Assembly (NCBI GenBank): GCA_025267735.1
Contig: CM046298.1
Location: forward strand, 28,651,866-28,715,865
Direction of reading: 5' to 3'
Length of the DNA: 64,000 nt
DNA from: Mactra quadrangularis
Lineage: Eukaryota > Mollusca > Bivalvia > Venerida > Mactridae
Shown here one piece after another: positions 1 to 64,000 of this stretch (position 1 is its first letter; each line of letters starts with the position of its first letter). The translations under genes and the position numbers were made by a program. The notes under the pieces are model-generated. The model saw nothing but the letters and a program-made list of their open reading frames with translations. It had not been told where the DNA came from and ran no database searches.

Positions 1-50
1 GTAGCATTTGTCTCCCTTTAAACGTGAGTTTACAGTGAGTGTTTAGTATG

Positions 51-185
51 GTGGCTGATTTACGCCATGTCGTATTATCGTTTCTTCGCCACGAATATTA
101 GAAGAAAAGAAAACGAAAACACAAAAATCCACAGTTTGTCGTATCTTCGCGTTTTCGTTTTTTTTAATTTTTGCGGCGAAAGAAC
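51..185. mobile_element. One end of a MITE related to 30040-30316
   Basis: GTGGCTGATTTACGCCATGT and the following TCGTATT..CGTTTCTTCGCC match the terminal repeat of the element at 30 kb. The second end is not found here, so this copy is partial or rearranged. Confidence 0.6.
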
Positions 186-1389
186 TTATTTTGTTTGTTT
201 GGTTAAATGATAGAGTGGTTGTGATTTCTTCTTTGTGCTTTCTATTTCGTTAATGATGCTAGAAGTTTTTATTTGTTGTTGATGTTGTTTCTAATGATGC
301 TAGTAGTTTTGATTTATTGGTGTTGATTATAATGATGCGTGTAGTTTTGATTTGTTGTTGGTGTTATTTATATTAATGCTAGAAAATTTGATTTGTTGTT
401 GGTGTTATTTATAATGATGATAGTAGTTTTTAATTGTTGTTAGTGTTGTTTTTAATGATGCAAGTAATTTTGATTTGTTGATTGTGTGTGGTCTATAATA
501 ATGTAAGTGGTTGTTGCTATACATGTAATTGTTTATATGGTTTCATATAGTGACGGTTGTTATGAGTTGCCGGATTTTGACATTTTCTTCACCAGTACTC
601 GCTTACCAGTCCAAAAGGGGCAAACAATTTTTCCAATTGCAAGTCAGTAGGGAAATCGTTATTTAATATTAAGTTTTCATTGGTGGATACAATTTATCTA
701 TCACTGTCGGGAATCTAATTTTGGACTCTCGGCATCGAACTTCCTGCTCTCTTCTATTAAGTCAATGATGCCTCTTTAGTAGCTTATACTGACCGTGAAA
801 TAATGTTTAAGTGACACTTTCATAGTAAAACAAGACTTTGGTAAATGTATGTATAATTTATTTACTACAATTACAAAAAAGATGATACTAATTTCTTAAT
901 TGATTCTGAAATAGAAACAATAGTTTTATTATTATTCTAAATATGTACATATATGTATACTTGTACGCTAGTGAAAATATTGGGCTTTTTCCTTAAAATT
1001 CTTGGCCTCATAATTATGCTCTCAATTTAATAGCTAACAAATCACTGTAAGATAAATTATTATTTTTCCCTATTAAAACTGGGAAATATCCATAAAATAA
1101 TTCATCTTGCAATAAATAGAGATCGTTCAGCTGTTCGAGATGTCAATGGTCATATATTCTCTTCCAAAGAGTTAATATAACAACAGAAGTAGTATCTAAT
1201 TTGATGATTAAATTCCTTTCAATAAATGAGCAAACGTCAGCCATAAAAAATCTAAATAATATAACAAAAAGTGGCAGGTTAGCTGCTGTATTCAGCGTTG
1301 TATTAAAAAAAATAAAGTTAAAATACATAAATCACAATCCCGAGGAAATCGCGGTATATAACGTGAAAGAGTAAATGCTACCGGAAATT
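186..1389. other. Downstream flank with a decayed short repeat, no gene seen
   Basis: From about 245 to 500 a degenerate repeat of roughly 55-60 bp occurs (TAATGATGCTAGTAGTTTTGATTTGTTGTTGG-like). The rest is AT-rich sequence without convincing coding potential. Confidence 0.5.
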
Positions 1390-1467
1390 CATTCGAAACT
1401 CCTCGACCATTCACCACGAATTACTTATAAATTATTCATTAAATGAATGGTCGAGGTGTTCTGAATG
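1390..1467. mobile_element. 78-bp hairpin MITE
   Basis: CATTCGAAACTCCTCGACCA at the left pairs with TGGTCGAGGTGTTCTGAATG at the right, around an AT-rich loop. It resembles the hairpins at 43666-43992 and 56509-56666 that share the GGCC(A/G)AGGAGTTCCGAAT arm. Confidence 0.6.
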
Positions 1468-1592
1468 CTGGAAATTGAACCAAAGACCCTCGGATTCGAA
1501 ATCATACAGCCAACAACTGCGGTCAAGTTATACATGTATCACAGAAATGCAATATTTCCGAGACCCTCTAAAGTACTTGTTCACAGATTTGG

Positions 1593-1598
1593 TTTATT
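1593..1598 (-). other. Candidate polyadenylation signal
   Basis: AATAAA on the minus strand about 350 bp past the stop codon. This is only a hexamer match in AT-rich DNA. It would give a 3' UTR of roughly 350-400 bp. Confidence 0.25.
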
Positions 1599-1947
1599 TT
1601 TCTATAATTTCAAAATACCATACAATGTCTGTAATTGTGTCAACAACAAAACATTCTTATAATTTTAAGACAAACTGACCTATATGTTGCAAGAAATATA
1701 CGATAAAAATCACAAAAATGCACTAAAAGTGTTCATGACGTGACTTATGGGGTAGATTTTTACTACACAAAACACCATCATTTGTAGTTGTATGTCAATT
1801 TGCATTAAAATTGTCATTATCAGAACACTACTTTCCTGATTCCAAAAATATTGCAATACAATTTTGGTAGTTTTAGTAAAAAGGAATTTTAAGTTGGAAT
1901 CTGTGAATGAGTTCCTTTAATGTTGTAGTTATACATACCTAAAGAAC

Positions 1948-1991
1948 CTAAACTGATGATTGTGTTGTTGTTTCCGCAGGTGGTGTTGGAC
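1948..1991 (-). CDS. Exon 19: terminal coding exon
   Basis: The acceptor is CTGTTTTCAG. In phase 1 the exon reads RPTPPAETTTQSSV then TAG at 1950-1948. The Thr/Pro tail matches the composition of the internal linkers. A GTATGT lies just past the stop (1939-1934), so an intron in the 3' UTR cannot be excluded. Confidence 0.7.
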
Positions 1992-4900
1992 CTGAAAACA
2001 ATAGTTTATTTGTAAAGTTAGTTCAATTGCCAGTGGTGCATACACTAACCCCGCTAATTTAAATATCCGACATTTGTTCAATCATTCTCGTTCATAAGTA
2101 CTGATATCTATTTCACTGAAAGTGTATACTGAAGTACAATGAGTATAGACGGAGATTATTAAACAAATATCGATATTTAAATCAGCAGGGTTAATATATG
2201 CACCACTGATATGAACATAATTTACAAATAACATATTTTAGTAAATCTAATAAAAAATTTAACTGATTTTTAAATAAAATTTCTTTTTAAATCAAAAATC
2301 GTTTTGCTTTATAACAAAATCCAATCCCAGTCCACAGTAATTAACATTTAAAGTGAAAAATGTGCTACAATTTAACGTACACAATTCAATAATGCATAAT
2401 ATTGTTTAATTTTGATAAACTGTCAGTGACGCATTCATCAGCCCAAGTGATTTAAATACTCCATATTTGTTCGATCATTCCCGTACATATAAACGGATTT
2501 ATTTTATCGATAGTGAGTACAAAAGTACAGTAGACGTCTTGTGAGTATTTAAATCATCGAGGTTAATGTTCGCGCCACTGACATGGTTTTATGATAGAGG
2601 CCGAGTAATTCATTATGATATAATTAATTGCGGTATAAACCATAGGTGCCAGACACAATTTTCTTTCTTGTTGTATATATGGAAAAAAGGTCTCTAACGC
2701 CTGTTCAGCGGTCGTAATTTTCGAATGGTTACCATTATTACAAAAACGCCCCGATTTTTAAAGTTCCTAATACAATCAAAAGGGAAACTTGTGTCAAGGA
2801 CCTGTGGTAGAAACTAGAAAACCGCACTAATTGAAAATTATTCAAATATTGTTTAGCTAACTTACGGCCACATCTATTACAGAATTTTCTACAATTTTCT
2901 CTACTCCAGCCTTCAAATTCTGGATTTGAACAAACTTCTTGTCCGAAAATTGAACAATCTTGTTTATCTTCACATACAGGTAGATCTATAGAATTAAAAT
3001 GTCATAACGTATTTCTGAACACAATAAGATAATATTTAAGACCGAAATAGAAAAATAGAAATAGAAAAATATTAATGGAACCAATAGTGCAGCAACGATT
3101 CACTGGAAAGCCGATTCGATGCGATTTCTTTCTATCGATTTTATTCCAAATTTCCAGTAAAACATTCATTTGAGCTTTAGACTAACTTAAATTGATAAGA
3201 AATATGTAACCCATATTTTTTACATTTATTTCAGAACAAGATCAATAAAGCAAATGAATTTTCATACTGATTTGTTTATCACTAGATTATGTTGAAAAAA
3301 CAGTAACAAAACTTTTATAAGACTAGTTAAAAGGCCAGTATCGAATTGAATCATTTTGAATTGTCAAAGAGGTCAGACCACAAGTTCGAAATTCCCCTTT
3401 TGACTACATGTATGTACAGTGCTAGATGAAAGTGTATATCTTAGTGGGCAATGTGCTCTAGCCCAGGATTCTACTTACCTCCACAGAAACCACATCTAAG
3501 TGGACAATGTGCTCTAGCCCAGGATTCTACTTACCTCCACAGAAACCACATCTTAGTGGACAATGTGGTCTTGCCCAGGATTCTACTTACCTCCACAGAA
3601 ACCACATCTAAGTGGACAATGTGCTCTAGCCCAGGATTCTACTTACCTCCACAGAAACCACATCTAAGTGGACAATGTGCTCTAGCCCAGGATTCTACTT
3701 ACCTCCACAGAAACCACATCTTAGTGGACAATGTGGTCTAGCCCAGGATTCTACTTACCTCCACAGAAACCACATCTAAGTGGACAATGTGGTCTTGCCC
3801 AGGATTCTACTTACCTCCACAGAAACCACATCTAAGTGGACAATGTGCTCTAGCCCAGGATTCTACTTACCTCCACAGAAACCACATCTAAGTGGACAAT
3901 GTGCTCTAGCCCAGGATTCTACTTACCTCCACAGAAACCACATCTAAGTGGACAATGTGCTCTAGCCCAGGATTCTACTTACCTCCACAGAAACCACATC
4001 TAAGTGGACAATGTGCTCTAGCCCAGGATTCTACTTACCTCCACAGAAACCACATCTAAGTGGACAATGTGCTCTTGCCCAGGATTCTACTTACCTCCAC
4101 AGAAACCACATCTAAGTGGACAATGTGCTCTAGCCCAGGATTCTACTTACCTCCACAGAAACCACATCTAAGTGGACAATGTGCTCTAGCCCAGGATTCT
4201 ACTTACCTCCACAGAAACCACATCTTAGTAGACAATGTGGTCTAGCCCAGGATTCTACTTACCTCCACAGAAACCACATCTAAGTGGACAATGTGGTCTA
4301 GCCCAGGATTCTACTTACCTCCACAGAAACCACATCTTAGTTGACAATGTGGTCTTGCCCAGGATTCTACTTACCTCCACAGAAACCACATCTAAGTGGA
4401 CAATGTGCTCTAGCCCAGGATTCTACTTACCTTCACAGAAACCACATCTTAGTTGACAATGTGGTCTAGCCCAGGATTCTACTTACCTCCACAGAAATCA
4501 CATCTAAGTGGACAATGTGCTCTAGCCCAGGATTCTACTTACCTCCACAGAAACCACATCTAAGTGGACAATGTGCTCTAGCCCAGGATTCTACTTACCT
4601 CCACAGAAACCACATCTAAGTGGACAATGTGCTCTTGCCCAGGATTCTACTTACCTCCACAGAAACCACATCTAAGTGGACAATGTGCTCTAGCCCAGGA
4701 TTCTACTTACCTCCACAGAAACTACATCTAAGTGGACAATGTGCTCTAGCCCAGGATTCTACTTACCTCCACAGAAACTACATGTAAGTGGACAATGTGC
4801 TCTAGCCCAGGATTCTACTTACCTCCACAGAAACCACATCTAAGTGGACAATGTGCTCTAGCCCAGGATTCTACTTACCTCCACAAAAACCACATCTAAG

Positions 4901-7900
4901 TGGACAATGAGCTCTAGCCCAGGATTCTACTTACCTCCACAAAAAACCACATCTAAGTGGACAATGTGCTCTAGCCCAGGATTCTACGTACCTCCACAGA
5001 AACCACATCTAAGTGGACAATGTGCTCTTGCCCAGGATTTTACTTACCTCCACAGAAACCACATCTAAGTGGACAATGTGCTCTTGCCCAGGATTCTACT
5101 TACCTCCACAGAAACCACATCTAAGTGGACAATGTGCTCTTGCCCAGGATTCTACTTACCTCCACAGAAACCACATCTAAGTGGACAATGTGCTCTAGCC
5201 CAGGATTCTACTTACCTCCACAGAAACCACATCTAAGTGGACAATGTGCTCTAGCCCAGGATTCTACTTACCTCCACAGAAACCACATCTAAGTGGACAA
5301 TGTGCTCTAGCCCAGGATTCTACTTACCTCCACAGAAACCACATCTAAGTGGACAATGTGCTCTAGCCCAGGATTCTACTTACCTCCACAGAAACCACAT
5401 CTAAGTGGACAATGTGCTCTAGCCCAGGATTCTACTTACCTCCACAGAAACCACATCTTAGTGGACAATGTGGTCTTGCCCAGGATTCTACTTACCTCCA
5501 CAGAAACAACATCTAAGTGGACAATGTGCTCTAGCCCAGGATTCTACTTACCTCCACAGAAACCACATCTAAGTGGGCAATGTGCTCTAGCCCAGGATTC
5601 TACTTACCTCCACAGAAACCACATCTAAGTGGACAATGTGCTCTAGCCCAGGATTCTACTTACCTCCACAGAAACCACATCTTAGTGGACAATGTGGTCT
5701 TGCCCAGGATTCTACTTACCTCCACAGAAACCACATCTAAGTGGACAATGTGCTCTAGCCCAGGATTCTACTTACCTCCACAGAAACCACATCTTAGTGG
5801 ACAATGTGGTCTTGCCCAGGATTCTACTTACCTCCACAGAAACCACATCTTAGTGGACAATGTGGTCTAGCCCAGGATTCTACTTACCTCCACAGAAACC
5901 ACATCTAAGTGGACAATGTGGTCTTGCCCAGGATTCTACTTACCTCCACAGAAACCACATCTAAGTGGACAATGTGCTCTAGCCCAGGATTCTACTTACC
6001 TCCACAGAAACCACATCTAAGTGGACAATGTGCTCTAGCCCAGGATTCTACTTACCTCCACAGAAACCACATCTAAGTGGACAATGTGCTCTAGCCCAGG
6101 ATTCTACTTACCTCCACAGAAACCACATCTAAGTGGACAATGTGCTCTAGCCCAGGATTCTACTTACCTCCACAGAAACCACATCTAAGTGGACAATGTG
6201 CTCTTGCCCAGGATTCTACTTACCTCCACAGAAACCACATCTAAGTGGACAATGTGCTCTAGCCCAGGATTCTACTTACCTCCACAGAAACCACATCTAA
6301 GTGGACAATGTGCTCTAGCCCAGGATTCTACTTACCTCCACAGAAACCACATCTTAGTAGACAATGTGGTCTAGCCCAGGATTCTACTTACCTCCACAGA
6401 AACCACATCTAAGTGGACAATGTGGTCTAGCCCAGGATTCTACTTACCTCCACAGAAACCACATCTTAGTTGACAATGTGGTCTTGCCCAGGATTCTACT
6501 TACCTCCACAGAAACCACATCTAAGTGGACAATGTGCTCTAGCCCAGGATTCTACTTACCTCCACAGAAACCACATCTTAGTTGACAATGTGGTCTAGCC
6601 CAGGATTCTACTTACCTCCACAGAAATCACATCTAAGTGGACAATGTGCTCTAGCCCAGGATTCTACTTACCTCCACAGAAACCACATCTAAGTGGACAA
6701 TGTGCTCTTGCCCAGAATTCTACTTACCTCCACAGAAACCACATCTAAGTGGACAATGTGCTCTAGCCCAGGATTCTACTTACCTCCACAGAAACCACAT
6801 CTAAGTGGACAATGTGCTCTAGCCCAGGATTCTACTTACCTCCACAGAAACTACATGTAAGTGGACAATGTGCTCTAGCCCAGGATTCTACTTACCTCAA
6901 CATAAACCACATCTAAGTGAACAATGTGCTCTAGCCCAGGATTCTACTTACCTCCACAAAAAACCACATCTAAGTGGACAATGTGCTCTAGCCCAGGATT
7001 CTACGTACCTCCACAGAAACCACATCTAAGTGGACAATGTGCTCTTGCCCAGGATTTTACTTACCTCCACAGAAACCACATCTAAGTGGACAATGTGCTC
7101 TAGCCCAGGATTCTACTTACCTCCACAGAAACCACATCTTAGTGGACAATGTGGTCTTGCCCAGGATTCTACTTACCTCCACAGAAACCACATCTAAGTG
7201 GACAATGTGGTCTTGCCCAGGATTCTACTTACCTCCACAGAAACCACAACTAAGTGGACAATGTGGTCTAGCCCAGGATTCTACTTACCTCCACAGAAAC
7301 CACATCTAAGTGGACAATGTGCTCTTGCCCAGGATTCTACTTACCTCCACAGAAACCACATCTAAGTGGACAATGTGGTCTAGCCCAGGATTCTACTTAC
7401 CTCCACAGAAACCACATCTAAGTGGACAATGTGCTCTTGCCCAGGATTCATATATACCAAAACATTTAGCGTCAGATAAATCAAAACAGCTGTTATTTTG
7501 ATCTTTGCATGCTGCAAAAATTAAATTAGTAAGTGTACATTATTTTTCATCTCCAATTTTAACCATTTTCGTGAAAATCTAATATTAATGATAAGAAATA
7601 CATATAAGTACAATACTATTATAGTCATGATCTAGAAATTTTATCACTGGCACCAACGTTTTTGCAGAACTTTGCTTTAAAAAAGTAAACAAATATACAT
7701 GTACAATTATGCTACATTAACAATTATTGCCTCATGTAATGAATGAAATACGGTTCAGCAATTAATAACTCGTGTATACAATTAATATTATTTGTATTTT
7801 ATTTGTGACAAAACATGTGTATTAAACGTAAACAATTATATACGCATAAAAAGTCACAATTTTAAGCCTTGGTGCCACATCCATGGAAGATCATCAAACG

Positions 7901-10900
7901 CAAGCAGGAATTCAATCCTGCAGTCTTTTTACATTCTGTATAAATCTATGGCTAATTCGCTACCATTTGTGATTGTGGGTTCACCCTGTGCCACTTTTTA
8001 AATGTTAAAACAATCAACACGTTTAGCGATATATCTGCCACTACCGTCACCATTTGAAAATGTTTTTCTCCAGTACCATCAACGTGAATATGTGACCTGG
8101 GCATAACACTTGAGGAATTGACAGTTACAGTGTATTTAGCATTTTACTTTTTCGGTTATATCTACTGAGCATTGAGCACAACACTTGTATACGGGGAATA
8201 TTTAGCGTCTAATTATTTTAGAATCTTGCTCATATTTTGGTGGGTGGTATTTTATTCTAAAGGTTTATAGTGTAAGTGTTTGTTTACTTACAGCCATTTC
8301 CAGTTTCCTTTGTTGGTTTTGTTGATACTGTAGGAATGAGTTCACTCACAGCATTTGAAGGTGTAGGCTCCGTGTTACCTACAATATGATATACAATACA
8401 AGTACAATAGTATACTCGCAGATTTATTCAAAACTCAAGTTAATAGATTTCTGTTAGGAGACGTAAGCCGTTGTAATTCGCATACCTGAGCGGAACAAAA
8501 TTGGAATAAAATTATCCAAGAATGTGCCTAGGGCTGTGGATCGTTGAGCAAGTGGCAATCTGATCCAAACCACAATTCATGTGTAACGATTCACGAATAG
8601 AACCACGAATCACATACAGCATACTGGTTAATGAATAATCATACAGGAATAAATATATACAACACATATACAAATAAATATATTGTAATTATTACAAAAT
8701 AAGTGAAGAACTACAGAAGCTTTATCACATGATAAGTCCTGCAAGAGATCCAGAAGAGGTGGTGGGAATCGCAAATGCCCGAGTACTCGGATAATTGCAA
8801 CAGCCCTAAATGTGTCAAGAGCAATATGATTTAATATGTACTGCATGTTTTCAGCAATAATATGTGTTGTTGTTTTTTGCAGATGCAACCGATACGTACG
8901 CAGGCTTTTTCAAAAAGCATATATGAGTTTAGAATAAGAACAGTGATTTAAAAATACCAAAAACGTGAGTTTTATAGTCATGTAGTAAAAACAATGAAAG
9001 CAAGATTTTATACATGATGTACAAAGATGATGAGTGATGTACGAGTACAAAGGCAGCCCACAACCTACAATTTGCGTTATGCAATACTTATGCTCGCATA
9101 CTAAAATCTACCATGATGAGATTTTCAAATGAATTGTTGTCACATAGAACAAATATACCTCGAAGATACCCGTCTACTTAGGTGTAAGATCTATTTTCAT
9201 TTCACCGAGTAAACTTAGACAACATAATTGCAAGAAAAGACATAGCCACGAGTTACTCGTGTAAAATTGTTTAAGTTCACTCGGTAAAATAATAAAAAGT
9301 TATTGTTCCAAAATTGACCAATATTCTGTTTCAGGTATGCCCTTTCTGTGATATGTTTGAGAAATTGTTTTAGATACCATTCAATCATTTGTCTAGGAAT
9401 AGAAGGGGAATCGAAAACAATTTCTCTGTCTACGTCATTGATATTTGTTGTCGTAGATCACGTGACTGTAGACCGTGAATAGGGCACTATTGTTTGCAAT
9501 TTCATCTTAGTAGATTCAATTAAAATAAAAATAAAAATAGTTTTAAGGGATCTCTATCGTAGATCTAAATACAGTGCGCATGTGCACAAGTATAGTGCGA
9601 CAACATTAACCTGAGCTTGAACTACCAAATTTTAATAATTACACACTTCACTTACATTAAATCGTGAGTTTCCTTATGCGTGTATACGGTTATACACGTG
9701 TTTATAACGACTTATGTGACTATTAATCAATTTTATAAGCATGGCATGCTATTGTATTTTTAATTTTGGACACATATGTTTTGGGGGAAACACGTTAGTC
9801 TGCAATATTGTGGCACAGTTTCAAAGTGTTTATTCTTAATGTTCAGATAGTTTATTTAGCCGACATCTTCCGATAAAGCGCGATTTTTAAACGAAGATAA
9901 AAAATAGACTGTAACTACTGTGTTTAATATATTCTTGCATAAAGGTCAAGCTAAGGTTAATATTGTCGGGCAATACTTTCTTGGAAAAAGGTGATAAACT
10001 TATACATAAAACATGGGAGTAGAACCAAGTGCACCAACACCAAAATGACAAAATAACAAAACAATTGATCAAGGAGCATAAACATGTTGGAGGAATTTAT
10101 CGTACACAGCTGTTTTATAAGTTTCAAGTTTTTCCATTGACGGATGATGCCCAAAATTTCGCTTGTCCGAAATTTTACATTACTGAGTCGTATATATCGA
10201 CACAACCACAATTGTTCAACAGAAAAAAAGAGGTACACCATATTTTCTAAAACCGAAATTATAGATTCTTCAGATTTGTTATATTAAATGATGAACGGGG
10301 ACTAGGGACCAAACGAATACGCTGAACCCAATGAAATTTGCCATGTACTCTTTCAAAGCTCTTTTAATTATCTTAACTCAAGAGTCCAAAATCATTATTT
10401 CGGTAGGTTCAGATTTCGAATTTATGTATGCATATATAAAATGCTTGTCCTGAAAAACGTCAAAATGGGAGTCGGTATTACATTTAAGGTGCTTTGTTCA
10501 AACCTACCCCAAAACGAATACTTGGTGGTCATATAATTAGGAAGGAAAATGTGTGTAACACTATATTATTTTAATATGGAATGTATAATTGAACACGGAA
10601 TTCGTTATACTAACAATACAATATCTTTTTTATTCAGAATAAAAAGGCATTGACAGCTAAATAATTATGTTTTCTAAATCTTTTATTTGAAAATCTCCTT
10701 TATCATCACTTTTAGTGATACCTGTTTCGAATCTTATTTGCCTAAACATCTTACTACAGACTTCAAAACTATGAAGTTCAGCCATAATTTAATATTTGCG
10801 ACACAGGACTAAAATTACACTTCAGTCTCTGTTGAGGAAAATCTGGTGTATAAACTATGGTCGGAAGTAAATTATATTCATGCTCCATATGGACAAAATT

Positions 10901-13900
10901 TTAGATCTGAGAATTTCCAAGCAGATGTGCAGTCGACATGCTAAGTTGTAAAATTTTGAATAAAAGCTTCTGTGTAGTGAGTACAGTAAATTCCATGCCA
11001 TATGATTTATATACTATATTAGAATAAAATAGTGTTACAATTTACAATATCATATAACATTCACGTACGAGTGGGTGGTCCAGCTGAAACAAAAATAGTT
11101 GAACATATTTTGTCAATAGACATTTTTCACTAATTCCAAGTTTATTTAAGTAAAACTCTTTTTTATCATAAAGTTCCGTAAATTAGGAGACTTTTCTGAC
11201 TATTGATAAACAAGTATTATATAATTACAATGGTTTGCTAAGCAGAATTTATAAGTCAAGATCAGAAACCAGAAGCAGTTAAGCATAAAGCAAAATGAAG
11301 CAAAATAAAGCTCTAAGCTTTAAGCTTTATTGACCATATACATCTCAATACATTTTCTAGTGTTATGTTACAGTAACTTTGGCAATTCGATAACTTTTCA
11401 TGTGATGTGCTTTCATATGTCCGTGTAAAAAGCACTTTGAATGAAAGGTTGAAAGTAAAGCACTTTTTGAAAATAGGGGGATAAAAAGTCACAAAATCCT
11501 TAAATGCTACTGAGTACCAAACACTAACTAAGAGATAAACGAATTCTTAAACTTTTGTGATTATTAAAGAAATTACACGCGTATGCATTTATTGCAAAAA
11601 CTACATTTGGCATCAAGGAAGTTAATTAATATGGGAACAGCTAATTTCTACTGAGAGTGTTGGTGTAATGTATGTTTAAATATGTGAAATAGAATTATTT
11701 GTAATAGAAAAACTGGCCACCAATTGAACTAGGGTACAAAATCGACCATTTTCTGAATAATATATCTTACATGTAAATACATTTAAATCTAAATTTTAAA
11801 TCGACAAATCAGTAATTACATACAATATGAAATAAAGTGTTAAATGTTTAATCGCCTTTAATGTCAATAATCAACACATGACACGTAGAGTGTTTTGTCT
11901 CGGATCCGTGCCGGCCGTCTAAGGTCTTTAAAATCTGTTTTGTTTTAGCTGAAACTGTCATACTAGTAATTACTGATTCATTCTTTTAATTCTGAACAAA
12001 TCTAAATAAGTGACTTACTTCCGCAAGGTGGGTATCCGCAGAAAGCAATACAATTCTTGTATGACCATTCGTAATAAGTTGGTGATGTACATAGTTCTGA
12101 TCCATACTCATTACAATTTCCTACCCTATCTACACAAGGAAATGGTGTCGATGTTACTGTAAAAAAGAAAAACATATCATATGCTTTAACTCGCCGTTTA
12201 GCCGTGCATAACATCTTCTCCTTTGAGTAAAAACATTCAAGCAATATGTGTCAGCGTCTTAGACCGACCCATGTCTATTTATAGAATGCTGGAATTAGAA
12301 TTTAGCTGAAATTACCTATTGGCATGCCCTGTTAAGCATATGTAAAGCATTTTAGGCGCGTTTGATTCATTGTGCGGAACCTTCCGGGCAGATATTATAC
12401 ATCGTATAAACAGCCGTCCTGGACATTTTCCAACTGGGAACATAAATTAGCATTATTATGGTAGCATTTAGCTTAGCCGTTTTGTGTCTACTAGTAGTTG
12501 GTCACTTAGAAACCAAAAAACTTTATTAGCACACCGAAGTATTATTCAAGAATATGTTGTGCCCAAATTCCGGACAGGCAACTGAACGCTGTTTACAATG
12601 GCAACCATAATTACAACATAATTACAAATTGTGTAAATTTTCAAGAGAATCTTCACTAGTTTCAAAGATAACAATGTTGGACAAAAACCTTAACCTAGAA
12701 GAGTTACAATGATGCAGACACACAACTGAGTGTGATAGCCTTACTATTCCGAGAATAGGCAAACCAAGAATTAAATACAAAGTAAATACTTACCATGAGT
12801 ATTGAGTGTAAAGATCTAGAGATTTAGGAAATTATCTATACATTCATCGCTTTATACATTATAGAATTACTATAAACTTAAACTTCTTCATTCGATTAAA
12901 CACCTATTGCTGTATTACATATTCAATGGCATTGTACAAAAGGATTAATCAAATCCACATGTGGCCGGCACGGTCCCGAATCAAAAACACAATTTTATAC
13001 TGTTTTTGATTTGGGAACATGCTGACGTTCTGTGATCAAAACCATCATTTTTACAAAGTTTAAACAATATCTGTTAGAATAACTTATGACATTTCTATGT
13101 CTGAGTACAACAAAATGTGTGTTGAAAATTAGGAATGTCAAGAATTAAGGAATACAAATGAACCTATCAACGAGACAGCCAAATTATTATAAAATCAAAA
13201 AAATATAAATCACAAATAATAAATGATTTGAAACTGTATTCCAATATCGCGGACTTTTTATGTATTTCATCCATAAAAGGATGATTCCAAATATAAATAT
13301 ACAAAACATGTCATGTCAAACTACAATGTATAAATGCGTCCATGAGAATGTAACATATGTTTTATACCTGGTGTACAAAATCCACAGAACACCTTACACC
13401 GTTTCTCTGCCCATGGTTTGTATGTTGGATCAACGCATATATTTCTTCCATAGGAAATACAGTTCTCAAGTAAATCAACACATTCACCTGAATTAAAAAG
13501 TCAAAATAAATGCAATCTGATTAAAATCCTATCTAAAATGTTCCGTTTGCCTACTTGCTAATTTAGATCTGGCCGTTTTCTTACGCGGGTCACGTTCAGG
13601 TGACCTTTTCTCATTATAATATTTTTGACGAAATCGTTGTTTAGTAACTTGTTTACATCGTCTACGTCACGCAATTTGAAATGAGCCGTCCAATCGCAGA
13701 CTGTGAATGATACCGCTGTCAAATTAGCTCACAAACCTCGGTCTAAAAATAGAAATTAGGAAATTAAATTGCTGTTAACTGTGTGTTGTCTAGATAAAAG
13801 ATACGCATTGATTCGTTGATGCAAAGGTCTTCTCGACGAGACCCTCCATCAAATCTTAGAGATCCTCCACGACAACGCCCTACAAGATATCTGCTTACGG

Positions 13901-16900
13901 AGATTGAAATAAATGGACCTTGTTTTTTAATGTAGATCCCCTCTAATGATAAAACCCAATAAACCATTTTTTTTAGAAAAACGTGAATATAGTCTACTAA
14001 ACATGACATCTTTATAACACCATCAGACAAGTGCCCATTGTTGTTCCCATGGGTTATCAAGATTTTCAGTCTAGCTAATATCAAGAATTCTGATAGCCTC
14101 TGGGTTTGAGAATGACAAGTTCCCCACCCTGACCCAGTTTTTCATTGACGTGTTATAGCTTGAATAAAAGACATGGGGCTCTTAATTTGTTAATTATTTA
14201 ACAAACTGTGCGGGCTTTCGAGTATAGTCGTTTGCATTCTGTTGGAATAATGTTTACATATCATCTATAGAGAACAAAGACTACAATCGTATAACTCGGG
14301 CCAAAACTTCAATTAATTAAACTTGTTAAAAACGATGCAAGTAATTCAGGCTATATTTTGAACGTTGAGAACAACTGATGTGTTACCGCTTTCCTGCGCT
14401 ACTCGATCATAGGCATTAATATTTTGCTTATACTCACCTTGTGCCACAGTCGAAAGCGGCTCTGTAGCGTTTGTTGGCGCTTGTGTCGTAGGGAGCGCTG
14501 TGACGGTTGTTGGTGCTTGTGTCGTAGGTGGCACTGTGACGGTTGTTGGCGTTTGATTCGTAGGGGGCGCTGCGTCGGTTGTTGGAGCTTTAGTAAAAAG
14601 AGGAACTGTGGCGGCTGTTGGTGCTGCAGTCGAAGGGGTCGCTGCTTCGGTTGTTGGAACTTGTGTCGTAGGGGTCGCTGCGTCGGTTGTTGGAGCTCCA
14701 GTCACAAGAGGAACTGTGGCGGTTGTTGGAGCTCCAGTATTAGGTGGCACTGGGATGGTTGTTGTTTCAGGTTGAGCAATGTCAGATGTTGGTGGTGGAT
14801 CTGTTGTTGTCGTCAATGGTTGATCGGTATCAGTGACTATAAACACAGTGGTTGTAGTTACAGGATCAGTTACAATGACTGGTGAGTCTGTGGTTGTCGT
14901 TATCAGAGGTATATCAGTGGGGGCGGAGGTTGTTGGCATTGGGGTAGTTGATGGTGTAGCAGCTGGAGTTTCTGTTGATGGTGTTTGGGAGGATAAAGGT
15001 AATGCTGTTGAGGAACTTTCTGTTATAACTGTTGGTTTTGCTTTCTCTGAAAGAAGAAATCAATTTGTAATAATCTTTATGGATTGATTTTGTTTATGTT
15101 TTTGATATTATGATCATGATTTATGTTTTACATTGAATAATATTTTTATACGCACGCCTTCACTGGAAATGTAAATGTTATAATAAGTGTATTGTAATGT
15201 ATATTAAAAATGTAAAATTATGGACATATTGTCTAAATTTTGAAATAAACATGTATCTATTTACCTATCTATCATACAATCTTAAGTTTTAAGAACAAAA
15301 TTCATGAATCTAAGGTCAATTTATATTTAAAAAGAGGTCTCCATGTACCGTGTCACTTTCTTTTAGGTTCGTTAATTGTACATAAAACATATAGATAATG
15401 ATGAACAGTCTACAAAATGAGTGAGTGGGTGTCCAGTTGCCCGGGACAATCGCTTCTTAGTTTGGGTAACCAACAATTTCTTTTAGGCAACCGAAATTCC
15501 GCAAATGAGATATAGTGCTTGCTCTTAACATGATCTGTTCGAACAACCACTTTCATATCCTAATTTCGTAGACTGGATAAATGTTTAATATTCAACTTTC
15601 AGTGAGATGAATGTGTTCTTTCTCTGGAAAACCAAAAATAAATAAAAGGTATTTGTTTATTTCGGTGTAAGGTCGATTTTTATTTCACCGATAAATCCCG
15701 GTATTCGACAGGGAAGCATATAATAAATAGCTTTAAGTTATGGAAATACAAAATGCTATAGTACAAACTTATGGATACGTGCCTGTAGTTGGTTTCTTGT
15801 CCCAGTCTGGAGCTGATGTAGGATTTGGCTGGAACTCACTTCCAGGGAAACCTGTGTTATATAAAATGTATTGTCAAAAACATATGTATAGGAATTGCCA
15901 TTCTAGTAATGTTGCAGTTTGTTGAATTATTTTAATTGTCAGGTTTGCACATGCGCAATGTAAGGTCACTATGATCCAATGACTACTTGCACTAATATTT
16001 GTGTAAGGCTTTTTTTCTGTCATAAACAGAAACTAAAATTCAAATAAAGAAAACCTTTTAGTACAAAGTTATTAACTTGGTGTGATTTAACCAAGATTAT
16101 AAATATATCGGCGTTAGATATAATGTCATTTGAAAACAACAGTGTAGAATTTTGGATTCGCCACACTAGTTAGTTTACGGCAAACTTGGCAAGAAGCTAT
16201 ATATGTTCGGAGCCAAAATTACTTCCTCTAAAACAAAGACATTACAAAAATGTATATCAAGTTGGAGCCTTTATTCAACATATGTTTAACTGTACATATA
16301 AATCTTGCATTGATGTTTTTACTATGTCTACGATATGAGTTGGGCTAAAAAGTATCAGAAATCATTCTGCTATAAGATAATAAACTATTTATGGCATTAC
16401 ACATTACCTTTCCCTGCTATCCATAACAAATAAAAATATGTCCTAGCACAATGAATGTATTATACTTACAGTATTTTGTTTTTGTTTTTACTGTATTTTA
16501 ATCATACGTGTGCAATGTATATATTATTTTAATTTAGTCATTAGGTAATATATTTTCATATTCAAAGTCATTACTACTTGTACGACTGAAGACGATATTC
16601 TTATACAGTGTACATGTAATTATTACAATCGTGCTTAGTTGTGAACCACGGTCGTCCAGGCGGAGTTTAGGGGTAAATTAAATAGAACACATATATATGA
16701 TATAGTTATAAAGAAGTACTCACTGCTACCACTTAAGTCATTGGTACCATCAGTACTGTCAACTAAAATAAAACATGAAGTAAAGTTCATTAATCAAGAC
16801 CATCTTGGTTATTGTAAAGTCATTGTTCATTTTTATACAGTTAAAATGTCTACTTTTTAAAGAAAATGCTCTTACATTAAGATCATTCTGGTATAAGAAC

Positions 16901-19900
16901 AAAGATTTTGATAATTCTAGTAAAAGTAAAAGTTAAAAGTTAAAGTTCGGTTTAAAGTCTGCTTCCATACACATATTCAGCCGACTTTACAATCTTGTAC
17001 AATAACTCCAAATCATTGAAATCACCCTCAGGCAGGCGATCCCTCACAGTACCCATTTACACCTGGGTGGAGTGGAACAATTGTAGGTTAATTTCTTGCT
17101 CAAGGAAATTTGCAGAGCCCCGAGTGGAGATCGAACCCGGAACCTCTCGATCCCTAAGCGCGCGTCATACCACTGGACCACTGCTCCTACAATATGATAG
17201 TAGATGATAGCTACTAGCAAAAAAGTATAAATAACGTCAGAAACCGACTTTTGATATCAAGTAAATGTTACGAGTTGAATTTGCTATGTGTTTAGGTCAC
17301 TTGTCGTTTTAATTAATTAATTGATACATTTAGCCCTGACATTTGTATTTTGTCTATTTGTCCCTGTTTTTAATCGTGATGTTTTTATACTAAAAATCGT
17401 CGTTAAATAAATAAATATTTCTTTCATGCGGTGAAATGAGGTGTTATTTGATGAAAATATTTGTTGCAATTTATTTGATATTCAACATAAATGAAAAACA
17501 GTACACATGAACATGGTAAATTGTACATGATGATATGTCATTAAAATATGTTTTAACTAGCTATAGTATTAAATTGTCATAATATTTCACCCCAAATATT
17601 GGTTTTAATGGCGATGTTTGTATACTCAATGTTAACCATTCTCGTTCCCCGAGTCTAGTAGGATTCTCAATACTAGTTACTAGCCACACAGCTAATTTCA
17701 GGAATAAAACGTCATAATTTTGGCCGATATCGACCAATCAGAAGGCTTTCGCGAAAAGTTTCGCGGAAAACGTCATCTGGTGCTTAACCTATCAACCAAT
17801 CCAATTGTCGCTTACATAACGCCTTCGTCTAAAGTTTAAGATAATGTTAGTTATTTCTGTAACCAAGGTGACACTTAATCTAGGGTCTATCTACATAAAC
17901 AAACAACAGTCCTGCTGTTTTATGGCTTTAATCCTTTAAAGGTTCAATGGCTAGTTGTTTGCTTTATGACAGGATGTTAGACAGACTATTATTAAATCTG
18001 TGTAACACTAATTAATGATATTATCTGGCGATTATTATACGGGGTGACACGCTTCATTTCAGATTAACAGTGACTGTATTCGTAAACTCATTCTCGTTCC
18101 CAGAGTCTAGTAGGATTCTCAATACTAGTTAGACTCTGGGAACGAGAATGAATGTTTACATGAATGACTAGTAAATCTTACCATTGTTTGGTATACAAGA
18201 AGGGTTAGTATTACCATCCCAACAATCAGGTGTTCCACCATGATGATGACTGGCGTGAAATTGACGTTTAGATCTATCATCTGTAATAAAACATAAGTTT
18301 TAGACCTAGGTCAGTGTATCCTTAAAAGATCTAGGTCAGGGTATCCTTAAAAGATCTAGGTCAGTTTATCCTTAAAAGGCATAGGTCAGTCTATCCTTAA
18401 AAGGCCTAGGTCAGTATATCCTTTAAATATATAGGTCAATTTATCCTAAAAAAGATCTAGGCTAAGTCCATCCTTAAAATATCTTGATCAGTCTATCTTC
18501 AAATATTATCGGAAAAAGTCCGAAATGGTTCAAAGCAAACCAATTGTTACAAGGGAAATCTAACTCTCTTAAAAGTTAAAAAATAAATTGCGTTTTAAAG
18601 TCTGGTTCTGTAAACATATTCAGCCGACTAACAACTTGATATGATAACCCCTGATCATTGAAATCACCTTCTGGAAGGTGATCTCTCACAGTAGCTATTT
18701 ACGCCTGGGTGAAGTGGAACAACTGTAGGTAAATGTTTTGCCCAAAGAAAAAAGCAATGCATCCAGTTTGGTTCGAACCCGGGACATCTCGATACCGATG
18801 CGCGCGTCTTACAACTCGATATCATCTCCAATTAAATGTCGGACTACTTGCAGATAAAAAGTTGTAGGAATATCTCTAATCTAAAAATGACCCAACAATA
18901 TTCATTATCGTTCCAAGAGGTTATTAAGCTTCTCGATCTAACTGATATAAAAAAATCTTGATAACATCTGGGTACGATTATGACATTTTGTTCCTGCATC
19001 ATATGTAAGGAAAGTCAAAGTGTACCTACTTTCAGAACGTTTCCCAGGTAACGGTGTTGGTGGTGTTGGTGGTTGGTATGTTATAATTGGTATATCACGA
19101 CCTGTAAACATAGATAAAATACAATGTACAATGTATATCAACCTTCTGCGATTAAAATTTACATAATGCAAATTTTAAGTTCATTTGTATAAAAGTATAT
19201 ATTTGAAAACCATGATAAATGGTACAAGACATAATATTTTTCATTAAAATTCCTAATAAACACTTTTAATGAAAGTGAGTTTATTATCTCCCTTCGATAT
19301 GAAATTACATGTAGAGTAATTTTAATCCGTAAAATAATAGTTAATACAATCTGACATGGTGAACACATAAAAAACACATCGTGCAATTAGTCGCCTGTTT
19401 TCTAAAAATGTTCTTTGGTCAAAAACATAGTATTGTATTAGAGGAATTCTAGCTTAGTTTTTTTATAATTACCATCGATGGTATTGAGTGGAAATCAAAG
19501 CGCCAAAGGCACTGGAATTGTTCGACATAGAAAACATGTTTTGCTTCGCTCACCTAATGTGCTCAAAATGTGAGAAAATATGTGGAATAAAATTTCGTTT
19601 CTTGAAACATAGACTGCAGAGCTTTCGTTGTATGAAATGTATCTCCAAAATGGTGCCATTTGTACTTGTAAACTATACATGAAAACTCAATTTTCACTGG
19701 ATTATCAAAAACAAAGATATCAAATAGTTCAGGCAAAACTAATTGAGAAATTTATTAAAATGCAGACTCATGTAATTGCACGGGTATATTAACCAGGTAA
19801 AGACAAATTGAATGTGCATACAAATAAATTGTATATGTTACTAATATGTTCAGAAAATTAATGTTCTTGTTTATTTTTCTAGAAAACAATTCAAAATAGT

Positions 19901-22900
19901 AATATTTTCGTTCTTGTGTGTTTGTTATATTGCAGTCAAAATACACAATGGCCGCCTTCAGAAAACGTCCAACTCTCTATAATAACCAACTTCCATTACC
20001 AACCGCCTATATATACAACATTCATATTTTTATTAACAGACGCCACTCTGATAAATCGTCTTGTGAAATAAGTAATGCCCTACAATGACTACCTTTGAAG
20101 AACAATATATTTGCAAGTATATTTATAGTACATACGTACGACTGTAGTATCTACAGTCAGGTGATGTACAATAACACCGTATAAGGTAAGCATAGATTAG
20201 TTTTCGCCAAGTATTATTTCCATGTAAATAATTGATTGCATCAAAAAAGGGCAAATACAACTACATGTACCACTTTTCTTTCTCCGAAAAAAAATCGATA
20301 GCTTCTCTTTTTTTGTTTGAGTTCTTTTAGTTGAGTTTTGATCATTAGCTTTTATTGTTTTGCACGCAAAATGAGTCGAGAGGTAAACTACGTAATGTTC
20401 AAAAATGTTTGTGCACAAGATTTCAAGTTAACAGTTACAACTCCCTGGCTAATGTTGGCATTTTCAGACGAAGGCGTTTACAAGTTACTTTACGTGTGTC
20501 TTAATGTTCTGTTTTTGGTTTTTGGCTGATGCAAAAAATGATGCAAAAAATGATGACAATCAACTGCTTGCAGTACCATAGTATTTAAATATGGAACGTA
20601 TCATACGGAAATTAAGTTACTCGGGCCAATTGATACTGTATAGTGAATTCCATGTTATATGATACATTCCATATTCAAATGATATGGTTTTTGTTTACAT
20701 TCTAAAGATCACGTGACTGTATATCCTGTACTGAAATTATATTTAGAGAGTTCACTGTATTAGTTACTTTTTTCTATGTAACACTGTTAGAGTTTTAAAA
20801 GTTAGAAACAGTTATGAATGTTTTTGCAATGACCTCTTTGTTGACAACCTTCTATAAAAATGACCATATAGATGTATAGTACCCATCAAAAGTTTGAAGA
20901 CATTTTCACTTAGTAGGCCTACTGAATAGCTTTTATCTAAAAATGGTGACCGTTTATTTTGAAATGCTTTCTAGTTTTGCCTTATTTATTTGTTATCATT
21001 GTAATTACAACTGAGACTACAAAAATAGCGTAACAGCTATATTATAGAAAATAATAACTATACACCTGGTTTTGAAGGCTTTAGGATGTCAGATGCTTAA
21101 TCTTACAAATGTGTTGAATTCATTTAGTTTGTTTTCAAGTTATCACAAACCATACTTGAAAAAATAATCTTTAATGATTCAGCAAAAATAACAATCAAAA
21201 TTCGAGAATTGTAGTAAATTTCTTTTGTCTCCAAACTTTTTGTGGGTTCTGTATAGGAATACCTGGTCCGAATAAAACTGTAGTAAGGTGTGATCTTATC
21301 TTTTTATGTAAAAGATGATCATACGTCATGCTGTTCTATATAAACTCGTCGTAGTCAGAAATATTAAAGGCACCATATAAAGATGTATTCATTTACAGCA
21401 GACGTGAAAACTGCCTTACAACCACGAAGTTATCAAAATATAACAATGCATTAGAGACACAATAAACATTTCAAACCATTTTTTTCTAAGTTTAATATAG
21501 GGCCCCTTTTCTTATAAAGTGGGTCTTTTTATGAGTTCACTATATTCATGTTTTTGTCAATGCCGACTGTAACAATATTATCCAAAATCGTTTAAGGGCT
21601 GAATTATGAAACTGATTTTCTTTTGCAAGATTTCATCTTAAACATACTTTGATAAAAAATATTGTTTTTCAGCATTAACTACCAAATACTTCTTTCGCTT
21701 TCGATCTACTTTCACTTTGAAATGCAATAAATAGCAAAAACATATATTTAAGCGATAATCACATTTATCTTTATCAAAAAATATTTTTCATTAGAGGTAT
21801 TTGCAAAAGATATTGTCTGTTTTCTTTGCAGTCAACGGAAAGCGATACTTTTAGTGATGGGGCTTTAAGAATATAAAATCTGGGAGAACCGAACTGTAGT
21901 ACATGTATAACAAAATGGAACGTTCTTATTTTCAACCTTTCTTCTGATAAGAGAAAAGGTGTAACCTCCATCGAGTAAACCCAAGTCAACTTATAACTCT
22001 CTGTAATACTCTTTTATTATCCAAAAAATGTGAAAAAATTAACAATGATTATGCAAGAAGGACTGGTCAAGCTATTTCAAACAAACAAAGAACAATTGTT
22101 CTATTTACGACTTGAGGTCTAGCTAAGTTGAAAAGTAGATTTCACCAAAACAAAGCCTGTCATGCACAGTAGTGATATATAGGGAAGTTTGCCAGACTGC
22201 CTCATTGATTTCGAGAATATTTTCGTTAATCATAGGCAAAACACATCGAGAGTTGTAATGTCTGAAAGCTAAATGTTCTTTAACATAGTTTGATTTGTTA
22301 TAATCCTGAGCAAAGCGTTTCAATCTACATATACAAGGGAACAAACTGCCATGTGCTTCTTCGCGTCTAGTTTGGCCCTCCAAATCACTTGAATGCTGCA
22401 CTTCAGCAATAACATTATGTTAGTAAGCGTAAGCAGCAGGCTTTTCCATAATGTATGCCGTATGCCCAAAAAGACATACCTTTGTATGAGTGTACATAAA
22501 TGGCAAATAGTGAATAAAAAACACAAGTACAGTAAAGTTCCACGATATGGACAATGAAAATCAAAGGTCTTAATTACAGAATGATTTTAAAGAAGAGTAA
22601 TGGTAATATTGGGACCATTTTCTTCTCAAATAATGAATTCATTTGTGACTTAAAGACTTCAAAACATCTCATGACTGCAAAAACTAAAGTGGTATTTAAA
22701 GTGGAACTTTACTGCAAAATAAATATTATAAAGCATTAAGCAAAAGCAACAAACACTATTAGTTGACATTTGAAGACTTTTTATTTTTCCATATCCAACA
22801 TAAGATTGTAGTCATTTTACATGTTATTAACACAAATCAATGTATATCAGCCTTGCATTGGGGATGGCACTCCGCTACCTAAAATTGGAAAAACAGCAAA

Positions 22901-25900
22901 TGTCAAGCAATCCCCCAAACAAAAATAAACATATTTCAGGGTTTTTGTTTTCTTTTTAAAAGTGTACAAAAACTTAAGTCTGGCAAAATAACAAATAAAA
23001 CATAGAGTTTAACATAGAAAACAAATAAATACGTTGTATTTGAGATGAGAATACTATATTAACCCCTTAACAGGAAACATTGCTTTCAGTCTTTTGACAT
23101 ATTTTTTACATATAAAAATGTGCAGCACTATTATCAATTTGTGCAATATACTGCATGTGTCAAAATTTGAGACAATTTTTAACTTTTGTATGTTTGGAAA
23201 TGACATATTACACAGAAAAAAGTAAATTTAACCCCAAAAAGTTACATTTTCAAAATCTATTTCCACCTGCTTTAAGACAACTTAAGTTGGGTCCTGTTTA
23301 AAAGCAGTATGTTTGTTGAATATATGAAATAGTCACATGTCACTCGACTCTCAATCTTTCATGGGAACACAATGCATTATTGGTATTATATATATGAAAT
23401 AGTCACATGTCACTCGACTCTCAATCTTTCATGGGAACACAATGCATTATTGGTATTATATATATGAAATAGTCACATGTCATTCGACTCTCAATCTTTC
23501 ATGGGAACACAATGCATTATTGGTATAATATATATGAAATAGTCACATGTCACTCTACTCTCAATCTTTCATAGGAACACAATGCATTATTGGTATTATA
23601 TATATGAAATAGTCACATGTCACTCGACTCTCAATCTTTCATGGGAACACAATGCATTATTGGTATTATATATATGAAATAGTCACATGTCACTCGACTC
23701 TCAATCTTTCATGGGAACACAATGCATTATTGGTATAATATATATGAAATAGTCACATGTCACTCGACTCTCAATCTTTCATAGGAACACAATGCATTAT
23801 TGGTATTATATATATGAAATAGTCACATGTCACTCGACTCTCAATCTTTCATGGGAACACAATGCATTATTGGTATTATATATATGAAATAGTCACATGT
23901 CACACTACTCGCAATCATTCAAGGCAGCACAATGCATTATTGGTATTATATATATGGAATAGTCACATGTCACACTACTCGCAATCTTTCATGACAGCAC
24001 AATGCATTATTGGTATTATAGACGCCTTTAGTATTGTTGATTGCAATGGTTTTCGTTTTTATGTCGGGAGCATGTTTAGATACATCTCCTTTTTTAGGTT
24101 TAATGCTGTGTCAACACAAGTTATGGTAGACCTTTGTCTATAACCAGTACTCACATTCCCTTTCACAAGGCCGACAACTTCTCCATGTATACTGACACGC
24201 AAAAAACTATACACTCAGTAAACGACAAATTTCACATACAAAGATAAATTCAATGTAGGTATGTTTAGTATCATTCTTTAGCAAAATATATTTGCCACAT
24301 ATCTATGTAAATTTCATTAAACTGTAGTTAATATCTTAAGCATAATCAATGTTTAAAGAGAGAAGGACGAAAAGTAAAAGTTTCAGACGTTCTTTGTATG
24401 AACTTTGGAAAAGAGTTTAATAATGTTATTATACATCAATATCTGTTATGTCCACCACGTGTTCCGATAACGGCAAGCAATCGTAAACGCATAGACTGCC
24501 GTAACGTCTAATGACGTCGGTGGGATTATTAACTAGGTTTATATAAACAAAGAAAAACAAACACACGCAATGGGGTCCCAAAATAAGTACGATCTAGGCT
24601 GTCGTTGTTGAATACAGTTGATCTTGACTTGTTTTGTTAGACGAACACAAACACTATATAGAATTCATGAACATCCCAAATGGTTTTAAAAAGACAAAGG
24701 CATCATGCCACTTGCTTTATAAAAGTAGCACAGACTTGATTGAAAATAAAACTACTGAACTATTCTTCACGTATAATATACATGCATCATACAAGCATAA
24801 CTTAAACGTGTCACCTATAACAAATACATTATATCTGTGCATTTATGCTTCCGATTTTAAGAACGACAGGGGAGGTGTTAGACTAGTGCATTAACAGGCA
24901 TCTAGAGCCATTATATAACAATTAACAAATGAGAAAAAAAAAACTCTATAGAGTCTAAGAGACTATATATATATATATATATATTAACTTTTTCATAACA
25001 AATAACACTCAGTCTACGAAATATGTATACGAAAGTGGTTGCCCGAACATATCATTTTAGCAGTTAGCTCTTGTTTACAGAAATTTGGTTGCCCAGAAGA
25101 AATGTTTGGTTGCCCGAACTAGAAATTGGTTGTCTCGGGCAACCGGACACCCACTAATTTCTTGTGATTACTAATATTAAAATGCTTAACCATTAGTTCA
25201 ACTAATGGTAAAGCATTTTAGTTTTAGTAAATTACAAATGCTATTTGAATTGTTAAAAAGTACCCAATTTCAAATTAACATGAGCTTACTTTTGTAAAAA
25301 TGCCACATGATTTCATAAATCGCCAAGACAAACAAAACAAAATTTACTAAAGGCCACGGCGAACAAACTGTTGTAATAAAGTCATATTTGAGACTCCTTT
25401 GCGACACTGCTATCACAATAAGTCTAGTTTGGCCATTATTGTAGCATGTAAACCAACACCAGCGATTCGAGGGTTGCCCGCAAGACTGTACATGTAGTAA
25501 CTCGCTCTTTAACAAAAAGCACTTGCTACAGTCTTGCAATCCTTGAATTATAAATGTCTCTTATCATCCATACTTCAAAACAACTTTGAAATCCAATAAC
25601 AATACCCCGAAACCATTTAAGCTAAGCCATGCACACAGAAATACAAATGTACAAAAGAAATTTAAAAAAAAGTTCACTTATTATTCGACTGGTTTGTCAA
25701 TTTAATTATGATCTTAATAAATATGTAACATTAATTCAATTATAGATATATCTTTTTCATTGAATGAAATGAAAATAATGCATTGCACAATAATGTTTAA
25801 AACCATATAAGCATGAGTAAAAATACTGTACAAATTTTAAGATGGGACACGATTTCATCTAATATTAATAGCTACATTCTTTATTCACTTATACAATTTT

Positions 25901-28900
25901 ATTTTCATTAAAAAATCAGCGAACAGCGGGGACGTTGAGTATAATATTATGTATATGTGTGTCTAAGGCACAGTTATATTCTATAATTGATCATAATTAT
26001 GGCAAAAAAGCTAAATTTGCGAACAGCAGGGATTTTGAGCGTAAGATAATGTATATGTGCGTCTTGGGCACAGTTTTATTCTATACCTGGTATTAGGGGC
26101 GCTGCAGTAGCTGGAATACTGGAACCAGAACCTTTGAAATGACAAATGACATGGTTTAACAATAATTTGTGCGCATTTTTCTTGCGCATCCACCTTTTTT
26201 CAAGGCATAGTAATACGCTCATTCAATAGTGTACAAGTAACATTTTCCGAACAGCTAAGCGTATAAAATTTAACTTCATTTTTAACAGATTCGTGAACTT
26301 ATATGTCAAAAACATTGAAATTACATTCGTAGTCGAGACGAGGTGTTACAACCCGTTTTGTTATAAAAATCCGAATAAAGTTACAATAAATCAGATTGTT
26401 TTAAAAGAAGTTGAACAGCATTACCCATTTTGAATCAGAATGAACATTTTTCAAGAAGTTGTCCTTTGGTTTTGTTTTTTCCGTTTTCAAGGGTTTTTTA
26501 TTTTTGTACTTACAGTGTACGAGTAAATGTCCTTAATAACAAATAATTATTGTCTCAATGTTTTGCAGCGTCTTAGAAATTTCACTAATTGTCTTTTAAA
26601 TTTGGAGATTTTTTCGACTTCCAAAGTTTTCGTTCTTCAACTGCTTATGTGATCAAATGTCTTAAATAACTTAAACGTATGTTCCATCGGCATCGTGTTA
26701 ATGATTTGCAGTTTTTAAATCTTTCATCTAGAGCAAACAGTTAAATACTATTTAACAATTATGACGTAACAATTCGGAGTTTATAACAAAACGGATTGTT
26801 GATAACACGTGGTCCGTGTCTGGTATACATGAGAATATCATACAGAGACATTGTGATCTACATACCTGGCATAGGTGGAGCTAATGTTGCAGGACCACTG
26901 GAGCCAGCACCTGTGAATAAACAAAAAGACAAGTATAAGTATTTATATTGAGAGCATTCAATCGTAATTTATCTTATAAACATGCGTCGATTAACACTGT
27001 AACGTGTTTATCTCATAAAATAATGCATCATATGATCAACATGACCAAAATGCTAAATAACTGCATTAGCTAAGAGTTTATTTTCTGCTCCCAGAAGCAA
27101 CTACATGACATTTCTTAATATTGAGAAGAATACAGTTAACTATTTTCAAAAGCTTTGTTGAAATATTTAATGTTATACATGCAAAATTGATTTACATTTT
27201 TAGGGTCCGCCCGCTCTATAAGCATGCATTGTGTGCAGACATTTTGATTTACAAATACAGCAGAGTTGTTCGGATGAAATTGTGCAATGTATGAGTGACT
27301 ATAATGAAATGAAGACAAATGCATGCAAATGGCAACATTTAAAGATATTATGAAAGTTGTTGGTATTGGTCATTGCTCGATATTTATATACTTACACTAT
27401 ATTTACATGGAAATCCTCTTCTGATGAAAAATTCAGGACAACTAGCAACAAGTTATATAAAATATCAAGATGACGGAAAGCCGGATTTTTGCTGCAAAGG
27501 TTCATTCTCCGTGTTGAAGCAATCAAGCAATGTGCATGATAACAAATAAAAGGCTAAGGAAAAAACAACATTCTGCGTTCTCAGATAAAATATTTAACAA
27601 AGGGTTTTACCGCGATGCCAAAACGATATACATGTACGAAATAATGTGATGCATAAGAACTGGCATATAAGTTAAGGTTGCGTCGAAAGCTGTTTTACAA
27701 AATTCAAAATGTAGAACACTTGACCGTGAAGCTTTGATGAAGATAAGCCTTTGGTTATCAGATAAAATGAAGCTAAGCCTTGAACTTTTAAAGCAATTAC
27801 CTAAGCAACTTTATTTCACGGCTTTACATAATTCGGCAAGAAAACATGATAAATAGGGGACTTATTTGCGAGTTGTGCATTTCATATATCACATGTGTAA
27901 TGATATATCTAGGAACTGTCTATGTTCAAAATATAAATCAAAGTATTGAAATACAGAAATACTTTCGTGTTCATTGAAACCAAACAAATCCATACTAATG
28001 ATTACTCCTTACACATTAGATTCATGTACGAATCAAGCAGGGCAAAAACGCAAGGGAAGTGTTAATTGTACCCTGTACCCTGGCAAGTATTATAAAGATG
28101 TAATTTCCCTCTTGCCATACAAAAATCTTGAAGTACAGTTCCCCCCGTACACTTTGCATTCAAATTCTGTAGGTTCATTAGTGTAGTTAAATATAATAAA
28201 TATGGTACAATACTGTATAACAACTTAAACTTCAAGTAATACAATGTATGACCGCAGTATCATAACATTAAACTGCTACAGACACTATCAGACGACGGAA
28301 TTACTTTAATCGGCCAGAAATTGACTGCGTAGTAAATCAGAGACAAAGGTATCACTCCGCAGGTTAAACTGGTCAGTCATTTTCGTCGATAGTTTTCGAT
28401 TTGTGGTATAATTTAAGTCTAAAAATATAGTATATATAAGATTGACTTGCAAATTTGCCCACTTTTTCTCATGATCCTCCAGACAAACATGTATAATATA
28501 ATATTGTATGTGATATGTGACAGAGAGATGCAGACACGTAAGCCATAAAATAAACCAATTATGGCCGTTCGGAATATAATTCAAATCAATAAATATAGAT
28601 TTTGGTTGAATAAACAAAATATACTAAAAAACCATCACCGGCAACCACAGTTCTTTCTTACGTTACACTCTATACGTAGCGTGGGCAGTTGACTGGCAAA
28701 ATCTCGTTTTCATGAATATGCATGAGGCAGGGGAGACCAATCTTCTTCCAATGAAATCGCATGCTACAATTTAATACCCTTCAATAACAATGACGTCATA
28801 TATCAACGTCATACATCACCCGCTTTAGAAAATTTTTGAATTTTGAATGGTAAACCATACATTAAAGATAAAACGTTATTTCATTGGCTAGTTTTCCGCA

Positions 28901-31900
28901 GTGGTTTCCTTGCGGAATCAATGAAACTACTTCATTAATTATTTATGACAACGAGAAATTTTTTAACCAAATGACTCACGTTACATACCGCAGCATATGC
29001 GGAGTAATATATCGTGGGATAACCGACGATGATAAGAACTAGAAGCATTGTTTTGAAGCAAATTGCAGAGAGAATATATAAAACTCTCTAGAGGAGTAGA
29101 AGGCAAGTTAAGCTTTTCGCAAGCATTGCCCCGATACATAATATACTGACAAGCAAAAAAACTATACACTCAGTTAACCTAAGTTAAATTAAATGTAGGT
29201 ATGTTTGGTATCATTCTTTAGCAAAATCTATTTGCCACATATCTATGTAAATTGCATTAAATTTCAGTAAATATATTAAGTATAATTAACGTTTAAAGAC
29301 AGAGGGACGAAAAGTAAAAGTTGCAGACGCTCTTTGTTTTTCTTTGTTTGGGTTAACTTGGGAAAAAAGTTGAATAATCCCATCAACGTCATTAGACGTT
29401 ACGGCAGGTCTGATCCGTAGACGTGGTGGACATAACACATATTGATGTTTAATCACATTATCAAACTATTTTCTTAAGTTAATACAAAGAAAAACAAAGA
29501 ACGTCAGCAACTTTTACTTTTCGTCCCTCTGTCTTTAGCCATAACTAAATTTCAATAGTCTCGGATTTTGGGCTAAATAGGTTAAGGCAATGACTGTATT
29601 TAACATAAATATCAAAGAACATTGTAAATATACATGTTTAATTGTTCTTTGTATTATAAATACAATAAAAACAATTTGGTATATTACGACTAAACTTGTC
29701 GCGAATACATATAACATGTTTCAATTATTTCATGAACCTGAAAATAAAATAGCATTTTATAAAGTGTGTGTGGACACTTTGTAACGGTTAAAAATGGTGT
29801 CTAAAACTGCTAAGTTCTAACCATACTCTTTTATTCGTCAATGTGGTATTGACTAATAGCATAACTTAATTTCAAAATAAATATTTTTTAGATAAGTATC
29901 ATTTTAACCGCCAGCCATCATATAAAAACTCTTCAGGCACCTAATAGAAATTTTAGTCTTCACATGATATTGGATTAGTGTTAGTTTTTGACCTTCAGAT
30001 TAATAAAAAAAAGTGAAACAATTGCAACCATTTTGTGAAGTGGCTTATTTACGCCATTTCGTATTTTCGTTTCTTTGCCGCGAAGATTAGAAAAAACGAA
30101 GGCATGAAAAATCTACAGTTTGTCAAATTTCCGATTTTCTAATCTTTGAGGCGGAGAAACGAACACAAGACAAAATAAATGCAACAATACGACAGATTAG
30201 AAAAAACAAAAATGCGACGATGCGACAAACTGTGGATTTGTCGTACCGTCGTTTTTTCGTTTATTCTAATCTTTGCGGCATAGAAACAAAAATACGACAT
30301 GGCGTAAATCAGCCACCATAATTTTGAGATTTCGGTCGAAGCGATTAGTTCATATTTTTCTTGGATTTGTAACCTATTGTCAGGGTTATTTCCACCGCAA
30401 AGTACCAATGCTTTTAAATGCAGCCAAGACAAATTGCACGCGTTGTTACGCCTAGACTTTACGGCTGAACTGAACACAAATTAACCACAGAAATCGTATT
30501 AATCCCTTCAATGCTTAATTTCCACAATGGACTAGTCCGACTTCAATTTTTAGACTATCCATGGTTAATTTAGGGTTTTCAGGATAAAGATTAGACAATG
30601 AGAAGACAACAGCAAAGGGCCTGGTCAGTCCCCATGTGTTGTGTCAGCTGATTTGGCTCTTTGCTGGTGACAAAGGCTCATCATATTTGGCTCCAGCATT
30701 GAAAGGGTTAATAACATGCATTCGGAACAACTAGACCATTCATTTTATACTCTCGGAAGGATTCGTGGGGGTCCACTGAGAATCATGGGTGTTTGATTCG
30801 TATGCCCGGCGAAGCACTAGAGAAGCTCGCAACAGTTTACGCAAAATAGATTTTGTCGTAAACACACAAGGCTTTGTAAACTTATATGTGACTAAATATT
30901 GCCCAGTAATATCATTCAATCATGTATTTCATATTTAAGGACTAAGTAAAAAATGTTTATCATCGTCTAAACCACAGGGATATGTCATGTTACCTCCCTT
31001 TGATTTTCAAAATCGAAGGGAGGTAACATGACATATCCCTGTGGTCTAAACGATTGTGGATTAGTTTATAATATTTTCATCATCTTACAAAGTTTTTTGT
31101 TTGGTCATGTGAAGTAAAGAAGTTTCAATAATGTTGTCTAAATATTTCCGAGGTTATTCGTAGTAAATGGCCAAGGAGTTCCGAATAATGCACAGGTAAT
31201 CCTCATATAGGTCTAACATGAGAGTACATGTTTGTAAATGTATAAAGACTGCCCGTGAAACCAATTATGAAACAATTATATCCAATTTTTAATTCCTGCA
31301 GGGAATTAATGCTCCCCTCGCAGCTCAGTGAGTAAGCTACATTCAACAAGTAAACGAGTAAAGCTTTTGAGCGATGTTATGGAGAGTAGCAGGTAATATA
31401 TATGGAAAAACATCTAAAGCAGTACTTACAAAGTCCACAGTATTTCTTGCAGTTATCCTCAACCCAAAGTTTATAATCGGCATTAGTACAAGTGTCTGGG
31501 TTATAAGCTTTACAGTTTGGTATTTTATCTTCACATGTTGGTGGGGGTGTTGGAATACCTTAACAGAAAAGACATCTATATCTTAGTTAAACTTATATTT
31601 GAAGAAAGTTAAACCCGGGTCGGTAGCGCAGTTGGTAGCGCGCCTGGATTTAGAATCTCGTGTTCCGAAGGAGACACGGGTTCGAATCCCACCCGGGGAG
31701 GTTATACCCTTCCATTAAAATTTGTCAATAAAGTAAATTTCCAATAAGGTATATGGAGAAGTTTCCGGCCTTGTGGAAGGATAGGTTATAGGATACTGGT
31801 TATAGAAAAGGGTCCAGAAAAGCTCGGTTAGGTGCGCTGGACGCCGTAAAATGAACAAAATTGTGTTGACACGGCGTTAAACCCAGTAAAATTAATAGGG

Positions 31901-34900
31901 AAGAAAGCTTGGGGAGAGCGGACCACATTAAAACGCGGGGTAAAGCGGGACAAGGGAGATAATAATATTGTCTCGTTGATTAGCAGATCTCTCGACGGTG
32001 TAAAAGCTTACGTCATCAATACCGACTATCATTCAAAGTTTCCATGGCGGGATATTTTGAATGTATTTAAATCGACTTTTCTCATAGGTTATCATCTGTC
32101 CGTTGTTTAAGCTTAATAGAATAAGCGACTTTAGTTAGTTATTTCTCCTTGTATACTCTTCAAGTAGGTAGGTCCTATTAGTTGGATTACTCGGATTTTA
32201 CCCTTACTTTTCAATGTCAATTTGCGATAATTAATCTTAAATAACTTTGTTGTAAATCATTTAATTTGTTTAAAATTCAAGCTAAGTTTTTTAGGATAAA
32301 GAACTATTTAGATTTCATTACTTCTATTAATATATTCATTTAAAGGAAGATATTAATGAAATATTTTGTTATCCTTACATAGGAATTCAATGATCAAATC
32401 CGAGGGTTCCAACTGTTAGGACCTACTTACCAATTGGATTGCTTTAGATTTTTTTAGGGAAAGATAACTGACTAAAGTCCCTTATTCTCCTTGAATGCAG
32501 AGGATCACTTTCCGAAAGAGTCAAGGCCGAGCAGCTTAAACGTGTGAATGGATCAACGCCAATGATGGTATGAAAAATAAATTGAATTCGTTGATGATTT
32601 CTTTGAGCAATGATTTTTCTCCTGATTGACAGTGACTTGGTAGCAGACTTTACAGATTTTATTTCGTAACCAAGCTAAACATGACCTTTAAACATCGGCA
32701 AAGCAACATGTAAAAAATATAATATCAAAAGATGGATTTTATTTCTATCATATTATTTATTTATATTATTTAATATCTGTATAAAAACTGTTAATTGTAA
32801 GTGTAATTTTTTATAGTGCGATAATATTAACCCTGAGCTTGAACTACCTAATTATAATAATTACACACTTCACTTACATTGAATCGTAAGTTTCCGTATG
32901 CGTGTATACGGTTATATACGTGCTTATAACAACATATTTGACTATAAATCAATTTCATAAGCATGGTATGTTTCATGTACTGTACTTTTAATTTTGGACA
33001 CATAAGTTTTTGGAGGAACACGTAAGTCCGCAATATTGTGGTACAGTTTTAAAGTTTTGATTCTAATGGAAACAAAATTAAATGTTCAGTGCGTTTATTT
33101 TGCCGAAAGTTTCCGATAAAGCGCGATTTACAAACGAAGACAAAAATAGACTGTAAATACTGAGTTTAATATATTATTGTATAAAGGTCAAGCTCGGGTT
33201 AATATTATCGGACAATATAAAACAATAATATCTTCACCTACCTGTACAAAATCCGCAATAATTAGGACAGTTATCTTGAGACCATGCTTTAAATTGACCA
33301 GAGCAAGCATTAGCTCCATATTGTCTACAATCAACTTTATCAACACAATCTGTAAAATAAACATAACACTTGTATATTTCCAGGGGTAGAGATTCCTACT
33401 TGCCCAATCTCTGTATACGAAAGGATTTCTTCTTGGACGAGTGCTTCCAGCATAGTTGAATGTACTAAAACTATGATGCTGCACCTGCAGGTGGTTATTG
33501 TGATTTGACCAACTTCTTTATGAATTTCGTATGAGGGTTATGATGTAATTTTGAGTTAAAGCTCAAATAGGGCTCCAAACGTCAAATTATGAGCCTTAAA
33601 TTCACCAGTCATAAGCCCAAATGGCTATACAAGATAATGGCGAATCTGCATGACTGAATTGAATTGTGCTGGTTTTTCGTTTTTCTTTTTTTAACTTATG
33701 CGGTGAGGGTTTCATTTAGATCTATCGTTATTTCCCGATATTTATCAGAACTTTACTTAGATCCCTCGCGTTAAACTGTCTACGTTTACGCCTGACACAA
33801 GGTTTGAAACTACGAATCTTTAACTACGGGATGTCACAGTGTTTTGATATCAGCTTCCAAAACCCAAAGCAGCTTACGGTTATTGGGGATCTTTTCATGT
33901 TCCGTATGAGCTGAGAAAATGACTGGAGTTCCGAGTGAGCTGAGGAAATGACTTGAGTTCCATATGAGCTTAGAACATGTTTTGACTTCTAAATGAGCTG
34001 AAGAAGTGACTGGAGTTCCGAATGAGCTGAGGAAATGACTTGAGTTCCGTATGAGCTTAGAAAATGACTGGAGTTCCAAATGAGCTGAAGAAGTGACTGG
34101 AGTTTCAAATGAGCTGAGGAAGTGACTGTTGTTCCGAGTGAGCCGATGAAGTGACTGGAATTCCGAATGAGCTGAGGAAATGACTGGAGTTCCGAATGAG
34201 CTGAGGAAATGACTGGAATTCCGAATGAGCTGAGGAAATGACTGGAATTCCGAATGAGCTGAGGAAATGACTGGAGTTCCGAATGAGCTGAGGAAATGAC
34301 TGGAATTCCGAATGAGCTGAGGAAGTGACTGTAATTCCGAATGAGCTGAGGAAGTGACTGGAGTTCCGAATGAGCTGAGGAAATGGAGTTATTGCCTATA
34401 TATGTCAACTGATGGTGAAAAATCCGAATTAAGTAATGAGATAAGTGAATGAGACTGAAAATGTACCTTCAGGTTTTATTGTTGTAGTTATAGCATCTAA
34501 TCTATTTAACTCACTCTCTGGAATAAAGTACAATAGTATTAATACATGTAGTTCGTACAAAAACAAAGCATTGTTTATATGAACAATACAATGAACTATT
34601 CGACGACAGGGGATGATCAGGTTAACAAAATAGGTAATTTTAATATGTTTTTGTTCAAGAGTATCTTGTTGGTGTAATGGTAAAGTGTTTTAACATTACA
34701 TACATGATTGACCAATGGGTAGTGATTCATCTGCTGCACTAATTTTGTTAAAATGAAGTAAACAACTTTTATTTTCAATACTGCCACCTCTAAAAAGGAA
34801 TGGTTCATTTTTAATGTTAACCCAAACACGATTTTTTTGTAGTAAGTATATAAATTAAATTATATTATATATAATAAAAAAGTCAAATTCAAAGATTTCT

Positions 34901-37900
34901 CGAAACACACGACAACAATATTCAAATTACTGTGTATGTGTAACAAGTGTTATGCTGCACCCTTCAAAAACACATCGTTAGGTTGGCTGCTTTTTGAGAG
35001 CTTTGTTCTGCTAAACTTTGAAGTTAGATATCTTATAAAGTGAAAAGAACGCTGCTTATAAAACGGTTTGTTAACTAAGGTACAATATGCATAACAAGAG
35101 CAGTCCAAAGACAAGGCGCTCGACTTTTCGAGTAAACAATGTCAATCATTGATACACAATCTAATTAGGGTGAACGGTACTTAAAGTGAATACATGTACT
35201 TATATTGCTTGAAGTTATAATGTATGCATGCAAAACTTCCAGCTATAAGCTTGTCAGAATAAAAGGTCCATATTTTAGTCAAAATTCATGCTGCAGTTAA
35301 GTAACCTTGTGTTTGACTTCCACTACCAAATTAGGGACTTTTGTCAGTTATAACTGATAAAATCTGAAGCAATCCAATTAGTAAGTAGGTCCTTACAGTT
35401 GGAATCCTCGGATTTTTTCATTGATGTCCTATGTAAGGATAACAAAATATTTCATCTAATGTCTTTCTTGTTGAAGAAGATAATCAACGAAGTGGGGAAA
35501 TTTAGATAGTTCTTTACTCTAAAAAAATACTTAGCTTAAATTTCAAACAAATTAAATGATTTACAAAAAAAGATATTTAAGATAAATTTTGGCAGATTGA
35601 CATTGAGTAATCCAACTAATTGGACCTACCTACTTGAAGAGTATACAAGGGGAAATAACTGAGTAAAGTCCCTTATAGGCGAGCTAAAATAGAATCATAA
35701 TAACAAAATATAGAAAGTATACATACGTGGACACAATCTACAGTAATATCTACAGTTTTCACCAGCCCAAGATTGATAATCTGGATTAGAACATGTTGAT
35801 TTATCATAACTTTCACAATTTGGTAGTTTGTTGACACAAGGTGGTGCTGGTGTCGTTGGTCCTGAAATAATTAAACTAACCTTTTTTTGCTATGTCAGTA
35901 CAATACCATCATATGCTATACTTAACTTTTTGAAAGAAATAAATGTTTATAATGAGATATAGAGTTTTACATCATTAATATAGTTTGAATTATTAGTATC
36001 ATTAATAGCTTTCGGCGCGATGTGACCTTTCTGTGTTGGTGCGCCGTAAAACCCAAACAAACAAACAAAACAATCCATTAAAAATTGTTTAAAAGTATGT
36101 TATTACAAAACAAGCACATGGCAGGTAGCCATTCCTGTCTTCTGCTCATAAAGTCATGTGACAGCTAATTATAACCTCACAAATAGCCAAATTCGGGTTG
36201 AAATTCGAAATTAGGTCATCTATTTTTAGCCGCCATGACAGTTTTCAGAAAATGGTCGTGTTTTTTTCTGGAAGAATTTGGATATGTTGCAAATATAAAA
36301 TATCAACAAACATATGATAGAAAAGTGGAATATAAGTTAAAAGGTGTGTTTTTAATGTATTTTTCTAAAAAAAATTGTTGCATTAAAATGATTAATTAGA
36401 AATGGCTCATTGAGTCCTTCGAGGTTTGAGAACCGGTGTGTCCACCATACAATTAAATAACAGGAGAGGGCGAAGCCGAGTGTTTACGACGTTGGACTGG
36501 TAATCATTGGATTGCCAGCTCCTATTGGTTTTAGAATCATCAAAAACCTACCCCAGACTCCGTTGTTTCCTTGAACAAGAAACATTATCCTACAAGCTCA
36601 GTAGGCTCAGTGGAGACCAAGAAGTAGACTAAAAAGTGATTCATTATATGCTTTCCAGTCGAATACCGGGATCTATCGGTGAAATAAAAATCGATATTCC
36701 ACTGTTTTGAAACTATGAAAACTAATTTGTTATTTTTTCACTTTTTGTATGCGCTGTTCTGATGACATATCATTCTTAAACTTTAAAATAGCCAGTTTGA
36801 AGCATATAATAAACAGAAAATTTGTTTATTTCACTGTAAGATCTATTTATTTCACTCGTGAGCTAATGGTATTTTTATTTTCATTCGTGGCTACGCCTCT
36901 CGTGAAAATATTGCATCCTTAGCTCACTTGTGAATTAATACTTTATCTTACACCGAAATAAACAAATATCCTCTATCTATCTGAGTTGTAAAACTTGTTT
37001 CACAATGGAGCTAAAATAAATTTGTATAAAAAGTTAAAATGTCTATTAATAGTTAGCTGGTTTAAGGATGGAAGGTTTCGGATGTCTGGTGTTTAGTTAA
37101 CAAAAAGTTATTTTTTAGCCTGCATGAGTTGTTTTATTTACTCTAAATTGAGTTTTATGAAGTTCCACTTGTAGAACTATAGACACTTACAGAAAAAGAA
37201 AGCATGTAAAACAAACTAACTAACTAACAGTACCGCCTTAAAACGTCAAGTTATTGAGAATGTGACTGTGGTACAAATATGAATAGTCCAGCAAGTTTTA
37301 ATGACAATGTAAGTTGTTAGTGTCCAAAAACGGATTTGTCACGACAACAAAAATTACGCAAAAATAGCAGCAAGCGATTAAAAACTAATTATGATCAGTG
37401 AACATATAACTTATCATGTTGGAAATTACAAACACAGTAAAAGCAATGGCAACATTATTTATGTATTGGCGAAATATACAAAAACGCCGACGATGTTGTA
37501 TGGTATGATGTATAGTGCGCCAATATTAACCTGAGCTTGAACTACCTTTTTACAATAATTACATGCTTCACATTCATTATATCGTGAGTCTCCGTATGCG
37601 GAGATACACGTGTTTATAACAACACATGTGCCTATTAATCAATTTTGTAAACATAGCATGTTATTGTTCTTTTAATTTTGGAAGCATTCGTTTATGGGAA
37701 AACCGCAAATCCACAATGTTGTGGCACACCTTTAAAGTATTTATTCGTATGAAAACACAAATAATTGTTAAGTACATGTATTTTGCCGAAAGCTTCCGAT
37801 AAAGCGCGATTTACGAACGAAGACAAAAATAGACAGTAAATACTGAGTTTAATATATTCTTGCATAAAGTTCAAGCTCAGGTTAATGTTGTCGGAATATA

Positions 37901-40900
37901 TAACAAAACACAGTTTTAATCAACACACAATATGAACTATACTCATAAACCGCACTTCTAACTTTTTTCTTACTTATGTGGACGGCTAAACTGTAAAAAA
38001 ACAGCCACCAGAGAGGGTACATAATTATAGAACTAATTATCGAGGAATTACTTTGTTAAGCTGAATAGTACATTTGTAACTGAGAACGTTGACCTAGCGA
38101 CTGATAAGGTTAAATATGTCTGGTACACGTTTTGTAGGCTTAGATTATAGTTCAACATACATGTAGTATGTCTTAATATTGTGACACTAGAAAACTTAAG
38201 GTTTGGCATCTAGCAAGGTGATAAGGTAAGAATGACATTGTAATACAATTTTGCAAAACTTATAATTAAGGGTTTAAAAGATTGAATGTAAAAATTTTGT
38301 GGAACCAAATGGGCTTGAAAATAGTGAATGGGAGAGTGAGAGGAATTTGTGTGTGTGAGTGAGTGTGAGTGGTAGTGTGAGTACGAGTGTGAATGAGAGA
38401 ATGAAATTGTGAGTCATTATGTATATGTATATATTTGAAAAACAATGTGGTTGTTATTTTTGTTTTATATTCTTTTGTGAAAATGTATTTTGTAAACCAT
38501 TGTTTGTTTTTTTGTTAATAATAAATGATATATAAAAAAGAATGACATTGTAAAACGATAATTATCTCACAAGATGGTGTCACAATAATATGTGACTCAG
38601 TCGAAGAAAGTGTTCAGTGCACAAGTGGCCATGGACATTCACTTAAGCAAAACAAAAATTCATATTGCCAGCAACAGTGTTATTGTTTGCTTAAATGTCG
38701 CATCTATGGATATATTGTCATATAAGACATAGGCGGATCTAGCGGATCTAAGTCAGGGGAGTCCGACCCCCACCCTTGATCATTTTCAAAATATACCCGT
38801 CATTAAGAGCATTTTGTGAACTGAAAAACCATTTTTGAGTAGCATGAGGCATTTTTTCTAGGGCTCGCTTTGCTCGCCCATGTGTTTAACATAAATCTAA
38901 TGCTTATGTTGTTTATATTAATATGTTGTGTTATTCTGCAAAACAGTATACACCGTGGTTGTGGTTCGACAGTTTGGACCTCCTAGAAAAAGTTTGGACC
39001 CCCCCGAAAAGGTTTGGACCCCCTAGAAAAAATTGGACACCCCCTCTAGAAAAAGTTTGGACCCCACCCCCTTAAAAATCCTGGATCCGTCCCTGTATAA
39101 AAACATGTACATACACTGCAGTACATGCATCAAGCTCATCAAGTATTCAGGAAATTTTGTAGTCATACTTTTATTAACCTTTCTAATGGTTGAAGCGTTA
39201 GTTGAAGTCTTCACTAGCGTCTTGAAAAAATAAGTCATGACCTTGTTTTGTTTTGTTGACACATGTGGGTGATCTGACATTATGGAATATTGTAAAACAC
39301 TGTGTAGCAATCCATAAGTACTGAAGGTGTAAAAATGTAGATACAAAATGTCAGTTATATCCACATAAAGTATAATTATACAATTACAATCTATGAATAA
39401 AATAGCATTTAATTTAATATCATGGACGTGGCTCTAAGTTAGTCCTAAAGCTTAGTATAAAAACATTTCAAGTCAAACCATTCCTAATACAAACATCGTT
39501 GACAACTTCGCTAATCACTTACGACAAAGGACGCGACGATAAATAATGAATGATTTAGAGCTATTGAAATTTGAGGAACAAAGCCGAGACTTTCAAATGT
39601 TTTTTTTGTTGTTGTTGTTTTGTTGGGTTTAACGCTGTAGAAACACATTATATAGGTCATATAACGGTGGTCGGTCAACCTACTCACTGTTCCTGGAAAA
39701 GTTTAATCTCTGGATTTAGATGCTAACCAACTACTAGGCACATACTTTCGTCATTGACTGACAACCACCCTACATAATTAAGAATCATTGGTAATAGGAA
39801 GAATGGCCGTAGAAATCATTTCATGACCAAGCTCCACGAAAGAATGCCCCACCCGGGAATCGAACCTACGGCCCCTCGATCAGTAGACTTGCGTGATACC
39901 AACTGAGCTAGCCGAGCGGCGTCTTTCAAATGTACAGGAATGATATGAGTGGATTTTAAAAATAGTAACATTGAACTCTTCAAATCTTTCCATTGTCAAA
40001 TCGTTCCAAAAAGAATAAGAACCAATAGGCATACAGCGTAAAGGAAGAGCAAAAAGGAAGTGAGACCTAATTGGTATACAATGTGCCATCAAAACTAAGA
40101 CATACAATTCGTGTCTGGCAAACAACACGATAACCTGATTATGAATTTAAGAGACAAACATACTCGTCTGACATCTGTGATAAGGTTAGGGAAGTGTAAT
40201 TTAGATATATATACCGTTTATTATTTCTTGACATACTTACAGCCAGGTCAAAAACGTTGGTGCATTGATAAGCCAATTACGTTCACTAATATAATATATA
40301 ATAAGCAAGTACAACTAATATTGTTTGCTTTCTTTACTCTAGGCCGTACTGAACTCAACTCATTAGTGTACCCTGTACACTCTTTTTACCATATATGGAA
40401 AATATGGATTTTTATATCATGTATTCGGAATATTTGGAACTTCTACTAAACGCAAAGTGTAAGTGTTACAAAACACTACGAAAGACCGGTAGTGCCATTT
40501 CAACTTCACGAATTCCCGATTTCATCTTCAACTATTCACATTTTTAATTTGTTTTCAATATACGGAATTCAAGATTTCAACTTCATGAATTCACGATTTC
40601 AACTTCATGAATTCACGATTTCGACTTCATGAATTCACGATTTCAACTTCACGAAGTCAACTTCAGGAATTCAACTTCACGAATTCACGATTTCAACTTT
40701 ACGAATTCACGATTTCAACTTCATGAAGCTGAAATCGTGAATTCATGAAGCTAAAATCGTGAAATCATGAAGTTGAAATCGTGAATTCATAAAGTTGAAA
40801 TCGTGAATTCATGAAGCTGAAATTGTGAATTCATAACGTTGAATTCGTGAAGTTAAAATCGTGAATTCATGAAATTGAAATCGTGAATTCATGAAGTTGA

Positions 40901-43900
40901 AATCGTGAATTCATGAAGCTGAAATCGTGAATTCGTGAATGCCGTATGTTGAAAACAAGTTAAAATGTGAATTCTTGAAGATGAAGTCGGGAAATCATGA
41001 CGTTGAAATGGCACTACCGGTCTTTCGTAAAACACCGCTCCTTTCTGTTGTTACATAAGTAGTCCCGTTTTAAGTTAGTACCAAAGTAAAGAGTCGTGTA
41101 ATCTAGTTTTACGAGTGACAATATATCTATAGTCGTATTATATTACAAAATATAGAACAGTGAAATTTTTAATTATCTTTTTGGGGCCACTCCTGTAACT
41201 ATTAATCAGCATTTAATTTGTTGTAAAAATCGACATTTTGGTGGGTTAGGTTTAACGCCATAGCAACACATTAAATACGTTATAAACGGCTTTTAGTCAA
41301 CTTGCTCACCGTTCTTGAGAAGGCTAAGTCTCTGAATTTAGTTGTTACTGGTTACTAGGCGGATACATCAGTGACTGATAGGTACCTGACCCACATTACT
41401 TAGAATCTAGGGTAAGAGGGAGATTGGTCGTAGAAATTATTTCATGATCAAGCTCCACAAAATACACGCTATACTCGGAAATGAATTTTAAAATTTGTTT
41501 TGGTCTTTGGTGGAAGCAATTACGCATTGTAACATATCAATCAAGTCCTTATATATTTTACTTTGTTTATTTATGAACTAAATATACTTTAATGCAGGAT
41601 CAAGCGCCCAACACCAGCCATCTCCTTGACAGGCTGGAAAACCAATACTCCCTACTGGACAACTATAAGCATTAGGGCTGTCACAATTTACCGGTATACC
41701 GGTATATTGCAATACACAGGTGCGGCAATACGTACCGCGGTACGATTTTAACTTACCGGTATTTGGCGATATTTTTTTTTTATTGGAAAATCTTTTCCTT
41801 CGCGAAATAAAAGTAGCGAAACGTCAATTTTTCTATTGTTCATTCAATTTAACCTGAAGTTACAAAAAATAACCGATTTTGGTGCGCCACAGTCCTAAAT
41901 GACCGTAAATACCTAAAGAGGCTAGATTCTATCAGTAGCTCCATGTAAAATTTGCATTGTTTGTGCTAAATACAGCAGAGGCACAACGAATCTAAAATCT
42001 AATATCGTGGTACGTATCGCGATACGGTGCCAGCGTAATTTTTTTACAGTATATCGCGATACGCTTATGACGTATCGTGACAGCCCTAATAAACATTGTT
42101 AGTAGTCTAGTGTCGTAAATAGCCACTGTCTATAGACATTAGTGACATTTTATGTCACACGCATATTCGCTTATGTATGTTTTAACCACATTTGTACGGC
42201 ATACTTTTTCATTTTTTTAGTTTTCAAAAATAACATATACGACTAAAATTGCTTCATGAACAATTCATAAACATGCTGCAAAATCAAAATATATAGATGT
42301 ACATGTATAAATAGTGCTTACACTTACAAAATTTACAGAGATAACCGTAACATTTGAGTCCTACTTTATAAATAACAACTGTACTAAGATTATGCCATTA
42401 AAAACTGAAAGGTTAAATATGATTAACAAAGTATGCAAAAATGGATGTTTATATAGTAAAAGATACTAAACGGTCATTTTAATGTGCAATATTTTAACAG
42501 GGCTCGAATTTAAGCTCGCGTAGTCGCAAAATGCCAGTGGATTTTGAAAATTGCGAGTAAGTTTAATTTTAACTCGCAAATTTTCGCGAGTTTAAATTGC
42601 CACAAACATAATTCTGTCTTAACTTATGAGGCTCAAATCAGCATTTAAACAGCCAGACAGATCGATAGTATTACTAGTAATTAAAGACTTACTGTAAAGA
42701 CCTGTTTGATATTCTTTGTCAATCCCACAGCCCTTGTTCTATCTATGTTTAAATAGAGTACTAGGTTGCGTTATATTGCATATATGAACAGTTACTATGA
42801 TCAATGTATGCTGTTAAAGTTTGGAGAAAAAATGCGAGTGTTTTTTTCATTTTGCGAGTTGAAATAAAATCAACTCGCAAAAATGGGCAAGTCCAATTTT
42901 TTGTCAAATTCGAGCCCTGATTTTAATCAACAATTTTATCAATTATTCAAACTTCAGATTCTTATAAAACAATCAATATAACGCTAAAAATCGGTTCAGG
43001 AAAAAAACGTACTGGAAAACCCGTCAGAAGTCGTATTACATTGTTAACATGAATATCGGTAAAACGTTATATCTCTATTAATTATACTAAGATTGTGCCA
43101 TTAAAAACCGGAAGGTTAGAACTGATGAACGGATATGCAAAAAATGGATGTTTATATAGTAAAAGATACTAAACGGTCATTATATTCTGCAAAAAAAAAA
43201 TAAAACATTAATTAATCTATACAAGAACATGTTGACATTTAAGAACTTTGTTTAGATTTTTTTGGGGGGTTAACATAGTTAGCAACACACACATTGTATA
43301 GGTCATATAACAGCGATCAGTCAACCTACTCACTGTTCCTGGAAAGACTCAATCTCTGGATTTAGCTGTTTAACAATTTACTAGGCGCATTCTTTCGACA
43401 GTGACTGACAACTGCCCTTCAAGATTAAGAATAATTGGTAGGAGGGAGAATATGGCCGTAAACATAATTGCATGATTAAGCTCCACGAAAGTATCCCCAG
43501 CCCGGGAATCGAAACCACAACCCATCGATCAGTAGGCTTGCGTGCTACAAACTGAGCTTGTCGGGCGGCTTCAGAATTGTTTTTTTCTCTTAAAGGAAAA
43601 AACAAGGAATTATAGTTATCCAATCTTGGTGTAACTATACTATTCACTTGATATTTGTAGAATCTGTAGCCTGTTCAATTACCTCGAACGTTCCAAAACG
43701 TTCTGTGACGTTACATTTGTAACATTCGGCCATTTGCTGCGAATAATCTCGGACATATTTAGACGCTATTTTGAAACTACCAGTGTTAAAGTAAACAAAT
43801 ATACGATCGTTTAGGCAATGAGTGATTTTCCATTTTAGTCCATACATTTTGAAACATCACTCATTGCCTTAACGATCGTATATTTGTTTATTAGATTAGA

Positions 43901-46067
43901 TTATTCGCAGCGAATGGCCGAGGAGTTCCGAATGCAACGTTGCGGAACGTTTTGGAACGTTTTGGAACGTTAAGGGTAATTGAACAGGCTACTGCCATAT
44001 GGTACTACATGTATCTGATACTGTTCAGTGAATATAACAATACTTGACATACAACATATATAATTCTATATGGCTTTTCATGTCCCCTATGAACAGCCAG
44101 AAGTAAAACAAGATTTCACAACATGAGCTCTTTGAATTTGGAATGTACTACAATTATTGAAATACATGTATGTTATTCAACATGCTTAAATGAATACATG
44201 ATTAAGTTTTTTCTTAATTTAATTCAAGCATGTTTTGATACAATAGTGAAACTGTATACAGTACCGACCAAAAGTTAGGAGACAAAGGAAAATTAATAAA
44301 TTTTGAAAGTTCATAGATTGTTTTTGGTAGAACCATTATTTTTTACATATTTTATACGGTTGATGATTAAATGAAAAGAAATCTTGAATGCATCACATTT
44401 GTAAGATTCAGCATCTGATATCCCAAAGCCTCCAAAACCATATTCAATGAATTTTTTTTTAACATTGATTTAAGCTACTTATGTAGTCTAAACAACAAAT
44501 AATACCATAGCATATAAAATTTTTAGGTAGTCTAAACTACAAAATTTATAGTACCACAAAAAAAGCAAAACTAAGCATTTTGAAATAAATGGTACATGAA
44601 ATCAAATTTTTTGTAAAATCTATAAAGTATGCTTACAAACATTCTCGTCTCCAGAGGCTATCAAGATAAAATTGACATAATTGACAAGTTTTCATGGAAG
44701 GGTATAACCTCCCCGTGTGGGATTCGAACCTGTACGCCCTGCGGGACACGGGATTTCAAATCCCGGGGCGCTACCAACTGTGCTATCCATCCGGGTTAAA
44801 AAAAAAACAACAAAAAAAACAAGACAAATACATACCATTACAGTATCCACACCTGTTGGCACAATTGTCTTGTGCCCAAGCTTCGTATGGTGCTAAACAG
44901 TTAGATTGTGGCATGTTCCAACAAGTATCAATCTTATCAAGACATGCTGAAAACAAACAAAGAAACATACATTTACTATTATATTTTATCATACATTTTA
45001 CAGTATATACACTTGAACTTTTTCGACGCATAGTGTGCAGTTCGACTTACACGAAAATCGACGTACATGTACATGTATATGCAGTTCGACCGACACGCGA
45101 ATAGACGTTTACATGCAGTTCGACCTATACCCGAATAAACGTACATATGCAGTTCGACCTATACGAGAATCGGCGTACATGTATATGCAGTTCGACCTAC
45201 ACGCGAAGAGACGTTTACATGCATTTCGACCTATACGCAAACCGACTTGAATGCAGTTCAACCTATACGCAAACCGTATTGAATGCAGTTCGACCTACAA
45301 AAAATGTATACGCAAACCGACTTGAATGCATTTCGACCTATACGCAAACCGACTTGAATGCAGTTCGACCTATACGCAAACCGACTTGAATGCAGTTCGA
45401 CCTATACGCGAATCGACGTATATGCGTGAAATTATAACAACAATTGTTTGCCTGTATAAAAAGTATTTGTACTTGTTTTGGGGTCCACAGAACAAATTCA
45501 ATAGCTATCAACTCAAAATTTCAGTAGCAGTGTCCTTTAAGCCACATACTTCTATATAAAAATTTTGTTTGTCACACTGATAACCACTTGAGGTACCGAT
45601 TCACTAGCTTGCATCAATGCTAAGATTTGCCTTAACCTGTCAAAATCCGATACTGTGACTACATTAGGGACATTTCTGGACAAACATGTTTTTGACAAAA
45701 TACTGAATAACAAAACATCGACTAAATTTTGTCAAGGATCTAATACATGTGTAACTCAATATGTTTATGGTCCTCTAGCTGTCCGTTCTTTGTATACGCT
45801 CCGACCTTACCGGGTCTTATAGCGATCTTACATTATCTTACATGTATGTAACATTATTAAAGTAGTAATGCCAGAGTCTTTTAAACATTTCTTCAATAAC
45901 ATGGAACATAACTTATAGAAAATGCCTAAAAAATCTTTATATAGCATTTTTTTTAATCTATACTTACTTGGGTCAAATACCTTTGGTGCTTGTGGTCCGG
46001 TTAAACTGAGTAAAAATCCATGTACATTACTTAAAGAAAGAATGTTCAAAACTACAAACAAAATCAT
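1948..46067 (-). CDS. Multi-exon gene for a secreted mucin-like protein with eight ShKT domains (span of all exons)
   Basis: Nineteen exons were read from the reverse complement: 46067-45968, 44946-44836, 35861-35727, 34517-34467, 33349-33242, 31558-31430, 26910-26866, 26131-26087, 19101-19030, 18280-18182, 16762-16724, 15046-14438, 13487-13368, 12156-12019, 11083-11069, 8378-8292, 7511-7401, 2985-2866 and 1991-1948. They sum to 2178 bp, or 725 residues plus a stop. All 17 internal exons are phase 1-1 and divisible by three, the usual mark of exon shuffling. Order: signal peptide, ShKT1-4, short Gly/Ser/Pro linkers, a furin-like site, a mucin exon, ShKT5-6, linkers, ShKT7-8, and a short Thr/Pro tail. 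No transmembrane segment is visible, so secretion is expected. ShKT modules occur in many secreted metazoan proteins; the exact role here is unknown. Small extra or alternative exons may have been missed, and no transcript data were available. Confidence 0.85.
2866..2985 (-). CDS. Exon 18: ShKT domain 8
   Basis: The acceptor is TTAATTCTATAG and the donor is C|GTAAGT; 120 bp, phase 1-1. It encodes CEDKQDC...CSNPEFEGWSRENC RKFC NRC G, with spacing x5, x7, x12, x3, x2. It is the first exon beyond the 4-kb donor array, about 450 bp from the array edge. Confidence 0.9.
3438..7449 (-). repeat. 56-bp minisatellite carrying a ShKT exon end and 5' splice site, about 71 copies
   Basis: The plus-strand unit runs GTGGACAATGTGCTCTAGCC onward for 56 bp. 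Read on the minus strand, each unit encodes SWARAHCPLRCGFCG and then GTAAGTAG, that is, the end of ShKT7 plus its splice donor. The array length is 4012 bp. Units vary at a few positions: GCT/GCA Ala codons, CTT/CTA Leu codons, an Ala/Pro change, and rare changes at the Pro codon. A few donors are mutated (GTACGT near 4985 and 7003). A +1 unit occurs near 4935. Plus-strand open frames here are by-products of the repeat. Confidence 0.95.
3451..6585. repeat. Higher-order duplication inside the 56-bp array
   Basis: Variant patterns at 3451-3741, 4060-4245 and 4235-4456 recur at 5580-5870, 6189-6374 and 6364-6585, always offset by 2129 bp (38 units plus one base). Further right the offset drops to about 2017 bp, which means two units were lost. 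The array therefore grew partly by duplication of large blocks. Confidence 0.85.
7401..7511 (-). CDS. Exon 17: ShKT domain 7, parent of the splice-donor minisatellite
   Basis: The acceptor is TAATTTTTGCAG and the first donor is G|GTAAGT (7400-7395); 111 bp, phase 1-1. It encodes CKDQNNSC...CFGIYESWARAHC PLRC GFC G, with spacing x6, x7, x11, x3, x2. Its last 49 bases (7401-7449) plus the start of the intron are the 56-bp unit repeated about 70 times downstream. Only this first donor gives an intact frame: reading on gives Gly-Lys and then a TAG stop. Confidence 0.9.
8292..8378 (-). CDS. Exon 16: Thr/Pro/Ser linker before ShKT7
   Basis: The acceptor is TCATATTGTAG and the donor is T|GTAAGT; 87 bp, phase 1-1. 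It encodes NTEPTPSNAVSELIPTVSTK and then PTKETGNG. Joining to exon 17 creates a Ser codon before the first cysteine of ShKT7. Confidence 0.75.
9167..9300. mobile_element. Dispersed repeat with TTCACYGAGT/TCACTCGGT ends
   Basis: GTGTAAGATCTATTTTCATT and its neighbourhood recur near 15650-15710 and 36660-36965 as part of a family rich in 'atttcaccgataaa' and 'accgaaataaacaaat' motifs. Confidence 0.45.
9591..9975. mobile_element. MITE family M1, copy 1 (intron between exons 15 and 16)
   Basis: It begins TATAGTGCGACAACATTAAC and ends with the reverse complement of that type (GGTTAATATTGTCGGGCAATA). The interior is shared with copies at 32812, 37511 and 55142, including a conserved GCTTCCGATAAAGCGCGATT-like stretch. 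About 385 bp; no transposase frame. Confidence 0.85.
11069..11083 (-). CDS. Exon 15: candidate 15-bp microexon
   Basis: The acceptor is TTTTGTTTCAG and the donor is C|GTACGT. It has only 15 bp, phase 1-1, and adds (T)GPPT(R) between ShKT6 and the next linker. Both splice sites look usable, and phase and Pro/Thr content fit the gene, but such a short match could be chance. Confidence 0.5.
12019..12156 (-). CDS. Exon 14: ShKT domain 6 with an enlarged last loop
   Basis: The acceptor is TTTTTTACAG and the donor is A|GTAAGT; 138 bp, phase 1-1. It encodes VTSTPFPCVDRVGNC...CTSPTYYEWSYKNC IAFC GYPPC G. The last interval is C-x4-C (CGYPPC) rather than the usual C-x2-C, so the C-terminal disulfide geometry may differ. 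Confidence 0.9.
13368..13487 (-). CDS. Exon 13: ShKT domain 5
   Basis: The acceptor is TTTAATTCAG and the donor is G|GTATAA; 120 bp, phase 1-1. It encodes CVDLLENC...CVDPTYKPWAEKRC KVFC GFC TP, with spacing x6, x7, x12, x3, x2. It follows the mucin exon directly. A dispersed repeat (13510-13895) begins about 20 nt upstream of the exon. Confidence 0.9.
13510..13895. repeat. Dispersed repeat R1, copy 1
   Basis: Contains ACGTTCAGGTGACCTTTTCT, CATCGTCTACGTCACGCAAT and the end GTCTTCTCGACGAGACCCTC. The same blocks occur inverted at 46695-47098, so this is a dispersed element of about 390 bp placed beside the ShKT5 acceptor. Confidence 0.8.
14438..15046 (-). CDS. Exon 12: mucin-like Pro/Thr/Ser-rich exon
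   Basis: The acceptor is CTTCTTTCAG and the donor is G|GTGAGT; 609 bp, or 203 codons, phase 1-1, open throughout. The peptide is dominated by Thr, Pro, Ala, Ser and Val, with degenerate repeats of about 11 residues of the type APTTVTVPPTTQ and APTTDAATPTTQ. Such PTS domains are usually densely O-glycosylated and extended. No cysteines are present. The plus strand is also open over part of this exon, but only as a shadow of the biased composition. Confidence 0.9.
15417..15575. mobile_element. MITE family M2, copy 1
   Basis: GTGGGTGTCCAGTTGCCCGG at one end and TAATTTCGTAGACTG at the other; the interior has repeated GGTTGCC/GGCAACC motifs. Related copies are at 25010 and 58909. The GGTGTCCGGTTGCC end is the diagnostic feature. 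Confidence 0.75.
16724..16762 (-). CDS. Exon 11: 39-bp Ser/Asp/Thr linker
   Basis: The acceptor is TTTTATTTTAG and the donor is A|GTGAGT. Phase 1-1, encoding DSTDGTNDLSGS. It is supported by good splice sites, length divisible by three and the gene-wide phase. Its acidic, Ser/Thr-rich composition fits a spacer before the mucin exon. Confidence 0.65.
16943..17190 (-). mobile_element. SINE family C, copy 1
   Basis: On the minus strand it starts with a tRNA-like head (GTGGTCCAGTGGTATGACGC as A box, GGTTCGATC as B box). The body contains TTCCACTCCACCCAGGTGTA, a conserved central block of the kind seen in broadly distributed metazoan SINEs (I recall similar Nin-DC type cores). Not a functional tRNA. 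Confidence 0.75.
17627..18155. mobile_element. Inverted-repeat element with a nested terminal hairpin
   Basis: CATTCTCGTTCCCCGAGTCT at the left recurs at 18089. At the right, ATTCTCGTTCCCAGAGTCTA pairs with TAGACTCTGGGAACGAGAAT, with about 20 bases between. This looks like a MITE with a duplicated or folded end. Confidence 0.6.
18182..18280 (-). CDS. Exon 10: furin-like site, His-rich stretch and a Cys pair
   Basis: The acceptor is TTTTATTACAG and the donor is G|GTAAGA; 99 bp, phase 1-1. It encodes DRSKRQFHASHHHGGTPDC followed by WDGNTNPSCIPNN. RSKR|Q matches the R-X-K-R furin-type cleavage motif, and a three-His run follows. The two cysteines (C-x8-C) are not part of a ShKT domain and could form one local disulfide. 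A 25-bp tandem repeat lies directly upstream of the acceptor. Confidence 0.75.
18302..18500. repeat. 25-bp tandem repeat, about 8 copies
   Basis: The unit is CTAGGTCAGTGTATCCTTAA plus AAGAT. Copies decay toward the right. It begins about 20 nt upstream of the exon 10 acceptor region. Confidence 0.85.
18592..18829 (-). mobile_element. SINE family C, copy 2
   Basis: Same structure as 16943-17190, more diverged. The body has GTTCCACTTCACCCAGGCGT and GGTGATTTCAATGATC on the minus strand, with a B box-like GGTTCGAAC in the head. Confidence 0.7.
19030..19101 (-). CDS. Exon 9: Pro/Thr-rich linker
   Basis: The acceptor is CTATGTTTACAG and the donor is A|GTAGGT; 72 bp, phase 1-1. It encodes RDIPIITYQPPTPPTPLPGK then RSE. 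The Pro-Thr core resembles a mucin or stalk segment. Joined to exon 10 it reads ...GKRSEN DRSKRQ, giving two basic clusters. Confidence 0.75.
20875..21255. mobile_element. MITE family M3, copy 1
   Basis: TATAGTACCCATCAAAAGTT at the left resembles the reverse complement of AACTTTTTGTGGGTTCTGTATA at the right. An internal block (GGCTTTAGGATGTCAGATGC) recurs inverted at 44.4 kb. TA-starting ends suggest a Tc1/mariner origin, which is an inference. Confidence 0.7.
22528..22715. mobile_element. Small MITE with 16-bp TIRs
   Basis: TACAGTAAAGTTCCAC at the left is matched by GTGGAACTTTACTG at the right. About 190 bp, non-coding. Confidence 0.65.
23318..24021. repeat. 70-bp tandem repeat, 10 copies, with a 210-bp higher-order period
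   Basis: The unit contains GAAATAGTCACATGTCACTC and AACACAATGCATTATTGGTA. Variants CATAGG and GGTATAATA recur every third unit, so triplets of units were amplified. The last two copies are diverged (CACACTACTCGCAATC). Confidence 0.95.
24096..24186 (-). mobile_element. SINE family A, 3' fragment
   Basis: TTTAATGCTGTGTCAACACA, TCTATAACCAGTA and CAAGGCCGACAACTTCTCCA match the tail of the full-length family A SINE at 31.6 kb in inverted orientation. Confidence 0.65.
24196..24350. repeat. Dispersed repeat shared with 29153-29293
   Basis: CAAAAAACTATACACTCAGT and AGTATCATTCTTTAGCAAAA occur in both places, next to the mariner derivatives. The pair look like copies of one composite element. Confidence 0.7.
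24350..24570 (-). pseudogene. Tc1/mariner transposase C-terminal remnant in a small derivative
   Basis: The minus strand at 24503-24436 reads RQSMRLRLLAVIGTRGGHNR then Tyr and stop, which matches the end of Tc1/mariner transposases (..ARGGHTRY). TIR-like AAGGACGAAAAGTAAAAG lies left of it and AACAAAGAAAAACAAACAC right of it. The rest of the transposase is gone. Confidence 0.7.
24964..24985. repeat. (AT)n microsatellite
   Basis: A run of about ten TA dinucleotides. Confidence 0.9.
25010..25158. mobile_element. MITE family M2, copy 2
   Basis: Begins CAGTCTACGAAATATG and ends GGGCAACCGGACACCCACTA. About 150 bp, opposite orientation to copy 1. Confidence 0.75.
26087..26131 (-). CDS. Exon 8: 45-bp Gly/Ser/Pro linker, paralogue of exon 7
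   Basis: The acceptor is CATTTCAAAG and the donor is G|GTATAG, which is suboptimal. Phase 1-1, encoding SGSSIPATAAPLIP. It is homologous to exon 7, about 780 bp away. Intron sequence beside it is duplicated about 100 bp further left (25918-25985 against 26021-26085), but the second copy lacks an exon. Confidence 0.65.
26866..26910 (-). CDS. Exon 7: 45-bp Gly/Ser/Pro linker
   Basis: The acceptor is TTATTCACAG and the donor is G|GTATGT. Phase 1-1, encoding AGSSGPATLAPPMP. It resembles exon 8 in length and sequence (..GSS..PAT.AP..P), so the two look like a tandem exon duplication. Its initial GT completes the last ShKT4 cysteine. Confidence 0.75.
28629..29030. mobile_element. MITE with ATCACCGGCAACCACAG ends
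   Basis: The left end ATCACCGGCAACCACAG resembles the inverse of GTGGGATAACCGACGATGA at the right. A short relative is at 57410-57497 (GCATCGTCGGCAACCACAGT ... GGGATAACCGACGATGA). Confidence 0.6.
29294..29538 (+). pseudogene. Second copy of the Tc1/mariner derivative, interior inverted
   Basis: TIRs are about 50 bp: GACAGAGGGACGAAAAGTAA on the left and its inverse ending CGTCCCTCTGTCTTTA on the right. The plus strand 29416-29445 reads RRRGGHNTY and stop. The flank 29153-29293 matches 24196-24350, but the interior is inverted relative to that copy. Confidence 0.7.
30040..30316. mobile_element. MITE with TIRs of about 60 bp
   Basis: GTGGCTTATTTACGCCATTT at the left and ATGGCGTAAATCAGCCAC at the right continue as inverted repeats through GCCGCGAAGATTAGAA. 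277 bp; a partial relative is at the left window edge. Confidence 0.85.
30972..31044. repeat. 73-nt perfect hairpin
   Basis: CCACAGGGATATGTCATGTT followed by ACCTCCCTT pairs base for base with the right arm over 29 bp. The 15-base loop TGATTTTCAAAATCG is itself self-complementary. It could be a small MITE or a hairpin RNA source. Confidence 0.9.
31430..31558 (-). CDS. Exon 6: ShKT domain 4, last cysteine codon split by an intron
   Basis: The acceptor is CTGTTAAG and the donor is T|GTAAGT; 129 bp, phase 1-1. It encodes a PTPPPT linker and CEDKIPNC...CTNADYKLWVEDNC KKYC GL. The sixth cysteine is completed only by joining the final T to a next exon beginning GT; the next three candidate exons (26910, 26131 and 19101) all begin GT. 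Spacing is otherwise x6, x7, x12, x3, x2. A full-length SINE lies about 55 nt upstream of the acceptor. Confidence 0.9.
31614..31890 (+). mobile_element. SINE family A, full length, tRNA-Leu-like head
   Basis: The head has TAGCGCAGTTGGTAGCGCG (A box), a TTTAGAA anticodon-loop-like segment, a variable arm and GGTTCGAATCCC (B box), as in a class II tRNA. A body follows, with the tail GTGTTGACACGGCGTTAAAC. The 3' body distinguishes it from a real tRNA gene. Confidence 0.8.
32120..32486. mobile_element. MITE family M4, copy 1
   Basis: AATAAGCGACTTTAGTTAGT at the left pairs with AACTGACTAAAGTCCCTTATT at the right; inner arms carry TAGGTCCTATTAGTTGGA and TCCAACTGTTAGGACCTA. 367 bp. Confidence 0.8.
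32812..33217. mobile_element. MITE family M1, copy 2
   Basis: Same ends and interior as copy 1, about 406 bp. It stops 24 nt from the donor of the ShKT3 exon, so it inserted next to a splice site without destroying it. Confidence 0.85.
33242..33349 (-). CDS. Exon 5: ShKT domain 3
   Basis: The acceptor is TTATTTTACAG and the donor is G|GTAGGT; 108 bp, phase 1-1. It encodes CVDKVDC...CSGQFKAWSQDNC PNYC GFC, with spacing x5, x7, x11, x3, x2; the first cysteine interval is one residue shorter than in most sister domains. A four-copy-family MITE (32812-33217) ends only 24 nt into the downstream intron, next to the donor. Confidence 0.9.
33893..34390 (-). repeat. 29-bp minisatellite, about 17 copies
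   Basis: The unit is TGAGCTGAGGAAATGACTGG plus AGTTCCGAA, in the intron between exons 4 and 5. Because 29 is not a multiple of three, three units make one 87-bp coding period, and long minus-strand frames (SSAHSELQS-type peptides) arise without being a gene. Confidence 0.9.
34467..34517 (-). CDS. Exon 4: 51-bp Thr-rich linker
   Basis: The acceptor is TTTATTCCAG and the donor is G|GTACAT, weaker than the others. Phase 1-1, 51 bp, encoding SELNRLDAITTTIKPE. Joined to exon 5 it restores an Asp codon directly before the first cysteine of ShKT3. Support comes from phase, length divisible by three and Thr/Pro composition like the other linkers. It may be alternatively used because of the weaker donor. 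Confidence 0.65.
35331..35677. mobile_element. MITE family M4, copy 2 (inverted)
   Basis: Contains AAGTAGGTCCTTACAGTTGG and CCAACTAATTGGACCTACCT and ends ACTGAGTAAAGTCCCTTAT. It lies 50 nt into the intron after exon 3. Confidence 0.8.
35727..35861 (-). CDS. Exon 3: Pro/Thr linker and ShKT domain 2
   Basis: The acceptor is TTATTTCAG and the donor is C|GTATGT; 135 bp, phase 1-1. It begins with a PTTPAPP linker and continues CVNKLPNC...C...WAGENC RYYC RLC, with spacing x6, x7, x12, x3, x2. The linker suggests a flexible, possibly O-glycosylated spacer between ShKT1 and ShKT2. A MITE (35331-35677) lies just downstream on the minus strand. Confidence 0.9.
36466..36630 (+). mobile_element. SINE family D, copy 1
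   Basis: GAAGCCGAGTGTTTACGACG and TTGGACTGGTAATCATTGG form a class II tRNA-like head, followed by CTCCGTTGTTTCCTTGAAC. A related copy is at 47106. Confidence 0.6.
36660..36965. mobile_element. Dispersed repeat with GAATACCGGGATCTATCGG
   Basis: CAGTCGAATACCGGGATCTA at the left and ATCTTACACCGAAATAAACA at the right. Parts recur inverted at 15655-15715. Non-coding. Confidence 0.55.
37511..37900. mobile_element. MITE family M1, copy 3
   Basis: Begins TATAGTGCGCCAATATTAAC and ends CAGGTTAATGTTGTCGGAATATA. About 390 bp, in the long intron between ShKT1 and ShKT2. Confidence 0.85.
38730..39098. mobile_element. Degenerate element with 'TTTGGACCCCC' repeats
   Basis: It ends AAAATCCTGGATCCGTCCCTG, and the left end has GGCGGATCTAGCGGATC. 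Between them AAAAGTTTGGACCCCC is repeated about four times. The ends resemble common invertebrate MITEs. Confidence 0.5.
39601..39922 (-). mobile_element. SINE family B, full length with 11-bp target-site duplication
   Basis: The minus-strand head is GGCTAGCTCAGTTGGTATCA with B box GGTTCGATTCCC; the tail is GCGTTAAACCCAACAAAAC then (CAA)n. CTTTCAAATGT flanks both sides (39590-39600 and 39923-39933), a perfect duplication, so this insertion is fairly recent. Confidence 0.9.
40477..41029. mobile_element. 553-bp fold-back element built of about 22-bp subrepeats
   Basis: TACGAAAGACCGGTAGTGCC at the left is exactly inverted at the right (GGCACTACCGGTCTTTCGTA). The left arm repeats CACGATTTCAACTTCATGAATT, and the right arm repeats its complement, so nearly the whole element folds into one stem. 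AAACAC lies on both sides as a possible target-site duplication. Confidence 0.9.
41235..41482 (-). mobile_element. SINE family B, copy 2 (head lost)
   Basis: GGTTTAACGCCATAGCAACA and CATGATCAAGCTCCACAAAA match the 39.6-kb SINE; the tRNA head is missing or eroded. Confidence 0.75.
41674..42090. mobile_element. hAT-like MITE with AGGGCTGTCAC ends
   Basis: AGGGCTGTCAC at the left is inverted at the right (GTGACAGCCCT). The interior is rich in ACCGGTATACCGGTATA and CGATACG motifs. TAAGCATT (left) and TAAACATT (right) are a plausible 8-bp duplication with one mismatch. Confidence 0.75.
42370..43190. repeat. Direct duplication flanking the 42.5-kb hAT-like MITE
   Basis: TATGCAAAAATGGATGTTTA-like sequence plus TAGTAAAAGATACTAAACGG occurs at 42370-42490 and again at 43077-43190, about 700 bp apart. 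Confidence 0.8.
42498..42919. mobile_element. hAT-like MITE with CAGGGCTCGAATTT ends
   Basis: CAGGGCTCGAATTT and AAATTCGAGCCCTG are perfect 14-bp TIRs. ATTTTAA flanks both sides exactly (42491-42497 and 42920-42926). The interior has several AACTCGCAAA/TTTGCGAGTT repeats. Confidence 0.85.
43256..43570 (-). mobile_element. SINE family B, copy 3
   Basis: GTTCCTGGAAAGACTCAATC and AAGCTCCACGAAAGTATCCC match the family; the head is present as ATCGAAACCACAACCCATCG and ACTGAGCTTGTCGGGCGGC on the plus strand. No clear target-site duplication. Confidence 0.75.
43666..43992. mobile_element. 327-bp fold-back MITE
   Basis: GTAGCCTGTTCAATTACC at the left is inverted at the right end. Arms repeat GGAACGTT motifs and carry ATTCGCAGCGAATGGCCGAG; the centre has ATACGATCGTTTAGGCAATG against its inverse. 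Fragments are at 57092-57130 and 31146-31190. Confidence 0.85.
44255..44652. mobile_element. MITE family M3, copy 2 (inverted)
   Basis: Begins TATACAGTACCGACCAAAAG; the interior GCATCTGATATCCCAAAGCC is the inverted counterpart of the 21-kb block. The right end is degraded near CTCGTCTCC. Confidence 0.65.
44696..44797 (-). mobile_element. SINE family A head only
   Basis: On the minus strand GATAGCACAGTTGGTAGCGC and GGTTCGAATCCCACACGG match the 31.6-kb head, ending at GAGGTTATACCC. It sits about 40 nt downstream of the ShKT1 donor. It could be scored as a tRNA gene by naive scanning. Confidence 0.75.
44836..44946 (-). CDS. Exon 2: ShKT domain 1
   Basis: The acceptor is TTGTTTTCAG and the donor is G|GTATGT; 111 bp, phase 1-1. 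It encodes CLDKIDTC...CLAPYEAWAQDNC...CGYC, with cysteine spacing C-x6-C-x7-C-x11-C-x3-C-x2-C, the ShKT pattern. A Trp replaces the toxin-type Tyr five residues before the fourth cysteine and an Ala replaces the Lys before it. A tRNA-like SINE head lies about 40 nt into the following intron. Confidence 0.9.
45037..45425. repeat. About 30-32-bp minisatellite in intron 1
   Basis: The unit is GCAGTTCGACCTATACGCAA plus ACCGACTTGAAT with variants (ACGCGAATCGACGTATAT). About 12 copies, starting about 90 nt upstream of the ShKT1 acceptor. Confidence 0.85.
45968..46067 (-). CDS. Exon 1: start codon and signal peptide
   Basis: The ATG at 46067-46065 sits in an A-rich context (ACAATAAAAATG, A at -3). 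It opens MILFVVLNILSLSNVHG, a short hydrophobic leader with a plausible cleavage after the Gly, followed by FLLSLTGPQAPKVFDP. The exon ends in phase 1 at a consensus donor, A|GTAAGT (45967-45962). Joining to exon 2 gives ...DPT then the first ShKT cysteine. I chose this start because it is the only one giving a leader peptide upstream of the ShKT exons. No clear TATA box was identified upstream. Confidence 0.75.
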
Positions 46068-46694
46068 TTTTATTGTCTATACTTAAATCGTATATTTTTT
46101 ATTTTATTTTTTGCTCCTCGTTGAAATGGAGAATGATATAATTATACTGAATGATAATTTTGGACAACTAGTGGTCTGTGAACATAAACATATGTTTCTA
46201 TGATAAGAAACTATTGTAGGTCATAATTATAATAATCAAAAACATGAACTAGGAGACACTCTATCTCTATACTCTATAACTTTTTACGACTTTTAACTTA
46301 GATTTAGGGGTTAGTGAAGTGGGGATTTAGGGGGCCTAAACTTTCACATGGGAATATTCAAATGCATGTAAATTGAAAAAAACATACATCAATTTTAATG
46401 TCGAAATTACCACTGGAACATGACTTCTCTCATGTAAAAATGCAAAATTAATAAGTTTAGTCCCACGATCACTATGGAATATAAACTTCTCTCGTATCTC
46501 CCTTAGAATAGTTCCTGATCTGTCCCTGTGAATACAGTTAGAATCATCAGGTCATTAGAGTACCCACCATTCCAATTAGTTCGACAAGTTCGGTGTGTTT
46601 AAGTCAACTAGTACAGTTAAAAAACATGGGGAATTTCATGGTGCACCAATCCGCTGTTTCGACATTTTAAGTCATATTACAGTAGTCAGTTTAC

Positions 46695-47098
46695 ACAATC
46701 TCCGTATACAGATATCCTGTAGAGCGTTGTCGTACAGGATCTCTAAGGTTCCCATGGAGGGTCACGTCGAGATGACCTTTATGTAGACCAATCAATGCGT
46801 AGCTTTCATCTAGACGAAACACTATTTATAGCATTTTGATTTCGTAATTTTTATTTTTAGACCGAGGTGTGTGAGCTAATTTGACGGTTGTGTTATTAAC
46901 AGACTGTGATTAGACGGCTTATTTCAAATTGCATGACGTAGACGATGTAAACAAGTTACCAAACATTTTGAATGCTTCATGAATATCATAATGAGAAAAG
47001 GTCACCTGAACGTGACCCTCGTAAGAAAACGGCCAGATCTTAATTAGCAAGTAGGCGAGCCAAATATTTTAGATGGGTTTTAATCAGATTGTTAGTAT
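46695..47098. repeat. Dispersed repeat R1, copy 2 (inverted)
   Basis: Inverted copy of 13510-13895, with TGACGTAGACGATGTAAACA and GAGAAAAGGTCACCTGAACG. It lies about 600 bp upstream of the gene start. Confidence 0.8.
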
Positions 47099-47105
47099 AC
47101 TATCA

Positions 47106-47240
47106 CTGCGATGGCTGAGCGGTTACGACGTTGGACTAGTAATCATTAGTTAGCCAGCTCTATATTGGTTCAAATCCCAACCGAAATTGACTCTGTTGTT
47201 TCCTTTTGCAACAAACTTTATCCTATTGGCTCAGTACTGT
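47106..47240 (+). mobile_element. SINE family D, copy 2
   Basis: GATGGCTGAGCGGTTACGAC, TTGGACTAGTAATCATTAG and GGTTCAAATCCCAACC give A and B box-like motifs; then CTGTTGTTTCCTTTTGCAAC as in copy 1. It lies upstream of the ShKT gene. Confidence 0.65.
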
Positions 47241-48567
47241 GAAATTATTCAAGCTTTGACAGTTGAGAAAAACGGACTATACCAAGATCAGTTCAAATAA
47301 TCATTTATAGTGTATTGTATCTTTTAGAACATAGTCAATAGTCGGCTGCTGCTTAGATCAAGAGCTTGATCTCACATTTTAAACATATTTTCACAAATTT
47401 TCTAAAACGGAATTCATATAGGTGGTTTTGTGTACGGGTGCATCCCTTACTTGAAAACTAAATTTGCCTGTCAAAGCTTGAATAATTTCACGGTAACTGA
47501 ATGCATTGTTTTGTACTGGTGGCTCTAACATATCTTGACTAAACCATACCCTTTGGCATAAGCAGATATACTCGTTCGTAGTACACACTTTTAGAAACTC
47601 ATGGATGTATCATGACGATAATTTTAACAGAAGCATTCATGTTTTGACAGCTGAGAAAAAAACGAACTTTGTAATAAATTGATTGTATATAATTGTTTCA
47701 TATACTTTGAATTTTTACAGAAACTGCATATTATGTAACCAGAAAAAACCGTAATATTTTTTGTTTTAAGCTTTAAATACAATGGAACCCTCTAAATGGG
47801 ACATGCTTCATGACAAAAAATAAATCAGGTCAGAAAAGGTTTTCGGAATAAATGGAAATCTGCATTAAAACCTTTAACAAGCTCGACTTACTTGAGAGTG
47901 CGTTTTTAAACTCAATTGAGAACAAAATTCTCAAGGTGAGCTATTGAGGGGGTCTATCCAACGTCCGTGAGTTAATTAGTGCGCGCGCGTGTGCGTGCGT
48001 TTGTGCGAGCCTGCGTGCGTGTGTGCATCTGTCGTCAAAAATTAATTTGCTAAAAATAAATTGTCAAAACCATAGAGCCTGCAGCTACAAAATCATGTAG
48101 CCTTACATAAATGTCCTGTACAAAATATGGCCGGGGCAACATTGACCTTGCCCTAGAGGTCAACTGTGAGGCCTAGAGCTGTCATATTTAGCATTTAGCA
48201 TCACTTTAAGGTCCTCTACAAAGATTATTTAAATTATGCCACTTGAGTCGAAATTGGCCCCGCCCCAGGGGTCATACGTTTTGCATAGAGTCATGGTTTT
48301 CCTAGTGCTGAATATTAAAGTTATAAAATAATTTTGTGTCAGATGCCCTAAGCATGTAATACATTGGTGAAGGGTATAGGGTTCTACCCTCTTCGTTCGA
48401 AATTTGCCAATAATGTTCTGATTATTGTGGGTCATGATATAAATAAAGCTCAGTCATGAAATTATTTCTACGACCATTTTCCCTCCTACCTTATTCATTG
48501 CCTAGTTGGCCAAATTAAATTGTATGTTCAAGTACGTCTTTTTCAAATCATTTACTAGAAAACAAAT

Positions 48568-48745
48568 AGAGTCGCCCTACTAGCTCAGTTGGTAGCACGC
48601 ACATCTACTGATCGAGGGATCGTGGGTTATTTATTTATTTATTTATTGGAGTTAACGCCGTATCAACACAATTTAGGTCATTTCACGGCGTCCAGCGCAC
48701 CTAACTTAGCTTTCCTGGACCATTGTCTATAACCAGTACAAATAC
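48568..48745. mobile_element. Chimeric SINE pieces: tRNA-like head joined to an inverted family A tail
   Basis: ACTAGCTCAGTTGGTAGCAC is a tRNA-type head on the plus strand. After a (TTTA)n run, GTTAACGCCGTATCAACACA and TCCAGCGCACCTAACTTAGC are the family A tail in the opposite orientation. Confidence 0.7.
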
Positions 48746-49291
48746 AAAATAACATGAAAGTAGAAATTCTCAACTGTTACTAATTGCCATTATCAACTTT
48801 ACTATCAACGAAAGTACATGGATTTTGAAGCGTCGTCAATGGAAAGGTCTTCCAGACATATAAATGTCTCGTTTCTGAGTTTGAGCCTAACTGTAGGCTT
48901 AGTTTAGGCGATGGAAGTTGTTTTTAAGAAATAGTTTATTTTTTAATGTTATTTTATTCTAACTATTCAAAATAATCGGACCCAAAACCGTTATATATGT
49001 ACAACTAGATCTATGTTGTTATATTAATTATAAGATTAGTTTTTTTTCTTTTTATCACCTCAGCTGTTGTACAGCAAACCAAATACCTTTCTCCTCATTA
49101 CAACCTGGTTAATGTTCACGTAATAGGACCGCTGCGAGTATCCGGATATTTGCGGTCTCAACCAGAAAATCGAGAATGAATATTCGTCACGTCCGAAATC
49201 GTCGGATAGCGATCTCATTTTTTAAATAATAAAAAATGAAAGAACATTTTAGCTTAATTACTTCTGAAACGAACCGCACTACTAATGAAAA

Positions 49292-52200
49292 CTAGGTATG
49301 TGAAGTTAGCTATCTATTGTCTATTCTCTATTCAAAAGTTTATTCGCACTATTGACAGCTATGTATTGAGAAATCTATTCATTTAGAAGTCTATTCGGAT
49401 TTACTGTATACATAGATATAGGTAAGTTCAAATATCTGTACCAAAATCTATTCACAAAATGCCGAAAAGACAGCTGTCTATTCAAAAGGCTATTCAGAAG
49501 TCTATTCGATAAACGTCAGTAATGCAATCAAACAGATTTAAAAGTCTTTTCGTGGAATACGTAAAGAGACAAATGTCCATTCATAAGTCTATTTCGAAGT
49601 CTATTCGCTAGGGGTGTAACAATATGAAAAAACCCGTATTGCAATATATTGCAATATGCAAAACCTGTATTGCAATATATTGCAACACGTACCGGTTTTT
49701 GCGTAGACGTGCGAAGCATGAATTATTATGCATGTTCATCTTCCTAATTGGATCAGCACAACACGTATACATACATACATATGTGTATATTCAAACGATC
49801 TCTTGTGTAAAATGATCTATAATTTTGGAAAATGCGTGTTTTGAAACAGACTTCTAAAGATATTTTTTTCTCTCAATTGACTAAAAGTTTAACCTTTTTA
49901 CAAATGTCTTTTCAGAAGTCTATTCGCCAAATCATGTTAATGTATTCATAATGTGTCAGAAGTTTGTTATAGAGTTTCGAATACACAGCTGTCCTTACAA
50001 ATGCCTATTCAGAAGTCTATACGCAAAATCATATATTTATATGCATTAAGAATGTGTCTGAAGTCTATTATAAAGTTGCGAATAGACAGATGTCCATTCA
50101 AATGTCTATTCAAAAGTCTATTCGCAAAATCCTGTATATGCATTCAGAATGAGTCAGAAGTCTTTTATAGAGTTTCAAATAGACAGCGGTCTATTCAAAA
50201 GTCTATTCAGAAGTCTATTCGCAAAATCATATATATGCATTTTGAATGTGTCTAAAGTCTATTATAAAGTTGCGAATAGACAGCTGTCCATTCAAATGTC
50301 TATTCAGAAGTCTATTGACAAAATCGAATTGAATATGCATGTACAATGTGTCAGAAGTCTATTATAGAGTAGGTTTGTGAAGTTAACCATCTATTGTCTA
50401 TTCACTATTCAGACGTTTAATCACACGATAAACAGCTATGTATTAAGAATTCTATTCATTCAGAAGTCTATTCGCATTTACTGTATTTATAGATATAGGT
50501 AAGTTAAAAAATCTGAACGAAATTCTATTTACAAAATGCCGAAAAAACAGCTGTCTTTTCGTATCTCTATTCAAAAGTCTATTCGCAAAAACTCAGTAAA
50601 ATCCGAAAGAGTCAAAAGTCTTTTCGTGGAATACGTAAAGAAACAAACATCCATTCAAATGTCTATTCAGAAGTTTATTTGCGAACGCATAGCTATACAT
50701 TCAGAATATTCTAGAAGTCTTTCCATAAAGTGACGAAAATACACATGTCTACTAAAAGTTCTATTCAGAAGTTTATTCGCAAAAACATAGTTATGCAATC
50801 TGAATGTGCAATACATCTATTCCCGGAATGCGAAGCGACAGATGTCCATTCAAAAGTCTATTCAGAAGTTTATTCGTAAACGCTTAGCTTGACATTTAGA
50901 ATGTTCCAAAAGTTTATATTGTAGTGACAAAAAGACAAATGTCTTTTCAGATGTCTATTCAGGAGTCTTTTCGCAAAAATATAGCTATGCATTCAGATTG
51001 TTTCTAAGGTGTATTCGTGGAGTGCAAAGATATACTTAAATTCAAAACTCTGTACGGAAATCTATTAACAAAATACCGAAAGGACAGCTGTCAATTCAAA
51101 AGTCTATTCAGAAATCTTTTCGCTATGCATTCAGATTGTTCATGAGGTTTATTCGAGGTTTGCGAATAAACAGCTGTCCATTGTCAATTTGGAAGTCTAT
51201 TCAGAAGTCTATTCGCAAAAACTCAGTAATGCGATCAAAAATATTTAAAAGTCTATTCGTGGAATATGTCAAGAGACAAAAGTCCATTCAAAAGTCTTTT
51301 AGAAGTTTATTTGCAAACGCTTAGCCATCCATTCAGAATAATATAAAAAGTCTATTCGTGAAGTGTAGAAAACACACATATCTATTGGAAGGTCGATTCA
51401 GAAGTTATTGACAAAAACATTGGTATGCAATCTAAATGTGCCAGACGTCTATTCGTGGAATCTGAAGTGGCTGATGTCCATTCAAAAGTCTATTCAGAAG
51501 TTTATTCGTAAATGCATAGCTTGCTATTTTAAATGTTCCAAAAGACTTTATTGAAATGACAAAAAAGTCAAATGTCTTTTCAAAAGTCTATTCAGAAGTC
51601 TATTCGCGAAAATATTGCTATGTATTTGGACACTTTCAGGCGTCTATTCGGGAATGCGAATAGACAGCTGTCCAATCAAAGGTCTATTCGGACATTTATT
51701 CCGAAATTAAGAATGTGTCGGAAATCTATTATAAAGTTGCGAATAGTCAGCTGTCCATTCAAATGTCTATTCAAAAGTCTATTCGCAAAATCAACTTTAT
51801 GCATTTAGAATGTGTCAGAAGTATATTCTAGGATTGCGAATAGATGGCTGTCTTTTCAAATGTCTATTCAGAAGTCTATTCGCAAAAAATCAAGTAAATG
51901 CTTTTAGAATGTGTCAGAAGTATTTTTTTGGATTGCGAATAGACAACTGTCTTTTTAAATGTCTATTCAGAAGTCTATTCGCAAAATCAAGTAAATGCAT
52001 GTAGATTGTGTCAGAAGTATATCCTTGGATTGCGAATAGACAGCTATCCATTCATATGCCAATTCAGAAGTCTATTCGCAAACAGTAGTTTGCATTCGGA
52101 ATGTAGCAGAAGTCTTTATATAAAGTTACGTTTTGTAAAGTGTTAAATAGGCATATTCAAATTATTTATCAGAAGTCTATTTGCAAAATCATTCATATGC

Positions 52201-53929
52201 ATACTTAATGTGTCGGAATTATTTTCTGGGTTTTTGAATAGACATGCTCTTTGAAGCAGGTCTACTTTTTTCTATTGAAAGCAATAATTCTATTTTTCTC
52301 CTGGTAGTAAGTCTTCTCTCGGTAGCTGAATTACTTCTTTCTTTTAAAATCAGGTCTTACGGACTTTTAAAAATAATTACTGGCATGAGATTAATTTTTT
52401 TAATTGATTTTGTCTACCTTTTTCATTTCGGTCACAAGATGAATACATTATATTTACTGCAAGCACGAACCTGTGAGAAAACACCAAGATTGACGTCACG
52501 CTGTAGCACCGTCAAAAGAATTTAACAAAATGGCGTAAAATTGTGTTTCTTATAAAACAAAAATAATCATTTTGAAAGGCTTAATCACTTAAATGTAAAT
52601 TGGTGACAAAGGAGTTTCTTTTGGCACTTATTTTTCTTATTATCTCTGTGGATAATAACAATTTTACGATTTAATATGAAATTCAAAGGTTTCTACCTAC
52701 TAACTTCGAAATATTAGCAAGTCTCAAGCAATGGCGCGTCCTCGAAAATAAAACCAGCACTGGTTACCGAATTTGCATTTGCACTTGTGTAATCTACGGT
52801 ACCATTAATCTTGTTTGAATCAGATTTTACCGGCTCAATTTGGTTTACAGAATCTGCAAAATAACGACGATATGAAAAGGCAAATTCGACCTTCACCTAA
52901 AATTGCGGAAATATTCGGGAGATTCATTTATGTTTACGAGAGTAATAAAACTTTCTTAATTCAGGCAAAACCAAGCAAACTTCAGTAGAGTTGGCTAGTC
53001 TAACACAATTACATCAGACACATTCTGAATGCATAAACATGATTTTGCGAATAGACTTCTGAATAGACATTTGAATGGACAGCTGTCTGTTCGCAACTCT
53101 TTGAATAGACTTTTGACACTTTTAAATGCATATATATGCTTTTTCGAATAGACTTCTGAAAAGACATTTTTAAGAATTGCTGTCTATCCGCTACTCTTTG
53201 AATAGACTTCTGGCACATTCTAAATGCATATGAATGATTTTGCGAATTGACTTCGGAATAGACTTTTGAATTGACATTTGTCTCTTTACGTATTCCACGA
53301 AAAGATTTTCAAATCTGTTTGATTGCATTACTGACTTTGTTTCGAATAGACTTCTGAATAGACTTCCGAATATACAGCTGTCTATTCACGACCCACGAAT
53401 TAACCTCAGGAACAATCTGAATGCATAGCTATTTTTTGCGAAAAGACTATTGAATAGGGATCCGAATAGACTTTTGAATGGACATTTGTGGCTTCGCATT
53501 CCGTGAATAGACATCTCGCACATTCAGATTGCATAACTTTGTTTTTGCGAATAAACTTCTGAATAGACTTTTGAATGGGCATTTGTCTCTTTACGTATTC
53601 CACGAAAAGACTTTTAAATTTGTTTGATTGCATTACCGACCTTTTTTTCGAATAGACTTTTGAATAGACCTCCGAATATACAGCTGTCTATTCACACCCC
53701 ACGAATGAACCTCAGGAACAATCTGAATGCATTGCTATATATTCGCGAAAAGACTTTTGAATAGAGATCCGAACTTTTGGTACAGATATTTGAACTTACC
53801 TATATCTATGTATACAGTAAATGCGCAAAGACTTCTGAATGAATAGATTTCTCAATACATAGCTGTCTATAGTGCGAACAAACTTTTGAATAGAGAATAG
53901 ACAATAGATAGCTAACTTCAGAGACCTAG
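49292..53929. mobile_element. 4.6-kb fold-back element with degenerate GAATAGACTT repeats
   Basis: The ends CTAGGTATGTGAAGTTAGCT and AGCTAACTTCAGAGACCTAG are inverted, and similarity continues about 155 bp inward. The left arm (about 3 kb) repeats AGTCTATTCAGAAGTCTATTCG in units of about 100 bp; the right arm (about 0.93 kb) carries the complement. A second copy of the end motif is at 50371-50520. Short frames are repeat by-products; no transposase found. Confidence 0.9.
52262..52980. other. Spacer between the fold-back arms
   Basis: About 720 bp without the arm repeat. Two short open frames (52244-52525 plus, 52714-52896 minus) show no domain I recognise. It could be captured host DNA or a relic of the autonomous element. 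Confidence 0.5.
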
Positions 53930-53941
53930 AAAATGATGAAT

Positions 53942-54235
53942 ATCACCTCAGCAGGCCAGGACAAGTAGTAATCGTGAAACTTCGGACTGGACACAACCGG
54001 CTAAATGCACATATGCATAAAAAGCTGAAGCTGGCACCAACAGCTACATGCCCATGCGGTGAGGATGACCAAACCAACAGAGCACATCCTTCAAACCTGT
54101 GAAAGACACCACCAGGAGAGACTAGCAATATGGCCGACTGAGACAACTCTACAGGAGGAACTGTATGGTACTGTAGCTGAACTCAGACGGACCTTACATT
54201 TCATCCCTAAGACTAGTCTGACTGTGTAGCCGTGA
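53942..54235 (+). pseudogene. Non-LTR retrotransposon ORF2 C-terminal remnant
   Basis: Reads ENDEYHLSRPGQVVIVKLRT, GHNRLNAHMHKKLKL and CPCGEDDQT, the familiar LRTGHxRLNxH...CPCG end of non-LTR reverse transcriptase proteins. It then needs a frame change near 54073 to continue as TEHILQTCERHHQERLAIWP and LYGTVAELRRTLHFIPKTSL and stop. It starts at the edge of the fold-back element, so it is either 5' truncated or interrupted by it. Confidence 0.8.
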
Positions 54236-54239
54236 ACGA

Positions 54240-55140
54240 AAAGAAGAAACATCAAAAGTTGTTGTTGTGCAGAGGATTTGTTCTGTAAAGGACAACTCTG
54301 AAGAGGTCATACTGAACATGTATGTGTAGCTCGTTACGGATAACTTGAGACATTAACTTTACATAAATATAGTTTAAAATTGTCTAAAGTTATCCTAAAC
54401 GAGCTATAATATTAATTTTTAGTGTTGACTTATACACAGACTGCCTAAAGTGTGTAAAAAACCGCGTGAAAAGCAAAACGTCGCGCAAAAAGATTAATAA
54501 ATTGGCATTGCATTCTAAGTCTTTATATAGACATACTATTATGAATAGTTCCTACTAATCGCTGTAATTTAGCGCTTTCTCTGCTATTTAATAAAATTAT
54601 TTATGAATTTAATAGTTTGGATGCATTATAAATTAACGATACACTTCAATACAATGTACTATATATCTTTAAAATATTTATTAAATGGTTGATTTGTTAA
54701 TTTCAAAACAAATCATATTAGAGAGCGCTACATTACGCCTAACATACTCTAAGTTTACTTAGTATAGTCTCGCGAAAGATATTATTGTTTTTCAAGTTCT
54801 TGTAGCAGTCATCAATTTGAAAAAAAATCATATCGTACATAAAATAACTACTACTTTCTATGTACGATAATGCCTTCATTGGTCTTCGAGTTTTTTACTT
54901 GAAATTCTCTGCACAATTTTTGAAAAAATGACAGTTTACCATTCGATCTAATTTCTGTGATTAGGAGCTAACAACAAGTACTTGCGAGGCTAATTAAGAC
55001 ATTTCGGGGAAAGGAATGTAGTAGTTGTGTTATGTACTATATGATGTATTTTGTTTAGGAAGAGAATTGGGTGAAAAACATGTGCTTGTTTGCCTTGTTA
55101 GTCGTTGTTTTATGTCACGTGACTCTAGACCCTCGTATTA
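54240..55140. other. Gene-free interval
   Basis: AT-rich sequence; GTGTAGCTCGTTACGGATAA near 54327 is echoed inverted near 54390 (AGTTATCCTAAACGAGCTATA), suggesting a small hairpin element. Nothing else supported. Confidence 0.4.
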
Positions 55141-55141
55141 G

Positions 55142-55531
55142 TATAGTCCAACAGAATTAACCTGAGCTTGACCTTTATGCAAGAATATATTAAACTCAGT
55201 ATTTACTGTCTAGTTTTGTCTTCGTTTGTGCGCTTTATCGGAAGCTTTCGGCAAAATAAACGTACTGAACACTTAATGTTGTTTTCATAAGAATAAATAC
55301 TTTGAAACTGTGCCATAATATTGCTGACTTACTTGTTTCCCCAAAAACTAATGTGTCCAAAATTAAAAGTACAATAACATGACACTTTTAATAAATTGAT
55401 TATAATCACATAGGTTATAAACACGTGTATAACCGTATACATGCTTACGGAAACTCACGATTTAATGTAAGTGCAGTGTGTAATTATTATAATTAGGTAG
55501 TTCAAGCTCGGGTTAATTCTGTTGGACTATA
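55142..55531. mobile_element. MITE family M1, copy 4, inverted and best preserved
   Basis: The ends TATAGTCCAACAGAATTAAC and GTTAATTCTGTTGGACTATA are perfect inverted complements over 20 bases, and the TIR continues for about ten more. 390 bp, opposite interior orientation to the other copies. Confidence 0.9.
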
Positions 55532-56508
55532 AACAATATTGAACTTGCCCTTGATTAACTTTTGTATCGGTTATCGGATAAACTCACATAACGAACAAAT
55601 CTTAGCATGTAGTCAATATGGTTTAAATAATAAACTTATTATGTGGTTTACGAATTTTGCTGAGCCTAGCATGTTTCTTGAAAAATGTAATGTATTTTTG
55701 ATTGTATTTTTAGTGATTTTTTTTCCTTTTTAGCTTGTTTGTTTGATTTTTATTGGATAGTATTGTTTTGTCGGACAATAGCTAATGTTATATGTGGTTG
55801 ATTATAACCGACTCTAAATAAAGATTATCGTACGTCCAAAGAGGTTTCTCTGCTCTGGATCGTTCATATGGTTACCATTGGTTTAAAACAGTCTCCTCGT
55901 ATCACGTGACCCTTTACCGGTCATGTGATCAAAATCAATCAGCTGAAGAAGGTGACGTGATGTTTCCGAAAATTTCAAGGTAAATAGATATTCGCTCTTC
56001 AGTTGAAGAAAATTAACCCCAAATCTTATCTTATCTTATCTAGCATATACTTGTAAACGAAGATGCATCGAGGACAAGTTCAACCTCGTTTAATAATACT
56101 GTAGGCAAACCATCATTGCGTATTTTAATAAAATCATCTGTCACTGATACTATTAATATCACGTGATTTGTTTGATGGCGGTGGTTAAGTAGCAACTCGT
56201 GGCGTATGGGCTGTGATAAGATTGGATTTCATACTTTGTTGAAAGTTGAAAATCAACAAAATTGCAATGATACTGTGTTCTGGAGCACTCGATCAAAACA
56301 CACCCATAACGTTAAAAATATGTTCCACAATGAAAACAGGACCATATGTTATAAAACTTGACAGAGAACTCCATACTTAAAACTGAATGAAGTTTCAATA
56401 AATTTTAAAACGTAAATAAGGAGGCATCTTCAGAAACGGAATGAGGAATATTTGTCAGTGATTTCATCTTGATAAAGACTGAGGACATGCAATTGTCTAG
56501 TAGGTTCT

Positions 56509-56666
56509 TATTCGAAACAACTTCGGCAATCTTCTACGAACAAAGCTAGAGATTTGTCTCATTCGGAACACCTCGTCCTTTCATGAATGAATAATTCGTA
56601 GCGAATGGCCAAGGAGTTCCGAATAAGGTTTATCTGTGTAGAAGATTGCCGAGGTAGTTCCGAATA
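56509..56666. mobile_element. 158-bp nested hairpin, relative of 43666-43992
   Basis: TATTCGAAACAACTTCGGCA pairs with TGCCGAGGTAGTTCCGAATA. An inner hairpin uses ATTCGGAACACCTCGTCC with AAGGAGTTCCGAAT. Confidence 0.75.
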
Positions 56667-56905
56667 GTAGGTCCTATTAGTTGGAATCCTCGGATTTTAT
56701 CTTTGGATTTCTATGAAATATCTATCTTGTTAATTTAGATGTAAAACAATGTAATGCAATTTGATAGTCTTCACCCAAACAATAATTTAATTGATTTTCA
56801 ATCAAATCAAATTAAGTAAAGCATAGAAAAGGGTAAAATCCGTGTAATCTATCTAATTGGACCTTCATATTTAAAGAGTATGCTAGGGGAAATAACTGAC
56901 AAGTA
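56667..56905. mobile_element. MITE family M4, copy 3 (short)
   Basis: GTAGGTCCTATTAGTTGGAA at the left and TAATTGGACCTTCATATT near the right; the outer arm is partly lost. It directly abuts a fold-back hairpin at 56509-56666. Confidence 0.7.
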
Positions 56906-58908
56906 GAATGTTCCTAACTATATATAAGTGAGAAACATCCAATAATATTTCTTTCTTACTGTGAATTAGTTTATGGATTTCTGACCTAAAAATTTATGTA
57001 CTCTTGTGTTTTATCAGGAGACCATTGTCAAGTTTTATAAACTAGTGGTTCCAGATCCATTTGATTTTAAACACAGGGAGTCACATTGTCCTGTAGCCTG
57101 TTCAATTACCCCGTTTCGTAACGTTCCGTAACGTTAGGGTCGGAACAAATCAATCCAAAGGCAACTCAATCTTGTACTAACGGATTAAGTTGCCCTAACT
57201 TTGAGGTGAGTTATTCAAGGGTTGAGTTGTCTTCGGGTCGAGTTGTCTCGTATCAGTAACGTTTGCTAATAGTCGTTTCTGAACACGCTGCTGGTACCTA
57301 ACGTTAATATTAACCTCATACAAGTTATTCTTTTGGTAACACTGTGGCATGGTCGAGTGGTTAAAAGTCTGCAATGTGGTCGAGTGATTAAAAACAATAT
57401 TGGGGTGCATCGTCGGCAACCACAGTACTTAATTCCATTTTACTCCATAGCGCAGCATAGCGGAGTAATGTATCATGGGATAACCGACGATGATTGGTGA
57501 GATGATCTTTAGCTAACCACTTCGTAACCAGCGGTGCTTTTCACAAAAATTCTTACGAAAAAAATCTTCGTAAGTCAAAAGCAAGAAACATTAATAATAC
57601 GCTCATTTTTTAGCTTATAACTTCTAAATATTATACAAATTGATTAGAATTGTGCATACCTTTTGTATATCATATCATAGTTATGCTTATTATCCGTCTG
57701 ACTTTGAAGTACTAATTATATGAAAATGACTAACGAAGATTTTTTCCGTAAAAATGTTTGGGAAATGCACCACAGATTAAGATTTTAAGCAAATTCCGTG
57801 AGTGCACCTTCAATTTGCGAGGGGTTTACCATGCTGTTGAAGTATTGAAGAAATAGACAAATAATTGTATGTAATTCGAGAGCTTTATACGAACTTCATA
57901 GTTTCATGAAGTCATCATGTTGTCTGGTTTCCAGTCGTACTTTGACGGTTAAAAGTGCGCCAGGCAAAGCAGAATAATAGCGGCGTCCGATGCATTAAAC
58001 AAGGTATCAGATAGTTCTGTTTTCAAAATTTGGCTTAAATCAAGGAACTTATCAAGAAATACAGTGATACCTCATTTTTAGTCGTTAGGTTACAGTTACA
58101 TACATGTATGCTAAATGAAGTATCTGGAATTCTAACGAAAAATAGTCAACGTCCAAATCGTGTCTACTTTGCAGGTCTACATGGTTTTTGGTTAATTATT
58201 CGCCAAGTGCACACAGATAAATTGACTTGGAATGACTAAAATAATACTGAACTCCTACCATGTTGTCTATCGTCAGAAAATGTTTATACATTAAATTAAA
58301 TTAAATTTTGTAGTTCAAAGATGCCGTTGTGGGCGCCGTCATAATTGCACTTTGCTTGACCTAATAATGGTAAGGGGCAGGTAATCCAGACTAGTGTTAA
58401 AATAACGTGGAACACCACGACCACTTATTGAATGGACAATCATTAGTTATTCCTAGTGAAAAACCGAGGAGTTTCGAATGTCACCACTAATGCCTAGTTA
58501 ACACTGTCCCGATACGTTCCAGTTTAGACACCGGGACAACCGTGGCGTCGACATGAAGAACCGCATTTAGTCGGGATAAATCGTATTAAATCGGCGATCA
58601 CCGCGGACTGGTTCAGCTAATATTAAAAATTTAAGTACGAAACAATTACTGGCTTATTCACAGGAGATCTGGGGCATCACCGTAGCTCTTCCAGCACGAT
58701 CCATCCGTATCTTCACCTTAAGACAACTGGGTAAAACGGTAATAAACCTGCATGGCCTGTGTCCAAGGTTTAGATACGGTGACTTCCGGTGCATCCTGGT
58801 CCATTGATTATAATAACCGATACGCACCGGGTAATACACCGGGACAGTGTGAACTAGGCATTATAGGCGTGTTGTTTGTCCATGAAATATTAAGATATTA
58901 TTTATATA

Positions 58909-59060
58909 CAGTCTACGAAATTAGATTATGGAGGTGTTTGTCCGAACAGATCATTTTTAGAGCAAGCACTATGTCTAACTTGCAGAAACTTGGTTGCCCC
59001 AAAAATTGTTGGTTGCCCGCACTAAAATTGGTTGCCCCGGGCAACCGGACATTCATTAAT
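58909..59060. mobile_element. MITE family M2, copy 3
   Basis: Begins CAGTCTACGAAATTAG and ends GGGCAACCGGACATTCATTA. The short open frame across it reflects the repeat, not a gene. Confidence 0.75.
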
Positions 59061-61197
59061 ATCGTTAACTGTATATACATATGAATATCGAATCTGTTTC
59101 TGGCAATTAATTGTTTTCTTTAGTACCTAATAGCAAGTCGAGCTAAAATTCCAAAAACTGAATCCTCGTTTTTACGCCCCAACGAGTTTGACGTCGTCAT
59201 GAATCTGGGCGGCAATAAATGTGTACATCATTTTATATTGTATTAACAACAGGTCAAACAGCTCGAGCATTTAACTATTCGAATGACAACATTCTAAGAG
59301 TGACAATTTAATATTGTAAATGTTAAGCGAACAAAACCATTTCGCGAAATGGTAATTCACCGAAAAGGTCGGACGGACTACAACTTCAAATTCATTGGAA
59401 AACGTAGGCCAGTCTTTGGATTTTTAGCCTGACAGGACCAATAAAGGAAGGTTTATGCCAGGTTAATGTTAACATTATTATACCAGCGATAAGGAGATAT
59501 TTAACTGCTACAGCTTCAAGTTACTAGAAAGTAATTGTGTACAAGCCGAGAGTATGAGTAAGATTTGTTTTGCTTCCAACATCATATTACAATTTTTAAA
59601 TGTTTTTATGCGGACTAGATAAATTTTCATAGAGCTTGATACTTATAATATGAGAGCGTATACAATCATGGCATGTAAATACAGCACATGAACAACTAAA
59701 ATTAAGTAACATAAAAGGGACACCCAAACTTATCTTTACACCATTTACAATGCAGAGAAAGGTACATTTAACTATCAGTATAACATATACCAAACCATGG
59801 TATACACCTCTGGAATTTATTTATTTTCAGTGTGCATACCCTAACTTGGTATAAGTTGTAAGGATAGTTCGAGAACACATTCTCTAGCTTGAAGAAGTAA
59901 CAGTTATTTATCTCCGAAATAGAAAAGAAAGACAAACACTCAGAAAGCACACCATGTCGTAGAGCAATTTCTGCTCAGGTATGCTTAAAGACCGTGCAGT
60001 TGTAGTTTAATAGATATAAAATACATTAAATAACTGATATTGTAGTATTATGTACAAGTACATAAATAATGTCTATAAATGTTGGTTTGTTTCTTGACAT
60101 CTTGTGGATTCATACACTGACATTTTCATCACACTCACGATGCTCTAATTTCATATAAACCTGTAAAAATAATAAAAGCAAAGTTTATTACGACGATTTA
60201 GTAAAGAATCCCACTGATATCAATTACAATTAGAAACACATTTTTTATAACATAGTTAATGCTTAGAGAAGATTTCTAAAATAACATTTTTTGACAAACT
60301 TAGCGAGAGTCCGATATTACCTACGCCGAATAATAAATTGAGAGGCTTATTGCAAACACCTCAACACACGCAGTACTTGCTTAGTCGACAAAACATTTAC
60401 ATGTATAGTGTGTTTGACTCATAATCGAACAATTGCCTATGACCATAGACATGGTTTTGTATTAGGAGGAATTCCGTTTTCATGATGAACAAAACTTCTA
60501 TACTTAGACAAATACATTGCTGTTAATGATGATGTGTATGAACTATGAACTAGAAACTCTATACACATTTGAATACGGAATGTATCATATAACATGCAAT
60601 TCACAATACTATTTCTAATGAAAGACACAAAATCGACAGTTCATGTGTATGGGAGGGTTCAGATTGAAAGTATTTGCCTATGTGGCACATGAAACATATA
60701 CACATGCCAATATCATTGTACCAGTTATTGGTAAAAGTCTAAAGGCTGAAAGTCAGACATTTCTGAAAGCGTATCGATAGCTCATTATAGATATATTGCT
60801 TTCATAGATTTGCATATTGAACATTCATTTTATCACTTTTTTAAATAAGAAATGTATTTTAGTCACAGTTGCCAGAATTGCCAGAACACCACACAACAGG
60901 ATTAAAATTCAATCATAAATTGAGTTCAGGTGGCACATGAACTGATTTCAAAATAGTCCCCATTGACCAATAACTTGCATAATGAACTACATGTATGATC
61001 GTGTTTTTTGTTCATGGGCCACATACAAAACAAATCTGAGATTTCCCATTCGAATGAACTGTCGATATTCTGGTAAGTGAAAATGGAGATTGTATGGCGA
61101 TAAAGCGATTGAAATATTATACAATGAATATATTCCAAATTCAAATAATACGGGGTTTTTGTAATGCACTTTGTCCATGAAGTTATCAATCAATTGT
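59061..61197. other. Gene-free interval
   Basis: Several short frames occur here on the minus strand, but none has recognised motifs or good flanking splice sites. GAATACGGAATGTATCATAT near 60572 resembles ATGGAACGTATCATACGGAA near 20590, hinting at a dispersed repeat. Confidence 0.4.
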
Positions 61198-62518
61198 CAG
61201 TTAACTATACATGTCTATTCATGGCATAATAACAAGTTTATTCGGGGAATAAACAGCTCCTAATTTAGATGTCTATTGAGAAGTATAATCGTGAAAACAT
61301 AATAATGTATTCAAAAACAAATTCAAGAGTCCGTTGTCGCAGCGCCGAACTAAGCTGTTTATTAAAAAGTCTATTCACAAAACTTGACTTGGCTATGCGT
61401 TCTAATCTATTTGCAAAATTGCAGCAATGTATTCCGGGGAGAATTAAAATTCGATTAATGCATTTCCGAACAACACTTCTGACAGCTTTTCATTTAGCCC
61501 AAAACAATCATGGGATTAAGTCAGAAGGAATGAAGACGTTTGTACGAAGACATTACTGAAAAGTGTCAATGATTCCTAGGTTTGTCCTTATGTTTTGTGA
61601 TTTTATCATAATTATATCACATGCAATAAAACCGCAAGGTTATTATATCAAAGAACAGTTGACTATTAAATCTGTCAGACTTAATTAATCTCAGTCTTCT
61701 GTAAACTCTTTTTAAAGATCAATACGATGAAATGGTAGGAAATAATTAATGCTAAATTAATATACACATTCTTGTAAAACAGTTTTTACAGATATCTAAA
61801 TTAACATATTGACGCATACACAGTAATTCTTAAGATTCTGAATAGATTTTAAACGCACGACCCAAATTTTTATTAAAATTTAATGTAGATTTCTGAATAG
61901 TACAACGTTTTTGCAAGTATACTTCCGAGTAGACTTCTGAACGAGCAGCCGTTTATGCGGCTCGATACCAATAGACTAAAACGGAATTTTAGCTATCTGA
62001 AAGAATAGAAAAAGTATTTGCGTTTTGTTTCGTGAAATTGTGTCTAAAGGAATAAGAACTCCACTCTAGTGGGCAAAAACACGTACGGGCTTTAAAATCG
62101 ATTCATCGTTTTGAGTCCGTTAAAATTTCCACGCAGGAAAGAAATAAACAAGATCGAGCAAAAACAGTTTCTGTTAACACGTGAACATGCATCTGTATAG
62201 ATGTTTGAATAAGCAGCTGTTTTAGGTACTGCATCAATAGACTTTTAGATTAAGTTAAGAACGCTTAGGTATTTTTTGGCGAATAGACGTCTGAATAGAT
62301 TTTTTAATAATCAGCTGTTTATTTTGTGCTGCACTATTAAACTTTTGGATGAAAGTATAACATACGTATAGTTATATTTTGGCGAATTGACTTCTGAAAA
62401 GATTACTGAATAATCAGCTGTTCATTTCGCAATGCACTAATATAAATTTAAATTATTTATTGAACGCATAGATAGTTATATTTTGCAAAATAATTCTGTA
62501 TATATGCCTAAGGAATGA

Positions 62519-62638
62519 TTGTTGGGTTTAACGCCGTAGCAACATATTGTATAGGTCATATAACGGTGGTCAGTTAACCTACTCACTCCTCCGGGAAAGG
62601 CTAAATAACTGGAATTAGCTGTTAACCAACTGTGCTCT
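62519..62638 (-). mobile_element. SINE family B, 3' fragment
   Basis: TTGGGTTTAACGCCGTAGCA and TCATATAACGGTGGTCAGTT match family B; truncated after about 120 bp. It is nested in the fold-back element at 61198-63072. Confidence 0.75.
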
Positions 62639-62710
62639 CGCAAATAAACAATATATACTTTGAATATACTTTTTGATCAGCAGCTGTTTTCAGCCCTTCG
62701 CTTTAAAAAA

Positions 62711-62876
62711 TAGGGCCCGTTTCATCAACACATCGCTCACCTGTTTTTCGGCGATATATCGCCAGTTTTAAATAATCTCGCCATTTGCGTTTCATCAAAT
62801 CGTAATGTGGCAAGTTGCGATCGGCGATGGCGATGAACACATGCGAGCGATTTTAAATTTTGATGAAACGGGCCTA
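62711..62876. mobile_element. MITE with TAGGGCCCGTTTCATCAA ends
   Basis: TAGGGCCCGTTTCATCAA at the left is inverted as TTGATGAAACGGGCCTA at the right; 166 bp. Ends of this GGGCC..TTTCATCAA type are reminiscent of PIF/Harbinger MITEs, which is an inference. Confidence 0.85.
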
Positions 62877-63072
62877 ACCCATTCGTAAACAGTCAGGGAC
62901 GATTATGGTTGGCTTTAAAAATCTGAAAGGTTTTCTAAATGCATTTCACAAAAAAACTTACATTAACTTCTGAATAAGCAGCTGTGTACTCAGCAATTGG
63001 TCGATAGACTTCTGCATAAATTTCTGAATAAACAACTGTTAATTCCTGAATGAACTTCTGAATAGTTAACTG

Positions 63073-64000
63073 AAAACGGATGGACTTAATGGTCGCTTAT
63101 TACATGCGACCGGTATACTTAACCAACTATCAGAATTTTATATTAATAGGATAATAAATTATAAACAGCAATACGAATCAAGCCGTAGCACCAGACCGCA
63201 GTTCGAACCAAATTGTGGTAGTCCTAAGTCTGAGTGAACATAATTTATATTTGATCAAAGTTTCTGGGAATTTCAATGTACTTACCACTGGAAGTTATAT
63301 CTTATTGTGCTGTATCCATATAGTCTTAAACCCAACTCAAAATGGAACCAATTTGGTCTATTATTATTAGTCTGAATCCGTAGACATCCGTCACAACCTA
63401 AAATGTATAACATACAGGAATACTAACCATACGAAATGTTTCTTCACTACATGTACTCAGTTGCTGAATATTTGAATAAAAGGATGCAGTGAGTATCCAG
63501 TTTTCATGAATAAACTTAAGAATGAATTCTATAACAAACTCAAGTGTTTTGCCACTAAATAGTAAGTCAATGCAGTCAGTCAGAATGAATGTTATATGAT
63601 CATAATTATGAAAATACATATAATGTATCAAAATAAAACATCATTGTGTTTTATGATAAACTCAAAAGCCACAAACTCAAATTTCACTTGACTTAACAGT
63701 TCATGTACAGATTCAAATCAATACAATTGAATTAAACTTATCAAAACTTGCTATCAGCTTTATTTGGTAAAATTGTAACAATAATTAAATTAGCAAAAAT
63801 AATGATCAAAATAAATAAGTTTGAGTACAAAATTGAGTTTTTCGTGTAAGTGGGATTAGTTTTTACTGTGAATTACCTTATATAATTGACTTGTATGAAT
63901 TTCTTGATCCATACGGATACATGTATCAGTCAGAATCTGAAATAGACAAAACACGAGAAAAGAAACCCGAAAGAAATATGTTTTTGTTAATAACATGTAC
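63073..64000. other. Right edge of the window, uncertain content
   Basis: AT-rich. An exon-like segment at 63397-63286 (minus) has a good acceptor (ATACATTTTAG) and donor (G|GTAAGT), with one open frame beginning CDGCLRIQTNNNRPN, but its phase and family are unclear, so it is not called as a gene. Confidence 0.3.

Follow-up and report, generated by a model that had tools for sequence, protein, structure and literature searches.

The window, by which is meant the whole stretch of 64,000 nucleotides that was analysed, is located at 28.65 Mb on a 47.3-Mb contig of a 979-Mb genome. On its minus strand, a gene model covering the last nine exons, all of them predicted, extends from 15851 to 1948; each exon is entered in phase 1, and together they give a single open frame ending in a stop. 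The model includes one Thr/Pro-rich exon and four ShK motifs. Four further ShK motifs have been identified upstream on the same strand, eight being seen in the window overall. Seven of them were scanned with Pfam and six reached the PF01549 cut-off of 20.9 bits, including both exons that flank the array described below; the motif at 44840-44971 stayed under it with 19.1 bits. The eighth motif, at 12019-12156 within the model, was read by eye, outside the Pfam scan. The least certain choices in the gene model are a possible GC donor at 15783 and a 15-nt exon at 11083-11069. A 36-bp in-frame repeat at 14471-14764 (minus strand), within the Thr/Pro-rich predicted exon 14438-15046, is a second tandem repeat in the gene model and lengthens the protein.

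The array-bearing exon (7401..7511, minus strand) is 111 nt long and encodes the seventh of the eight ShK motifs in the window (SCKDQNNSC...CPLRCGFCG; PF01549, 21.8 bits). It runs from phase 1 to phase 1, is bounded by the acceptor TTTTTGCAG and the donor GAG|GTAAGTAG, and keeps the frame open with its neighbours. Directly behind it is a predicted intron of 4415 nt (2986..7400, minus strand) containing 69 GTAAGT, followed by the next predicted exon (2866..2985, minus strand), which carries the acceptor TTCTATAG and the eighth ShK motif (PF01549, 23.6 bits). This exon matches in phase and would be the splice partner across the array intron; in the predicted model, exon 7401-7511 joins 2985 in frame. 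The last predicted coding exon (1948..1991, minus strand) supplies PTPPAETTTQSSV and the stop.

The 56-bp minisatellite, an array of GAGGTAAGT, occupies 3438..7449 on the minus strand. Its units follow each other head to tail from 7449 down to 3438 and carry the exon end with its splice donor into the following intron, positions 7401-7449 being exonic and the remainder intronic. For 3438-7449, TRF gave a period of 56, 71.6 copies, 96% matches and a score of 7418. With units delimited at the exon's GAATCC, segmentation of the array revealed 71 full units and one partial unit of 34 nt at 3438-3471; the unit spacing is 56 in 68 cases and 57 in two, with one extra T in each of two units (units 9 and 45). 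A unit is composed of the last 49 nt of the 111-nt ShK exon and 7 nt of intron, and the exonic part of unit 1 is the end of the exon itself (7401-7449). An earlier, sequence-only reading had described an exon-intron border, 49 exonic nt and the intron start, amplified as a 56-bp minisatellite, and the segmentation confirms this. The same holds for the roughly 70 near-equivalent consensus donors that it placed in one intron: the donor is GTAAGT in 69 of the 71 full units and GTACGT in two (units 8 and 44, both inside duplicated blocks). Its statement that nearly every unit keeps both the coding motif and the donor is accurate for the donor and too strong for the peptide, CPLRCGFCG being exact in 57 of 71 units. 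The array contains 21 distinct unit sequences, 30 of the 71 units are identical to the consensus, and the mean pairwise identity is 96.6%.

Units 15-33 (5601..6664, minus strand) and units 53-71 (3472..4535, minus strand) are the first and second copies of a 19-unit block, identified from the unit table and block comparison. The two copies show four differences over 1064 nt, a similarity that 10000 shuffles of the unit order did not once reach. Units 8-10 match at a shift of 36 units with four differences, and units 11-14 at a shift of 37 with two, the three matching stretches having been chosen by eye from the unit table. The matches at shifts of 36 and 37 indicate that the duplicated block was longer, and that the unit number of one copy changed later by gain or loss. 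Minisatellites ordinarily turn over in this way. Over its 56 nt, the coding copy (unit 1) has the same sequence as six other units, and the exon end itself therefore shares the recent homogeneity; the founding duplication is not reconstructable, since the array ends in mid-unit at 3438. A block present twice at 99.6% identity could also arise in the assembly, from merged alleles or repeat errors, in which case the border repeat would be real but shorter, and the number of copies or the 19-unit duplication an artefact. This explanation is rather doubtful, as the alignment of 26 unit pairs shows ten differing positions and two changes of register (shifts of 36, 37 and 38 units), and the length of the contig suggests long reads.

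Elsewhere in the window, no match to the unit beyond 10 bp has been identified. In the genome search, which scores the best candidates so that match counts are lower bounds, a 556-bp array query gave at least 12 listed matches, all within this array. Ten of the many paralogous ShK loci among the matches listed (L035-L044, about 3.1 kb each) were analysed; 20 regex matches to the ShK motif, one exon being matched twice, correspond to 19 distinct motifs. TRF revealed no array adjoining any of these 19 motifs in the ten loci; what it did find with a period of at least 10 was five short tandem repeats, each of about two copies and none closer than 184 nt to a motif. The best match listed to the array exon outside the locus, L041 (49% identity, query 119-157), has no array in its 3.1 kb, and its motif ends CGYC and continues G|GTATGT. 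A dispersed element and a trait of the ShK gene family have both been rejected on these grounds: the unit has no match longer than 10 bp in the rest of the window, the listed genome matches lie in the array, and the 19 paralogous motifs have no array. At gathering scores, Rfam gave 0 matches over the window. The 11 candidates from the general protein database all fell short of E 0.001, and no orthologue from other species was found among them.

The repeat content of the surroundings was estimated from a 200-kb sample, consisting of 20 stretches of 10 kb along contig C6 only, the same contig as the window (G+C about 33%, 100 N, overlapping arrays collapsed). It contains 55 arrays with a period of at least 10, and four of these reach 1 kb or more. 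With minisatellites so common, a few would be expected to have been founded over splice borders. None of the 55 arrays of this sample has a consensus unit with GGTRAGT (GGTAAGT or GGTGAGT), which gives no ground for calling border repeats as such frequent in the genome. The window itself contains other tandem repeats: a 70-bp repeat at 23320-24020 (10 copies, 96% matches); a 97-bp repeat family forming several arrays at 49901-53773, apparently in both orientations by consensus; and, near ShK exons, a 29-bp repeat of 16.8 copies at 33899-34385 (minus strand), where three minus frames run from stop to stop over 184, 159 and 96 codons, though a unit of 29 bp does not preserve the reading frame. 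On contig C19 of genome G000 (4976780-4978919 and 4985469-4987113), ShK matches apparently represent whole exons in tandem, with a spacing of 1013 bp occurring twice (three places of equal E-value) and three more at 763 and 768 bp.

Constraint within the array was assessed from substitution types, each position and base being counted once and the single inserted base in each of units 9 and 45 being excluded; 20 types were found over the 71 units. In these tests, whose power is low with 20 types and many non-independent units, the 9-nt donor takes two types where 3.2 are expected (P 0.34), and the 6-nt donor takes one where 2.1 are expected (P 0.33), which is no excess of donor conservation. 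At the same low power, no coding constraint is detected in the first 48 nt, where five types are synonymous against 4.0 expected (P 0.36); the non-synonymous types there are 13 amino-acid changes and one stop, and one type lies in the last 8 nt. The per-site divergence of 0.77%, with three common polymorphic sites left out, predicts 67.8 intact GTAAGT among 71 units, and 69 are observed. Of the 51 hexamer windows in the unit, counting that of the donor itself, 18 are as intact as the donor or more. In crude neutral turnover simulations, 180 runs in all, 53 ended at a comparable divergence, and the figure of 69/71 was attained in 34% of these 53. The young age of the array thus accounts for its intact donors. 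Neither for the donors nor for the coding positions does selection find support, as substitution counts, hexamer windows and simulations are all without signal; weak selection would be compatible with the low power.

The sequence-only reading stated that it knew of no such array having been described. The implied novelty does not stand, since the lancelet "mirage" minisatellites and the human CBS VNTR, going by the excerpts of their reports, share the architecture. The mirages comprise those of Adh3 and of the globins BflGb6 and BflGb9 (PMC3087553), to which PGBD5 and troponin C were added (PMC3902484). Like the present array, they are described in these excerpts as tandem repeats over an exon-intron border that carry splice signals into the intron (PMC3087553, PMC3902484). 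In the excerpted text of the first report, RT-PCR suggests that regular splicing continues, and the repeats are proposed as a source of new introns (PMC3087553). BflGb6 is reported there to show concerted evolution, with unit numbers that differ between two haplotypes; its 6 and 3 units of 150-160 bp repeat the 3' border of the intron, whereas the 71 units of 56 bp described here all repeat the 5' border. BflGb9 differs in having a single duplicate of 157 bp, and the Adh3 units measure 10-72 bp against 56 bp here, as given in the same excerpts. In humans, the 31-bp VNTR of CBS, c.1444_1467+7(16_21), contains 24 exonic and 7 intronic bases by its coordinates (PMC2630376) and is listed also in PMC5188458. 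The quoted part of the former describes an invariant unit length with single substitutions, and each copy likewise repeats an exon end and an intron start (PMC2630376). Minisatellite expansion at exon-intron borders has further been proposed as a way in which novel introns may form, with human segmental duplications as the material (PMC2812944). Those repeats, as characterized there, differ in being 30-bp units with four copies on average in recent human paralogues, and not one long intronic array. The CBS VNTR also differs by its quoted dimensions: its 16-21 copies of a 31-bp unit compare with 71 copies of a 56-bp unit here. Lievers is said to have found in 2001 that the extra donors of the CBS VNTR are used in vivo. 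The array therefore shares the anatomy of described border repeats and differs from them in scale and probably in host. The kind is already known in lancelets and humans; what stands out is the scale, with about 71 near-identical strong donors.

We consider it probable that the array is a mirage-type minisatellite across the 5' splice site of the ShK exon, which expanded neutrally and in which the donors are passengers and not a device. It has the following characteristic features: (i) the unit straddles the splice site, taking in part of a predicted exon and the start of the next intron, with 49 + 7 nt around GAG|GTAAGT; (ii) the head-to-tail copies, 71 units in all, run into the intron past the authentic border; (iii) the units are homogeneous in mean identity, in the share equal to the consensus and in the duplicated 19-unit block, although youth alone would look alike. 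A neutral by-product was one of three readings offered from the sequence, and it is the best supported, the donors being conserved no more than the unit and the block duplication being present.

The message would be altered if donors beyond the first were used. The frame past the first donor reads G, K and stop, in agreement with the TAG noticed earlier just past this donor, and for this reason every later donor yields an identical truncated protein end. With donor 2 the stop would precede the junction by 48 nt, with donor 3 by 104 nt; under the 50-55-nt rule for NMD, donor 3 and later donors alone would be exposed, if the rule holds in this animal. The predicted pairing of the donor GAG|GTAAGTAG with the U1 5' end is -12.3 kcal/mol, the second strongest among the model's eight donors, and only 2 of 3432 minus-strand GT sites outside the array equal or beat it. 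These properties would suit a tuner of splicing, in which competing donors divert some pre-mRNA to GK-stop transcripts and the copy number serves as a dial; the outcome, a form lacking the last ShK motif or removal of the message by NMD, would be independent of donor choice. Such a tuner is nevertheless improbable, as the donors show no excess conservation and the lancelet mirages are reported, in the excerpts cited, not to disturb splicing (PMC3087553, PMC3902484). A narrower form of the proposal, in which about 70 equal donors share U1, the fraction spliced at internal donors gives one uniform truncated protein, and array length sets the ratio of C-terminal forms, appears quite improbable.

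That some 70 intronic sites act as a U1-binding platform, recruiting U1 snRNP against premature polyadenylation, pausing the polymerase or retaining the RNA, is scarcely credible: the pairing of -12.3 kcal/mol is indeed predicted for 68 of the 71 units (-12.2 in one, -8.1 in two), and ten exact array donors have unpaired probabilities of 0.41-0.68 in a predicted fold of the first 700 nt, versus 0.06-0.44 for the model's seven other donors in 600-nt folds, but the donors are without excess conservation and the array holds no polyadenylation hexamers needing protection. The array part (3438-7400) has 0 AATAAA/ATTAAA in 3963 nt, compared with 2.76 per kb elsewhere on the strand, a trivial consequence of the repeat; two AATAAA follow the array within the intron 2986..7400. 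Both tuning of splicing and a U1 platform had been suggested by the earlier reading, and neither finds support where donor conservation, at low power, is no higher than that of the whole unit.

It was also considered whether the units might serve as small exons or as recursive splice points. A PWM was built on nine acceptors, the true ones being scored leaving one out. The AGs of the consensus unit score from -10.1 to -2.4, the nine true acceptors from -1.9 to 10.8, and the median of all AG on the strand is -4.2. The best AG of the unit is AG|GTAAGT (-2.4), and exon 2985 has the weakest of the true acceptors (-1.9). As no unit AG reaches any of the nine true acceptors, this candidate was disfavoured, and acceptor use inside the array is, by these scores, unlikely; the margin is small at exon 2985, where the best unit AG comes within 0.5.

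For the neutrally expanded mirage-type minisatellite, the following course may be proposed. A 56-bp stretch over the 5' splice site of the ShK exon would first have been duplicated in tandem; expansion would then have proceeded by unequal exchange or replication slippage, and in the course of this growth a block of 26 units or more would have been duplicated, with 19 units sharing one register. The splicing machinery would mostly use the first donor, as exon definition keeps the 111-nt exon. Use of a later donor may be tolerated now and then, since the protein would in every case be cut short in the same way (CGFCG-GK-stop), with loss of the last ShK motif and the tail. First-donor use and the exon model are both predictions.

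The approximately 71 near-identical strong donors offer a natural test of 5' splice site choice among equals, in which the sequence is constant and the donors of the array differ in where they lie, in distance and in exon definition. Should the host belong neither to the lancelets nor to the vertebrates, as a G+C of about 33% and a genome of 979 Mb suggest by comparison with those groups, the array would also widen the known range of border repeats.
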